The translations under genes were made by a program, and so were the position numbers. A DNA stretch of 43,680 nt from Acidobacteriota bacterium (lineage in GTDB: Bacteria; Acidobacteriota; UBA6911; RPQK01; JAJDTT01), in NCBI GenBank assembly GCA_022827025.1, contig JAJDTT010000244.1, forward strand, positions 1-43,680, given 5' to 3'. The notes under the pieces were generated by a model. The model had not been told where the DNA came from. It was given only the letters and a program-made list of their open reading frames with translations, and did not search any database. Of this stretch, positions 1 to 43,680 are shown in pieces (the stretch's first letter is position 1; the number at the start of each line of letters is the position of its first letter).

Positions 1-2
1 CT

Positions 3-929
3 TTGCGTTCCTCCAACTCTCCGGCCAACCTGTTGCGCCTGCCCGACGGCCGGCTGGTGGTGTTCTGGAACAACTGCGAGAACCCGTCCCGCGTGGACGG
101 GGAGCCCGTGTACACGACGCGCGATGCCCTCCATGTGGCCATCTCCGACGACGAAGGCCGCACCTGGAAAGGATATCGGGAGGCCTTCCGGGATCCCAAC
201 CGCAACCTGCCTCCTCCCCGGCGCGGCGACCGGGGAACCGCCTACCCCTTTTCCACGGCGACCCGGGACGGACAGGTCATTCTGGCTACGGGACAGGGGC
301 AGGGCCGGATCGCGTTGGTGCGCATCGATCCGGAATGGATCGGAGCCGCTTTCCGGGAGGACGACTTCTCATCGGGGTTGGAGGGTTGGAGCGTCTTCAA
401 ACCCTTCGGTCCCGCCGAATACTACTGGCGCGACCGGGTCCAGGGTCCGAGATTGGTGGATCACCCCAACCGGGAGGGCGCCAGGGCGCTTCAGGTGCGG
501 CGGCCCGATGAGAAGAGCGGCGACGAGGCGGTCTGGAACTTTCCGGCGGGAAGACGGGGCGAGGTCTCGCTCCGAATCCTGCTGCCGGAGGGCACCGCGG
601 GTGGAGTCATCGCCCTGGCCGACCGGTTCATCCAGCCGACTGAGCCGGCGGCCGAACGGTTGGAGGTTTTCCGGCTCCATTTGGACGCCGGGGGGAAGAT
701 TGAGGGCGGGCCGGTCCTGGCCAAGGGACGCTGGTATACGCTCCGCCTCTCGTGGGACCTGGACCGCAACCGCTGCTCGGTCGAGGTCGACGGAAAGCCG
801 GCGCTGGTCCTGCCCCGGCTCAAATACGACAGCGATCCCGTGAGCTACCTGCGGCTGCGCTCCGATGCGACGTCGCCGGACCCGGCCGGAATGCTCATCG
901 AGCGGGTCGCAGCGATGAGGGACGAATGA
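3..929 (+). CDS. Sialidase/BNR-type secreted hydrolase, C-terminal part (5' truncated by window edge)
   Basis: This is the 3' part of a gene whose start lies before the window. The visible product has one clear Asp-box (SDDEGRTW) in a beta-propeller context (VVFWNN...HVAISDDEGRTW), typical of sialidase/neuraminidase-like propellers. From about residue 120 it continues into a region (FREDDFSSGLEGWSVF...) that looks like a LamG/concanavalin-like jelly-roll (VEVDGKPALVLP). The likely role is exo-hydrolysis or binding of a glycan outside the cytoplasm. The N-terminus with signal peptide and most catalytic residues are missing, so activity cannot be judged. It is followed by a 202-nt gap full of hairpins and then by another secreted propeller gene on the same strand. 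The family call is fairly firm and the substrate is unknown. Confidence 0.7.
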   Translation: MRSSNSPANLLRLPDGRLVVFWNNCENPSRVDGEPVYTTRDALHVAISDDEGRTWKGYREAFRDPNRNLPPPRRGDRGTAYPFSTATRDGQVILATGQGQGRIALVRIDPEWIGAAFREDDFSSGLEGWSVFKPFGPAEYYWRDRVQGPRLVDHPNREGARALQVRRPDEKSGDEAVWNFPAGRRGEVSLRILLPEGTAGGVIALADRFIQPTEPAAERLEVFRLHLDAGGKIEGGPVLAKGRWYTLRLSWDLDRNRCSVEVDGKPALVLPRLKYDSDPVSYLRLRSDATSPDPAGMLIERVAAMRDE

Positions 930-938
930 AGCATAGGA

Positions 939-1096
939 GGGGGGACATTCCTGTCCCCCCGGGGGAGTGGGGGTCGGAAAACCCCCACTCCTTCGAAGGC
1001 CCGATTGAGCGACGGAGATTTCCTCCTCGTCGAGAAAGAGCGGGGGTAGGAAAACCCCCGCTCCAATAAGGAGGGGGGACAGGAAAGTCCCCCCTC
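939..1096. repeat. Cluster of four REP-like hairpins
   Basis: Four short perfect inverted repeats lie in the gap between two rightward genes. They are at 939-960 (arm GGGGGGAC, loop ATTCCT), 965-990 (arm GAGTGGGGGT, loop CGGAAA), 1038-1063 (arm GAGCGGGGGT, loop AGGAAA) and 1071-1096 (arm GAGGGGGGAC, loop AGGAAA). Arms pair over 8-10 bp. The loop hexamer is conserved up to orientation while arm sequences differ. Related copies occur at 7895-7920, 7965-8055 and 43655-43680. They may act as transcription terminators or as non-autonomous REP elements. No RAYT transposase is in the window. Confidence 0.8.
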
Positions 1097-1131
1097 CCGG
1101 GATCGAAAGTAATGAAAAGGAGATCGCGAAA

Positions 1132-2748
1132 ATGAAGTTGTCCGTATTTGTGCGTGCTCTTGCGCTGCTCGGGTTTTCCTTGGCGGTGTCCTGCCAATCG
1201 GGAGGGCCCGCCGTCGATCGTCCCGACGGGGTGGCGGTGCTGGTGGGGAGCCGTCCGACCGTTGCGGAGGCTTCGCTTTTTCCTTTCGACAACCATTCGA
1301 TTCCCTTCACCCAGAACATCGGGTTGAAGCTGCATCCGCCGCGCAAGCATCCCGGCAATCCGGTGCTGCCCCGGGGACCGGAGGGGGCGCCGGACGAGTT
1401 CGGGGTCCAGTTCTACGGTTCCGTGGTTCGCCACGAGGGAAAGTTCAAGCTCTGGTACGTGGCCATCGGCCGCGATCCCTTCACGGTCGTGGAGAAGGAC
1501 ATGATGTGGACTCCCCGGGTGGACATCATCCCGTTGAAGTGGCGCGCCGCCTACGCCGAGAGCACCGATGGAATTCACTGGACGCGCCCCGCGCTGGGAC
1601 TGGAGGAGTACGACGGCAGCCGGGACAACAACCTGGTGCTGGTGGAGCCGGCACCGCTGGGAGTCATCAACCTGAAGGTGATCCACGACCCCGAAGATCC
1701 CGATCCCTCGCGGCAGTTCAAGATGTCGCTTCACACCTGGTGGCACGAGGATGGGAAGAAGAGATTGGGGACCCTGGCCCCTGCGGTGAGCGGGGACGGC
1801 CTGCGGTGGCGCCTGGCCGTTCCCGGGACTCCGGAGAACGGCTTGCTGCCCAAGGAGAGTACGGTCATCCCGACGGACCACTTCGAGGCCGCCGGGGGAC
1901 TCTACAAGTGGGACGGGCTGTTTCACGCCTCGGGCCAGGGAGCCCGGCCGGTCTACGCGGTCGACTCGTGGGGCCGGTCGGTGGGCACCTACCGCTCCCC
2001 CGACTTTGTCCGCTGGGAACACACCGGGACCCTCTCCTTCTCCCGGGAGGGACAGCACAAGAAGGTCCCCAGCGGCTCCGGGGAAGAGTCTCACGAAGGG
2101 ATCAGCGTCTGGAACCGGGGCAACGTGCTGCTGGGACTCTACGGCGTCTGGCACGGCTCGCCCGATTGGCGGGGGAGGACCGTGGATCTGGGTTTCGTGG
2201 TCAGCAACGACGGCGTCCATTTCCGGGAGCCCCTCACCGACTTCGTCTTCATCCGCCGGGGAGAGGACCACGAGTGGGACCAGGGCGGCCTGATTCAGGG
2301 CCAGGGGTTCGAGAACGTGGGGGAGGAGACCTACATCTGGTACGGGACCTGGGACCCGGGGTCGCTGGAGCCCCGGGGCGGAGTGGGCCTGGCCACGCTG
2401 GATCGGGACCGGTTGGGCTCCTTCTCCGTGCGGGACGATTCGATTCCGGCGGCCTTCATGACGGCCGCCCTCGAGGCGCGTGGGGACGCGAAGCTGTGGG
2501 TCAATGCGGAGGGAGTTTCCGGCGACGCCGCGCTACGGGTGGAGCTGTTTGACGCGTTGGAGCGGCCGCTGGACGGCTATTCGGGGGAAGAGGCCGCGGT
2601 GGTGACGGAATCGGGGCTGCGGGTGCCGGTCTCCTGGCCGCGAGGGAACAGGATCCCGGGAATGGAGAAACCCTTCAAGATCAAGGTGAGCTTCGAGGGA
2701 GCGGAGGTGGCTGGAATCCGGGTCTACGCCCTCTATGCCGGGACCTGA
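1132..2748 (+). CDS. Secreted lipoprotein with glycoside-hydrolase-like five-bladed propeller
   Basis: The 538-residue product begins with a lipoprotein signal (hydrophobic stretch, lipobox AVSC, Cys21), so it should be membrane-anchored outside the cytoplasm. The body carries signatures shared with seven other proteins in the window: AYAESTDGIHW, a NNL element and HDPEDPDPSRQFK. These resemble the repeated blade motifs of GH32/GH43-like five-bladed propellers. It is the most diverged member: the LFxDD motif near the N-terminus is reduced to LFPFDN, and the C-terminal sandwich is less well conserved. A strong ribosome site (AAAGGAGAT) precedes the ATG. The likely role is glycan hydrolysis or binding. 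A CAZy family cannot be assigned from motifs alone. Confidence 0.75.
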   Translation: MKLSVFVRALALLGFSLAVSCQSGGPAVDRPDGVAVLVGSRPTVAEASLFPFDNHSIPFTQNIGLKLHPPRKHPGNPVLPRGPEGAPDEFGVQFYGSVVRHEGKFKLWYVAIGRDPFTVVEKDMMWTPRVDIIPLKWRAAYAESTDGIHWTRPALGLEEYDGSRDNNLVLVEPAPLGVINLKVIHDPEDPDPSRQFKMSLHTWWHEDGKKRLGTLAPAVSGDGLRWRLAVPGTPENGLLPKESTVIPTDHFEAAGGLYKWDGLFHASGQGARPVYAVDSWGRSVGTYRSPDFVRWEHTGTLSFSREGQHKKVPSGSGEESHEGISVWNRGNVLLGLYGVWHGSPDWRGRTVDLGFVVSNDGVHFREPLTDFVFIRRGEDHEWDQGGLIQGQGFENVGEETYIWYGTWDPGSLEPRGGVGLATLDRDRLGSFSVRDDSIPAAFMTAALEARGDAKLWVNAEGVSGDAALRVELFDALERPLDGYSGEEAAVVTESGLRVPVSWPRGNRIPGMEKPFKIKVSFEGAEVAGIRVYALYAGT

Positions 2749-2771
2749 AGGCGCGGCGGACGGGGAGGGTT

Positions 2772-3506
2772 TCACGCCGGCCGGGACGCCGTGAAGGCGG
2801 TGATCGGCGGGGAGGCCATGAAATCGTCCCAGAAGGGGTTGCCGTGCTGGGACGGGTGCAACGACAGCTCCACCCATCGAAAGTCCTGGAATCCGGCGTC
2901 ACGGAAGGCGCGCTCGTAGGTGCGCGGTTCGAGGTAGTAGTTCTCGAACTCGAATCGCTGGCCGTCCTGGTTGGTGATGGAGTAGAGGATGACGTCCCCC
3001 TCCTTCGGACGGGGCGGACAGGATTTCTGCAGGCCGTATTTTTTCCACGACAGGGTTCCCGCGGGGGGATTCCGGACGTTGTCGTTGACACCGGCGAAGC
3101 GTCCTCCCGGCCGCAGGGCGTCGTGGCAGGCCTGGCAGAATCGGAGGAGTTGCTCTCGAGTGCGGGCGTAGTTCAGGAGGTACGTGGCGACGACCAGGTC
3201 GACCGGCTCCGCCGGTTCGAATGCGGCGGCGTCTCCGTGGAGGTAGGTGCAGCCGAGAGGGTTTCTTCTTTCTTCCTGTTCGGCCAGCCGGATCATTTCG
3301 ATGGAGATGTCGACGCCTGTGACCTGGGCGGCGCCGGCCTGTTTCAATAGGCGGGTGTAGAAGCCGTCTCCGCAGGCCATGTCCAGGACCTTGGCTCCCC
3401 GGATGTCGCGGAGGATCCTGAACAGGGTGTATCGTTCGATGACCTCGCGGAAGGGGAGTTGCTTGGAATCCCGGTAGGCATCGGCGATGGTGTCGTATTG
3501 GTTCAT
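2772..3506 (-). CDS. SAM-dependent class I methyltransferase
   Basis: The 244-residue protein has a Rossmann-fold methyltransferase core. Motif I is VLDMACGDGFY (residues 40-50), followed by VTGVDIS (strand 2 with the acidic SAM-ribose ligand), a DGD-like HGDAAAF segment and VDLVVATYLLNYA (motif IV region). The ATG at 3506 was chosen because the fold begins right after it; upstream the frame runs into GC-rich repeat sequence and the antisense of the dioxygenase gene. It lies downstream of the PhyH gene on the same strand, separated by 140 nt of imperfect tandem repeat, so co-transcription is possible. The C-terminal half (about residues 150-244) is less typical and may shape the acceptor site. 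The methyl acceptor is unknown; a small molecule is more likely than protein or RNA. Confidence 0.85.
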   Translation of the reverse strand: MNQYDTIADAYRDSKQLPFREVIERYTLFRILRDIRGAKVLDMACGDGFYTRLLKQAGAAQVTGVDISIEMIRLAEQEERRNPLGCTYLHGDAAAFEPAEPVDLVVATYLLNYARTREQLLRFCQACHDALRPGGRFAGVNDNVRNPPAGTLSWKKYGLQKSCPPRPKEGDVILYSITNQDGQRFEFENYYLEPRTYERAFRDAGFQDFRWVELSLHPSQHGNPFWDDFMASPPITAFTASRPA

Positions 3507-3524
3507 TTGGGGTTTGGGGGGCGG

Positions 3525-3630
3525 GGCGCCCGGAAGGACGCCGGTCCCAGTCGGCGCCCGGAAGGACGCCGGTCCCGGTCGGCGCCTGAAAGACGCCGGT
3601 CCCGGTCGGCGCCCAGAAGGACGCCGCTCC
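3525..3630. repeat. Imperfect ~28-bp tandem repeat
   Basis: About three and a half copies of a 27-28-bp unit containing GACGCCGGTCCC and GTCGGCGCC lie between the methyltransferase and the dioxygenase genes. GGCGCC cores and GACGCC/GGCGTC combinations allow stem-loops. A sequence of the same flavour (GGCGCCGAGGACGACGCCGC) sits at 35521-35540 in front of another gene. It has no coding signature in any frame. Confidence 0.7.
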
Positions 3631-3646
3631 TCCGCCGCTCCTCCGG

Positions 3647-4447
3647 TTAGTCCGGTACGACCATGTGGTAGACGAGGGGCTGGACGTCCGCGGGAAGAAC
3701 CTGGTAGACCGATTCCGGGAGGGGTTGGACCTTGGGATCGGTGTGGTCGCCTCCTCCCCGGTCCTCGATGATCTGCTTCCGGTCGCGGCTGCCGGGGCGC
3801 AACGGCCCCAGGTTGACCCACCAGGGAGCGTATCGAACCAGGACGCCGACCCGCTCCTCGTTGGTCACGTTGGGTGCGATGCTGTGCCAGGTCCGGGCAT
3901 CGAAGACGGCCACGTCGCCGGGGTTTCCCTCGATCTGGGTCTCCCCCTCGAACACCGAGTTGGGATCCAGGTCGGTCCCCTTCCGGGGAGCCCGGTTCCG
4001 CAGGTGGCTGCCCGGGATCACGATGGTCCCGCCGTTGGCCCGAGTGAACCGGGACAACATCCACATGGTCACCAGATTCAAGATCACGTCGGGATAGGGG
4101 GCACGGACGCAGGAGAACTGGTCCTGGTTGTAGGGCCAGTCGGCGTGGACGGTCCCCCGTTGAAGTCCGGGGCCGTTGATGGTTCCGGTGAGCATGGAGA
4201 TGCGGGCGTTGTCACCGAAGAGCTCGTCGACGACGGCCATGATCCGGGGATGGTTCAGGTAGGGGGCGATGGCCTGATTCAAGCGGAGGAAACCGGTGAC
4301 GTATCCCTGGGGCAGGGGCAGGCTGGTGTACTTGCGAACCGTAGCGGCGACACTTCGCCGAACCGCGCCCACTTTGTCGACCGGAATGACCGATCTCAGA
4401 ATCACGTAACCGTCGCGGCGGAGCACGTCCATTGGATCTTCATGCAT
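3647..4447 (-). CDS. Phytanoyl-CoA dioxygenase (PhyH) family Fe(II)/2-oxoglutarate oxygenase
   Basis: The 266-residue protein has the facial triad of non-haem iron oxygenases: H101-x-D103 (in VHADWPYNQ) and distal H188 (in ARTWHSIAPN). R199 or R205 (EERVGVLVRYAP) is a plausible 2-oxoglutarate anchor. GGTIVIPGSH (139-148) is the typical PhyH strand. It should hydroxylate a small hydrophobic or CoA-linked substrate in the cytoplasm using O2. The start at 4447 (MHEDPMDVL) was chosen over an upstream start at 4594 because GAGAGG lies 7-8 nt before it and the fold begins here. PhyH-like oxygenases are expanded in several host-associated and marine lineages. The substrate is unknown. Confidence 0.88.
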   Translation of the reverse strand: MHEDPMDVLRRDGYVILRSVIPVDKVGAVRRSVAATVRKYTSLPLPQGYVTGFLRLNQAIAPYLNHPRIMAVVDELFGDNARISMLTGTINGPGLQRGTVHADWPYNQDQFSCVRAPYPDVILNLVTMWMLSRFTRANGGTIVIPGSHLRNRAPRKGTDLDPNSVFEGETQIEGNPGDVAVFDARTWHSIAPNVTNEERVGVLVRYAPWWVNLGPLRPGSRDRKQIIEDRGGGDHTDPKVQPLPESVYQVLPADVQPLVYHMVVPD

Positions 4448-4524
4448 CACTGAACCTCTCGCGGAAATCTTGTACGGACGGCCAGCGTTATCAACCAGTC
4501 TACCGCCCTTTCCCGTCCGATCAA

Positions 4525-4553
4525 ATGACAATGCGGCGGCGACCCTGTAGAGT
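4525..4553 (+). promoter_or_regulatory. Candidate sigma70-like promoter for the propeller gene at 4622
   Basis: ATGACA (4525-4530) and TAGAGT (4548-4553) are separated by exactly 17 nt, in the divergent gap between the leftward dioxygenase and the rightward propeller gene. Transcription would begin near 4560, giving a leader of about 60 nt. This is inferred from motif and position only. Confidence 0.35.
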
Positions 4554-4621
4554 TTTTGCAAGTCGCGGGGTTGCGTCAGAGATCCCGTACACATCGAGCC
4601 GGTCCAACGGAGAATTCAATC

Positions 4622-6238
4622 ATGTTCGTCCTCAGGGGGTTCCGTCGGCTTCAATGCCTGTTACTGCTTCTGGGTGTGTGGGGAGCCGGGATCCGGGCCA
4701 ATCCGGTCGACGTGGGGTCCCGGAAGCAGCTCTTCTTCGACGACCACGTCATCGAATCGATGCGGGGCGTCTACCGGATCATGAACCAGCCGCTCAAATA
4801 TGCCGGGAACCCGGTGATCCGGATGGACCGGTGCTGGGAGGCGGACATGCACTTCGGCAACTCCCCCAACCTGGCCTACGATCCGGATCGAGGCGTCTAC
4901 CAGATGTGGCACCAGGTGGTGAACTACAACTGGTCGGAGAACTTCGTCGGCTACTACGAGTCCCGTGACGGGCTGCACTGGGACAAGCCCCTGGTGGGGC
5001 AGTTCGACTACCACTCCCCCTGGTGCCGGGGAGAGCCCTCACGGAACCACAATTTCGTCTTCGGGAAGGGCGTGGGGGCCCGCGCCCCGGGCGTGGCGCG
5101 CGACCCGCACGAGCCGGATCCCGGCAAGCGGTACAAGATGCTCTACCGCCACAACAGCAAGGACCCCAAGGTGAACGGGGTCTGGGCGGCCCATTCGCCC
5201 GACGGCATCCGATGGAAACTCTACGACGGCATCAATCCGGTCTTCCTGAACAACGACACCCACCAGGTCTTCTTCTGGGACCCCCGGCGCGAACTCTACG
5301 TGGCCCACATTCGTCTCTGGCCGCCCATCTTCAAGGACCATCCGCTGTTTCAGGGCACGCGGCGGGAGGGACGGGTGAGGACCCCGGGGATCGCCACCAG
5401 TCCCGATTTTCTGAACTGGGACGCGCCCGCGGAGATGAAGGATCCGGTGGAGGTGAACCGGAAGTACATCCTGGTCCCCCCGGACGAGAAGGACGCCCCC
5501 TGCACCGGGGGCTTCTACACCTTCGAGACCCTGCTCTACGAAGGGATCTACATCGGGTTCCTGACCCCGTATCACATCTGTCCGGGGATGGAGCCCATGA
5601 CGCCCCCCAGCCGGGACCTGGCGAGAAACCCCTGGCTGGACCGGATCGACATCCAGTTGGCCTTCAGCCGCGACGGCACGAAGTGGCAAAGGGTGGGCCA
5701 GCGGAGGCCCTTCATACCCAACGGCCCGGAAGGCAGCTACGACTCGGGGATGATCTTCGTGGCCCAGCCTCCCCTGGTCCGGGAGGACCGGGGCGAGATC
5801 TGGCTCTACTACACCGGGTTCAAGAAGGGGCATTGGGGCGTGAACCGGGGCGAGAACCAGGAGAGTTCCCAGAACTTGGCGGTGCTTCGCCTGGACGGCT
5901 TCATCTCGCTGGCGGCGGGGCGGGGCCACTTCACCACGCGGCCCCTGAAATTCTCGGGGAACCGGCTGCGATTGAACGGGTCGACGGCGGGAGACGAGGG
6001 AGCGATCCAGGTGGAGATCCTGGATCCCGAAACCGGCGAGCCCCTGCCCGGTTATTCGCGGGAGGATTGCCAATCCTTCCGGGGAGACGCCATCGCGCAT
6101 ACCGTGACCTGGAGAAAGAAATTCGACCTGACGGCTCTGGAGGGCCGCGCCGTCCAGCTCAGGTTCCACCTGCAGCGCAGCAAGATTTTTTCCTTCCAGT
6201 TCTCCTCGGAATGGCTGATGGCGGATCCGCCGCCATGA
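4622..6238 (+). CDS. Secreted glycoside-hydrolase-like propeller protein, pair member A1
   Basis: The 538-residue protein has a signal peptide (residues 1-26, ending GIRA). KQLFFDD (35-41) is the family's N-terminal mark. Propeller signatures follow: YYESRDGLHW, DPHEPDPGKRYK, HSPDGIRW and WDPRRELY. The C-terminal domain (LRLDGFISL...TTRPLKFSGNRL...FSFQF) resembles a beta-sandwich. ATG 4622 is preceded by GGAGA at a suitable distance; an upstream in-frame ATG at 4556 would remove the signal peptide from the N-terminus. Its closest relative is the gene at 27159-28817, with long shared blocks such as MNQPLKYAGNPV / VNQPLKYAGNPV and a shared MDRCW. The GWxTD gene follows 34 nt downstream, so they may be co-transcribed. 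The likely role is glycan cleavage in the periplasm or outside; the substrate is not predictable. Confidence 0.8.
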   Translation: MFVLRGFRRLQCLLLLLGVWGAGIRANPVDVGSRKQLFFDDHVIESMRGVYRIMNQPLKYAGNPVIRMDRCWEADMHFGNSPNLAYDPDRGVYQMWHQVVNYNWSENFVGYYESRDGLHWDKPLVGQFDYHSPWCRGEPSRNHNFVFGKGVGARAPGVARDPHEPDPGKRYKMLYRHNSKDPKVNGVWAAHSPDGIRWKLYDGINPVFLNNDTHQVFFWDPRRELYVAHIRLWPPIFKDHPLFQGTRREGRVRTPGIATSPDFLNWDAPAEMKDPVEVNRKYILVPPDEKDAPCTGGFYTFETLLYEGIYIGFLTPYHICPGMEPMTPPSRDLARNPWLDRIDIQLAFSRDGTKWQRVGQRRPFIPNGPEGSYDSGMIFVAQPPLVREDRGEIWLYYTGFKKGHWGVNRGENQESSQNLAVLRLDGFISLAAGRGHFTTRPLKFSGNRLRLNGSTAGDEGAIQVEILDPETGEPLPGYSREDCQSFRGDAIAHTVTWRKKFDLTALEGRAVQLRFHLQRSKIFSFQFSSEWLMADPPP

Positions 6239-6272
6239 TTGATTCGCGGGCTGCTATATTGTCCCTATAAAG

Positions 6273-7886
6273 ATGCTCACCCTTCGAACCTCGGTGGCCG
6301 CCGGCTGGATTTTGCTGGCGTCCGCCTCGATGGCCGCCGCGGGGCCATCCCAGAGCGACGAGGAACGCCGCGAGAAGATGCTCCAGGAGGAGCAGCACGA
6401 CTACTACCGGAAGTGGCTCCGGGAGGATGTGGTCTACATCATCACCCGCGAGGAACGGGAGATCTTCGAGAGCCTGACTGCCGACGACGAGCGGGACGCC
6501 TTCATCGAGCAGTTCTGGAGGCGGAGGGACGCGGACCCCAAGACCTCGTTCAACGAATTCAAGGAAGAACACTACCGCCGCATCGCCTACGCCAACGAAC
6601 GTTACGCTTCCGGCGTGGAGGGCTGGTACACGGACCGGGGCCGCATCTACATCACCTACGGCCCCCCCAACACCATCGACGACCACATGGGGGGCATGTA
6701 TCGCCGCCGGCCCGAAGAGGGAGGCGGCTGGACCAGCACCTATGCCTTCCAGCGCTGGTTCTACAACTATATTCCGGGCATCGGATCGGGGATCGAGATC
6801 GAGTTCGTGGACGCCAGCAAGACGGGGGAGTACAAGCTGGCGCTGAGGCCCTCCGAGAAGGACGCCCTCTGGGTGAGCGGTGGAGGGCCGACTCGTTGGG
6901 AACAGATGGGGTTGGCGACCCGCGACGGAAGCATGGTCTCCGACCTGGCCATGCGGCGCCTGGGACTGGAAACCGAGCCCATGTACATGAGGGGCGCCAA
7001 GCCCTTCGACCGCCTGCGGCAATATTTCGACCTTCGCAGGCCTCCCGAGTTCAAGTTCGAAAAGCTGGCCACCGAAGTGGAGACCCGGATTCTGTACAAT
7101 CCCATCCCTCTGAAGGTGGTGTCCGCCGTCTACCGGGTAGGTCAGAACGCCTTCCTGATTCCCCTGACGGTCCGGATTCCGGCCACCGAGCTGTCGTACG
7201 CGCAGTTCGGAGAATCGAACCAACGGGCCACGGTCGAGATCTACGGCAAGGTCGAGGACCTGTCCGGGAAGGTGGTCTACGAATTCGAGGACACGCTGGC
7301 GGGAGACAAGGGAGTCGACGAGATTCTGAGTACGGAGACCCACTTCCTCTACCAGAAGCAGATTCCGCTCCGGCCGGGACGCTTCAAGTTCAACCTGGTG
7401 GCCAAGGACACGCGCAGTCAGCGGGTGTCCCAGGCCGCAACCTCCATTCACGTCACCGAGTCGAAGGCCGGGAATCTGGCCACCAGCAGCCTCATCCTGG
7501 CGGACGGGTTCGCCTCATCCGCACGGGAAGAAACGCTGTCGGACCCGTTCAACACGCCCAGCGGGTTGAAGGTCTTTCCCAACATCACCCGCGAGTTCCG
7601 GACCGGATCCAAGTTGCACGTCTACACCGAGATCTACGAGCTTCAGGTGGACCAGGCCGCGTTGCAGCCGCTGGTCCAGGCCAAGCTCCTGGTCTTCCGC
7701 GGGAGGAAACGGATCCTGGTGCAGGAGCCCCGGATGATTCAACTGGACGACCGGGTGGTGCTGATCCAGGAGATGGAGCTCAAGGACCTGGTTCCCGGCA
7801 CCTACCGGATCATGCTCCAGGTGCAGGACCAGGTCTCGGGCCAGTCCCTGGTGGAGCCCGCAAGCTTCGAAATCCGGCCGAGTTGA
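6273..7886 (+). CDS. GWxTD domain-containing secreted protein
   Basis: The 537-residue protein starts with a signal peptide (hydrophobic residues 10-23, AxA-type end) and carries the GWxTD signature at residues 117-132 (GWYTDRGRIYITYGPP). It is preceded by a helical region rich in FIEQFW/FKEEHYRRI, as is usual for the family. The C-terminal half (about 290-537) is beta-rich with segments such as GRFKFNLVAKD and PGTYRIMLQVQD that look immunoglobulin-like. The biochemical role of GWxTD proteins is not established. They are frequent in Acidobacteria and Bacteroidetes-related groups and are usually exported. It lies 34 nt after the propeller gene. The ATG at 6273 places the signal peptide at the extreme N-terminus. 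Confidence 0.85.
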   Translation: MLTLRTSVAAGWILLASASMAAAGPSQSDEERREKMLQEEQHDYYRKWLREDVVYIITREEREIFESLTADDERDAFIEQFWRRRDADPKTSFNEFKEEHYRRIAYANERYASGVEGWYTDRGRIYITYGPPNTIDDHMGGMYRRRPEEGGGWTSTYAFQRWFYNYIPGIGSGIEIEFVDASKTGEYKLALRPSEKDALWVSGGGPTRWEQMGLATRDGSMVSDLAMRRLGLETEPMYMRGAKPFDRLRQYFDLRRPPEFKFEKLATEVETRILYNPIPLKVVSAVYRVGQNAFLIPLTVRIPATELSYAQFGESNQRATVEIYGKVEDLSGKVVYEFEDTLAGDKGVDEILSTETHFLYQKQIPLRPGRFKFNLVAKDTRSQRVSQAATSIHVTESKAGNLATSSLILADGFASSAREETLSDPFNTPSGLKVFPNITREFRTGSKLHVYTEIYELQVDQAALQPLVQAKLLVFRGRKRILVQEPRMIQLDDRVVLIQEMELKDLVPGTYRIMLQVQDQVSGQSLVEPASFEIRPS

Positions 7887-7894
7887 CACGCATG

Positions 7895-7920
7895 GAGCGG
7901 GGGTTTTCCTACCCCCGCTC
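7895..7920. repeat. REP-like hairpin, stem family GAGCGGGGGT
   Basis: A perfect 10-bp inverted repeat (arm GAGCGGGGGT, loop TTTCCT) lies 9 nt after the GWxTD stop codon. It is the same element as at 1038-1063 in the opposite orientation, because the loop TTTCCT is the reverse complement of AGGAAA. Its position suggests a role in ending or protecting the upstream transcript. Confidence 0.8.
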
Positions 7921-7964
7921 TTCCGGCTTACGTAAGGTCGAAAACGGAACAGCCAATAAAGATT

Positions 7965-8055
7965 GAGGGACAAGAATGTCTTCGCTCCCAATAAAAGAAT
8001 GGGGGACAGGAATGTCTTCCCTCCCAACAAGGAATGGGGGACAGGAATGTCCCCC
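7965..8055. repeat. Three tandem hairpins of ~35-bp period
   Basis: Three degenerate copies of GGGGGACAGGAATGTC are spaced about 35 nt apart and joined by CTCCCAAyAArrGAAT-like linkers, between two convergent genes. The last copy (8036-8055) is perfect, with a 7-bp arm and loop AGGAAT. The first two have imperfect right arms. They belong to the same superfamily as the 939-1096 cluster. Confidence 0.75.
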
Positions 8056-8061
8056 CTCCGG

Positions 8062-8985
8062 TCAATTGGCTTTCAGCCGGGTGAAGGTCTCCATCGCCCG
8101 GGCCGCCTTCTCCATCTGATCCCGTTCCTGGTAAATCTGCGCCAGGACGTAATGGGGCTCGGCCAGGTCGGGCCCCAGCTCCACACACTTCACCGCCGCC
8201 GAGACGGCTTCCTCCAGCCGTCCCAGCTCCCGGTACGCCTTGGCGAACAGCAGGTGCAGATGACTCGGCGGAAGCGCGGTCAGCGTGACGTAGAGCCGGC
8301 GGCTCTTGGCCACCGCCACCGCCCGGCGGTCCCGGCTGTAGAACCCCGTTTCGGCAATCTGCAAATGCTCCAAGCTCTCCGCCGCCTCTCCCTGCTTCAA
8401 CAGCATCTCCGCCAGCTCCAGCCGGGCCACGACGTTCTTGGGATAGAGGTCAATCTCAGTCCTCAGTTCTCGAATGGTCGCTTCTGCGGCGCCGTTGTTC
8501 CGATGGACCCGAGCCAGGTGGTAGTGGACCGCGGGAAAACTGTAATCGCTTTCCGCAATGGAATTGAACTCCTCCAGCGCCCGTCCGAGACGGTTGAGCT
8601 CGTGATAGGTCCGGCCCAGGTAGAAACGGGTCATCAGGTTCGATCCATCCATCTCCACGGCGCGTTCCAACAGGGGAAGAGCTTCCTCCTGCCGCTGCTG
8701 CTGGAGCAGGATGACGGCCAGGTCGAAGTGACGCCCGGCTTGGTCCGGCCCCAGCTCGATGGACCGTCTCAGGCTCGCTTCGGCCTCGGGCAACTGCCGC
8801 AACTGGGCGAAGATCAGTCCCTGGAGATGATGGCCGGCGGCGTTGCCGGGATCCTCCCCCAGGAGTTCGCGGGTGACGGCCAGGGCTTCGGGGTAGTTCC
8901 GCTGGCGAAAGTGCCGGAGCGCCTCGTCGTAGCTCTGACCCCAGAGCGGCAGGAAGCCGAGAACCCAGGCGAGTGTCGCCAGCAT
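8062..8985 (-). CDS. Secreted TPR-repeat protein
   Basis: The 307-residue protein has an N-terminal hydrophobic leader (MLATLAWVLGFLPLWGQ) and then about seven tetratricopeptide-type helical pairs from residue 18 to the end. Examples are YDEALRHFRQRNYPEAL, QLPEAEASLRRSIELGP and GRLEEAVSAAVKCVELGP. Such proteins scaffold protein-protein contacts, here probably in the periplasm. The frame stays open far upstream, but that part is antisense to the VWFA gene and unlike a protein, so the start at 8985 was preferred. It is divergent from the VWFA-domain gene (130-nt gap), a pairing often seen in Acidobacteria. Confidence 0.82.
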   Translation of the reverse strand: MLATLAWVLGFLPLWGQSYDEALRHFRQRNYPEALAVTRELLGEDPGNAAGHHLQGLIFAQLRQLPEAEASLRRSIELGPDQAGRHFDLAVILLQQQRQEEALPLLERAVEMDGSNLMTRFYLGRTYHELNRLGRALEEFNSIAESDYSFPAVHYHLARVHRNNGAAEATIRELRTEIDLYPKNVVARLELAEMLLKQGEAAESLEHLQIAETGFYSRDRRAVAVAKSRRLYVTLTALPPSHLHLLFAKAYRELGRLEEAVSAAVKCVELGPDLAEPHYVLAQIYQERDQMEKAARAMETFTRLKAN

Positions 8986-9050
8986 CCGTTTCGAGTTGTT
9001 GTGAAACTGCCGGCCGGGACGCCTGGGATCTGAAGCGGGCACCAACCGAA

Positions 9051-9059
9051 TGGTACAAT
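9051..9059 (+). promoter_or_regulatory. Candidate extended -10 element upstream of the VWFA-domain gene
   Basis: TGGTACAAT matches an extended -10 box (TGnTAtAAT). No good -35 is seen at 17 nt. Transcription would begin near 9066, which favours the GTG at 9116 over the ATG at 9050 as start of the downstream gene. Confidence 0.3.
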
Positions 9060-9115
9060 CCACGCAAACCTCCAACAAGGCCGGCTCGAGGGGGCCGAAC
9101 GACCGGGAACCGCTC

Positions 9116-10891
9116 GTGGGAAAGAAGACGATTCCTCCCGTCAGACTCCGGTTCGGCGCCTTCCTTTCACTCGCCTGCTGCTTCTGGCCTTCCGCCCCGG
9201 CCCAGGACGTCCCTACCTTCAGGACGGCGACGGAACTGGTTCTGGTGGATCTCGTGGCTACGGACCGGGACGGCCATTTCGTCTGGGATCTGCGTCCCGA
9301 AGAGCTGGAAGTGCTGGAAGACGGCAAGCGCCAGACGGTGACCTTCTTCAGCTTGCAGAACCGAGCGGCTTCACTTCCGTCGAGAGCAACGGAGAAACCT
9401 GGGCCGCCGGCGCCGAGCGCCAGCAGTGTCCCGGTGCAGACGGTCGAAGAAGGGTACTACGTCTTCCTCATGGACCTGCACAGCATGCCCTTCGACGCCC
9501 TGGGCCGCAGCAAGGAGGCTATTCGGGGCTTCGTCGAGTCGCGCCTGGGGCCCAACGACCAGGTGATGCTGGCCACCATCCGCCACCGGCTACGGATCAA
9601 CCAGCCCTTCACTCAAGACGTGGAGAAGTTCGGCCGGGCGCTGGACCAGGTCCCCTTCGAACCTCGCCTGGAGGGCAATCTGGGTCGTTTCATGGAGATC
9701 ATGGACGACATCTTCGCCGACATGGGCGCCCTCGGCGTGGCCAATGATCCGAGCCTGGCTCAGGGAAACGTGGAAGAACTCGTCCCGCAGATCGAAGGAG
9801 CCATCCAGATGGCCGCGGGAGAATCTCGGCAGATCCTCTCCCAAATGGAAATCCAGGTGGCGTTCAGTTGCGCCGCCATGGGGGCCCTGGCCCGCCATCT
9901 GCGTTCACTTCCGGGGCGCAAGCACCTGATGCTGATCTCGGCCGGATACCCCCTGAACGCCCGCACCGTCATGAAGAACATCATCCGGGAGCGGGCCGCG
10001 ATGTTCGCTCCGAACCAGTACGCACAGGTCCACATGCTGGTGAACAGCAGCATGGCGGGAGCGGGCCGGCGGACCAGCTTCGAGTCACGGTTGCGATCCG
10101 TCATCGACCAGGCGAATCGATCGCAGGTCTCCATCTACAGCATCGATCCACGGGGACTGATGACTTCGGCCCTTGCGTATGCCGGAACCAGGCAGTCGGG
10201 CAGCCACATGTACGCTTCCCACTCGAATCAGGACATCACGGCTCCGCAGGATTTTCTGACTACCCTGTCTTCCGGCACCGGAGGGCTCTCCTTTCTGAAC
10301 GACAACGACTTGGGGCGAGGCATCGGGAAGGCCTTCGACGACGGGCGCAGCTACTACCTGCTGGGATATGCGCCCCGAGCGAAGCGGAAGCCGGGCAAGT
10401 TTCACAAGATCGGGGTCAAGCTGGCGCGCAAGGGCGTCCGGCTTCGCTATCGCAAGGGCTACGTCGACACGGACCCGGAAGAGATGGCCCACGCGGACCT
10501 GGCCAACGCCTTCAAGTTCCCCGAACTGTTCCGCGACTTCCCTTTCCGCGTCCAGGTCTCCAGCCCGACGGGGAAGCTGAAGGTCCGCACCCTGATCCCG
10601 ACGCGTTCGTTCGCCTTTTCGCGCAACGGCGGGAAGAACCGCTGCGTCATGGAGATGTTCGGCGCCCTGGTCGACGACTCGGGCAAGTGGGTGGGTGAGG
10701 ACTTCCTCTTCTTCAAACGTCTGGATCTGGACCTGGACAGCGAGGGTCTGGATCATTTTCAGCGCTACCGGAACTTCAGCTCCAGCTCCGAAAAGGACGC
10801 CCCGCCGGGCAAGTACGACCTGGTCGTGGTCCTCCGCCAGAGCCTCTCGGGAAGAATGGCGACCACCACCCGCAGCGTCGTCGTGAACTAG
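9116..10891 (+). CDS. Acidobacterial VWFA-related domain secreted protein
   Basis: The product is 591 residues from a GTG start (VGKKTIPPVRLRFGAF...), which puts a signal peptide ending at APAQD at the N-terminus; an in-frame ATG at 9050 adds 22 residues. The N-terminal segment LVLVDLVATDRDGHFV...LEVLEDGKRQ is the hallmark of the family found in large numbers in Acidobacteria. The von Willebrand A-like core follows (YVFLMDLHSMPFDALGRSK; ARHLRSLPGRKHLMLISAGYP). The metal-ion site is degenerate: DLHS stands where a classic DxSxS would be. The end (YYLLGYAPRAKRKPGKFHKIGVKL...LRYRKGYV) is also typical. The function is unproven; binding or adhesion at the envelope is likely. A TonB receptor gene follows in the same direction. 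Confidence 0.88.
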   Translation: MGKKTIPPVRLRFGAFLSLACCFWPSAPAQDVPTFRTATELVLVDLVATDRDGHFVWDLRPEELEVLEDGKRQTVTFFSLQNRAASLPSRATEKPGPPAPSASSVPVQTVEEGYYVFLMDLHSMPFDALGRSKEAIRGFVESRLGPNDQVMLATIRHRLRINQPFTQDVEKFGRALDQVPFEPRLEGNLGRFMEIMDDIFADMGALGVANDPSLAQGNVEELVPQIEGAIQMAAGESRQILSQMEIQVAFSCAAMGALARHLRSLPGRKHLMLISAGYPLNARTVMKNIIRERAAMFAPNQYAQVHMLVNSSMAGAGRRTSFESRLRSVIDQANRSQVSIYSIDPRGLMTSALAYAGTRQSGSHMYASHSNQDITAPQDFLTTLSSGTGGLSFLNDNDLGRGIGKAFDDGRSYYLLGYAPRAKRKPGKFHKIGVKLARKGVRLRYRKGYVDTDPEEMAHADLANAFKFPELFRDFPFRVQVSSPTGKLKVRTLIPTRSFAFSRNGGKNRCVMEMFGALVDDSGKWVGEDFLFFKRLDLDLDSEGLDHFQRYRNFSSSSEKDAPPGKYDLVVVLRQSLSGRMATTTRSVVVN

Positions 10892-10894
10892 TAG

Positions 10895-10915
10895 GGGCAC
10901 CCCTCGTGGGTGCCC
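10895..10915. repeat. GTAGGGGCACCC-type hairpin
   Basis: An 8-bp perfect inverted repeat (arm GGGCACCC, loop CTCGT) preceded by GTAG and followed by TCTTCG lies immediately after the VWFA gene stop. Relatives are at 32861, 40281 and (inverted) 40398. It could stop transcription before the promoter of the next gene. Confidence 0.75.
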
Positions 10916-10962
10916 TCTTCGCCCCCGCGAACCCGGAGAGAAAAATAGGGCAAGTCCGGTCA

Positions 10963-10991
10963 TTGACTCATGGCCCCGTTGTGGCTACCAT
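10963..10991 (+). promoter_or_regulatory. Candidate sigma70-like promoter for the TonB receptor
   Basis: TTGACT (10963-10968) and TACCAT (10986-10991) are separated by exactly 17 nt. Transcription would start near 10998, giving a leader of about 50 nt that contains a strong ribosome site (AAGGAGG, about 7 nt before the ATG at 11049). This is the best canonical promoter match seen in the window. Confidence 0.5.
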
Positions 10992-11048
10992 GCTTTCAAG
11001 TTTTCAAGTCTGCATCCCCAGGCAGTCTACAATTCAAGGAGGTCGCAG

Positions 11049-14000
11049 ATGCACCAAGTATCTCGCCTGCGTCCCGCCATCCTGTTGGTCCCTCTGGCAC
11101 TCGTCTTTTGCCTGTCCCTGCCCAACGCGTACGGACAGTTGACCACGTACGGACAGATCGTCGGGCGTGTCATCGACCAGACGGGAGCCGTGGTCCCAGG
11201 TGTCGAGATCACCGTCACCAACACCGAAACCAACGTCCCCCGCTCCACGGTCAGCAACGACACCGGAAACTACCTGGTGGACAAGCTCATCGCCGGAGTC
11301 TACGAGGCCCGGGCGGAACTGCCCGGCTTCAAGACCCACGTGGCCGAGGTTCGCTTGAACACCGGCCAGGTGGCGCGCCTCGACTTCCTGCTGAGTCCCG
11401 GCGAGATCGCCGAGCAGGTGACCGTCATGGGACAGACCACGGCGCTGGACACGGACACGGCGGACATCAGCACCACGCTGGATGAGACCCAGATCACCGA
11501 GCTGCCCATCAACGACCGGAACCTGATCCTGCTGGCGGAGCTCTCCACCGGTTCGGTCAGCGTTCGCTACTCGACGGACCCCCGCTTCGTCCGCGATTCG
11601 GGTGGGCTTCCGTCGGTCAACGGCCTGCGGCCCGACTCCAACCAGATCATGCTGGACGGCGCCGGCGCCCAGAGGCTCTACGATCAGCGGGCCACAGTGA
11701 ATCCGACGCCGGAGACGGTCAAGCAGTTCAAAGTCATCAGCAACACCTTCTCGGCCGAGTACGGCCGGGTCGGAGGCGCCGTGGTGAGCATGACGAGCCA
11801 CAGCGGCAGCAACGAATTTCACGGCTTCGCGTGGGAGTATCTGCGTGACGAAGCGTTCGACGCCAACGGATTTTTCGCCAACCGGACCGGACTGGGTAAG
11901 CTGCCCTTGAGCCGCCATACCTTCGGAGGCGCCGTGGGCGGGCCCATCATCAAGGACAAGACCTTCTTCTACGCCAGCTACGAGCGTTTCATGGACGAAT
12001 CGAACCTGACCGGGTTCATGGACGTTCCGCCGCCCTCCGAGCTGTCGGGGAATTTCGGGCAGGGCGACGGGAAGCAGGGCCTGATTCCCATCTACGACCC
12101 TTTCAACGTCGTCGACGGCCAGCGGGTCCCATTTCCCAACAACGTCATTCCCTCCAGCCGAATCCACCCCGTCTCACTGGCGGTCCGGGACAAGGTGCCG
12201 TGGCCGGCTCCCAACCAGTCGACCTATCCCAACTACGCCTATCCCCACGTCATCGACCAGGTGAAGAACAAGGTCTCGATTCGAGGGGATCACCACTTCG
12301 GCGATGATTCGACGCTCTTCGGGCGCTGGACCTGGCAAAACGACCCGCAGATCTCCCACGGTTCGGCTTCGGCCGGATCCTTCGGCTTCTTCGTGGGGCG
12401 CGGCCGGCTGGGCGTTCCCGGGATGAGAAGCAACGTCTACGAGGTGTTTACGGAGCTGGAGACCGGTTGGCAGACCAGCGGCGGCTGGGTCAAGCCGATC
12501 GGGACCAACGTGGTGAACGAGCTCAACTTCACCGGTTGGAAGTCGGACTTCGGCAACAACAGCGCCGACACCATTGACTGGTTCCAGGAGTTCGGCTATG
12601 ACCTGGCGGGTCAGGACGGCATCTTCGCCATCGGCGACAACGGCCAGCGCGGTCCCGCCGACCTGCCTTCCATCGGCATCAGCGGCTACTCCAACATCCA
12701 GGGCCAGGGCGAGTTCGACCAGGGCGACTGGGGGTTCAGCATCAAGGAGACGGCCTCCTGGCGCAGCGGCAACCACTACCTGAAATTCGGGATCGAGACG
12801 GTCCGCAACATGAACGTGCGTCTGGGCTGGGTACGGCCCACGGCTCGAGTCAGCTTCGACGGCTACCAGACGGGGCAGATCACCTACGGCGCCGACGGCA
12901 GCATCAGCGGCTCCACCTTCGGCCAGCCCTACGCCGACTTCTTGCTCGGCGCGGTGTCGAGTGCTCAGGCCAGGAACACGGGAGGAGCCGGATACGGCCT
13001 TGGGAACTGGGGCGGCTACAACCAATCGGCGTACAACTGGTTCATCAACGACGACTGGAAGGTCACGCCCGACCTCAGCCTGAACATCGGAATGAGGCAC
13101 GAAATCCCGCTTCCGGAGCACTGGCTGGAGAACAAGGGCAACTGCTGGATCGACGTCACCGGAGGGCGGGACAACCCCAGGCACATGGTGCCCAAGGGTT
13201 TCCCCTACGATTCTCCCCTGGTGACGAACGGGCAGCGAGACGTCCTGGTGGTCCCTGTGGTGGAACTGGACAGCCACCGCTGCCGGCCGGTTCCGTGGCA
13301 GAGCTTCGCCCCCAGAGTGGGAATCGCCTGGCGGATGTTCGGCACCAACCGGACAGTCCTCCGCGCCGGCGGCGGCATGTCGTTCGACCAGGAGTACGGC
13401 GGCTGGAAGGTGGGTGTCGGCTGGGTCGGCCCCTACGTGGGCACGGTCCGCGGTATCCAGGACCGGGGGCAGGCTCCGCAGTACATGCACGGGAGCTTCC
13501 TGGACCTGCCCTCGACGGCGTCTGCAAGAGTGCACAGCGACGGCGCCTACTCGTATGACGGCAGCGGCTCGCAGACGGGCCAGGTCTACAGCTACAACCT
13601 GTCGATCCAGCACGAGCTGTTCGACGACACCAAGGTGGAGATCGCCTACGTGGGCAATCAGGGCCGGCACCTGCGAAACCACCGGGCCTGGAACGTGTCC
13701 CAGATCGCCGGGCAGCCCATCATCCTGAACACCGGAGAGACGATCCGGGCCGAGGGGAACCGGGACCAGAGGCGTCCCTATCCGCTGATCGCCACCACCC
13801 TTCAGATCCGCTTCGACGGGTCGCAGCACTACAACTCGCTGCAGGCCAAGATCGAGCGGATGCCCAGGGACGGACTCGGCATTTCGGCCGGGTGGACCTA
13901 CGGCCGGGTCTTCGCCACCAACTACGCGGGAACCTATATCGCGGTGGTGCCCAACGAGTTCGACCGCACGCCGCTCAACACCCGGACCAAGTGGGACCGT

Positions 14001-14537
14001 CTCCACAGCTATTACACGGCTTTCACCTGGAGACTGCCCATCTTTCGGAACGCCACCGGACTGACCAGAACCTTGCTGGGAGGTTGGGAGGCCACCTCGG
14101 TCATTACCGCGGCCACCGGGTCGCCGTTCGGCGTTCGCGTGGGTAGAGACGTGAACAACATCGGTTCCCGGCGCCTGCTGATGCCCGACCGGCTCAATAC
14201 AGGTCAGCTCCCCGAGAGTCAGAGGACGGTGGACCGCTACTACGACGTCAGCGCCTTCGCGATACCGGCCGTGGGACGATTCGGCAACTCCCACATGTGG
14301 CCGCTGGAGGGCGATGGGATCAGCGTCTTCGACATCGGCCTCCACAAGGCGTTCGCCCTGGGAGAGGAAAAGGAACTGGATTTCCGCGTGGAAATGTTCA
14401 ACGCCTTCAACCACCCCATCTTCGATACGCCCGGCGGCAAGGGTGGACAGGACGCCATCGAGAGCGGCGGGGCCGGAAGGGTTTCTTCCGCGTCGCAGCC
14501 GCGCCGGCTCCAGTTCGCGTTCCGGTTTTCATTCTGA
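11049..14537 (+). CDS. TonB-dependent receptor with N-terminal carboxypeptidase-regulatory-like domain
   Basis: This 1162-residue outer-membrane protein has a signal peptide (about 1-30, ending NAYGQ). A carboxypeptidase regulatory-like (CarboxypepD_reg) domain covers about 32-120 (GRVIDQTGAVVPGVEITVTN...GFKTHVAEV). A plug region covers about 130-260 (ITELPINDRNLILL, NGLRPDSNQIMLDG, FSAEYGRVGGAVVSM), and the rest is a long beta-barrel. The last residue is Phe (FAFRFSF), as usual for outer-membrane barrels. The family imports ligands too large for porins with energy from TonB; this very large acidobacterial type has unknown substrates, probably oligosaccharides. The start is supported by an AAGGAGG site. 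It shares direction with the VWFA-domain gene but seems to have its own promoter. Confidence 0.92.
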   Translation: MHQVSRLRPAILLVPLALVFCLSLPNAYGQLTTYGQIVGRVIDQTGAVVPGVEITVTNTETNVPRSTVSNDTGNYLVDKLIAGVYEARAELPGFKTHVAEVRLNTGQVARLDFLLSPGEIAEQVTVMGQTTALDTDTADISTTLDETQITELPINDRNLILLAELSTGSVSVRYSTDPRFVRDSGGLPSVNGLRPDSNQIMLDGAGAQRLYDQRATVNPTPETVKQFKVISNTFSAEYGRVGGAVVSMTSHSGSNEFHGFAWEYLRDEAFDANGFFANRTGLGKLPLSRHTFGGAVGGPIIKDKTFFYASYERFMDESNLTGFMDVPPPSELSGNFGQGDGKQGLIPIYDPFNVVDGQRVPFPNNVIPSSRIHPVSLAVRDKVPWPAPNQSTYPNYAYPHVIDQVKNKVSIRGDHHFGDDSTLFGRWTWQNDPQISHGSASAGSFGFFVGRGRLGVPGMRSNVYEVFTELETGWQTSGGWVKPIGTNVVNELNFTGWKSDFGNNSADTIDWFQEFGYDLAGQDGIFAIGDNGQRGPADLPSIGISGYSNIQGQGEFDQGDWGFSIKETASWRSGNHYLKFGIETVRNMNVRLGWVRPTARVSFDGYQTGQITYGADGSISGSTFGQPYADFLLGAVSSAQARNTGGAGYGLGNWGGYNQSAYNWFINDDWKVTPDLSLNIGMRHEIPLPEHWLENKGNCWIDVTGGRDNPRHMVPKGFPYDSPLVTNGQRDVLVVPVVELDSHRCRPVPWQSFAPRVGIAWRMFGTNRTVLRAGGGMSFDQEYGGWKVGVGWVGPYVGTVRGIQDRGQAPQYMHGSFLDLPSTASARVHSDGAYSYDGSGSQTGQVYSYNLSIQHELFDDTKVEIAYVGNQGRHLRNHRAWNVSQIAGQPIILNTGETIRAEGNRDQRRPYPLIATTLQIRFDGSQHYNSLQAKIERMPRDGLGISAGWTYGRVFATNYAGTYIAVVPNEFDRTPLNTRTKWDRLHSYYTAFTWRLPIFRNATGLTRTLLGGWEATSVITAATGSPFGVRVGRDVNNIGSRRLLMPDRLNTGQLPESQRTVDRYYDVSAFAIPAVGRFGNSHMWPLEGDGISVFDIGLHKAFALGEEKELDFRVEMFNAFNHPIFDTPGGKGGQDAIESGGAGRVSSASQPRRLQFAFRFSF

Positions 14538-14618
14538 CGGAGAGTCCGGAGGAGCGATTTCCAATCCCGTCTGCCTCTCAGTCAGATTCTCTTGGGAGCC
14601 ATCGCAGATCGGAAGATC

Positions 14619-16976
14619 TCACGGATCCATTGGATTGGGCATGCGGTAGCCGACTTGACGCTCGTTAAAGATGTAGGAGGGTTTCTTAGCGTTATCGTCC
14701 AGCTTTTGGCGGAGTCTTTTCACGACGGCGTGCACCAACCGGCGGTCGCCGGATTCCCGTTTCCCCCAGACTTGGCGCAGCAGAGAATCGTACGTCAGGA
14801 TCCGGCCCGCGTTGACCGCGAGTACTCGGAGCAGCTTGAATTCGGTCGCCGTAAGTTGCACCGGCCGGCCAGCCACACTCACCTGGCGGTCCTCGTAGCC
14901 GATGGCCAAGTCCCCCAATCGAAAGGATTCGAACGATCCGTACCGCCGGCGCAGAGCCGCCTTGACCCTCGCCGTCAATTCCGTTGTGGTGAAGGGTTTG
15001 ACGATGTAATCGGCGGCGCCCATCTCCAAGGCTGTTGCGATCACCTCGTCTCCGCCATAGACGGAAATGAATACGACCGGCAGATCGGCCAACTCCGGGA
15101 CGTCCCGCATTAAATCGATGCCATCCGTTCCCGGCAAAACGAGGTCCAGCAGGACCAGCTGGGGTTTCTTCTCCCGGATCAGACGGGACACTTCCCTGGG
15201 ATCGCCCGTCACCAGCGGGGAATAGCCGACCGCCACGAGAGCGTCCTGGACGAAGCGGAGCGTCCGAGGGTCGTCGTCGACCACAAGGATGCGTGTTTCC
15301 TCCGGATCCGTGCGAGGCGAGTGGGAGCCGCTCCGGGCTATGTCCGGTGCAGCGCGGATCCCGGCTTCCTCCGCCACGGGAATCGTGAAGGTGAACCGCG
15401 TGCCCAAGCCCGACCCGGCGCTCTCGGCCTTGATGCGTCCCCCGTGGGCCTCCACCAGGCCCTTGCAGATGGCCAGACCCAGTCCGGATCCCCGGATCCC
15501 GCGATCCTCTCCCACACGCACGTGCTTCCGGAACAGGTGCGGCAGCAAGTCCGCCGACAACCCGCGGCCTTCGTCCGAAATCGAGATCGCCACGTGAACG
15601 TCTTCGTGCACTGCGGCGATCCGGATGGGGGCGGACGCGGAAGAGTACCGGGCGGCGTTGGAAAGGAGGTTGTTCATGACCTGCACGATCCGCTGCCGGT
15701 CGGCCATCACTCCGGGGAGATCCAGCGGCAGGTCGATGAGGACGTCGTGTCTGCCCCCGCCGCTCAGGAACGCGCGTTTGGCCTGGTCCACCAAGCTCGC
15801 CACCTTCGAGGGCTCCGGCGATACCGACAGTGTGCCCGTCTCGATATGTCCCGCATCCAGCAGATCGTTGATGAGGCTGCGCATCTGATCGGCCTGCTCG
15901 TCGATGATGCGGATGATTTGCAGTGTCTCGGACGGGTTCGGGGCCGGCCGGGCGCTCAGCACCATGGCGGTCGAGCCCTTGATGGAGATCAGAGGGGCCC
16001 GCAGCTCATGGCTCACCATACCCAGGAACTCGGCCCGCATCCGCTCCAGTTCCTCGATCGGCGCCATATCCTGCAAGGTGACGACCACGGATTCGACGGT
16101 GCCGTCCTCGGCTTGCACCGTCGTGGCGTTCACCAGCGTCGTGACGCTCCGGCCGTCGGGAACCTGAAAGACGATCTCCTCGGCACGCACCGTCGTGGCG
16201 CTGCTCATGAACTCGGCCAGGGGAAACTCCGTTAAGGCGATCTCCTGCCCGTCGGCCCGGCGGCAGGTCAGGATCTCCGGCAGTTGCTCCATGGAGCGGC
16301 CGGACACGCGAAGGCCCCCGACAATCCGCTTCGCCTCCCGATTGACCGACACCACTTCGCCGGTCTGGGCGTCGAAGACCACGACGCCTACAGGCGAGGT
16401 GTCGATCAGGGCTTCCAGGTCGCCCCGGGCCCGACGCTCGTCCCGGTGCTTGCGGGCGTTGACGACCGCTGCCGCCGCCTGCGACGCGAACAACACCAGG
16501 ACCTCTTCGTCCTCGCTCGTGAACTTTCGTCCGCCTTCCTTCGCCCCGAGATAAAACCCACCGACGTGCACGCCCCGATGGCGCATCTGGGTCCCCAGCA
16601 TGTTCGGCGTCGGGACTCCCTTCAGAGGGGTATAGCCGAGCGACTGGATGTAGGCGGGCAGGTCTTCCATTAGCACCGAATCCGGAAGTTGCCGCAGATG
16701 TTCGAAGAATTTCGGACCATCGGTCCAAGCCAGCAAACACCGATTCTGCTCCGGGGTGATTCCGAAGGTGGTGTGCTCCTGGACCTGCCCCATCTCGTCG
16801 AAGGTCACGATCACGCCGTAGCGAGCCCCGATCAGTGCGCAGGCGCTCTCGACGACCTCCTGCAGAACGGTGCTGACGTCGAGGCTCTCGCTGATCCGCA
16901 GGATGGCGGCGCTGAGCTTGGAGATGCGATCCTCCAGCGCCTTGATCTTTCGCCTCAGTTCGTCGGGACTCTGCAT
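14619..16976 (-). CDS. Soluble GAF-PAS sensor histidine kinase fused to response regulator with OmpR-type DNA-binding domain
   Basis: The 785-residue protein holds a whole two-component pathway. Residues 1-30 are a coiled coil, and a GAF domain follows (about 33-178). A PAS-like domain (about 186-305) leads to a HisKA with H323 (MVSHELRAPL) and a HATPase with N-box NNLLSN (435-440), DEGRGL (468-473) and GSGLGLAICKGL (496-507). A REC domain (about 562-675) has D567-D569, phospho-acceptor D611 and K660, and a winged helix (about 685-780) has TEFKLLRVLAVNAGRILT and the RQVGYRM end. No membrane segment is seen, so it should sense a cytoplasmic or diffusible signal. The start at 16976 has an AAGGAGGGG site; the longer frame to 17063 does not. 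Its targets are unknown. Confidence 0.92.
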   Translation of the reverse strand: MQSPDELRRKIKALEDRISKLSAAILRISESLDVSTVLQEVVESACALIGARYGVIVTFDEMGQVQEHTTFGITPEQNRCLLAWTDGPKFFEHLRQLPDSVLMEDLPAYIQSLGYTPLKGVPTPNMLGTQMRHRGVHVGGFYLGAKEGGRKFTSEDEEVLVLFASQAAAAVVNARKHRDERRARGDLEALIDTSPVGVVVFDAQTGEVVSVNREAKRIVGGLRVSGRSMEQLPEILTCRRADGQEIALTEFPLAEFMSSATTVRAEEIVFQVPDGRSVTTLVNATTVQAEDGTVESVVVTLQDMAPIEELERMRAEFLGMVSHELRAPLISIKGSTAMVLSARPAPNPSETLQIIRIIDEQADQMRSLINDLLDAGHIETGTLSVSPEPSKVASLVDQAKRAFLSGGGRHDVLIDLPLDLPGVMADRQRIVQVMNNLLSNAARYSSASAPIRIAAVHEDVHVAISISDEGRGLSADLLPHLFRKHVRVGEDRGIRGSGLGLAICKGLVEAHGGRIKAESAGSGLGTRFTFTIPVAEEAGIRAAPDIARSGSHSPRTDPEETRILVVDDDPRTLRFVQDALVAVGYSPLVTGDPREVSRLIREKKPQLVLLDLVLPGTDGIDLMRDVPELADLPVVFISVYGGDEVIATALEMGAADYIVKPFTTTELTARVKAALRRRYGSFESFRLGDLAIGYEDRQVSVAGRPVQLTATEFKLLRVLAVNAGRILTYDSLLRQVWGKRESGDRRLVHAVVKRLRQKLDDNAKKPSYIFNERQVGYRMPNPMDP

Positions 16977-17082
16977 TGACCCCTCCTTGCCGGATCCCGG
17001 ACCGGGCTTCGGTTCAGCGTTCCCCTGCATCGACTTGATCCCAGAGCCGGGTTGGGGATGCATTGGATACTACAGGCTCCGA

Positions 17083-17091
17083 TCATAGCAA
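17083..17091 (-). promoter_or_regulatory. Candidate extended -10 promoter for the kinase gene
   Basis: On the minus strand, TGCTATGAT is an extended -10 element (TGn + TATGAT) in an AT-richer patch. The leader to the start at 16976 would be about 100 nt. Confidence 0.35.
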
Positions 17092-17244
17092 TTTCGGGAA
17101 ACAAATCATAGGAATATCAGTAGAACAGGGATAATTATCAGACTGGTATCAGTTCTCTACTTTACAATACTCCGTAGTTTAATGAAGAGATATCGGCTCG
17201 AGACGACGGCCCTTCCCGTCTGTCCCACTCACTCGGGCCGATGG

Positions 17245-17279
17245 CCGGGGCGGGATCATTACTCTCTGACCCGCCCCGG
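17245..17279. terminator. Strong 10-bp hairpin in the 356-nt gap after the kinase gene
   Basis: CCGGGGCGGG (17245-17254) and CCCGCCCCGG (17270-17279) form a perfect stem with a 15-nt loop and no T-tract. It could end the leftward operon that stops at 17601, or insulate the kinase promoter. The rest of the gap 16977-17332 holds an AT-rich patch around 17090-17190 and nothing else recognised. Confidence 0.4.
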
Positions 17280-17332
17280 ATTCCAGAATCACTCAATCGA
17301 GTGGTAATGCCGATCAGGAGAAATGGTTTGCC

Positions 17333-17524
17333 TTGGGCGACAGAATGATCGGACTGTCCGACTGTTTTCGCACCGGGCAGCGTTGCCCTGAATCCGGCAG
17401 GTACGAATCCCTGTGCCGCCACCGGGAGCGGAAGCTGATTCGGGTGGGCGCGTTGTTCCCCTTGTGCCGGCAGGGGGGGCATCCGGTCTTCTGGGAGTTG
17501 TTCGAACCATTTTCCGACCGTTGA
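17333..17524 (+). CDS. Small Cys-containing protein, possibly YjzC-like
   Basis: A 63-codon frame (TTG start; a possible ATG start lies four codons later) has AGGAG 12 nt before the TTG. The product has a GQRCPESGRY element, then three further Cys/aromatic landmarks (SLCRHRE, GALFPLCRQGG, VFWELFEPF). This pattern of G-x-x-[C/x]-P-x-S-G-Y followed by G-x-x-F-P and a terminal Trp resembles small YjzC-like proteins of unknown function. It has no signal peptide. The opposite strand is also open here, so it could be chance. It is on the strand opposite to both neighbours. Confidence 0.45.
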   Translation: MGDRMIGLSDCFRTGQRCPESGRYESLCRHRERKLIRVGALFPLCRQGGHPVFWELFEPFSDR

Positions 17525-17600
17525 GATCCAGATCCGGAAAGCAGCGACTGTAGGAGTCTCCCAAGGACAGCCACCACCCCTTCCTCGTCTCCGATCCGCC

Positions 17601-18908
17601 CTACCGAACAGAGTCGCCTGATATCTTTTTTGGGCTCGCTGGAGACTTCATCCGCTCTTCGTGCTCTCGCGCCCGCTCCAAATTGCCCAGCTTGACGTAG
17701 ACGGCGTGCAGCAGCCGGTGATGCTCCGTAAGGGCGAGCGAACCCTCCTTGCCGGCCGGTAGGCGCGCCAGGCGCCGCTCCAGGTCCAGGGCCTTCACGG
17801 CCCAGGTCTCGGCCTCGTTGAACCGTTGGCGGTGCAGACTGGAGACGGCCATCAGAAAAGGCCCGACCGGCGCCAGCGGGTTGATCTGAATGATCTTGCG
17901 AGCCCGGTTCGAGGTCTCCCGGATCCGGCCTTCCGCCAACTCCAACTCGGCCAGGTCGGCCAGATGGCCGACGGCGGGAGCGCATCGACGGGCCGCTTTC
18001 CGCAATTCGGAGAGTGCATCTGCCTTCCTCCCAATTGCCTTGAGGCTTCTCCCCAGAAAGTTGAGCAGACGGCAGTCGTCGGGATGGGAACGGGCATATT
18101 CGCTCAGCCGCCGGACGGCTTCGGAATGCGCCCCCCGGCGCCATGCCAGCCCGCCTCGATACAGGTCAATCTCGGCGTGGCCGCTGTCCAGCTCTTCGGC
18201 TCTCTCGATCGCCTCCCGGCCCAGATCGTTGCGCCCCAGCTCCAGGTAGACGCCGGCCAACTCCAGGTGCACGGACGCGGACGCCTTGGGAGAGGACGCC
18301 AGGTTCTGCAGTGTCCGCAGTTGCTTCTGCAGATGCTCCCGCTTCCGGTGAAAGCGAAGCACGCCCCGCCCTTCGTCCCGCCTTCCTTGCCGGAGCAGCG
18401 CCCGGCCCAAATGGAAGAGGGCCGGATCATACTCGGGATCCGAGTCCAAAGCCGCGAGAAAGGAGCTTCCGGCCTCCCGGTAGCGGCCGGCTTTCAGATC
18501 GATGCGTCCCATGTAATACAGCGAGGCAGCGTCGCCGGGCCGGTCTCCGAGAACGTGTCGGAACTCTCTTCGCGCCTCCTCGTGACGGCCTTGATGAAAG
18601 TAGACGATCCCGACCCGGGTGCGGATCCTCCAAGGGTCGTCGAAGCCTGCCGCCCGGGCCTTCTCAAAACTCACGAGGGCTGTCCGGTAACGCCCCAGGA
18701 CGGTCTCGCAGATCCCTTTCCGGTAGTAGAGCCGGGGATCGGGCCCCTCGGTCCTCAAGAGGGTCTCCAGGTCGTCCAGAGCTCCCGCGTAGTTGTCGTT
18801 GCGCATCTTGGCCAGGACGCCCTCGGGCGAGACCGATTCGCCCTGAATCGGCGCGCCCGGGAGGGCGAAAACCGGAACGAGAAACAGCAGCGCCGAGGCG
18901 AAATTCAC
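17601..18908 (-). CDS. Secreted TPR-repeat protein, last gene of the overlapping operon
   Basis: The 435-residue product starts at a GTG whose bases overlap the TGA of the upstream gene (GTGA, 4 nt), so it is probably translationally coupled. The N-terminus VNFASALLFLVPVFALPGAP is a signal peptide. From about residue 35 to 420 there are roughly ten tetratricopeptide-like helical pairs (YAGALDDLETLL, GRYRTALVSFEKA, GRHEEARREFRHVL, GRYREAGSSFLAAL and others). A longer frame up to 18974 exists but would overlap further without a ribosome site. TPR proteins next to CRTAC1-like genes are common in Acidobacteria and Planctomycetes. It is inferred to be a periplasmic scaffold. Confidence 0.83.
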   Translation of the reverse strand: MNFASALLFLVPVFALPGAPIQGESVSPEGVLAKMRNDNYAGALDDLETLLRTEGPDPRLYYRKGICETVLGRYRTALVSFEKARAAGFDDPWRIRTRVGIVYFHQGRHEEARREFRHVLGDRPGDAASLYYMGRIDLKAGRYREAGSSFLAALDSDPEYDPALFHLGRALLRQGRRDEGRGVLRFHRKREHLQKQLRTLQNLASSPKASASVHLELAGVYLELGRNDLGREAIERAEELDSGHAEIDLYRGGLAWRRGAHSEAVRRLSEYARSHPDDCRLLNFLGRSLKAIGRKADALSELRKAARRCAPAVGHLADLAELELAEGRIRETSNRARKIIQINPLAPVGPFLMAVSSLHRQRFNEAETWAVKALDLERRLARLPAGKEGSLALTEHHRLLHAVYVKLGNLERAREHEERMKSPASPKKISGDSVR

Positions 18909-20566
18909 GGTTCTTGAATGGAGATGGTGCGGTTCAATGTTCGGGGTGGCGTCACCTGCTGGGTTTTCCCGCACGGCCAGGAGATCCGAATCGAATCGAT
19001 CCTCGTCCGCTGCCCCAGGCCGAAGTGGAGCCGCGGGTCATTTTGGCTCAGGTAGCTGCTGGCTGACCGCAGCTCCCGGGTCAGTTCCAGGCCGCCGGTC
19101 CCCAGGATCACCCGGGCCCCCACGGCGTCCCGGTTGCAGTGGGTCCCCCGCAGCCGGAAGCGGATCCAGTTGCCACTTCCCTCGGTCCGGTTCTCCAGCA
19201 GGTCGGCCTTCCCTCCGCAGTTGGTCACCAGCAGGTCCAGCTTTCCGTCGTTGTTGAAGTCCCCCACGGCCGAGCCCCGGGAGACGTTCGGCACCGAAAA
19301 ATAGTCCCCGTGACCGCCGGCCTCGGCGAACCGTCCCTTCCCGTCATTCAGGAACAACTGGTTCGGCTGGCGATACCGGCTGCCCTGATTGGCGCGGGCC
19401 GCCTCCTCCAGGACGTGTCCGTTGGCCACGAAGAGATCCAGGTCACCGTCGTTGTCGGCATCGAAGAAGTTGGCTCCGAATCCCAGGGGAACGAAGCTGG
19501 GCCCCGAGAGCCCCGAATCGATGATCCGGTCACTGAAGAATTCCCCGTCCTCGTTCCAATAGAGGGCGTTGTACTGGAGGGAGTAGTTGGTGACCAGGAC
19601 ATGGAAGCGGCCTCCTCCGTCCAGGTCGCCGGCGGCCACTCCCATGCCGGCCTGCGCCATGCCGGAGCCGCCCAATGCGGTCCCCGATTCCAGGGAGATG
19701 TCCTGAAAGCTGCCGTCGCCCCGGTTCCGGAACATGTAGTTTCCGGTGGTGTCGTTGGCCACGTACAGGTCCTGATCTCCGTCCCGGTCCAGGTCCAGCC
19801 AGAGGACTCCCAGACTCTTGCTGTAACGGGCCTCCTCCCGCAAGCCGGCGCTCCGGGTCAGGTCGATGAAGGTGCGTCCTCCCAGGTTCCGGTAGAGGAC
19901 GTTGCCCACTCCCTCGAAGCCATGGGGATAGCAGTAGATGGGGATCTGCCCGAAGTAGCAGGGTTCATGGTCCTGAAATGAGAACTCCAGGTAGTTGGCC
20001 AGGTAAAGGTCCAACAGCCCGTCCCCGTCGTAGTCGGCGAAGGCGGCGCTGGTCCCCCATCGGGGATCGGCGACCCCCGATCGCCTGCTCACGTCCCGAA
20101 AGGCGCCGTCCCCCAGGTTCCGGTAGAGCACGTTGGGCCCCACGTTGGTGAGATAGATGTCCACAAGTCCGTCGTTGTCGTAGTCGCCGAAGGCGCACCC
20201 CATGCCGTAGGACGAGTTCCCGACTCCCGCCTCCCCGGTGACGTCGGCGAAGGTCCCGTCCCCGCGGTTCCGGTACAGGCGGTTTGAACCGCGGCCGTTG
20301 ACGAGATAGATGTCCACAAGTCCGTCGTTGTCGTAGTCCAGAAAACCGCCTCCGGACCCCATGGTCTCGATCAGGTACTTGGCCCCCGGGTCGGGTTCGG
20401 CGACCTGGTTTCGGTGGACGAATTCCAGCCCCGCCTCCCGGCTGACATCGGCAAAGCGGAGCGTCGTCTCGTCTTTCGCCGGGAGCTGGGCATGAAGGAC
20501 CAGAATGAGGACCGGCAACAATCCCTTTGCCGGGGGCGACGCGGCCTGGGTCCGAGACCGGCTCAT
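18905..20566 (-). CDS. CRTAC1-like FG-GAP/VCBS propeller protein with ASPIC/UnbV C-terminal domain
   Basis: The 553-residue protein starts at an ATG overlapping the preceding stop (ATGA, 4 nt). A signal-like hydrophobic segment (LLPVLILVLHAQLPA) lies at about 15-29. At least six calcium-binding FG-GAP/VCBS repeats follow, with DxDxDG loops: DYDNDGLVDIYL twice, DYDGDGLLDLYL, DLDRDGDQDLYV, DADNDGDLDLFV and DFNNDGKLDLLV. The C-terminal about 90 residues (GTHCNRDAVGARV...LHFGLGQRTRIDSIRISWPCG) are the ASPIC/UnbV module. The fold is an integrin-alpha-like propeller, probably for binding at the cell surface. It is the third gene of a four-gene operon with two glycan-type propellers and a TPR protein. 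Confidence 0.92.
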   Translation of the reverse strand: MSRSRTQAASPPAKGLLPVLILVLHAQLPAKDETTLRFADVSREAGLEFVHRNQVAEPDPGAKYLIETMGSGGGFLDYDNDGLVDIYLVNGRGSNRLYRNRGDGTFADVTGEAGVGNSSYGMGCAFGDYDNDGLVDIYLTNVGPNVLYRNLGDGAFRDVSRRSGVADPRWGTSAAFADYDGDGLLDLYLANYLEFSFQDHEPCYFGQIPIYCYPHGFEGVGNVLYRNLGGRTFIDLTRSAGLREEARYSKSLGVLWLDLDRDGDQDLYVANDTTGNYMFRNRGDGSFQDISLESGTALGGSGMAQAGMGVAAGDLDGGGRFHVLVTNYSLQYNALYWNEDGEFFSDRIIDSGLSGPSFVPLGFGANFFDADNDGDLDLFVANGHVLEEAARANQGSRYRQPNQLFLNDGKGRFAEAGGHGDYFSVPNVSRGSAVGDFNNDGKLDLLVTNCGGKADLLENRTEGSGNWIRFRLRGTHCNRDAVGARVILGTGGLELTRELRSASSYLSQNDPRLHFGLGQRTRIDSIRISWPCGKTQQVTPPRTLNRTISIQEP

Positions 20567-22209
20567 TCCGTCCAGAGCGCGTAGAGGGAGCCTTTTCGGA
20601 GGTGGATCCTCAGGACCACGGTCTGCCCGTTCAAGCGGGCCACGGAATCGGATCCACTCCAACGGATCGGGAACCGGGTCCGGTCGCCGCTGAGCGAGAG
20701 GCTGTCAGCGCCGGAGAACCCGGGAACGGGCCCTCCATGGGCATCCAGGACCTCGACCCGGATCCGGCCGCCGGGGGCGTCCAGATTGACCCAGAGTCGA
20801 TTCCCGCTCATCACCAGGGGACGGGTGGTCAGCGTCCCTTCGCGCCGTCCCGCGTCCAGCGACACGAACCCGTCCCGGCGCAGCACCGCCAGGTGAATGG
20901 CGGAATGGCCGTCGTCCACGTAGTCGGCGCGCTCCCGCGGGTTCAGGGTATCGGGGCTGCGCGGGCTCCCGTCCAGGTACCGGTCATAGGGGCAGACCCG
21001 CCATTTGAAGCCCGAGTAGTAGAACCACAGTTCTTCCTCCTTCTCCACCGGCCGGTTGGTGGGCATCAACTGCATCCGGTCGTAGTTGCCGGCCAAGCCC
21101 TGGTCGAGGCGCGACGGCCCGATGAAGGGCTCGCGGTTCCCCAGGCGCTCCCAACGCTGCAGGTCCCGCGTCATGGCCAACTGGATCAGGTGGAAGCCGT
21201 CGGCGTTGCGCCGCTCCGGAAGCCGTCTCCCGGTAGGGTAGAAGATCATGGGCAGTCCGATGTAGAGGCCTTCGTAGGGAAAGACGCCGATGTTGTAGGA
21301 CTGGGCGTTCCAGATACCCCGGTTTCGGAACTCCACATCGGGCGGTGTCCATCCGATGGAGGGATCCGGGTCCACGAAGAGAGGCCGGGCCAGACCCGGG
21401 TCGGCGATCCGTCTCCGGATCACTTCGAGGGCGTGCTCCTGGTCCCGGTCATCGGTGCTGAAGAAGTATCGGGGCTCCGACCAGTTCACGAAGTCCTTGC
21501 TGACGGAGAGATTGTAGGACCGGCCGTACTTGCCGCCGAACTTGAGCAGGCCCAGAAACTGCCGCCGTTCCCGGTCATAGGTCAGGGTGCCGGCATCGCC
21601 GGAAGGCAGGACCGGAACTTCCAGGATCGTCCAGTGGACGGCGTCGGGACTGACCACGGGCCGGCGGCCGCTGTGGCCGAGGAAACCCTTGTACCGCCGG
21701 GCGGGGTCGGGATCGTCCGGGTCGTGGACCACGTGCCAGAGCCGCTTGTTCTCGGGAGCGGCGATGAGATTGTTGGCCCGGGAGCCACGGAAGTCCACCG
21801 CGCCCAGGTCGGGCTTTTCCCAGGTCAGGCCGTCGCGGGACGTGGCCAGAGCCCAACGGAAGCTCTCTTCGGCGTACCGGAGCGGCCGTCCCTCGTAGAC
21901 CATTTTGTAGTGTCCCTCCCCCTCGATCCACATGGGCGCCGAGACGGTGGCGGTGAAGCGGCCGTCCGAGGGCCGGTCCGGCAGCAGCACGGCCCCCCGC
22001 TTGGCGGGCCGGCGCATGACCCGGTCCAGGTTCCGGATCTCGCCGACAATGTGCTCATCCAGGAAGAGCTGCTTGCGCCCCGGCTCCAGGGGGACCGGTT
22101 CTTCCTCGGCGGCGGATCTTCCCTGCCCCGGCAGTAGCAGGAAGAACAGGATCGCGAACATCCAAGGGCGTGGGCTCACGGCAGGTTCTCCGTTTCGCTT
22201 GGCGCTCAT
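20563..22209 (-). CDS. Secreted glycoside-hydrolase-like propeller protein, pair member B2
   Basis: The 548-residue protein has a start overlapping the preceding stop (ATGA, 4 nt). A signal peptide runs to about residue 33 (WMFAILFFLLLPGQGRSA). KQLFLDE is the family mark. Blade signatures include ATSRDGLTWEKPDLG, HDPDDPDPARRYK, LTYDRERRQFLGLL and SVSKDFVNWSEPR. The C-terminal sandwich ends LVMSGNRLWVNL...LYALWTE. It is closest to the gene immediately upstream (22206-23810), with long identical blocks (RRYKGFLG, SGRRPVVSPD, LPSGDAGTLTYDRE, GRSYNLSVSKDFV). This indicates tandem duplication followed by divergence. Role by analogy: glycan hydrolysis outside the cytoplasm. Confidence 0.82.
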   Translation of the reverse strand: MSAKRNGEPAVSPRPWMFAILFFLLLPGQGRSAAEEEPVPLEPGRKQLFLDEHIVGEIRNLDRVMRRPAKRGAVLLPDRPSDGRFTATVSAPMWIEGEGHYKMVYEGRPLRYAEESFRWALATSRDGLTWEKPDLGAVDFRGSRANNLIAAPENKRLWHVVHDPDDPDPARRYKGFLGHSGRRPVVSPDAVHWTILEVPVLPSGDAGTLTYDRERRQFLGLLKFGGKYGRSYNLSVSKDFVNWSEPRYFFSTDDRDQEHALEVIRRRIADPGLARPLFVDPDPSIGWTPPDVEFRNRGIWNAQSYNIGVFPYEGLYIGLPMIFYPTGRRLPERRNADGFHLIQLAMTRDLQRWERLGNREPFIGPSRLDQGLAGNYDRMQLMPTNRPVEKEEELWFYYSGFKWRVCPYDRYLDGSPRSPDTLNPRERADYVDDGHSAIHLAVLRRDGFVSLDAGRREGTLTTRPLVMSGNRLWVNLDAPGGRIRVEVLDAHGGPVPGFSGADSLSLSGDRTRFPIRWSGSDSVARLNGQTVVLRIHLRKGSLYALWTE

Positions 22210-23810
22210 TCGGTCCAGAACGAATACAACGAGGCATCCCGAAGATGGATCTTCAACCTCACCGTCCGGCCCGCCAGGCCGGACAATCCGTCCCCCCCCT
22301 TCCATGAGGCCGCGACCCGGACCTGGTCCCCTCCGGCCGCCGCCGAATCATCCAGCCCGAAGCCGGGCACGGCGCGCCCCGTTTCGTCCAGGACCTCCAC
22401 GCGGGCTTCCCCTTCCGGAGCCTGGAGATTCAGGAACAGGCGGTCGCCGGCCATCTTCAGAGGTTTCGTCAGCAGGAATCCCCCGGTCTCTTCCGCATCC
22501 AGGGAAACGAACCCGTCCCGCCGCAGGACCGAGACGTACACGGCGCTGAGGGTGTCTTCGATCCAGTCCGCCCGCTCCTCGGCGGACAGGGTGGACGGAT
22601 CGCGAGGCGCGCCGTTCCGGTACCGGTCATGCTGGGGGACGCGGCGCTTCATGCCGGTGTAGTAGAACCAGAGCTCGTCTCCCCGGTCCACGGGTTGGTT
22701 GGTCACGTTGAGTTGCAGACGGTCGTAGTTTCCCACCAGGCCCTCATCCAGGCGGGACGTGGCGATGAACGGCTGGCGGTTGCCCAGGCGCTTCCAGGTC
22801 TTGAGGTCGCGGGTCATGGCCAACTGCATCTCGTTGAACCCGTCGGTGTTGGCCTTCTCGGGCAACCGGATGCCGGTGGGATAGAAGAACATGAGCCAGC
22901 CCAGGTGCATCCCTTCGTAGGGAAACACGCCGATGTTGTAGCACTGGACGTTCCAGGTGCCCCGGTTCCGGAATTTCCCCGGCGGCTGCGTCCAGCCGGT
23001 GGCCGGATCGGGATCCACCATCAGGGGCTTGGCCAGGCCCGGATCGGCCAGCCGGCGGCGGATGACGTCCAGGGCCATCCTCTGGTCCTCGTCGTCGGTG
23101 CTGAAGAGGAACCGCGGCTCCGACCAGGTCACGAAGTCCTTGCTGACGGAGAGGTTGTAGGAGCGCCCGTACCTGCCGAGGAACTTGAGCAGCCCCAGGA
23201 ACTGCCGGTTCTCCCGGTCGTAGGTGAGGGTGCCCGCATCGCCCGAGGGGAGTTTCTCCACGTCCAGCAGCTTCCAGTGGATGCAGTCGGGACTCACCAC
23301 CGGACGCCGTCCGCTGGCGCCCAGGAACCCCTTGTAGCGCCGCCCGGGATCCGGGTCGTCCGGGTCGTAGACCACCTGCCAGAGGCGCTGCCTCTCAGGA
23401 GAGTCGATCAGGTTGTTCTCCTTGTTGCCGTTGAACTCCAACACCCCCAGGTTCGGTTTGTCCCAGTTGAGGCCGTCCCGGGAGAGGGCCAGCGCCCAGT
23501 AGGTCGTGCCCTTCCCTTCGCTTGGCCGGTGCCTCGCTTCGTACACGAACTTGTAGATCTCCTCATCGGGGATCCACATGGGGGCGCTGACCGTCTGCAC
23601 AAGGGTTCCGTCCGAGGGGATGTCCGCCTTGAGGACGACCCCCCGCTTGCGGGGCCGGTGAAAGCTCCGGGTCAGATTCTCAGTCTTTTCCAGGACGTGC
23701 TCGTCGAGAAAAAGCTCCCGTTTCCCCGGCTCCAGCGGGATCGCGTCGGCGGGTCCCGCCCACAGGCAGGGACTCAACGACAGCCATGCCGCCAACAGCA
23801 CCCAGCACAT
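22206..23810 (-). CDS. Secreted glycoside-hydrolase-like propeller protein, pair member B1 (first gene of the operon)
   Basis: The 534-residue protein has a signal peptide (CWVLLAAWLSLSPCLWA), then KRELFLDE and the family's blade motifs (ALSRDGLNWDKPNLG, YDPDDPDPGRRYK, SVSKDFVTWSEPR, VFPYEGMHLG). The C-terminal sandwich includes VLRRDGFVSLDA, TKPLKMAGDRLFLNL and LYSFWTE. The start at 23810 has GAGGAAAGG about 9 nt upstream. The frame continues to 24977 only because the opposite strand carries another GC-rich gene. It leads an operon of four genes joined by 4-nt overlaps. It is divergent from a more distant relative at 23892, with an 81-nt shared control region. Confidence 0.82.
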   Translation of the reverse strand: MCWVLLAAWLSLSPCLWAGPADAIPLEPGKRELFLDEHVLEKTENLTRSFHRPRKRGVVLKADIPSDGTLVQTVSAPMWIPDEEIYKFVYEARHRPSEGKGTTYWALALSRDGLNWDKPNLGVLEFNGNKENNLIDSPERQRLWQVVYDPDDPDPGRRYKGFLGASGRRPVVSPDCIHWKLLDVEKLPSGDAGTLTYDRENRQFLGLLKFLGRYGRSYNLSVSKDFVTWSEPRFLFSTDDEDQRMALDVIRRRLADPGLAKPLMVDPDPATGWTQPPGKFRNRGTWNVQCYNIGVFPYEGMHLGWLMFFYPTGIRLPEKANTDGFNEMQLAMTRDLKTWKRLGNRQPFIATSRLDEGLVGNYDRLQLNVTNQPVDRGDELWFYYTGMKRRVPQHDRYRNGAPRDPSTLSAEERADWIEDTLSAVYVSVLRRDGFVSLDAEETGGFLLTKPLKMAGDRLFLNLQAPEGEARVEVLDETGRAVPGFGLDDSAAAGGDQVRVAASWKGGDGLSGLAGRTVRLKIHLRDASLYSFWTE

Positions 23811-23833
23811 CCGCTTTTCCCTTTCCTCGAATT

Positions 23834-23845
23834 GTGGATTTCCAC
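23834..23845. promoter_or_regulatory. Operator-like inverted repeat in a divergent promoter region
   Basis: GTGGA-TT-TCCAC, flanked by ATT on the left and (C)AAT on the right, lies within the 81-nt gap between two divergently transcribed propeller genes. Symmetry and location suggest a regulator site. No matching copy was found elsewhere by eye. Confidence 0.25.
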
Positions 23846-23891
23846 CAATCATGACACCCTGTCCGAAAACATCCAACCGGGGGAATCCCAG

Positions 23892-25316
23892 ATGAATCAC
23901 TCGAGAGTACTGGCCACCAGCCTCCTGGCGTTGCTGGCCATGCCCATCCTGCAATCGGGCCAATCGCCGGCCCAAATCGGAAGTGAGCGCCAACTGTTCG
24001 TGGATCGGCTGCTGATCGACCGCATGGACGGAGTCCGATTGAAGATGCACTCTCCCGTTCGCCGGGAGGCCGCCCTGCGCATGGAGCATCCGTGGGAAGA
24101 GAAGGGTGTTTCCTACATGGTGACCTTCAAGGACGGAGACCGCTTTCGGGCCTGGTACCGCGCCGACGCCGCCACCCATCGGACCGCCTACGCCGAAAGC
24201 AGAGACGGCATCACCTGGGTGAAACCCCTGATCGGCCCGATCCCGTTCGGAGACCACAAGAAGACCAACCTGGTCTGGGAAGCCGAGAACCGGGCCGGCA
24301 ACCTCTCCGTTCTCAAGGACCCGAACCCGGATGTACCTCCCGGGGAACGGTACAAGGGGATCGTCCGCGGCCGGAACCAGGTCCGGGCATTGGTCTCGGA
24401 GGATGGGATTCACTGGCGGCGGTTCCGGGAGCAGCCCCTGATCGACAGCTTCCCCGTCGACTCCCACAACATCCTGATCTGGGATCCGCACCAAGAGCAA
24501 TACGCCATCTACTTGCGGGGTATCCGAAAGGTCCCCGGCGTGGCGATCGACAACACCTCCTGGAAGGATCTGGGAGTCCGCTGGGTGCGGCGCTCGTTGT
24601 CCCGGGATTTTCGGAACTGGTCGGAGCCGCGGCTCATCGAATCGGGAAGTTCCCCCATCGAGCAGTTCTACACCAACGACACCGTCGTCTACGAACGGGC
24701 TCCCACCTGGTTTCTCATGTTCCCGTCCCGCTTCGTGGTGGAGCGGGTGCCGGTGCCCGACTGGCCCGCCGGGTCCGGCGTCAACGACATCGTCCTGCTC
24801 TCCAGCCGGGACGGCATCAACTGGGACCGGACCTTCCGGGAGGCCTTCCTGCGGCCGGGGCCCGATCCCAATACCTGGCACGAGCGGGCGCTGTACATGG
24901 AACACGGGATTTTGCAGACCGGTCCCCGGGAGCTGTCCATGTACGCCATGCACAACTGGAGAACGGACGACACCCACATCCGCCGGCTCAGTCTGCGAGT
25001 GGACGGTTTCGCCTCAGCGCATGGCGACTACGCGGGAGGTGTCCTCATCACCCGCCCGCTGGTCTTCGAGGGGAGCGAACTGGAGATCAACTTCGCCACC
25101 TCCGCGGTGGGCAGCCTCCGTTTCGAGCTTCGGGACGGGAGCAACAACCCGCTTCCGGGCTACACGCTACAGGACTGTGACGAGATCTACGGGGACGAGA
25201 TCGACCGGGTGGTGAAGTGGAAGGGCGGTCCCGAAGTCTCCTCCCTGGCGGGAAAGGCGGTCCGCCTCCACATCCAACTGCGGGACGCCGACCTCTATTC
25301 CTTCCGCTTCCGGTAG
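23892..25316 (+). CDS. Secreted glycoside-hydrolase-like propeller protein, single member
   Basis: The 474-residue protein has a signal peptide (MNHSRVLATSLLALLAMPIL...SPAQ), then RQLFVDRLLIDRMDGVRLKM, the propeller signatures YAESRDGITWVKPLIG, PPGERYKGIVRG, VSEDGIHWRRF and WDPHQEQYAIYLRG. The C-terminal sandwich contains LRVDGFASAHGDYAGG, RPLVFEGSELEINF and LYSFRFR. Its architecture and C-terminus are closest to the 506-residue duplicates at 29701-32777 (LFVDG, EVSSLAGKAVRL versus DVSSLAGRPVRL). The ribosome site is weak. It is divergent from the 23810 operon, so both may respond to the same regulator. Confidence 0.8.
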   Translation: MNHSRVLATSLLALLAMPILQSGQSPAQIGSERQLFVDRLLIDRMDGVRLKMHSPVRREAALRMEHPWEEKGVSYMVTFKDGDRFRAWYRADAATHRTAYAESRDGITWVKPLIGPIPFGDHKKTNLVWEAENRAGNLSVLKDPNPDVPPGERYKGIVRGRNQVRALVSEDGIHWRRFREQPLIDSFPVDSHNILIWDPHQEQYAIYLRGIRKVPGVAIDNTSWKDLGVRWVRRSLSRDFRNWSEPRLIESGSSPIEQFYTNDTVVYERAPTWFLMFPSRFVVERVPVPDWPAGSGVNDIVLLSSRDGINWDRTFREAFLRPGPDPNTWHERALYMEHGILQTGPRELSMYAMHNWRTDDTHIRRLSLRVDGFASAHGDYAGGVLITRPLVFEGSELEINFATSAVGSLRFELRDGSNNPLPGYTLQDCDEIYGDEIDRVVKWKGGPEVSSLAGKAVRLHIQLRDADLYSFRFR

Positions 25317-25333
25317 GCGGGAATCGGACCTGC

Positions 25334-25831
25334 TCAGCGAGATCCCTCCGGCCAGGCCTCGTCCGGGCTCACCGGCTCCGGCTGATCGGGGCCGAGATTG
25401 TCCGGATCCACGTCAGCCTTGACGAAATTCTCGGGACGCACAGGCGCACCGGAAAGGCGGCGAAGCATGGCGAGCTGTCCGGCATGGGTCATGGCGTCGG
25501 CGAACGGTCCCTGCAGGAGCCGTTCTTCGGTCGTGCCCTTCAGTTCGGTTCCGGCCACGAGGTGCCGCGCCAGATCTTCCAGCATCGAGTGGAAGCGCAC
25601 CACCTCCGAGTCAAGATCCGGCAGCGGGTCGGGCCAATACCGGCCTCCCTCGAAGAACGTTCGCGCGTAACCCAGAACGCTGGTCATATGCCGTACGAGC
25701 TCGGCCGGAGTTCGCACCTGATTGCCGGCCTGGAACGTGCCAAAGGATTCGGGTGCGCCGCGGAGCGCCTTCTGCGTCCGGTAGGCGAGCGCGGCGAGAA
25801 AATGCCTGAGCATCGCGCGTTTTTCATTCAT
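25334..25831 (-). CDS. DinB-like four-helix-bundle protein
   Basis: The 165-residue protein is predicted mostly helical. It has histidines placed as in DinB/YfiT metal-dependent proteins: ELVRHMTSVLGYARTFFEGG (about 45-65) and FADAMTHAGQLAMLRRLSG (about 111-130). Family members bind divalent metal and some are thiol-S-transferases, but most are uncharacterised. It lacks a signal peptide, so it is cytoplasmic. The start at 25831 was chosen because the 12 residues before it (QSRRTTKRSTV) are not like the family and the DinB core begins at MNEKRAMLRHFL. It is the last gene of the leftward cluster and is not obviously related to its neighbours in function. Confidence 0.7.
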   Translation of the reverse strand: MNEKRAMLRHFLAALAYRTQKALRGAPESFGTFQAGNQVRTPAELVRHMTSVLGYARTFFEGGRYWPDPLPDLDSEVVRFHSMLEDLARHLVAGTELKGTTEERLLQGPFADAMTHAGQLAMLRRLSGAPVRPENFVKADVDPDNLGPDQPEPVSPDEAWPEGSR

Positions 25832-25909
25832 TACGGTCGATCTCTTCGTTGTCCGACGGCTTTGCAATGCGCGGTTACCAGCTCACATCGCCTCTAATTT
25901 CTGAAGGCA

Positions 25910-26149
25910 TCATCGCCTCGTCATCTGATCTTCAAGGTTGTCCGAGATCCATTGATTCAAACTCTTGCCGTGTTCTTTGGCCTGAACGTAGACCCGGCGG
26001 TGGAGTTCAGGCGGAAGTCTTAGCGTAAGGCGGCCTGTGAACGGTTTATCTGGATCTTCGCCGCGCTGAGAACAAAAATCCAAGTAGTCATCGATAGATT
26101 CTCGAAATGCCCGCTCAAGACCCTTGAGGGCTCTCTCGACTGCCTTCAA
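25910..26149 (-). pseudogene. Truncated HicB-family antitoxin-like ORF
   Basis: The recognisable part (AFRESIDDYLDFCSQRGEDP, FTGRLTLRLPPELHRRVYVQA, GKSLNQWISDNLE) matches the C-terminal two-thirds of HicB-type antitoxins, including the ribbon-helix-helix-like end. The N-terminal beta-sheet region expected in HicB is missing: upstream the frame enters the end of the oxidoreductase gene. The best start is a TTG overlapping the oxidoreductase TGA (TTGA, 4 nt), giving 79 residues; an ATG at 26227 would give 105 residues overlapping the neighbour. No HicA toxin is adjacent. It is probably a relic, but coupled expression of a shortened DNA-binding protein is possible. Confidence 0.55.
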
Positions 26150-27147
26150 AGCTTGAGCTCGTCTTCTGTTCTTACCCTTCGTCCCCCTTCCCGTCGAGAG
26201 ATGTCGGCGCCGATCATGATGCGGCACACGGCTACCGTGTCCTTCATCAGCTCGACGGGGCGCCGACCCGTCCGGACCATGGACACGAAGTCGCCGAGCA
26301 GGCTTCGCATCATGAAGAAGGGGTCTTCTGCCGGCAGTACCAAGTGTCCTACGGTTCCGTGGAGCGACATCTCCAACGTCTTGGCCAGGGGACAGAGGAC
26401 CTGCAGCAGGGCGAGGCGCCGGTCCGGATAGGTCACCCCCACCGACCAGTCTCCTCCCTGGACCTGATGCCGGTACCCGGCACCGTCCCGCCAGGGAATG
26501 GTCTTGAGGGGTCCCGGCTCTCCCAGGAACCTGACACTGACGGGCTCCCGGCCCCAGAGTTGAACCAGGGTCTCTCCCATGTGCCAGCCGTAGCCGAACC
26601 AGTCCATGCCCGACAGGCCACGGAACAGGCGCGCCGTCCCGACCGGACTCGGCTCCGCCTTCAGTTCCCGGAGCACCGGATTGTAGCGAAGGTTGGAGCA
26701 GCTCATGAGAGGGTAGTCCTCTCCCGCCTCGCTCCAGAGCTGCCGCATCGTTTCCCAGCGGCTGACCAGGGGACGGTCGAAGAAGATGGGGATCCCGCGT
26801 TCCAGGAAAGGCCGGGCCAGGGGAAGGTGGGTGTCTCCCTCGTTCTCGGTAACCAGGACGCCGTCCACTCCGTCCAGGAGCTCCTCCGGCCGGTCCGCCA
26901 CGTGGGGAATCCGCCCGATCCAGGCGGTGTGTTCCGCCTTGCGGCGGTCCTCGGCCCAGATCGACACCACTCTGGCTCCGGGAAGCCGCCGGTTTTCCGG
27001 CGGTTGGGCCTCCAGGTAGCGCACGATGTTCGGGTAAGCCTCTTTCAACCCCTGCCGATCGTAGCCGTTGCAGAAGGCGGACATGGAATAGGGATGGCCA
27101 TGGGAGACTCCCAGGATGCCCAGACGCAGATCGGAACTCGGCGGCAT
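26146..27147 (-). CDS. Gfo/Idh/MocA-family NAD(P)-dependent oxidoreductase
   Basis: The 333-residue protein begins with a Rossmann segment RLGILGVSHGHPY (8-20), then VDGVLVTENEGDTHLPLARPFLERGIPIFFDRPL. The last block corresponds to the family's EKPL motif with DRP in place of EKP. The C-terminal half (GMDWFGYGWHMGETLVQLWG...) fits the family's beta-sheet substrate domain, and H and W residues there may contact a sugar or inositol. These enzymes oxidise or reduce sugars, inositols or glycosides in the cytoplasm. The ATG at 27147 lies 11 nt after the stop of the propeller gene, so they are co-transcribed. It would suit processing of released sugars. The substrate is unknown. Confidence 0.85.
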   Translation of the reverse strand: MPPSSDLRLGILGVSHGHPYSMSAFCNGYDRQGLKEAYPNIVRYLEAQPPENRRLPGARVVSIWAEDRRKAEHTAWIGRIPHVADRPEELLDGVDGVLVTENEGDTHLPLARPFLERGIPIFFDRPLVSRWETMRQLWSEAGEDYPLMSCSNLRYNPVLRELKAEPSPVGTARLFRGLSGMDWFGYGWHMGETLVQLWGREPVSVRFLGEPGPLKTIPWRDGAGYRHQVQGGDWSVGVTYPDRRLALLQVLCPLAKTLEMSLHGTVGHLVLPAEDPFFMMRSLLGDFVSMVRTGRRPVELMKDTVAVCRIMIGADISRREGGRRVRTEDELKL

Positions 27148-27158
27148 GCCGTCACTCT

Positions 27159-28817
27159 CTACTGGAATTGAAAGGCGAAGATCTTGGCCCGCCGCAACTG
27201 AAATCGAAGGCGCACCGGTTGCCCCGCCAGTTCCTCCAGGCTTCGGCGGCTTCGCCAGGTGACGGCGTGCGCGACCGAGTTTCCCTGGAAGGCGTCGCAA
27301 TCCTCCCGGCCGAATCCCGCCAACGGAGCCCCGGTCGAAGCGTCCAGAACCTCGACCGTGACTCGTCCCTCATCGCCCGAGGTCCGGGCGTTGATTTCCA
27401 ATCGTTCCCCATCGAAAACGAGTGGCTTGGTGGTGAACTCCCCTTCACCGGCCGTCAACGAGACGAATCCATCCAGGCGCAACTTGGCCAGGTTGATGCT
27501 GCTCTCCTCGTTCTCACCTCGCGGCAGCGCCCAGTGACCCTTGCGGTAGCCGATGTAGTAGAGCCAGATCTCTCCCAGATCTCTCCGCACCACCGGCAAC
27601 TGGGCCATGTAGACCATCCCCGCATCGTAGGTGTCGGCGGGCCCGACCGGCAGGAAAGGACGGCCGTTTCCCAACCGGCGCCACTTCCGGCCGTCCCGGC
27701 TGGCGACCAGTTGGATGTCCACGGTGTCCAGCCACGGCGTCCGGGCGGTTCCCCGGACCGGTGGGATCCCCGGCTCCATCCCGCTGCAGACGTGGTAGCG
27801 GGTCAGGAAGGCCACGTACTGGTTCTCGTATGGCAGGCACTCCAGGGTGTAGAAGCCGCCGGTGCAGGGAGCGTCCCTCTCGTCGGGCGGGATCAGGAGG
27901 TAGGGCCGGTTGACTGCCACCGGTTCCTTCATCCCCTGGGGCGCGTCCCACTTCAGGAAATCGGGACTGGTGGCGATGCCGGGAGCCCGGACGCGGCCCT
28001 CTCGCGCCAGGAACCGGGAATCGCCTTCGAAGAGGGGAGGCCAGAGCCGAATGTGGGCCACGTACCGGCTTCGGGCCTCGTCCCAGAACACCACCTGGTG
28101 GGTGTCGTTGTTCATGTAGACGGGATTCACCTCGGGACTGGGATAGTTGGTCCAGCGGATCCCGTCGGGAGAATAGGCGGCCCAGACCCCACCTTTGACG
28201 GTTTCGGCATGGAATCCCGCCTGCCCCGGCTTGAGCGCGGGTCGCCGATAGAGCATCTTGTAGCGCTTCTCAGGATCCTCTTCGTGGGGATCCTTGAAGA
28301 CTCCCGGCGCCCGAACTCCGCCCGGCTTGCCAAAGACGAAGTTGTGCTCCCGGGAGGCCCGCCCCCTGCAGAATGGGGAACGGAAGTCGAACTGCCCCAC
28401 GGCCGGCGCTTCCCAGTCGATCCCGTTGACGGAGGTGTAGTACCCGAGAAGGTTCTCCTTCCAGAGATAGTCCACCACCTGGTTCCACATCTTGTAGATC
28501 TTCTCTTCCCGGTCGTAGATCAGGTTGCTGTGCCCGAAATCCATGTCGGCGCCCCAGCAACGGTCCATCTGCAGGACGGGGTTTCCGGCGTATTTCAGGG
28601 GTTGATTGACCAGCGAAAAGACGCCTCGCCGGGACTCCACGATCCGGTCGTCCAGGAAGAGCTGCTTCTGACGGCCGACCTGAACCGGTTGCGGCCCGGC
28701 CGCCGTGGCGATCCCGTCGCCACTCCAGAGAAAACAGGCCAGGAGACATGTCAGAAGGCGCACAGGTCCCGATTGCGGGTGTGGGACCGGGGCTGGTATC
28801 GACTTGGAAACGTTCAT
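27159..28817 (-). CDS. Secreted glycoside-hydrolase-like propeller protein, pair member A2
   Basis: The 552-residue protein has a long n-region and a hydrophobic leader (VRLLTCLLACFLWSG, ending ATAAG). KQLFLDDRIVESRRGV, VNQPLKYAGNPV, DPHEEDPEKRYK, YSPDGIRW and WDEARSRYVAHIRLWPPLF follow, and the C-terminal sandwich ends FAFQFQ. It is the closest relative of the gene at 4622-6238 more than 20 kb away, sharing TSPDFLKWDAP / TSPDFLNWDAP, DAPCTGGFYT and GEIWLYY. AGAGGAT precedes the ATG. It sits between an SDR gene and the Gfo/Idh/MocA gene in the same direction, so it is probably part of a catabolic operon. Confidence 0.83.
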   Translation of the reverse strand: MNVSKSIPAPVPHPQSGPVRLLTCLLACFLWSGDGIATAAGPQPVQVGRQKQLFLDDRIVESRRGVFSLVNQPLKYAGNPVLQMDRCWGADMDFGHSNLIYDREEKIYKMWNQVVDYLWKENLLGYYTSVNGIDWEAPAVGQFDFRSPFCRGRASREHNFVFGKPGGVRAPGVFKDPHEEDPEKRYKMLYRRPALKPGQAGFHAETVKGGVWAAYSPDGIRWTNYPSPEVNPVYMNNDTHQVVFWDEARSRYVAHIRLWPPLFEGDSRFLAREGRVRAPGIATSPDFLKWDAPQGMKEPVAVNRPYLLIPPDERDAPCTGGFYTLECLPYENQYVAFLTRYHVCSGMEPGIPPVRGTARTPWLDTVDIQLVASRDGRKWRRLGNGRPFLPVGPADTYDAGMVYMAQLPVVRRDLGEIWLYYIGYRKGHWALPRGENEESSINLAKLRLDGFVSLTAGEGEFTTKPLVFDGERLEINARTSGDEGRVTVEVLDASTGAPLAGFGREDCDAFQGNSVAHAVTWRSRRSLEELAGQPVRLRFQLRRAKIFAFQFQ

Positions 28818-28904
28818 GGCGATCCTCTTGAGTCAATTCTGCGAAAGGGTCGATCCGGAACGGAGCACGGTGCAGGCCTCCCCGCCGCCATCCCCCTGGT
28901 TCGG

Positions 28905-29687
28905 CTACATGGCCGTATACCCTCCGTCGACGACCAGATTGGCTCCGGTCACGTAGCTGGACGCATCCGAGGCCAGGAACAGGATGGCGGCAGCGACGTC
29001 CCGCGCTTCGGCCATCCGATTCAGCATGGTGCGGGCGCTGTAACGCCGGACGAACTCATCCGTGGCCGGCAGGACCCGGATCCCCCCCGGACTGACGCAG
29101 TTGCATCGCACCTGGGCCGGTCCGTAGTAGCTGGCCACGAAACGGGTGAAATTGATCATGCCCCCTTTGTGAAAGAAGTAGTCGGGAACGAAGGGACGGC
29201 GGTCCAGGCCCTGGTAGAGGCTCCGGTCGGGTCCGACCTGGCCTTGAATCGAGGCCACGTTGACGATGGAGCCGCCGCCGCGCTCCGCCATCACATCGCC
29301 GAACGTCCGCGTCACGGAGAAGAGGCCGGTCGCGTTGACCTGCATGCTCCGGGAGAAGCGCATCGGGTCGTCGGTCCAATCCTGCATGCTCCGGCCCACC
29401 GCAGCATTGACCAGAACATCCAGCCCGCCTTCGCGATCCAGAATGGTGGTCTTCAGATTCCGGATCGACTGCTCGTCCCCCTGGTCCAACGGGACCGGAA
29501 TCACGGACAGGCCCCGCTCGGCCAGCGTCTCGGCCACGGTCCGCATCCGGTCCACCCGAAGATCGCCCCCGTAGACCGTCGCCCCGGCTTCGGCCAGGCC
29601 CTGGATGAACGCCGGCGCGTGCCGCCCCGCCCCGCCGGTCACGAGCGCCACCTTGCCCTTCAGGGAGAAGCTGTCGAGAATTCCCAT
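28905..29687 (-). CDS. Short-chain dehydrogenase/reductase (SDR)
   Basis: The 260-residue classical SDR has N118, S146 (NVASIQGQ), Y170 and K174 (YFFHK) as catalytic tetrad. It also has the LVNAAVG segment (NNAG equivalent) and the typical end YVTGANLVVDGGYTAM. The cofactor loop is atypical: TGGAGRHA in place of TGxxxGxG, so glycines are missing at two positions. It should oxidise or reduce a sugar or sugar acid with NAD(P) in the cytoplasm. It begins 13 nt after the stop of the upstream propeller gene, which supports one transcript. A gluconate or sorbose-type dehydrogenase is a possible specificity, but this is a guess. Confidence 0.88.
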   Translation of the reverse strand: MGILDSFSLKGKVALVTGGAGRHAPAFIQGLAEAGATVYGGDLRVDRMRTVAETLAERGLSVIPVPLDQGDEQSIRNLKTTILDREGGLDVLVNAAVGRSMQDWTDDPMRFSRSMQVNATGLFSVTRTFGDVMAERGGGSIVNVASIQGQVGPDRSLYQGLDRRPFVPDYFFHKGGMINFTRFVASYYGPAQVRCNCVSPGGIRVLPATDEFVRRYSARTMLNRMAEARDVAAAILFLASDASSYVTGANLVVDGGYTAM

Positions 29688-29700
29688 ATTCAGGTCGACG

Positions 29701-31221
29701 TCACCGGAATCGAAGGGCGAACAGGTCCGCGTCCCGGAGCGAGAAACGCAGCCGCACCGGACGGCCAGCCAGGGAGGAGACGTCGGACCCTCCCTTCCAC
29801 CGGACCTCCCGTTCCAGCTCGTCGCCGAAGACCACGGAGCAGTCGTCGAGGCCGAATCCTTCCAGGGGAGTCCCCGCCGCGTCTTGCAGCTCCACCCGGA
29901 TGCTCCCGGCCGCCGAAGTCGAGAAGTTGAGGGTGAGCCGGCTGCCCTGGAATTCGAGGGGGCGTGTCACGATCTCGCCGCCCTCCATGGGAGCCGTCAC
30001 CGCTACGAAACCGTCAATTCGAAGGGTATAGCGGCGGATGTTCGTGCTGTTCCCCCTCCAATAGCCCTCGTTCACGTAGACGGAGAGCTCATTGGGAGCT
30101 CCCTCCATATGGCTTCGGGTCTCCACCAGCCCCCAGTTCTGATAGTTGTCCCCGTAGACCCAGTTGCCCACCGGCCTCAGTCCGGGACGAACGAAGGCCT
30201 CCTGCCAGCGCCGGAAGCTGATCCGGTCCCGGCCGGCCATGAAGATGCCCTCCGTCAGAGCCGTGCCGAACCGAACATGGACCCCGGCTCTCAGCCGCCG
30301 GTGCTCCTGCTCGGAAAGGGCCCTCATGGAGTCGGTCCATCCCCACTCGACGTAACGGGTGGGAAAGCCCAACAGGATGTGGGGAGCCCGGTAGTAGGGA
30401 AGGATCTGATTGGTGTAGAGCTCCTCGTCAGGCGCACCCGAGTAGCTGAGCGTGACGGGATCGGTCCAGTCCAGAAAGTCCTGGGAAGTGCCGGTCAGGA
30501 TGTCACGGATGCCGCGCCTGCCGGCGGGGTCGTCGTCAAGCTTCCTGAAGTAACGGTGATACTCGCGGTACTCGCGGCGCACCGGGTCCCAGAAGGCCAG
30601 GTTCTGCGAGTCGAAGGCGCCCTTGGTGATGACGGGCCGGTCGGCCATGAGGTCCCAGTGGATGCCGTCGGGAGACTTCCAGGCGTAGAGCCCCCGTGCC
30701 TCACTCCCGCTGGACAGGGCCTTGTACCGGGCGTCCGGAGCGGCCGCCGGGTTCGCATCCTTGAACGGCACGAAATTGTGAATCGTGCCGCCCACGGGAA
30801 TCCGGTCCAGAATGATGTTGTTGGATTTCGACCCTTCGAACTCCACCAGGCCCAGATTGGGACGGTACCAGTGGATCCCGTCCAGGCTCTCCACGGTGCA
30901 GACCACCTCGCGATGCCCCAGTTTCAGGGTGTCGCCGGTGATGAATTGGGATCCGCGGTAATACATGCGATAGCGGCCGTCGTCCCGAAAGACGGTGAAG
31001 TACCCGCACGCATTGCCCTCCCAACTCCGATCGGTCACCAGGACGACCTCCCTCGGTGTGGGGCGGCGCAGTTCGACGCGGGCCGCCCCCCGGATCTCCT
31101 CGATCAGGGCGCCGTCCACAAACAACTCGAGGCGCGACCCGATCTCCAGCCCCGGGCCTTGAGCCCAGACGGAAACACCGCTCCAGAACAGGAGGACGAA
31201 CAAGATCACTCGCAATGGCAT
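29701..31221 (-). CDS. Secreted glycoside-hydrolase-like propeller protein, tandem duplicate C2
   Basis: The 506-residue protein has a signal peptide (MPLRVILFVLLFWSGVSVWAQ), LELFVDGALIEEIRG, ESLDGIHWYRPNLGLVEFEG, NNIILDR, WKSPDGIHWDLMADRPVITKG and WDPVRREYREYHR. The C-terminal sandwich (LRIDGFVAVTAPMEGGEIVTRPL...FALRFR) closes the protein. It has the same length as, and is colinear with, the gene at 31257-32777, from which it is separated by 35 nt. The identical block starting TTCAGGTCGACGTCACCGG occurs at the 3' side of both genes, so the duplicated unit is about 1.56 kb. Role by analogy: extracellular glycan hydrolysis. Confidence 0.83.
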   Translation of the reverse strand: MPLRVILFVLLFWSGVSVWAQGPGLEIGSRLELFVDGALIEEIRGAARVELRRPTPREVVLVTDRSWEGNACGYFTVFRDDGRYRMYYRGSQFITGDTLKLGHREVVCTVESLDGIHWYRPNLGLVEFEGSKSNNIILDRIPVGGTIHNFVPFKDANPAAAPDARYKALSSGSEARGLYAWKSPDGIHWDLMADRPVITKGAFDSQNLAFWDPVRREYREYHRYFRKLDDDPAGRRGIRDILTGTSQDFLDWTDPVTLSYSGAPDEELYTNQILPYYRAPHILLGFPTRYVEWGWTDSMRALSEQEHRRLRAGVHVRFGTALTEGIFMAGRDRISFRRWQEAFVRPGLRPVGNWVYGDNYQNWGLVETRSHMEGAPNELSVYVNEGYWRGNSTNIRRYTLRIDGFVAVTAPMEGGEIVTRPLEFQGSRLTLNFSTSAAGSIRVELQDAAGTPLEGFGLDDCSVVFGDELEREVRWKGGSDVSSLAGRPVRLRFSLRDADLFALRFR

Positions 31222-31256
31222 GATGAGTCTCCTTACGCCGATTATTCAGGTCGACG

Positions 31257-32777
31257 TCACCGGAATCGAAGGGCGAACAGGTCCGCGTCCCGGAGCGCGA
31301 AACGCAGCCGCACCGGACGGCCCGCCAGGGAGGAGACGTCGGACCCTCCCTTCCACCGGACCTCCCGCTCCAGCTCGTCGCCGAAAACCACGGAGCAGTC
31401 GTCGAGGCCGAATCCTTCCAGGGGAGTCCCGGCCGCATCTTGCAGCTCCACCCGGATGCTCCCGGCGGCCGAAGTCGAGAAGTTGAGGAATAGCCGGCCA
31501 CCCTCGAAGACGAGAGGCCGGGTGACGATCTCGCCTCCCGCCATGGGAGCCGTCACGGCCACGAAGCCGTCGATTCGGAGCGTGTAGCGGCGGAGTTTCG
31601 TGCCGTCTCCCCTCCAGTAGCTCTCGTTCACGTAGACGGAGAGTTCATCAGGAGCTCCCTCGATATGGCTCCGGGTCTCCACGATGCCCCAGTTCTGATA
31701 GTTGTCCCCGTAGACCCAGTTGTCCACCGGCCTCAGCCCCGGACGGATGTAGGCTTCCTGCCAGCGGTGAAAGCTGATCCGGTCCCGGCCGGCCATGAAG
31801 AGGCCCTCCGTCAGAGCCGTGCCGTAACGGATATGGACGCCGGCTCTCAAACGCCGGTGCTCCAGCTCGGGAAGGGCCCTCATGGAGTCGGACCACCCCA
31901 GCTCGATGTAGCGGGTGGGAAACCCCAACAGGAGGTGCGGGGCCCGGTAGTAGGGGCGGATCTGGTTCGTGTAGAGCTCCTCGTCGGGCGCGCCGGGATA
32001 ACTGAGCCAGACGGGATCGGTCCAGTTCAGAAAATCCTGGGAAGCACCGGTCAAGACGTCGCGGATCCCGCGCGTTCCCTCCGGCAGCCCTGGGATCTTT
32101 CTGAATTCCCGGTGGTACCCACGGTACTCGCGGCGCACCGGATCCCAGAAGGCCAGGTTCTGAGAATCGAAGTAACCCTTGGTGATGACGGGCCGGTCGG
32201 CCATGAGCTTCCAGCGGATGCCGTCGGGGGATTTCCAGGCGTAGAGCCCCCGTTCCGGACTGCCCCGTGACACGGCCTTGTACCGGGCGTCCGGGGCCGC
32301 CTCCGGGTTCGCGTCCTTGAAGGGCACGAAATTGTGAACCGTGCCGCCCACGGGCAGCCGGTCCAGAATGATGTTGTTGGCATTGGACCCTTCGAACTCC
32401 ACCATGCCCAGGTCGGGGCGGTACCAGCGGATCCCGTCCAGGCTCTCGGCGTAGCAGATCACCTCTCGATGCGGACGCACCAGCCTCTTGCCGGTCTCGA
32501 AGTGGGACCCCCGGTAATACATGCGATAGCGGCCGTCGTCCTGGAACACGGTGAAGTGGCCGCACGCATTCCCTTCCCAGCTCCGGTCGGTCACCAGGAC
32601 GACCTCCCTGGGGGTGGGCCGGCGGAGCTCCACCCGGGCGTCCCCGCGGGTCTCCTCGATCAGGGCGCCGTCCACGAACAGCTCGAGCCGGGAACCGATT
32701 CCCAGTCCGGAATCCTGAGCCCGAACGGAAGCGCTGCTCCAAACCAGGAATGCGAACAAAGTCACTGGTACCCGCAT
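31257..32777 (-). CDS. Secreted glycoside-hydrolase-like propeller protein, tandem duplicate C1
   Basis: The 506-residue protein has a signal peptide (MRVPVTLFAFLVWSSASVRAQ) and the same order of motifs as its neighbour: LELFVDGALIEETRG, ESLDGIRWYRPDLGMVEFEG, NNIILDR, WKSPDGIRWKLMADRPVITKG and WDPVRREYRGYHR. The last about 75 residues differ from the neighbour by about one residue, while the first 400 differ clearly more often. It is the first gene of the leftward cluster that runs to 25334; AAGGGAG precedes the ATG. A divergent TonB receptor begins 208 nt away at 32986, so glycan uptake and cleavage genes share this intergenic region. Confidence 0.83.
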   Translation of the reverse strand: MRVPVTLFAFLVWSSASVRAQDSGLGIGSRLELFVDGALIEETRGDARVELRRPTPREVVLVTDRSWEGNACGHFTVFQDDGRYRMYYRGSHFETGKRLVRPHREVICYAESLDGIRWYRPDLGMVEFEGSNANNIILDRLPVGGTVHNFVPFKDANPEAAPDARYKAVSRGSPERGLYAWKSPDGIRWKLMADRPVITKGYFDSQNLAFWDPVRREYRGYHREFRKIPGLPEGTRGIRDVLTGASQDFLNWTDPVWLSYPGAPDEELYTNQIRPYYRAPHLLLGFPTRYIELGWSDSMRALPELEHRRLRAGVHIRYGTALTEGLFMAGRDRISFHRWQEAYIRPGLRPVDNWVYGDNYQNWGIVETRSHIEGAPDELSVYVNESYWRGDGTKLRRYTLRIDGFVAVTAPMAGGEIVTRPLVFEGGRLFLNFSTSAAGSIRVELQDAAGTPLEGFGLDDCSVVFGDELEREVRWKGGSDVSSLAGRPVRLRFALRDADLFALRFR

Positions 32778-32860
32778 GATGGCTCCCTTGGTTCCGGTGG
32801 AGGGTCAGGGCTGTTTGGTCAACGCTACCACACCACGGTTTCAGCGACCAACCGACGTCG

Positions 32861-32885
32861 GGGCACCCCTTGTGTGAGTGCCCTC
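32861..32885. repeat. Degenerate GTAGGGGCACCC-type hairpin
   Basis: GGGCACCCCTTGTG...GTGCCCTCTTT is related to the elements at 10895 and 40281 but has extra bases on the right arm. It lies in the divergent gap between the propeller cluster and the second TonB receptor. The rest of the gap 32778-32985 shows no gene; a TTGACG at 32940-32945 and TAGAAT at 32967-32972 are 21 nt apart, too far for a standard promoter. Confidence 0.5.
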
Positions 32886-32985
32886 TTTACCGCGCCGCCC
32901 TTTCCAGGGTTCGAGGAAGCAGGAGGAAAGGGCCATGTATTGACGATGAGGATCGTGCGGGCGGGATAGAATCGCGAAGGGCGCC

Positions 32986-35355
32986 ATGTCGAATTCGCTT
33001 TTGTTGCTGTCACGCCTGTTGCTTGCCCCGGCAGCCTTCGGATTGCTTGCGCCGGCGTTCGCTCAGGTCATGGAGGGCCGCTTGGCGGTGCAGGTCTCCG
33101 ATCCCGGCGGCGGCGCGATCCCGGCCCTTGTCCAACTCGTCGGCCGGAGCCCCGAATTCGTCGCGACCGAGACGGCCGACGAAACGGGTCATGCCGTCCT
33201 CAAGCGCTTGCGCCCCGGCCAGTACCGGCTCACGGTATCCCATGCCGGTTTCGAAGATCTGTCCCGGCGAGTGGAGATCCGCTCGGCAGTCCCGCAATCC
33301 CTTCACGTCGTCCTGGAGGTCGGAACGCTCCACGAGGAACTGACGGTCGAAGATACGGCGCCTTTGCTGAATCCGCTGCAACCCTCCAATGCCATGCAAG
33401 TGGGACGGCTGAACTTGAATCGCACTCCTGGAACGACTCTGGGACGCAGCACCATCGATGTCGTGACCACCCTGCCCGGCTGGCTGCTGGAGGCCAACGC
33501 CGTCCTGCACCCGCGAGGTTCGGAATACGACACCCAATACGTCATCGATGGGATGCCCCTCTACGACAACCGTTCCATCGCGTTCGCTCCGGCGTTCGAA
33601 AACGACGAGTTCGAAGCCGTGAACGTTCTCACGGCGGGGATCCCGGCCGAGTACGGCCGCCGGCTGGGGGGAGTGATCGCGCTGGACACACGCCGGGCCG
33701 AGCGACGGGGACACCACACGGCTCTGGATCTGCAGGCTGGGGGATACGGAACCTGGTTCGGTTCCATGTCCCACCAGTTCGCCGCGGACCGCACCTCATT
33801 CTCGATAGGACTGCAAGCCGGACATACGGATCGATACCTGGACCCGCCCTCCATCGAAAACTTTACCAACCGGGCAAATGCGGGAGGCGTCAACGCCCGG
33901 GTGGCCCATGACCTCTCCCCTCGCGACCAGTTGACCGCCTACCTCCGATACAACCGTACCGGCTTTCTGGTGCCCAACGACCTGGAACAGCAGGCGGCGG
34001 GGCAGCGCCAGGATCGCCGAATGGGCGAGATGGCCGGACAGATCCACTACCAGCGGACCATCTCGCCGAGAACATTGGGCTCCATCCGAGGGATGATCCG
34101 TGACCTTTCCGGCGAGTTGTGGAGCAACCCGCTGGCGACGCCGGTCCATGTCCAACAGGATCGCGGATTCCGCGAAGCCGCCGTGGTCGGCGGCATCACC
34201 GTCGACCATCATCGGCATACCCTGAAGTTCGGGGGCGACGTCCGGATCAACGACATCCGCGAGGCTTTTTTACTGTCGGCGCCGGGAGAACTGAGCCGCC
34301 CGGACTTGGCTTTCCAAGGCGAGCGGCGCAGCACGGAGATGGGTCTGTTCGTTCAGGACCAGATCCGTCTCGGGAAGTTTGCCACGACTTTGGGGGTTCG
34401 CTTCGACGGCTACAGCTTGCTGGTGGAGGAGGCGGCCGTCAGTCCCAGGGCCGCCGTCAGCTACTACGTCCCCAAGGCCGAATTACAGTTGTTCGCCTCC
34501 TACGACCGCATCTTCCAACCGCCTCCCATGGAGAACCTGCTGCTGTCGAGCGGGGCTCCGGCGTTGGAGATCGACGCCGTCGAGGGAACGATACCGGTGC
34601 CCGCGAGCCGCGCCAACTTCTTCGAGATCGGGTTGCGCAAAACCGTGGCGAACGTTCTGCGAATCGATCTGAACCACTACTGGCGGACGTTTCGACACTA
34701 CATCGACGACGACGTCTTTCTGAACACGGGCGTCTCGTTCCCCATCACCTTCGACACGGCCCGCATCGAAGGGACCGAGGTCCGGCTCGAGTTGCCTCGC
34801 TGGAGACGGGTCTCCTCGTTCGTCAGCTATTCCAATATGCTGGGCCGCGCCACCTCGCCCGTGACGGGAGGGCTGTTCATCGAAGGAGGAGAGGCGGAGG
34901 AGCTGCGGGATGTGGTCGAGCGGTTTCCCATCAGCCAGGATCAGCGCAACACGGTCGCCACCCGGTTCTTGTTCGATCTCCACCGGCGGGTCTGGCTCGG
35001 CATCGGGGCGCGGTACGGCAGCGGGTTGCCGGTGGAGTTGGCCGATGATGAGGGTGGGGATGAGGAAGATGATGAAGGAGAGGCGTCGGAAGACGATGCC
35101 GGTCAGGACCAATTCATTCACCCTGAGATTCTGGAGCGGGTGAATTTCGAGCGGGCCAGGGTCCGGCCCAATTTCAGCCTGGATTTCTCCGCCGGGGCCC
35201 GACTCTGGGAGGCCGATGCGCAATCGGTCTCGATACAGTTCGACGTGCGCAACCTGACCGGCCGGCTCAACGTGATCAACTTCAACGGCCTGTTCTCGGG
35301 CACCGCGCTGGCGCCCGGCCGGCTGGCCACGGTGCGGTTGAAGATGCGTTTTTGA
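32986..35355 (+). CDS. TonB-dependent receptor, smaller type, with acidic extracellular-loop insert
   Basis: The 789-residue outer-membrane protein has a signal peptide (LLLLSRLLLAPAAFGLLAPAFAQ). A carboxypeptidase-regulatory-like domain covers about 30-112 (LAVQVSDPGGGAIPALVQLVG...LRPGQYRLTVSHAGFEDLSRRVEI). A plug follows (TLPGWLLEANAVLHPRG, YVIDGMPLYDN, TAGIPAEYGRRLGGVIALDT), then a barrel ending FKMRF-like with terminal Phe (LKMRF). Around residues 684-710 a segment of Asp/Glu (ADDEGGDEEDDEGEASEDD) stands out, probably in an extracellular loop. It is divergent from the propeller cluster, so it may import its products. The ligand is unknown; metal or cationic ligands are possible because of the acidic loop. 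Confidence 0.88.
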   Translation: MSNSLLLLSRLLLAPAAFGLLAPAFAQVMEGRLAVQVSDPGGGAIPALVQLVGRSPEFVATETADETGHAVLKRLRPGQYRLTVSHAGFEDLSRRVEIRSAVPQSLHVVLEVGTLHEELTVEDTAPLLNPLQPSNAMQVGRLNLNRTPGTTLGRSTIDVVTTLPGWLLEANAVLHPRGSEYDTQYVIDGMPLYDNRSIAFAPAFENDEFEAVNVLTAGIPAEYGRRLGGVIALDTRRAERRGHHTALDLQAGGYGTWFGSMSHQFAADRTSFSIGLQAGHTDRYLDPPSIENFTNRANAGGVNARVAHDLSPRDQLTAYLRYNRTGFLVPNDLEQQAAGQRQDRRMGEMAGQIHYQRTISPRTLGSIRGMIRDLSGELWSNPLATPVHVQQDRGFREAAVVGGITVDHHRHTLKFGGDVRINDIREAFLLSAPGELSRPDLAFQGERRSTEMGLFVQDQIRLGKFATTLGVRFDGYSLLVEEAAVSPRAAVSYYVPKAELQLFASYDRIFQPPPMENLLLSSGAPALEIDAVEGTIPVPASRANFFEIGLRKTVANVLRIDLNHYWRTFRHYIDDDVFLNTGVSFPITFDTARIEGTEVRLELPRWRRVSSFVSYSNMLGRATSPVTGGLFIEGGEAEELRDVVERFPISQDQRNTVATRFLFDLHRRVWLGIGARYGSGLPVELADDEGGDEEDDEGEASEDDAGQDQFIHPEILERVNFERARVRPNFSLDFSAGARLWEADAQSVSIQFDVRNLTGRLNVINFNGLFSGTALAPGRLATVRLKMRF

Positions 35356-35375
35356 TCTGGCGGGACGCTCGTTTG

Positions 35376-35400
35376 GAGGGGCGTCATTCTTGGCGCCCTC
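35376..35400. repeat. Imperfect hairpin after the TonB receptor gene
   Basis: GAGGGGCG and GGCGCCCTC form an imperfect stem 21 nt after the stop codon, with the flank TTTCG. It is a diverged member of the GGGGCxCCC...GCCCTCTTCG type and possibly a terminator. Confidence 0.45.
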
Positions 35401-35515
35401 TTTCGAGCGTTGGGTGAAATCGAAGCTCGGCGGCTGGACGTCCTGTTCCTTTTCTTCGAAGGGAGGTGGGTCGAGACGATGTGGCCGCTCGGTTTTTCTC
35501 GAATGCGTGGTCGTA

Positions 35516-35556
35516 GGACGGCGCCGAGGACGACGCCGCTCCGATCGGCGCCGTCC
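35516..35556. repeat. Perfect 12-bp inverted repeat just before an SDR-type gene
   Basis: GGACGGCGCCGA (35516-35527) and TCGGCGCCGTCC (35545-35556) form a 12-bp stem with a 17-nt loop, followed by TTTGGGGG and the start codon at 35573. It may end upstream transcription or affect translation of the downstream gene. It resembles the tandem repeat at 3525-3630 in sequence flavour. Confidence 0.7.
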
Positions 35557-35572
35557 TTTGGGGGATGAGGCG

Positions 35573-37069
35573 ATGGCAGTGTCCAGTGTACGGGGGAAAA
35601 TTCTGCTGACCGGGCCCACCGGGTATATCGGCGGGCGGTTGCTCCGCCGGCTCGAAGCGGAATCGTACGCGGTTCGGTGCCTGGTCCGGCGGCCTCAGGC
35701 CCTGCGGCCGCGAGCCACTGACAACACCGAGGTGGTGGAAGGGGATTTGCTCAAGCCACAGACGCTCCCGGCGGCCATGCGCGGGGTCTCTACGGCGTAC
35801 TACCTGGTGCACTCGATGGCCTCCGAAGGGAACTACGCCGAGGAAGATCGTACCGCCGCGAAAGCGTTTTCTTCCGCAGCCCGGGAGGCGGGCGTCGGGC
35901 GCATCGTCTACCTGGGGGGACTGGGGAGCGGCGCGGAATTGTCGGGCCATCTTCGGAGCAGACAGGAGGTGGGACGGATTCTCCGCGGCTCCGGTGTGCC
36001 CACCATAGAATTCAGGGCCTCCATCATCATCGGGTCGGGAAGCCTGTCCTTCGAGATGATCCGGTCCCTGGTGGAGAAGCTGCCGGTCATGTTGACTCCC
36101 CGTTGGGTTCACACGATGTCGCAGCCGATCGCCGTGGAAGACGTCATCGAATACCTGGTCGCCGCGTTGGACGCGCCTCCCGGGGGAAGCCGGATCGTCG
36201 AGATCGGAGGATCCGAACGGGCGTCCTATGCCGACATCATGGAGGAATACGCCCGCCAGCGGGGGCTGCGCCGAAGGATGATTTCCGTTCCGGTGCTCTC
36301 GCCGCGCCTGTCCGGCTTGTGGCTCGGCCTGATCACTCCCATCTACGCCAGGGTGGGCCGCAAGCTCGTGGAGAGCCTCCGCAACGAAACCGTGGTCGAC
36401 GGCACGGAAGCCCTCGAGACCTTCAGCATCCGGCCTCGCGGGCTGGTGCAGGCGATCCACCGGGCGCTGGTGAATGAAGACCGCGAGTTCGCGGAGACAC
36501 GGTGGTCCGACGCCATCTCCTCACTGGGCGGCGTCACGACCGGAGCCGGAGCCCGCTACCGGACCCGGATCGTCGATTCGAGAGATTGTTACGTCCCGGC
36601 TCCGGCCCCACAGGCCTTTCTTCCGATCCGTCGAATCGGAGGAGATTCGGGATGGTACGGATCGAACTGGCTCTGGAGAATCCGGGGCGCGCTGGACCTG
36701 CTGGCCGGCGGTCCCGGCATGCGGCGGGGGCGAAAAAATCCCGAACACCCGGCGGTCGGCGAGACCATCGACTTCTGGCGGGTGGAGGCGTACGAAGAGG
36801 ACCGGCTGCTCCGGCTCGCCGCCGAGATGCGCCTTCCCGGCCGCGCCTGGCTCCAGTTCGAGGTGGAAGCCGACGGTTCGGGGTCACGTGTCCGGCAGAC
36901 CGCCGAATTCGACCCCCGGGGAATCCTGGGCCTCGCCTACTGGTACGCCCTCTACCCGTTGCATCAATTCGTCTTCAACCGGTTGCTCCAGGAAATCGCC
37001 TTCCTGGCGGTCCGAGCGACGCGGGAGGCGGCGGGAACCGGGGATCGAAGGAAACGCGCCGTAGAATGA
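35573..37069 (+). CDS. NAD(P)-binding epimerase-like protein fused to DUF2867-like domain
   Basis: The 498-residue protein begins with an atypical-SDR Rossmann domain (KILLTGPTGYIGGRLLRRLEAESY, motif TGxxGYIG at 12-19). It continues as an NmrA/epimerase-like fold to about residue 290 (YYLVHSM, GRIVYLGGLG, PIAVEDVIEYLVAAL). The second half (about 330-495) with GWYGSNWLWRIRGALDLLAGGPGMRRGRK and FDPRGILGLAYWYALYPLHQFVFNRLL fits the DUF2867-like ligand domain commonly fused to such epimerases. A cytoplasmic oxidoreductase or redox-sensing role is likely. The substrate is unknown. The start was chosen at the ATG right before the Rossmann strand; earlier in-frame sequence covers the palindrome. Confidence 0.85.
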   Translation: MAVSSVRGKILLTGPTGYIGGRLLRRLEAESYAVRCLVRRPQALRPRATDNTEVVEGDLLKPQTLPAAMRGVSTAYYLVHSMASEGNYAEEDRTAAKAFSSAAREAGVGRIVYLGGLGSGAELSGHLRSRQEVGRILRGSGVPTIEFRASIIIGSGSLSFEMIRSLVEKLPVMLTPRWVHTMSQPIAVEDVIEYLVAALDAPPGGSRIVEIGGSERASYADIMEEYARQRGLRRRMISVPVLSPRLSGLWLGLITPIYARVGRKLVESLRNETVVDGTEALETFSIRPRGLVQAIHRALVNEDREFAETRWSDAISSLGGVTTGAGARYRTRIVDSRDCYVPAPAPQAFLPIRRIGGDSGWYGSNWLWRIRGALDLLAGGPGMRRGRKNPEHPAVGETIDFWRVEAYEEDRLLRLAAEMRLPGRAWLQFEVEADGSGSRVRQTAEFDPRGILGLAYWYALYPLHQFVFNRLLQEIAFLAVRATREAAGTGDRRKRAVE

Positions 37070-37114
37070 ATCATCCTGCCCGACACCCGCCCGGGGGACT
37101 CTCCGCCGACCCCG

Positions 37115-37123
37115 TGTTAGAAT
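37115..37123 (+). promoter_or_regulatory. Candidate extended -10 element before the broken lipoprotein gene
   Basis: TGTTAGAAT matches the extended -10 pattern TGnTAnAAT. Transcription would start near 37130, 14 nt before the likely GTG start at 37144. Confidence 0.35.
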
Positions 37124-37143
37124 CCGCGCGAAAGGGGCAGGAC

Positions 37144-39018
37144 GTGTTGATCAGACGGCGTGAGTGCCCGCCGGCAGAGCCCGGTTCCCGAGCATCGCGA
37201 GAACCACCGAGTCCTTTTCACCGCACCCGATTCAAGGTCAGCATTTGGCTCGTGACGGGAGCCTGTTTCGGGTTCATGGCCTGCACGGGATTGCAGGAGC
37301 GCCCCGGCCCGGGCCATGCGCCCACGGTGACGACGGGATCGGGTCACGCCCTGGGGACACGGGCGTTGACCGTCAACGGTTCCATCCATCCCCATGGAGA
37401 ACCCACCACCTACTACTTCGAGTACGGCCCCTCGAAGGACTATGGATTCAGGACTGCCGAACGGTCCCTCCCGCCCCGCCTGGCCGCCTATTACCACGAG
37501 AGCTGAGACGATGGCATGGGGGGATGGGACTCCTGGCTGAACCCGTCCCTTTCCACCTCGGGCGGGCCCTCGGGCGGATACGTGAGGCTGGCCGAGCCCA
37601 GCAAGAACGACCACAATCACGACGACGGAATCGGCACCCTGCACCTGACGAAGTACCTGTGGTGCGGCCGTTGCCTCGACCCGGATCGGGATCCCGGCCC
37701 CTGTCTCGCCGCCGGCGACCCGGACCTGAGGGACGCCAAGGTCACGGTCTGGGTGCGGGGAAACGACTGGAAACCCAACGGGTCGGAGCTGCTCTGGTGG
37801 AGCCAGGCCTACGTGAATGTGGAGATGGTGGACGATCCCGGCTGGAGGGCGTCCAACTGGGCCTATACCGGGTTTCTGCTGACCGACTTCCTGATGGACG
37901 GCGAATGGCACAAGGTGGATTACCGCCTCCGGAACGATACTTCGGAATGGAGCTTCGGCGGAAACAATCCCACGCAACAAGGGGGTGTGGCCCGCCGCTA
38001 TGATTACGGCTCCATCGACCGGGTGCAGGGCCACCTCAACGACGATTTCTTTCACCTGACGGCATTCATCGACGTCGAGAACCCGCCTTCGGGATCCATC
38101 GACTTCGACGAATTCCTGCTCGTCTACCGCAACGAGTCGCTGGTCTTTCCCGACAACGGAGGGAGACTGGTCTCCTGGCCCGCGGACTCGGCGGACGACC
38201 CGGCGACGCTGACCGACGGATGGCGCCACGGCTCCGGACGCATGTGGAAGAGTTCTGCCGACCCGGAAGCGCCCCAGGAGTTCGTATACGCCTTCGATCG
38301 GCCCGTGACCATCGACGCGGTCCAACTCCACCAGAACCCGGAATGGCCCGGCAAGGAGGTGGAGATCCTGGTCTCCGAGGACGGAGAAACCTACACCTCG
38401 ATTCTCAAGCAGACCCTTCCCCTCGAGGGGGACCCGAACGCCAATTTCGCCTTCACCCTGGACAAGGGCCTGGCCGCGCGAGCGGGTCACCTGAAAGCCC
38501 GCCTCCTTTCGGGATACGAGGACCGTCACTGGGGGCTGGGTGAGATCGAGGTCTATGGCTCCGGAGCGGTCGTGAGGACTGACGACGATCTCTACAACGT
38601 CAACACGGACATCGAGCATCTCACGCCCGGGACGACCTACCACTACCGACTCGTGGCGACCAATGGGGCGGCCACGACTTACGGCCCCGGCCGGACCCAT
38701 ACGCTGCCGGCCGACCATCGCCCCCTGGTGAAGACCGGGGCGGCGAGCCGCATCCATTCGGGAGCCGCCAAGGTGGAAGGACGGCTGAACCCCATGGGCG
38801 TGCGGACCCGGTTCTATTTCCAGTACGGGACCGATACCGGTTACGGCCGTGAGTCTCCCGCCGGCTATGCCGGGTTGCAGGTGACACCCCGCCTGGTTTT
38901 TTCCAACCTGACGGAACTGAAGCCGGAAACCACCTACCACTATCGCCTGGTGGGAGAAAACGAGCAGGGCGTCAACTACGGGGAGGACGCCACCTTCACG
39001 ACCGCACCTGCAAGATGA
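37144..39018 (+). pseudogene. FnIII/F5-8C-like secreted lipoprotein gene interrupted by an in-frame TGA
   Basis: Two open segments lie in the same reading frame, separated by a single TGA at 37504-37506: ...YYHES / DDGMGGWDSW.... Read together they encode about 624 residues. The start is a lipoprotein-type signal (VSIWLVTGACFGFMAC), followed by an FnIII-like module (VNGSIHPHGEPTTYYFEYG). The middle is beta-rich (WVRGNDWKPNGSELLWW...GSIDFDEFLLVY), with a discoidin-like element (WPGKEVEILVSEDGETY). Two more FnIII-like modules follow (LTPGTTYHYRLVATNG; LKPETTYHYRLVGENE). TGG (Trp) to TGA is a one-base change that would restore ESWDDGMGGW. It may be a recent nonsense mutation, an assembly error, or read-through. 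The start (GTG 37144 or TTG 37147) is uncertain. Confidence 0.7.
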
Positions 39019-39062
39019 GGCGCCCCGCGTGAAAAGCACGGCCCAACGCGAGGAGGACCACC

Positions 39063-40193
39063 ATGAACGGACCCCATGACTCCACCCGGAGAACCTTCCT
39101 GGGCCAGGTCGGGCTGGCAGCCACGCTGGGAGCTTGCTCACAGGCGAGCCCGGAGAACGACGCGACGAATTCGAATCCGCCTCGAATCCGGATCGGAACC
39201 CGCGTCAACGCCAATTGGTTGAAAAGCGAAGACGATGTCGACCTCCGGTTCCTGAAACAGATCGGCGTCGATTACGTGGACATCGTCCTGAGCATGGTCG
39301 AGGGCTACAACGAGACCGGCAGCTTCACCCGGGACGCTTTCCAGCGGCTGACCGACCGGCTCGAGAGAGTCGGCCTTCGCATCGAACGGGCCAACTCTCT
39401 GGGCTCCCACTACCTGGACGCCCACCTGGGGCGGCCCGGCGCCCAGAAACAGATCGACAACCTGAAGCGGATCGGAGAGATCCTGGCCGAGTTCGAGATC
39501 CCGGTTTACGGCATCCAGGCCTGTCAGGCGGCCCTGCACCTGGACTACGCGCGGACCGGCTGGACTCGTCCACGAGGCCGGGGAGGCTACGAGTACTATG
39601 CCTTCGACCTGGAAGAGTCCAAGGCGGCGCCCCCTCCCAGGTACCGCGTCACCTCGCAGCAGCTCTGGGACGGCCTCTTGAACATCTATCGCCAGGTCAT
39701 CCCCGTCGTCGACGGGAGCCGCACCCGGGTCGCCATGCACGGCAACGACCCCCCGCTGTACGAATACCTGGGGAATCCCCAGATTCTGTGCCGGTTCAGG
39801 GACTTCGACCGGCTATTCTCGGAAGTCCCCAGTCCCAACAACGGGATCACCTTCTGCGTCGGGACACGGTACGAATCGGGAGAGGACGTCTTCGAGGGCA
39901 TCCGGCATTTCGGACGCGCGGGCCAACTGTTTCACGTCCATTTCCGGAACGTGCGCGGGACCCTTCCGGCGAACGGGGGGTATTCCGAGGTCGCTGTGGA
40001 CGAGGGCGACATGGAGATGGAGAAGGTGCTGCGCACCCTGGCGGAAGTGAACTACGACGGGGTCATCGACTACGACCACGCCATGGGAATCACCGGGAAC
40101 GAGCCTCTGCCAAAGCAGTACATCGCCTTCGCCGTCGGATACATGCGGGGCCTGCTCCACAGCATTCCCGGACAACGGCGGGTTCCTGACTGA
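39063..40193 (+). CDS. Tat-exported lipoprotein with mannonate-dehydratase-like TIM barrel
   Basis: The 376-residue product begins with STRRTFLG (twin-arginine motif, R9-R10), a hydrophobic stretch and a lipobox LGAC (Cys25). It therefore appears to be exported folded and lipid-anchored. The body has the TIM-barrel marks of mannonate dehydratase (UxuA) and xylose-isomerase-like proteins: MHGNDPP (canonical HPDDPP), ITFCVGTRYESG (canonical LCLGS block), HVHFRNVRGT and YDGVIDYDHAMG. UxuA converts D-mannonate to 2-keto-3-deoxygluconate in the cytoplasm, so export is unusual and the real activity may differ. A strong GAGGAGG ribosome site precedes the ATG. It lies 44 nt after the broken lipoprotein gene. 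Confidence 0.82.
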   Translation: MNGPHDSTRRTFLGQVGLAATLGACSQASPENDATNSNPPRIRIGTRVNANWLKSEDDVDLRFLKQIGVDYVDIVLSMVEGYNETGSFTRDAFQRLTDRLERVGLRIERANSLGSHYLDAHLGRPGAQKQIDNLKRIGEILAEFEIPVYGIQACQAALHLDYARTGWTRPRGRGGYEYYAFDLEESKAAPPPRYRVTSQQLWDGLLNIYRQVIPVVDGSRTRVAMHGNDPPLYEYLGNPQILCRFRDFDRLFSEVPSPNNGITFCVGTRYESGEDVFEGIRHFGRAGQLFHVHFRNVRGTLPANGGYSEVAVDEGDMEMEKVLRTLAEVNYDGVIDYDHAMGITGNEPLPKQYIAFAVGYMRGLLHSIPGQRRVPD

Positions 40194-40280
40194 CCTGCTG
40201 GCGCCCGCCGGTGCGGTCGTCAGGAGTTCTCCCAATAAATGAGGCGAAGACACCTCAAGTGATTGATAACAGGAGAGTAG

Positions 40281-40301
40281 GGGCACCCCTTGTGGGCGCC
40301 C
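40281..40301. repeat. GTAGGGGCACCC-type hairpin
   Basis: Arms GGGCACCC and GGGCGCCC (one mismatch), loop CTTGT, preceded by GTAG and followed by TCTTCGG. It is related to 10895-10915. It lies in the 407-nt gap 40194-40600, which holds no gene. Confidence 0.7.
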
Positions 40302-40397
40302 TCTTCGGTCGGCACCCGCCCGGACCCGGTCGACTGCCGGGACATGGCGTGGGAGTCAGGGGTTGCCCCCGGTCGATCCCGGTTTCCGGCAGCCGGA

Positions 40398-40418
40398 GGG
40401 CGACCACAAGGGTCGCCC
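40398..40418. repeat. GTAGGGGCGACC-type hairpin, inverted
   Basis: Arms GGGCGACC and GGTCGCCC with loop ACAAG, followed by CTAC. On the minus strand this reads GTAGGGGCGACC, the same family as 40281 with a compensated stem change. The two copies are head-to-head about 100 nt apart. Nothing else was recognised in the remainder of this gap apart from the ribosome site for the gene at 40601. Confidence 0.7.
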
Positions 40419-40600
40419 CTACGAACGGGAAGCCGTCCCGCCGGAATGGCGCCCTTCTATCCGATCTCCAATCCAAACCGCTCCGTCTGTTCCTCTGACT
40501 CTCCATAAATCGGGGAAGTCCCGACCACAAACTGTTGAAGTGAGCCGACAAGAGAGGTTAATCTCCGTCCCAGTGTTTCCGAAGCAGAGGAGGAGAGACG

Positions 40601-41761
40601 ATGACGAATCGGCGAGTGGATCTGGTTGCAATCCTGGTATTGGCCCTTGGGTGGATGTTCGCTCCGGCGCCCCAACATCTGGCGGCGCAACAGGAGTCCG
40701 GACAATACCACCCCATCGACGGCGCCGTGATCTACGATCACGATCCGTCCACCAAGGTGGGCGATGACATCTTCGGCGATGTCATCGCCGATTTAGAGAA
40801 CGATGCGCCCAACAGGTGCTCCCACGGGGGACCGGTCTGCATGGAATATCCCAACGGCGACGTCGTGGCGTTCTATGCCAACACCAGCGACCACAACCTG
40901 GACGGCTGGAGCGAGTACGCCCTCAGCCGGGACCGGGGCAAGACCTGGAGCCGATACAACAAACTCCCGTACTCCTTCGAGGCCTACGCCCGAGACCAGA
41001 GGCACCCCGTCTGGGTCGAGGAGGGCCTGGTCACGGAGGGGGGCACCATCGTCCTGTTCCTCACCCACTTCGAGGTCGGCGGAGAGCCAATTCGGATCAG
41101 ACTGGGCACCATCAAGAGCTACGACAACGGGGGGACCTGGAGCGACTACGAAACCCTGGACGGCAAGTTCGTCGGTTATCCCTGCTCCACGGCCGTGTCG
41201 GGCGAGACCAACTACGTCATGGTCGACAGAAATGGCGGTCCCCATGTCCTGTATGTCAGCCAGGACGACGGGCGCACCTGGAGCAAGCGAAGCACCCTGT
41301 CGTTGGACGACGAGAAATGGTACGGGACCATGACCATCATGGCGGACGGCCGCTTGCTGGCCGGCGCCTATATGACTCAGGACGAGAATCACTTCTACTA
41401 CTGCATCAGCGACGACCAGGGGCATACCTGGGGTCCCCAGAAGAAGGCCTTCCTGGACAAGATGATTCGTGATCCCGAGCTCGCCTATCTCGGCGGCAAG
41501 TACTATCTGCACGGAAGATCGGGACACCACGGCGAGGGGAGCCGGCGGTATGTTCTCTACCAGTCCGACGACGGGGTCAACTGGGGGGAAGGGATCATCG
41601 TCAGCGGAGACGAAGGGCATCCCGACGGGTACGGTCAGAACTGCGTCATCAACACTTACGACGATTCGGTCCCGGACGAGCTGATGGTGATCTACAGCAT
41701 CGTCTACAAGCGCCGCGACACCAACGAATACGTGTTCTTCATCCGGCCGGACGGGAATTGA
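40601..41761 (+). CDS. Secreted sialidase-like BNR-repeat protein
   Basis: The 386-residue protein has a signal peptide (about 1-30, ending LAAQ) and five Asp-boxes: SRDRGKTWS (109-117), SYDNGGTWS (173-181), SQDDGRTWS (220-228), SDDQGHTWG (270-278) and the partial SDDGVNWG (322-329). This is the pattern of six-bladed sialidase-type propellers. Catalytic Arg residues expected in sialidases may be R133-R135 (DQRHPVW) or others, but the triad cannot be assigned by eye. GAGGAGAGACG precedes the ATG. The likely role is hydrolysis or recognition of an acidic or modified glycan outside the cytoplasm. True sialidase activity is not shown. Confidence 0.82.
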   Translation: MTNRRVDLVAILVLALGWMFAPAPQHLAAQQESGQYHPIDGAVIYDHDPSTKVGDDIFGDVIADLENDAPNRCSHGGPVCMEYPNGDVVAFYANTSDHNLDGWSEYALSRDRGKTWSRYNKLPYSFEAYARDQRHPVWVEEGLVTEGGTIVLFLTHFEVGGEPIRIRLGTIKSYDNGGTWSDYETLDGKFVGYPCSTAVSGETNYVMVDRNGGPHVLYVSQDDGRTWSKRSTLSLDDEKWYGTMTIMADGRLLAGAYMTQDENHFYYCISDDQGHTWGPQKKAFLDKMIRDPELAYLGGKYYLHGRSGHHGEGSRRYVLYQSDDGVNWGEGIIVSGDEGHPDGYGQNCVINTYDDSVPDELMVIYSIVYKRRDTNEYVFFIRPDGN

Positions 41762-41806
41762 AGGCGATCCGGGATTCCCGCGCGGTGTAGAGTCGAAAAG
41801 AGGCGT

Positions 41807-41833
41807 GGCAGCGCCAGGCGGGAAGGCGCTGCC
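41807..41833. terminator. 9-bp perfect hairpin between convergent genes
   Basis: GGCAGCGCC (41807-41815) and GGCGCTGCC (41825-41833) form a perfect stem with a 9-nt loop in the 136-nt gap between the sialidase-like gene (rightward) and the amidase gene (leftward). There is no T-tract. It could serve as a terminator for either direction. Confidence 0.5.
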
Positions 41834-41897
41834 GTTGCCGGCGACTTTCACCTACGCCAAGGAAAAGCGCCCTTCCACGGCGCGTCGGAACTTCGCG

Positions 41898-42779
41898 TCA
41901 AACCAGGTATCGCTTGGCGATCTTGGCCGCGACCGTCCCGATGGCGTAGTAACCGACCGAGATCCGGCCCACGTGGGTCAGCAGATCGTAGGCTTTCCAG
42001 CGGTCCCAGCCGTATTCCTCCTCCATCCAGAGGATGAGCCAAGCGTAGGCCTGAGCCGTGGCGCGTTCCATGGGACAGCCGGTGGCCACGGTCATGATCT
42101 CTTCCGCCGACTCGATCCGGGGTCCGGGAATGGTCTTTCCGCGGATCAGGTCCACGGTGATGATGGTCTCCGAAGGCATTTCGAGCCCGCTGGCCGAAAG
42201 CTCGCCGTGCCCCATGGCGGCGTGGGCGTCTCCCAGATAGAGGTAGGCTCCGGGAACGTAGACCGGGAGATAGACGGTGCTGCCCGGACCGGTCTCGATG
42301 ATGTCCATGTTGCCCCCGTGGGGTCCCGCCGGACCCGTCGTGGGCACTCCCGTGTCCGGAGCCGTCCCGATGCAGCCCAGCATGGGCCGGTACGGAATCG
42401 TGATCTCGTCGCTCCAATAGATCTTTCCGTCCCGGATGGGGCAGACGTGAGTGCCGTGGGGACAGTCCGTTCCGATCCACTCGGCGAGTTGCTTGGGATC
42501 GCTGGTGCGGGTGGCGCATTGGCCGATGCTGGGGCGAATCTCGTGGATTTGGACGCCCAGCGTGTCTCCGGGCTGCGCCCCGTTGACGTAGATGGGACCG
42601 GTCTGCGGGTTGCCGTAGGGCATCGCCTTCCGGTCGCGGCGATCCTGATTGGTTCGAACCTGTCCTGAGAACGCGTCTTCAGCCTCCACGAGCACTTTCT
42701 CTCCGGGCTCGATCCGCAGGCGCACTTCATTGTGCCGGCTGTACTCGTAGTAGAGGGGACCCAGGGGAAGTCTGTGCAT
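41898..42779 (-). CDS. Acetamidase/formamidase family amidohydrolase
   Basis: The 293-residue protein matches the FmdA/AmdA family. It has GPIYVNGAQPGDTLGVQIHEIRP (about 60-82), CPHGTH, PMLGCIGTAP, GGNMDIIETGPGSTVYLPVYVPGAYLYLGDAHAAMGHGE (with the conserved acidic and His residues) and ETIITVDLI. Such enzymes hydrolyse short amides (formamide, acetamide) to acid and ammonia in the cytoplasm. Others in the family remain uncharacterised. The start at 42779 was chosen over an upstream ATG at 42815 because GAGGT lies about 8 nt before it and the domain begins at HRLPLGPLYYEY. It is convergent with the sialidase-like gene and divergent from the aldolase gene. Confidence 0.88.
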   Translation of the reverse strand: MHRLPLGPLYYEYSRHNEVRLRIEPGEKVLVEAEDAFSGQVRTNQDRRDRKAMPYGNPQTGPIYVNGAQPGDTLGVQIHEIRPSIGQCATRTSDPKQLAEWIGTDCPHGTHVCPIRDGKIYWSDEITIPYRPMLGCIGTAPDTGVPTTGPAGPHGGNMDIIETGPGSTVYLPVYVPGAYLYLGDAHAAMGHGELSASGLEMPSETIITVDLIRGKTIPGPRIESAEEIMTVATGCPMERATAQAYAWLILWMEEEYGWDRWKAYDLLTHVGRISVGYYAIGTVAAKIAKRYLV

Positions 42780-42874
42780 GGCTGACCTCGAACGGCTGTG
42801 ATGGAATCGATCCACGAGAGTCTATCAGCCCGTATCCGTGCCCGCCGGGACGGTTCCCGGACTTCGACCCTGTG

Positions 42875-42880
42875 TATAAT
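42875..42880 (+). promoter_or_regulatory. Consensus -10 box before the aldolase gene
   Basis: A perfect TATAAT in the divergent 143-nt gap; the -35 region at 17 nt is poor. The start of transcription would be near 42887, and AGGAG precedes the ATG at 42923. Confidence 0.45.
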
Positions 42881-42922
42881 CTGCCCTTTGATTGACTGAC
42901 CACCTCGACAGGAGAACCACAC

Positions 42923-43654
42923 ATGACCTCCATCAGTGCCCGCGCGGCCTCTCTGAAGAAACGCATCCACGCAGGCGAAACCATTATCGGCGCGTACGCA
43001 CCACCCGACGCCGACGGCGAGATGCTCCGTGCCATCGCCGAGACCGGCTCGTACGGTTTCCTGTGGATCGACAGCCAGCATGACGCCTACGACGAGTCGA
43101 ATCTGATCCGGGTTTGTGCCTTGGCGGCCGAGTTCGACATGCCGGTGCAGTTCCGAATCAAGCACACCCGGCATACCTACCTGATCGGGAACGTCCTGGA
43201 CCTGGGTCCGGCCGGCATCGAGGTTCCGCAGGTCGAGACCGTGGAGACGGTTCGCGAAGCCGTGGACAACTTCTATTACGCGCCCGAGGGTGTCCGCAGT
43301 TGGGGCGGTGTTCACCGGCTGAACTTTCATCCCGAGGACGATCACCGGGAGTACCGGCGCTGGTGGGGAGAAACGGGTGTCCTCTGGATGCAGATCGAGT
43401 CGGTGGCGGCGGTGACTGCCGCCAGACAATTGGCTCAACCGGGCGTGGACTGCCTCTCCTTCGGGCCCATGGACCTGACCTTCAGCCTGGAGAGCCACCC
43501 TCACCACCCGTTCAAGAGCGTCGATGACTGCGTCCGGCACATCTGCCGGCAGCTTCAAGGGTCCGACACCAAGGTCCTCTTCCGCAACTACACACCCGAA
43601 ACCCGCCAGAAATACCTGGACATGGGGGTCACCGTCCTGTTGGAGAGGGCCTAG
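42923..43654 (+). CDS. HpcH/HpaI-family class II aldolase (2-keto-3-deoxy-sugar-acid aldolase type)
   Basis: The 243-residue protein has the fold and residue pattern of HpcH/HpaI (4-hydroxy-2-oxoheptanedioate or 2-dehydro-3-deoxyglucarate) aldolases. It shows FLWIDSQHDAYD with catalytic-position His53, PVQFRIK (Arg that binds pyruvate), DLGPAGIEVPQVETVE, WMQIES (metal-ligand Glu about 156) and LSFGPMDLTFSLE. Family members split 2-keto-3-deoxy acids to pyruvate and an aldehyde with a divalent metal in the cytoplasm. Together with the mannonate-dehydratase-like protein it would fit a sugar-acid route. Its stop is followed directly by a hairpin at the end of the window. The exact substrate is not predictable. 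Confidence 0.87.
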   Translation: MTSISARAASLKKRIHAGETIIGAYAPPDADGEMLRAIAETGSYGFLWIDSQHDAYDESNLIRVCALAAEFDMPVQFRIKHTRHTYLIGNVLDLGPAGIEVPQVETVETVREAVDNFYYAPEGVRSWGGVHRLNFHPEDDHREYRRWWGETGVLWMQIESVAAVTAARQLAQPGVDCLSFGPMDLTFSLESHPHHPFKSVDDCVRHICRQLQGSDTKVLFRNYTPETRQKYLDMGVTVLLERA

Positions 43655-43680
43655 GAGTGGGGGTTTTCCTACCCCCACTC
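43655..43680. repeat. REP-like hairpin GAGTGGGGGT at window end
   Basis: A perfect 10-bp inverted repeat (arm GAGTGGGGGT, loop TTTCCT) directly abuts the aldolase stop codon. It is the opposite orientation of the copy at 965-990. The right arm ends exactly at the window edge. Confidence 0.8.

Follow-up and report, generated by a model that had tools for sequence, protein, structure and literature searches.

The window, i.e. the whole stretch of DNA analysed, is a 43,680-nt contig from a genome assigned to the Acidobacteriota. In its list of open reading frames four consecutive genes of the minus strand, designated A, B, C and D, follow each other with four-nucleotide overlaps (ATGA, ATGA and GTGA), whose positions are exactly those given in a preliminary description of this DNA (Table 1). 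The same description had spoken of duplicated glycosidase-like propellers coupled to a CRTAC1-like and a TPR protein, and the gene content bore this out. A and B are sister paralogs sharing 62% identity. C matched FG-GAP_3 with 164 bits in six stretches and UnbV_ASPIC with 71.6 bits (cut-off 23.4), whereas D matched TPR_16 with 83.5 bits (cut-off 32.7) in five stretches, both proteins thus scoring above the cut-off. The FG-GAP repeats and the ASPIC-UnbV domain are shared with CRTAC1/ASPIC-UnbV proteins (E 3.5e-27 to Cartilage acidic protein 1, 9etn), from which C differs in being bacterial and in sharing its operon with propellers and a TPR gene. DxD/NxDG-type motifs are visible in C, and its repeats are predicted from the sequence alone to be of the calcium type. 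Close to the N-terminus of each of the four proteins lies a hydrophobic 12-mer (mean hydropathy 2.07-2.53), and all four N-termini are predicted to be of the export type.

Table 1. Features of the four-gene operon and other members of the propeller family in the window
Feature	Position	Strand	Remarks
Gene A, exported-type five-bladed propeller of GH32/GH43/GH130-type fold with C-terminal beta-sandwich (predicted)	22206..23810	-	534 aa
Gene B, sister paralog of A	20563..22209	-	548 aa if started at the overlapping ATG
Gene C, CRTAC1-like FG-GAP propeller with C-terminal ASPIC/UnbV domain	18905..20566	-	553 aa
Gene D, exported-type (predicted) TPR-repeat protein	17601..18908	-	435 aa, GTG start
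ATGA overlap A/B	22206..22209	-	sequence; sister genomes
ATGA overlap B/C	20563..20566	-	sequence; sister genomes
GTGA overlap C/D	18905..18908	-	sequence; sister genomes; evidence for the start of D
Divergent intergenic region A/E, candidate operon promoter region	23811..23891	.	81 bp
Gene E, divergent propeller of the A/B family, neighbour outside the operon	23892..25316	+	474 aa; G003 copy 94% identical
Distant propeller-family member	1132..2748	+	114 bits; 196 bits in a second profile search
Propeller-family member	4622..6238	+	profile matches
Propeller-family member P27, modelled	27159..28817	-	pLDDT 74.5
Propeller-family member, 84% identical to its tandem partner 31257-32777	29701..31221	-	profile match, tree
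Propeller-family member, tandem partner of 29701-31221	31257..32777	-	profile match, tree

Conservation of the operon in the genus

The window genome (G000) was compared with the three other searched genomes of the genus (G001, G002 and G003). G003, a sister species, has the complete A-B-C-D order with all three overlaps. G001 keeps B-C-D on a contig that ends inside B, and G002 keeps C-D on a contig that ends inside C; the full order is present in two of the four genomes, the contigs of the other two stopping short. Elsewhere in the G002 assembly no ortholog of A or B was found, the best match to B being at 44%. The order shared with G003 comprises two tandem propellers, SDR, a propeller, GFO, DinB, the divergent propeller E, A-B-C-D and a TonB receptor, the divergent A/E layout is the same, and synteny extends over the larger share of the island's right half. 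Between D and the TonB receptor the window has a sensor kinase/response regulator hybrid (14619-17063), to which no match was found at the corresponding position of G003 or G001.

Compared with G003, A has 91% amino acid identity and A, B and C together range from 91 to 93%, whereas D, with 73%, is the fastest-changing of the four. The dN/dS ratios of the same comparison (A 0.27, B 0.20, C 0.18, D 0.31) indicate that all four genes are under purifying selection. The gene order, whose conservation in related genomes the preliminary description had left to be checked, is kept across species of the genus and is not strain-specific. We conclude that the operon is real and conserved, and it was seen only within one genus.

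Overlaps and start codons

The four-nucleotide overlap is the commonest overlap class in bacteria. In the genus such overlaps recur at all three junctions of G003, at both junctions on the G001 contig and at the single one in G002, the C/D overlap being found in all four genomes. Since the same overlaps are kept in the congeners despite a synonymous divergence of 0.19-0.57 between the operon genes of the window and G003, they appear to be more than chance.

The start of B is uncertain. A second in-frame GTG (22179), with GGAG 8 nt upstream, lies 30 nt inside the overlapping ATG (22209), and starting there gives a shorter leader and a tighter signal-peptide-like N-terminus; both starts are conserved in G003. 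GTG 22179 is possibly the true start, in which case the A/B overlap would not be used. The GTG start of D is well supported: a hydrophobic leader follows it directly in four of four genomes, and in three of them Lys is the second residue.

C and D as a module

Among the named loci containing a relative of C (the best 80 of at least 543), 54 had a TPR ORF within 1.5 kb. In this proximity C-D resembles the ASPIC-TPR pairs of Poribacteria, Latescibacteria, Acidobacteria and Gemmatimonadota, but in those pairs the TPR gene is often upstream, and a propeller of the A/B family accompanies them only in the same genus. Such a propeller was found in two of the 80 loci, namely L113, which is the G001 locus, and L186, with a weak 40-bit match; the C-type gene was without a clear propeller in 79 of the 80, an absence that is soft where loci are short, as many are. 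Within the genus, paralogs of C-D with 61-62% identity follow other genes, coding either for a GWxTD protein (recognised by Pfam in L102 and L103, and in L100 from the N-terminus only) or, at L101, for a GFO/MocA oxidoreductase. These observations suggest that C-D is a widespread module existing without propellers.

GWxTD proteins are encoded at 6273-7886 of the window, at 5377-7032 of L102 and at 2852-4537 of L103, those of the window and L102 being 59% identical. Elsewhere in the genus the GWxTD gene is directly upstream of C-D paralogs; in the window it comes after a propeller.

Among the papers listed in a literature search there was nothing on the A-B-C-D operon or on its propeller family. 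One publication (PMC12758564) reports on a gene of the CRTAC1 family that elsewhere lies between genes for enzyme subunits, a loose precedent for C beside enzymes.

Fold and ancestry of A and B

For A and B no Pfam or NCBIfam model scored above its cut-off, and a direct phmmer search of the PDB yielded no usable name for A. With GH32 (PF00251) B reached 14.6 bits (cut-off 22.1) and A gave no match, while among 32 family members a single sub-threshold match was seen (E 0.0079). Known enzymes were reached only by a profile of the 32 family members searched against PDB sequences (GH130 7fip, E 1e-11; GH32 1w2t, E 3e-10), which shows that there is detectable sequence homology to the GH32/GH43/GH130-type superfamily. 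The same profile matched the GalNAc deacetylase of Flavonifractor plautii (6n1a/6n1b) with E 4e-9.

In Foldseek the AlphaFold model of A, built from 7 window sequences (pLDDT 64.6), matched GH130, GH43 and GH32 propellers; in VIA it aligned with a GH130 phosphorylase at Z 17.7 (263 residues, 3.7 A). The model of family member P27 was better (pLDDT 74.5). Its top structural match was the F. plautii deacetylase (Z 23.1 through both domains, propeller and sandwich, over 316-320 residues), followed by BT_0996 (Z 22.6) and GH130 enzymes (about 21-22), where VIA rows within one Z unit are tied and do not separate the exact family. Among the matches listed for the two models, members of the superfamily (5b0p, 7fip, 1w2t and BT_0996, 5mt2) had Z values of 15-23. 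Judged by these models, whose quality is moderate, A is a five-bladed propeller of the GH32/GH43/GH130-type superfamily, and B is placed there through its identity to A; the C-terminal sandwich is presumably as in GH32. The A/B family differs from the known members of the superfamily in that it scores below the Pfam cut-offs, has QLFxDD and PWE motifs of its own, looks exported and is massively duplicated.

In a tree of 36 rows A and B form a clade with 100/100 support, in which A and B of G003 and the partial B of G001 group with their own orthologs. As the copies group by ortholog across species, the duplication predates the separation of the species, and this tree indicates that A and B are old sister tandem duplicates.

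Expansion of the propeller family

The window genome contains at least 128 matches to the family profile (150 of 175 candidates scored); 102 of the 109 listed places span at least 1,200 nt (total 148,440 nt, i.e. 2.8% of the 5.33-Mb genome). In G003, where 150 of 185 candidates were scored, at least 108 reached E <= 1e-50, so that the two congeners counted have about 100 family copies per genome. With B as query, 86-92 matching pieces were obtained in each of the four genus genomes (46 candidates scored per genome). Outside the genus, G022 of the same class had four family matches (60 of 60 candidates scored), and one of 14 genomes of the same order had a match to B. In the phylum, with at most four candidates scored per genome, 85 of 396 genomes had any match at E <= 0.001, and 27 had one at E <= 1e-50 among the matches listed. 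When contigs were scanned with the A/B alignment, 93 pattern matches came up, none of which was confirmed as a relative.

Eight family members lie within the 43.7-kb contig (1132-2748, 4622-6238, 20563-25316 and 27159-32777). A tight minus-strand cluster (26146-32777), made up of the two 84%-identical tandem propellers, SDR, a propeller and a GFO/MocA oxidoreductase, resembles a sugar-utilisation locus. To our mind the unnamed family of about 100 copies, and not the operon, is the larger surprise, and it is the part that specialists would want to follow.

Possible role of the operon

We estimate at roughly 55 per cent the probability that A-B-C-D is an operon peculiar to the genus, expressed as a unit and coding for exported proteins, in which the glycosidase-like duplicates A and B were joined to the C-D module, the overlaps couple translation and C and D may help the enzymes. 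A and B, which go back to an old tandem duplication of a secreted glycosidase-like propeller and stand upstream of the CRTAC1-like/TPR module, would most likely cut or remodel a glycan. The four genes are presumably co-transcribed, and the overlaps most likely couple their translation, by which all four proteins would be made together. At the cell surface or in the periplasm the enzymes may be helped by C through its calcium-type FG-GAP repeats and by D through its TPRs. Co-expression of A-B-C-D is likely and cooperation of the proteins plausible, whereas a physical complex of the four is unproven.

Another explanation, which we regard as unlikely but the strongest of the competing ones, is that A-B landed upstream of an unrelated C-D in the ancestor of the genus, the genes sharing a transcript only and having unrelated jobs. 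The modularity of C-D with its differing upstream genes is in keeping with such an incidental join, and because the island is syntenic with G003, the shared gene order is partly plain inheritance. Nor did propellers and ASPIC genes, whose coupling had been part of the preliminary description, show clear enrichment next to each other in the window genome: of 34 ASPIC genes (taken from the matches listed of 64, short fragments left out) three had a propeller within 500 bp, and with 4.8% of the genome that close about 1.6 would be expected. Propeller-ASPIC pairing as a genome-wide rule was rejected on this count. An alternative count gave 39 ASPIC domain matches; for 30 of these the surrounding 1.5 kb of the C-terminal domain, a distance that barely covers the upstream side, contained a TPR in eight cases and a propeller in one, the propeller figure being left out of account. 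What speaks against an incidental join is the retention of the three exact overlaps through the synonymous divergence given above.

The preliminary description had read the overlaps as the mark of a single complex, exported or on the surface, in which the TPR protein and the calcium propeller scaffold the two hydrolases. Its part on export is upheld as a prediction by the N-termini of all four proteins. For the complex itself one can also cite the conserved order and overlaps and the fact that TPRs often bind proteins. The step from overlap to complex with C and D as scaffold was not supported, however: C-type genes mostly occur without a clear propeller, C-D paralogs follow other genes in the genus, nearly all of the approximately 100 sister propellers in the window genome are without an adjoining ASPIC gene, and D diverges much faster than its presumed partners. 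Where half of an operon is a widespread module with other partners, as here, precisely overlapping genes by themselves argue only weakly for a complex, and we consider this arrangement improbable, about one chance in a handful.

Conserved residues bear on whether A and B are hydrolases at all. In place of the near-invariant PWE of the family (W in 29 and E in 28 of 32 members) both A and B have PSD, and their activity may therefore be altered. Added to this, the propeller part of the family has no invariant Glu and no Pfam enzyme family was found above its cut-off, all of which would suit glycan-binding or otherwise non-catalytic propellers. Against this the remaining near-invariant propeller acids (D36, D112, D149, D175, D191, D225 and D335 in A) are present in both proteins. 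Two of them, D36 and D149, do not vary in any of the 32 rows, and in the profile alignment D149 falls on the Asp of 'EDPR' in GH130, a catalytic residue there; a catalytic triad could not be assigned. We consider non-catalytic A and B quite improbable. Least probable of all is that A and B use this fold for a different kind of carbohydrate chemistry (deacetylase or phosphorylase), as the best structural match of P27 and the best profile match, a GH130 phosphorylase, might suggest: the F. plautii deacetylase, at 14-16% identity, presumably binds its metal through His, for which reason the absence of any conserved His from the 32 family rows lowers the rating of deacetylase chemistry, and phosphorylases are usually cytoplasmic whereas the A/B family looks exported.

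Habitat and the wider role of the propellers

The lineage is probably sponge-associated, judging from bin names and from the company of matching genomes; most of the other matches in the search for C relatives are Poribacteria and Acidobacteria MAGs. The bin prefixes COS, RHO and IRC would fit the genus names of the sponges C. matthewsi, R. odorabile and I. ramosa. These three are hosts of the reef-sponge MAGs described in PMC8163846, which counts the Acidobacteriota of sponges (class Acidobacteriae) with the lineages in which glycosyl hydrolases are enriched.

That 2.8% of a symbiont-type genome consists of some 100 diverged copies of one unnamed propeller family points to a diet specialised on glycans. 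More broadly, and at a little less than even odds, the propellers could represent a new carbohydrate-active enzyme family outside Pfam and NCBIfam, its exported and diverged copies forming an arsenal for attacking a variety of glycans from host or reef, and A-B-C-D could be a specialised offshoot that arose when two of the copies took on a CRTAC1/TPR module. The single conserved operon would offer a small testable unit. Elsewhere in the window (39063-41761) a UxuA/xylose-isomerase-like TIM barrel adjoins a BNR-repeat (sialidase-like) protein.
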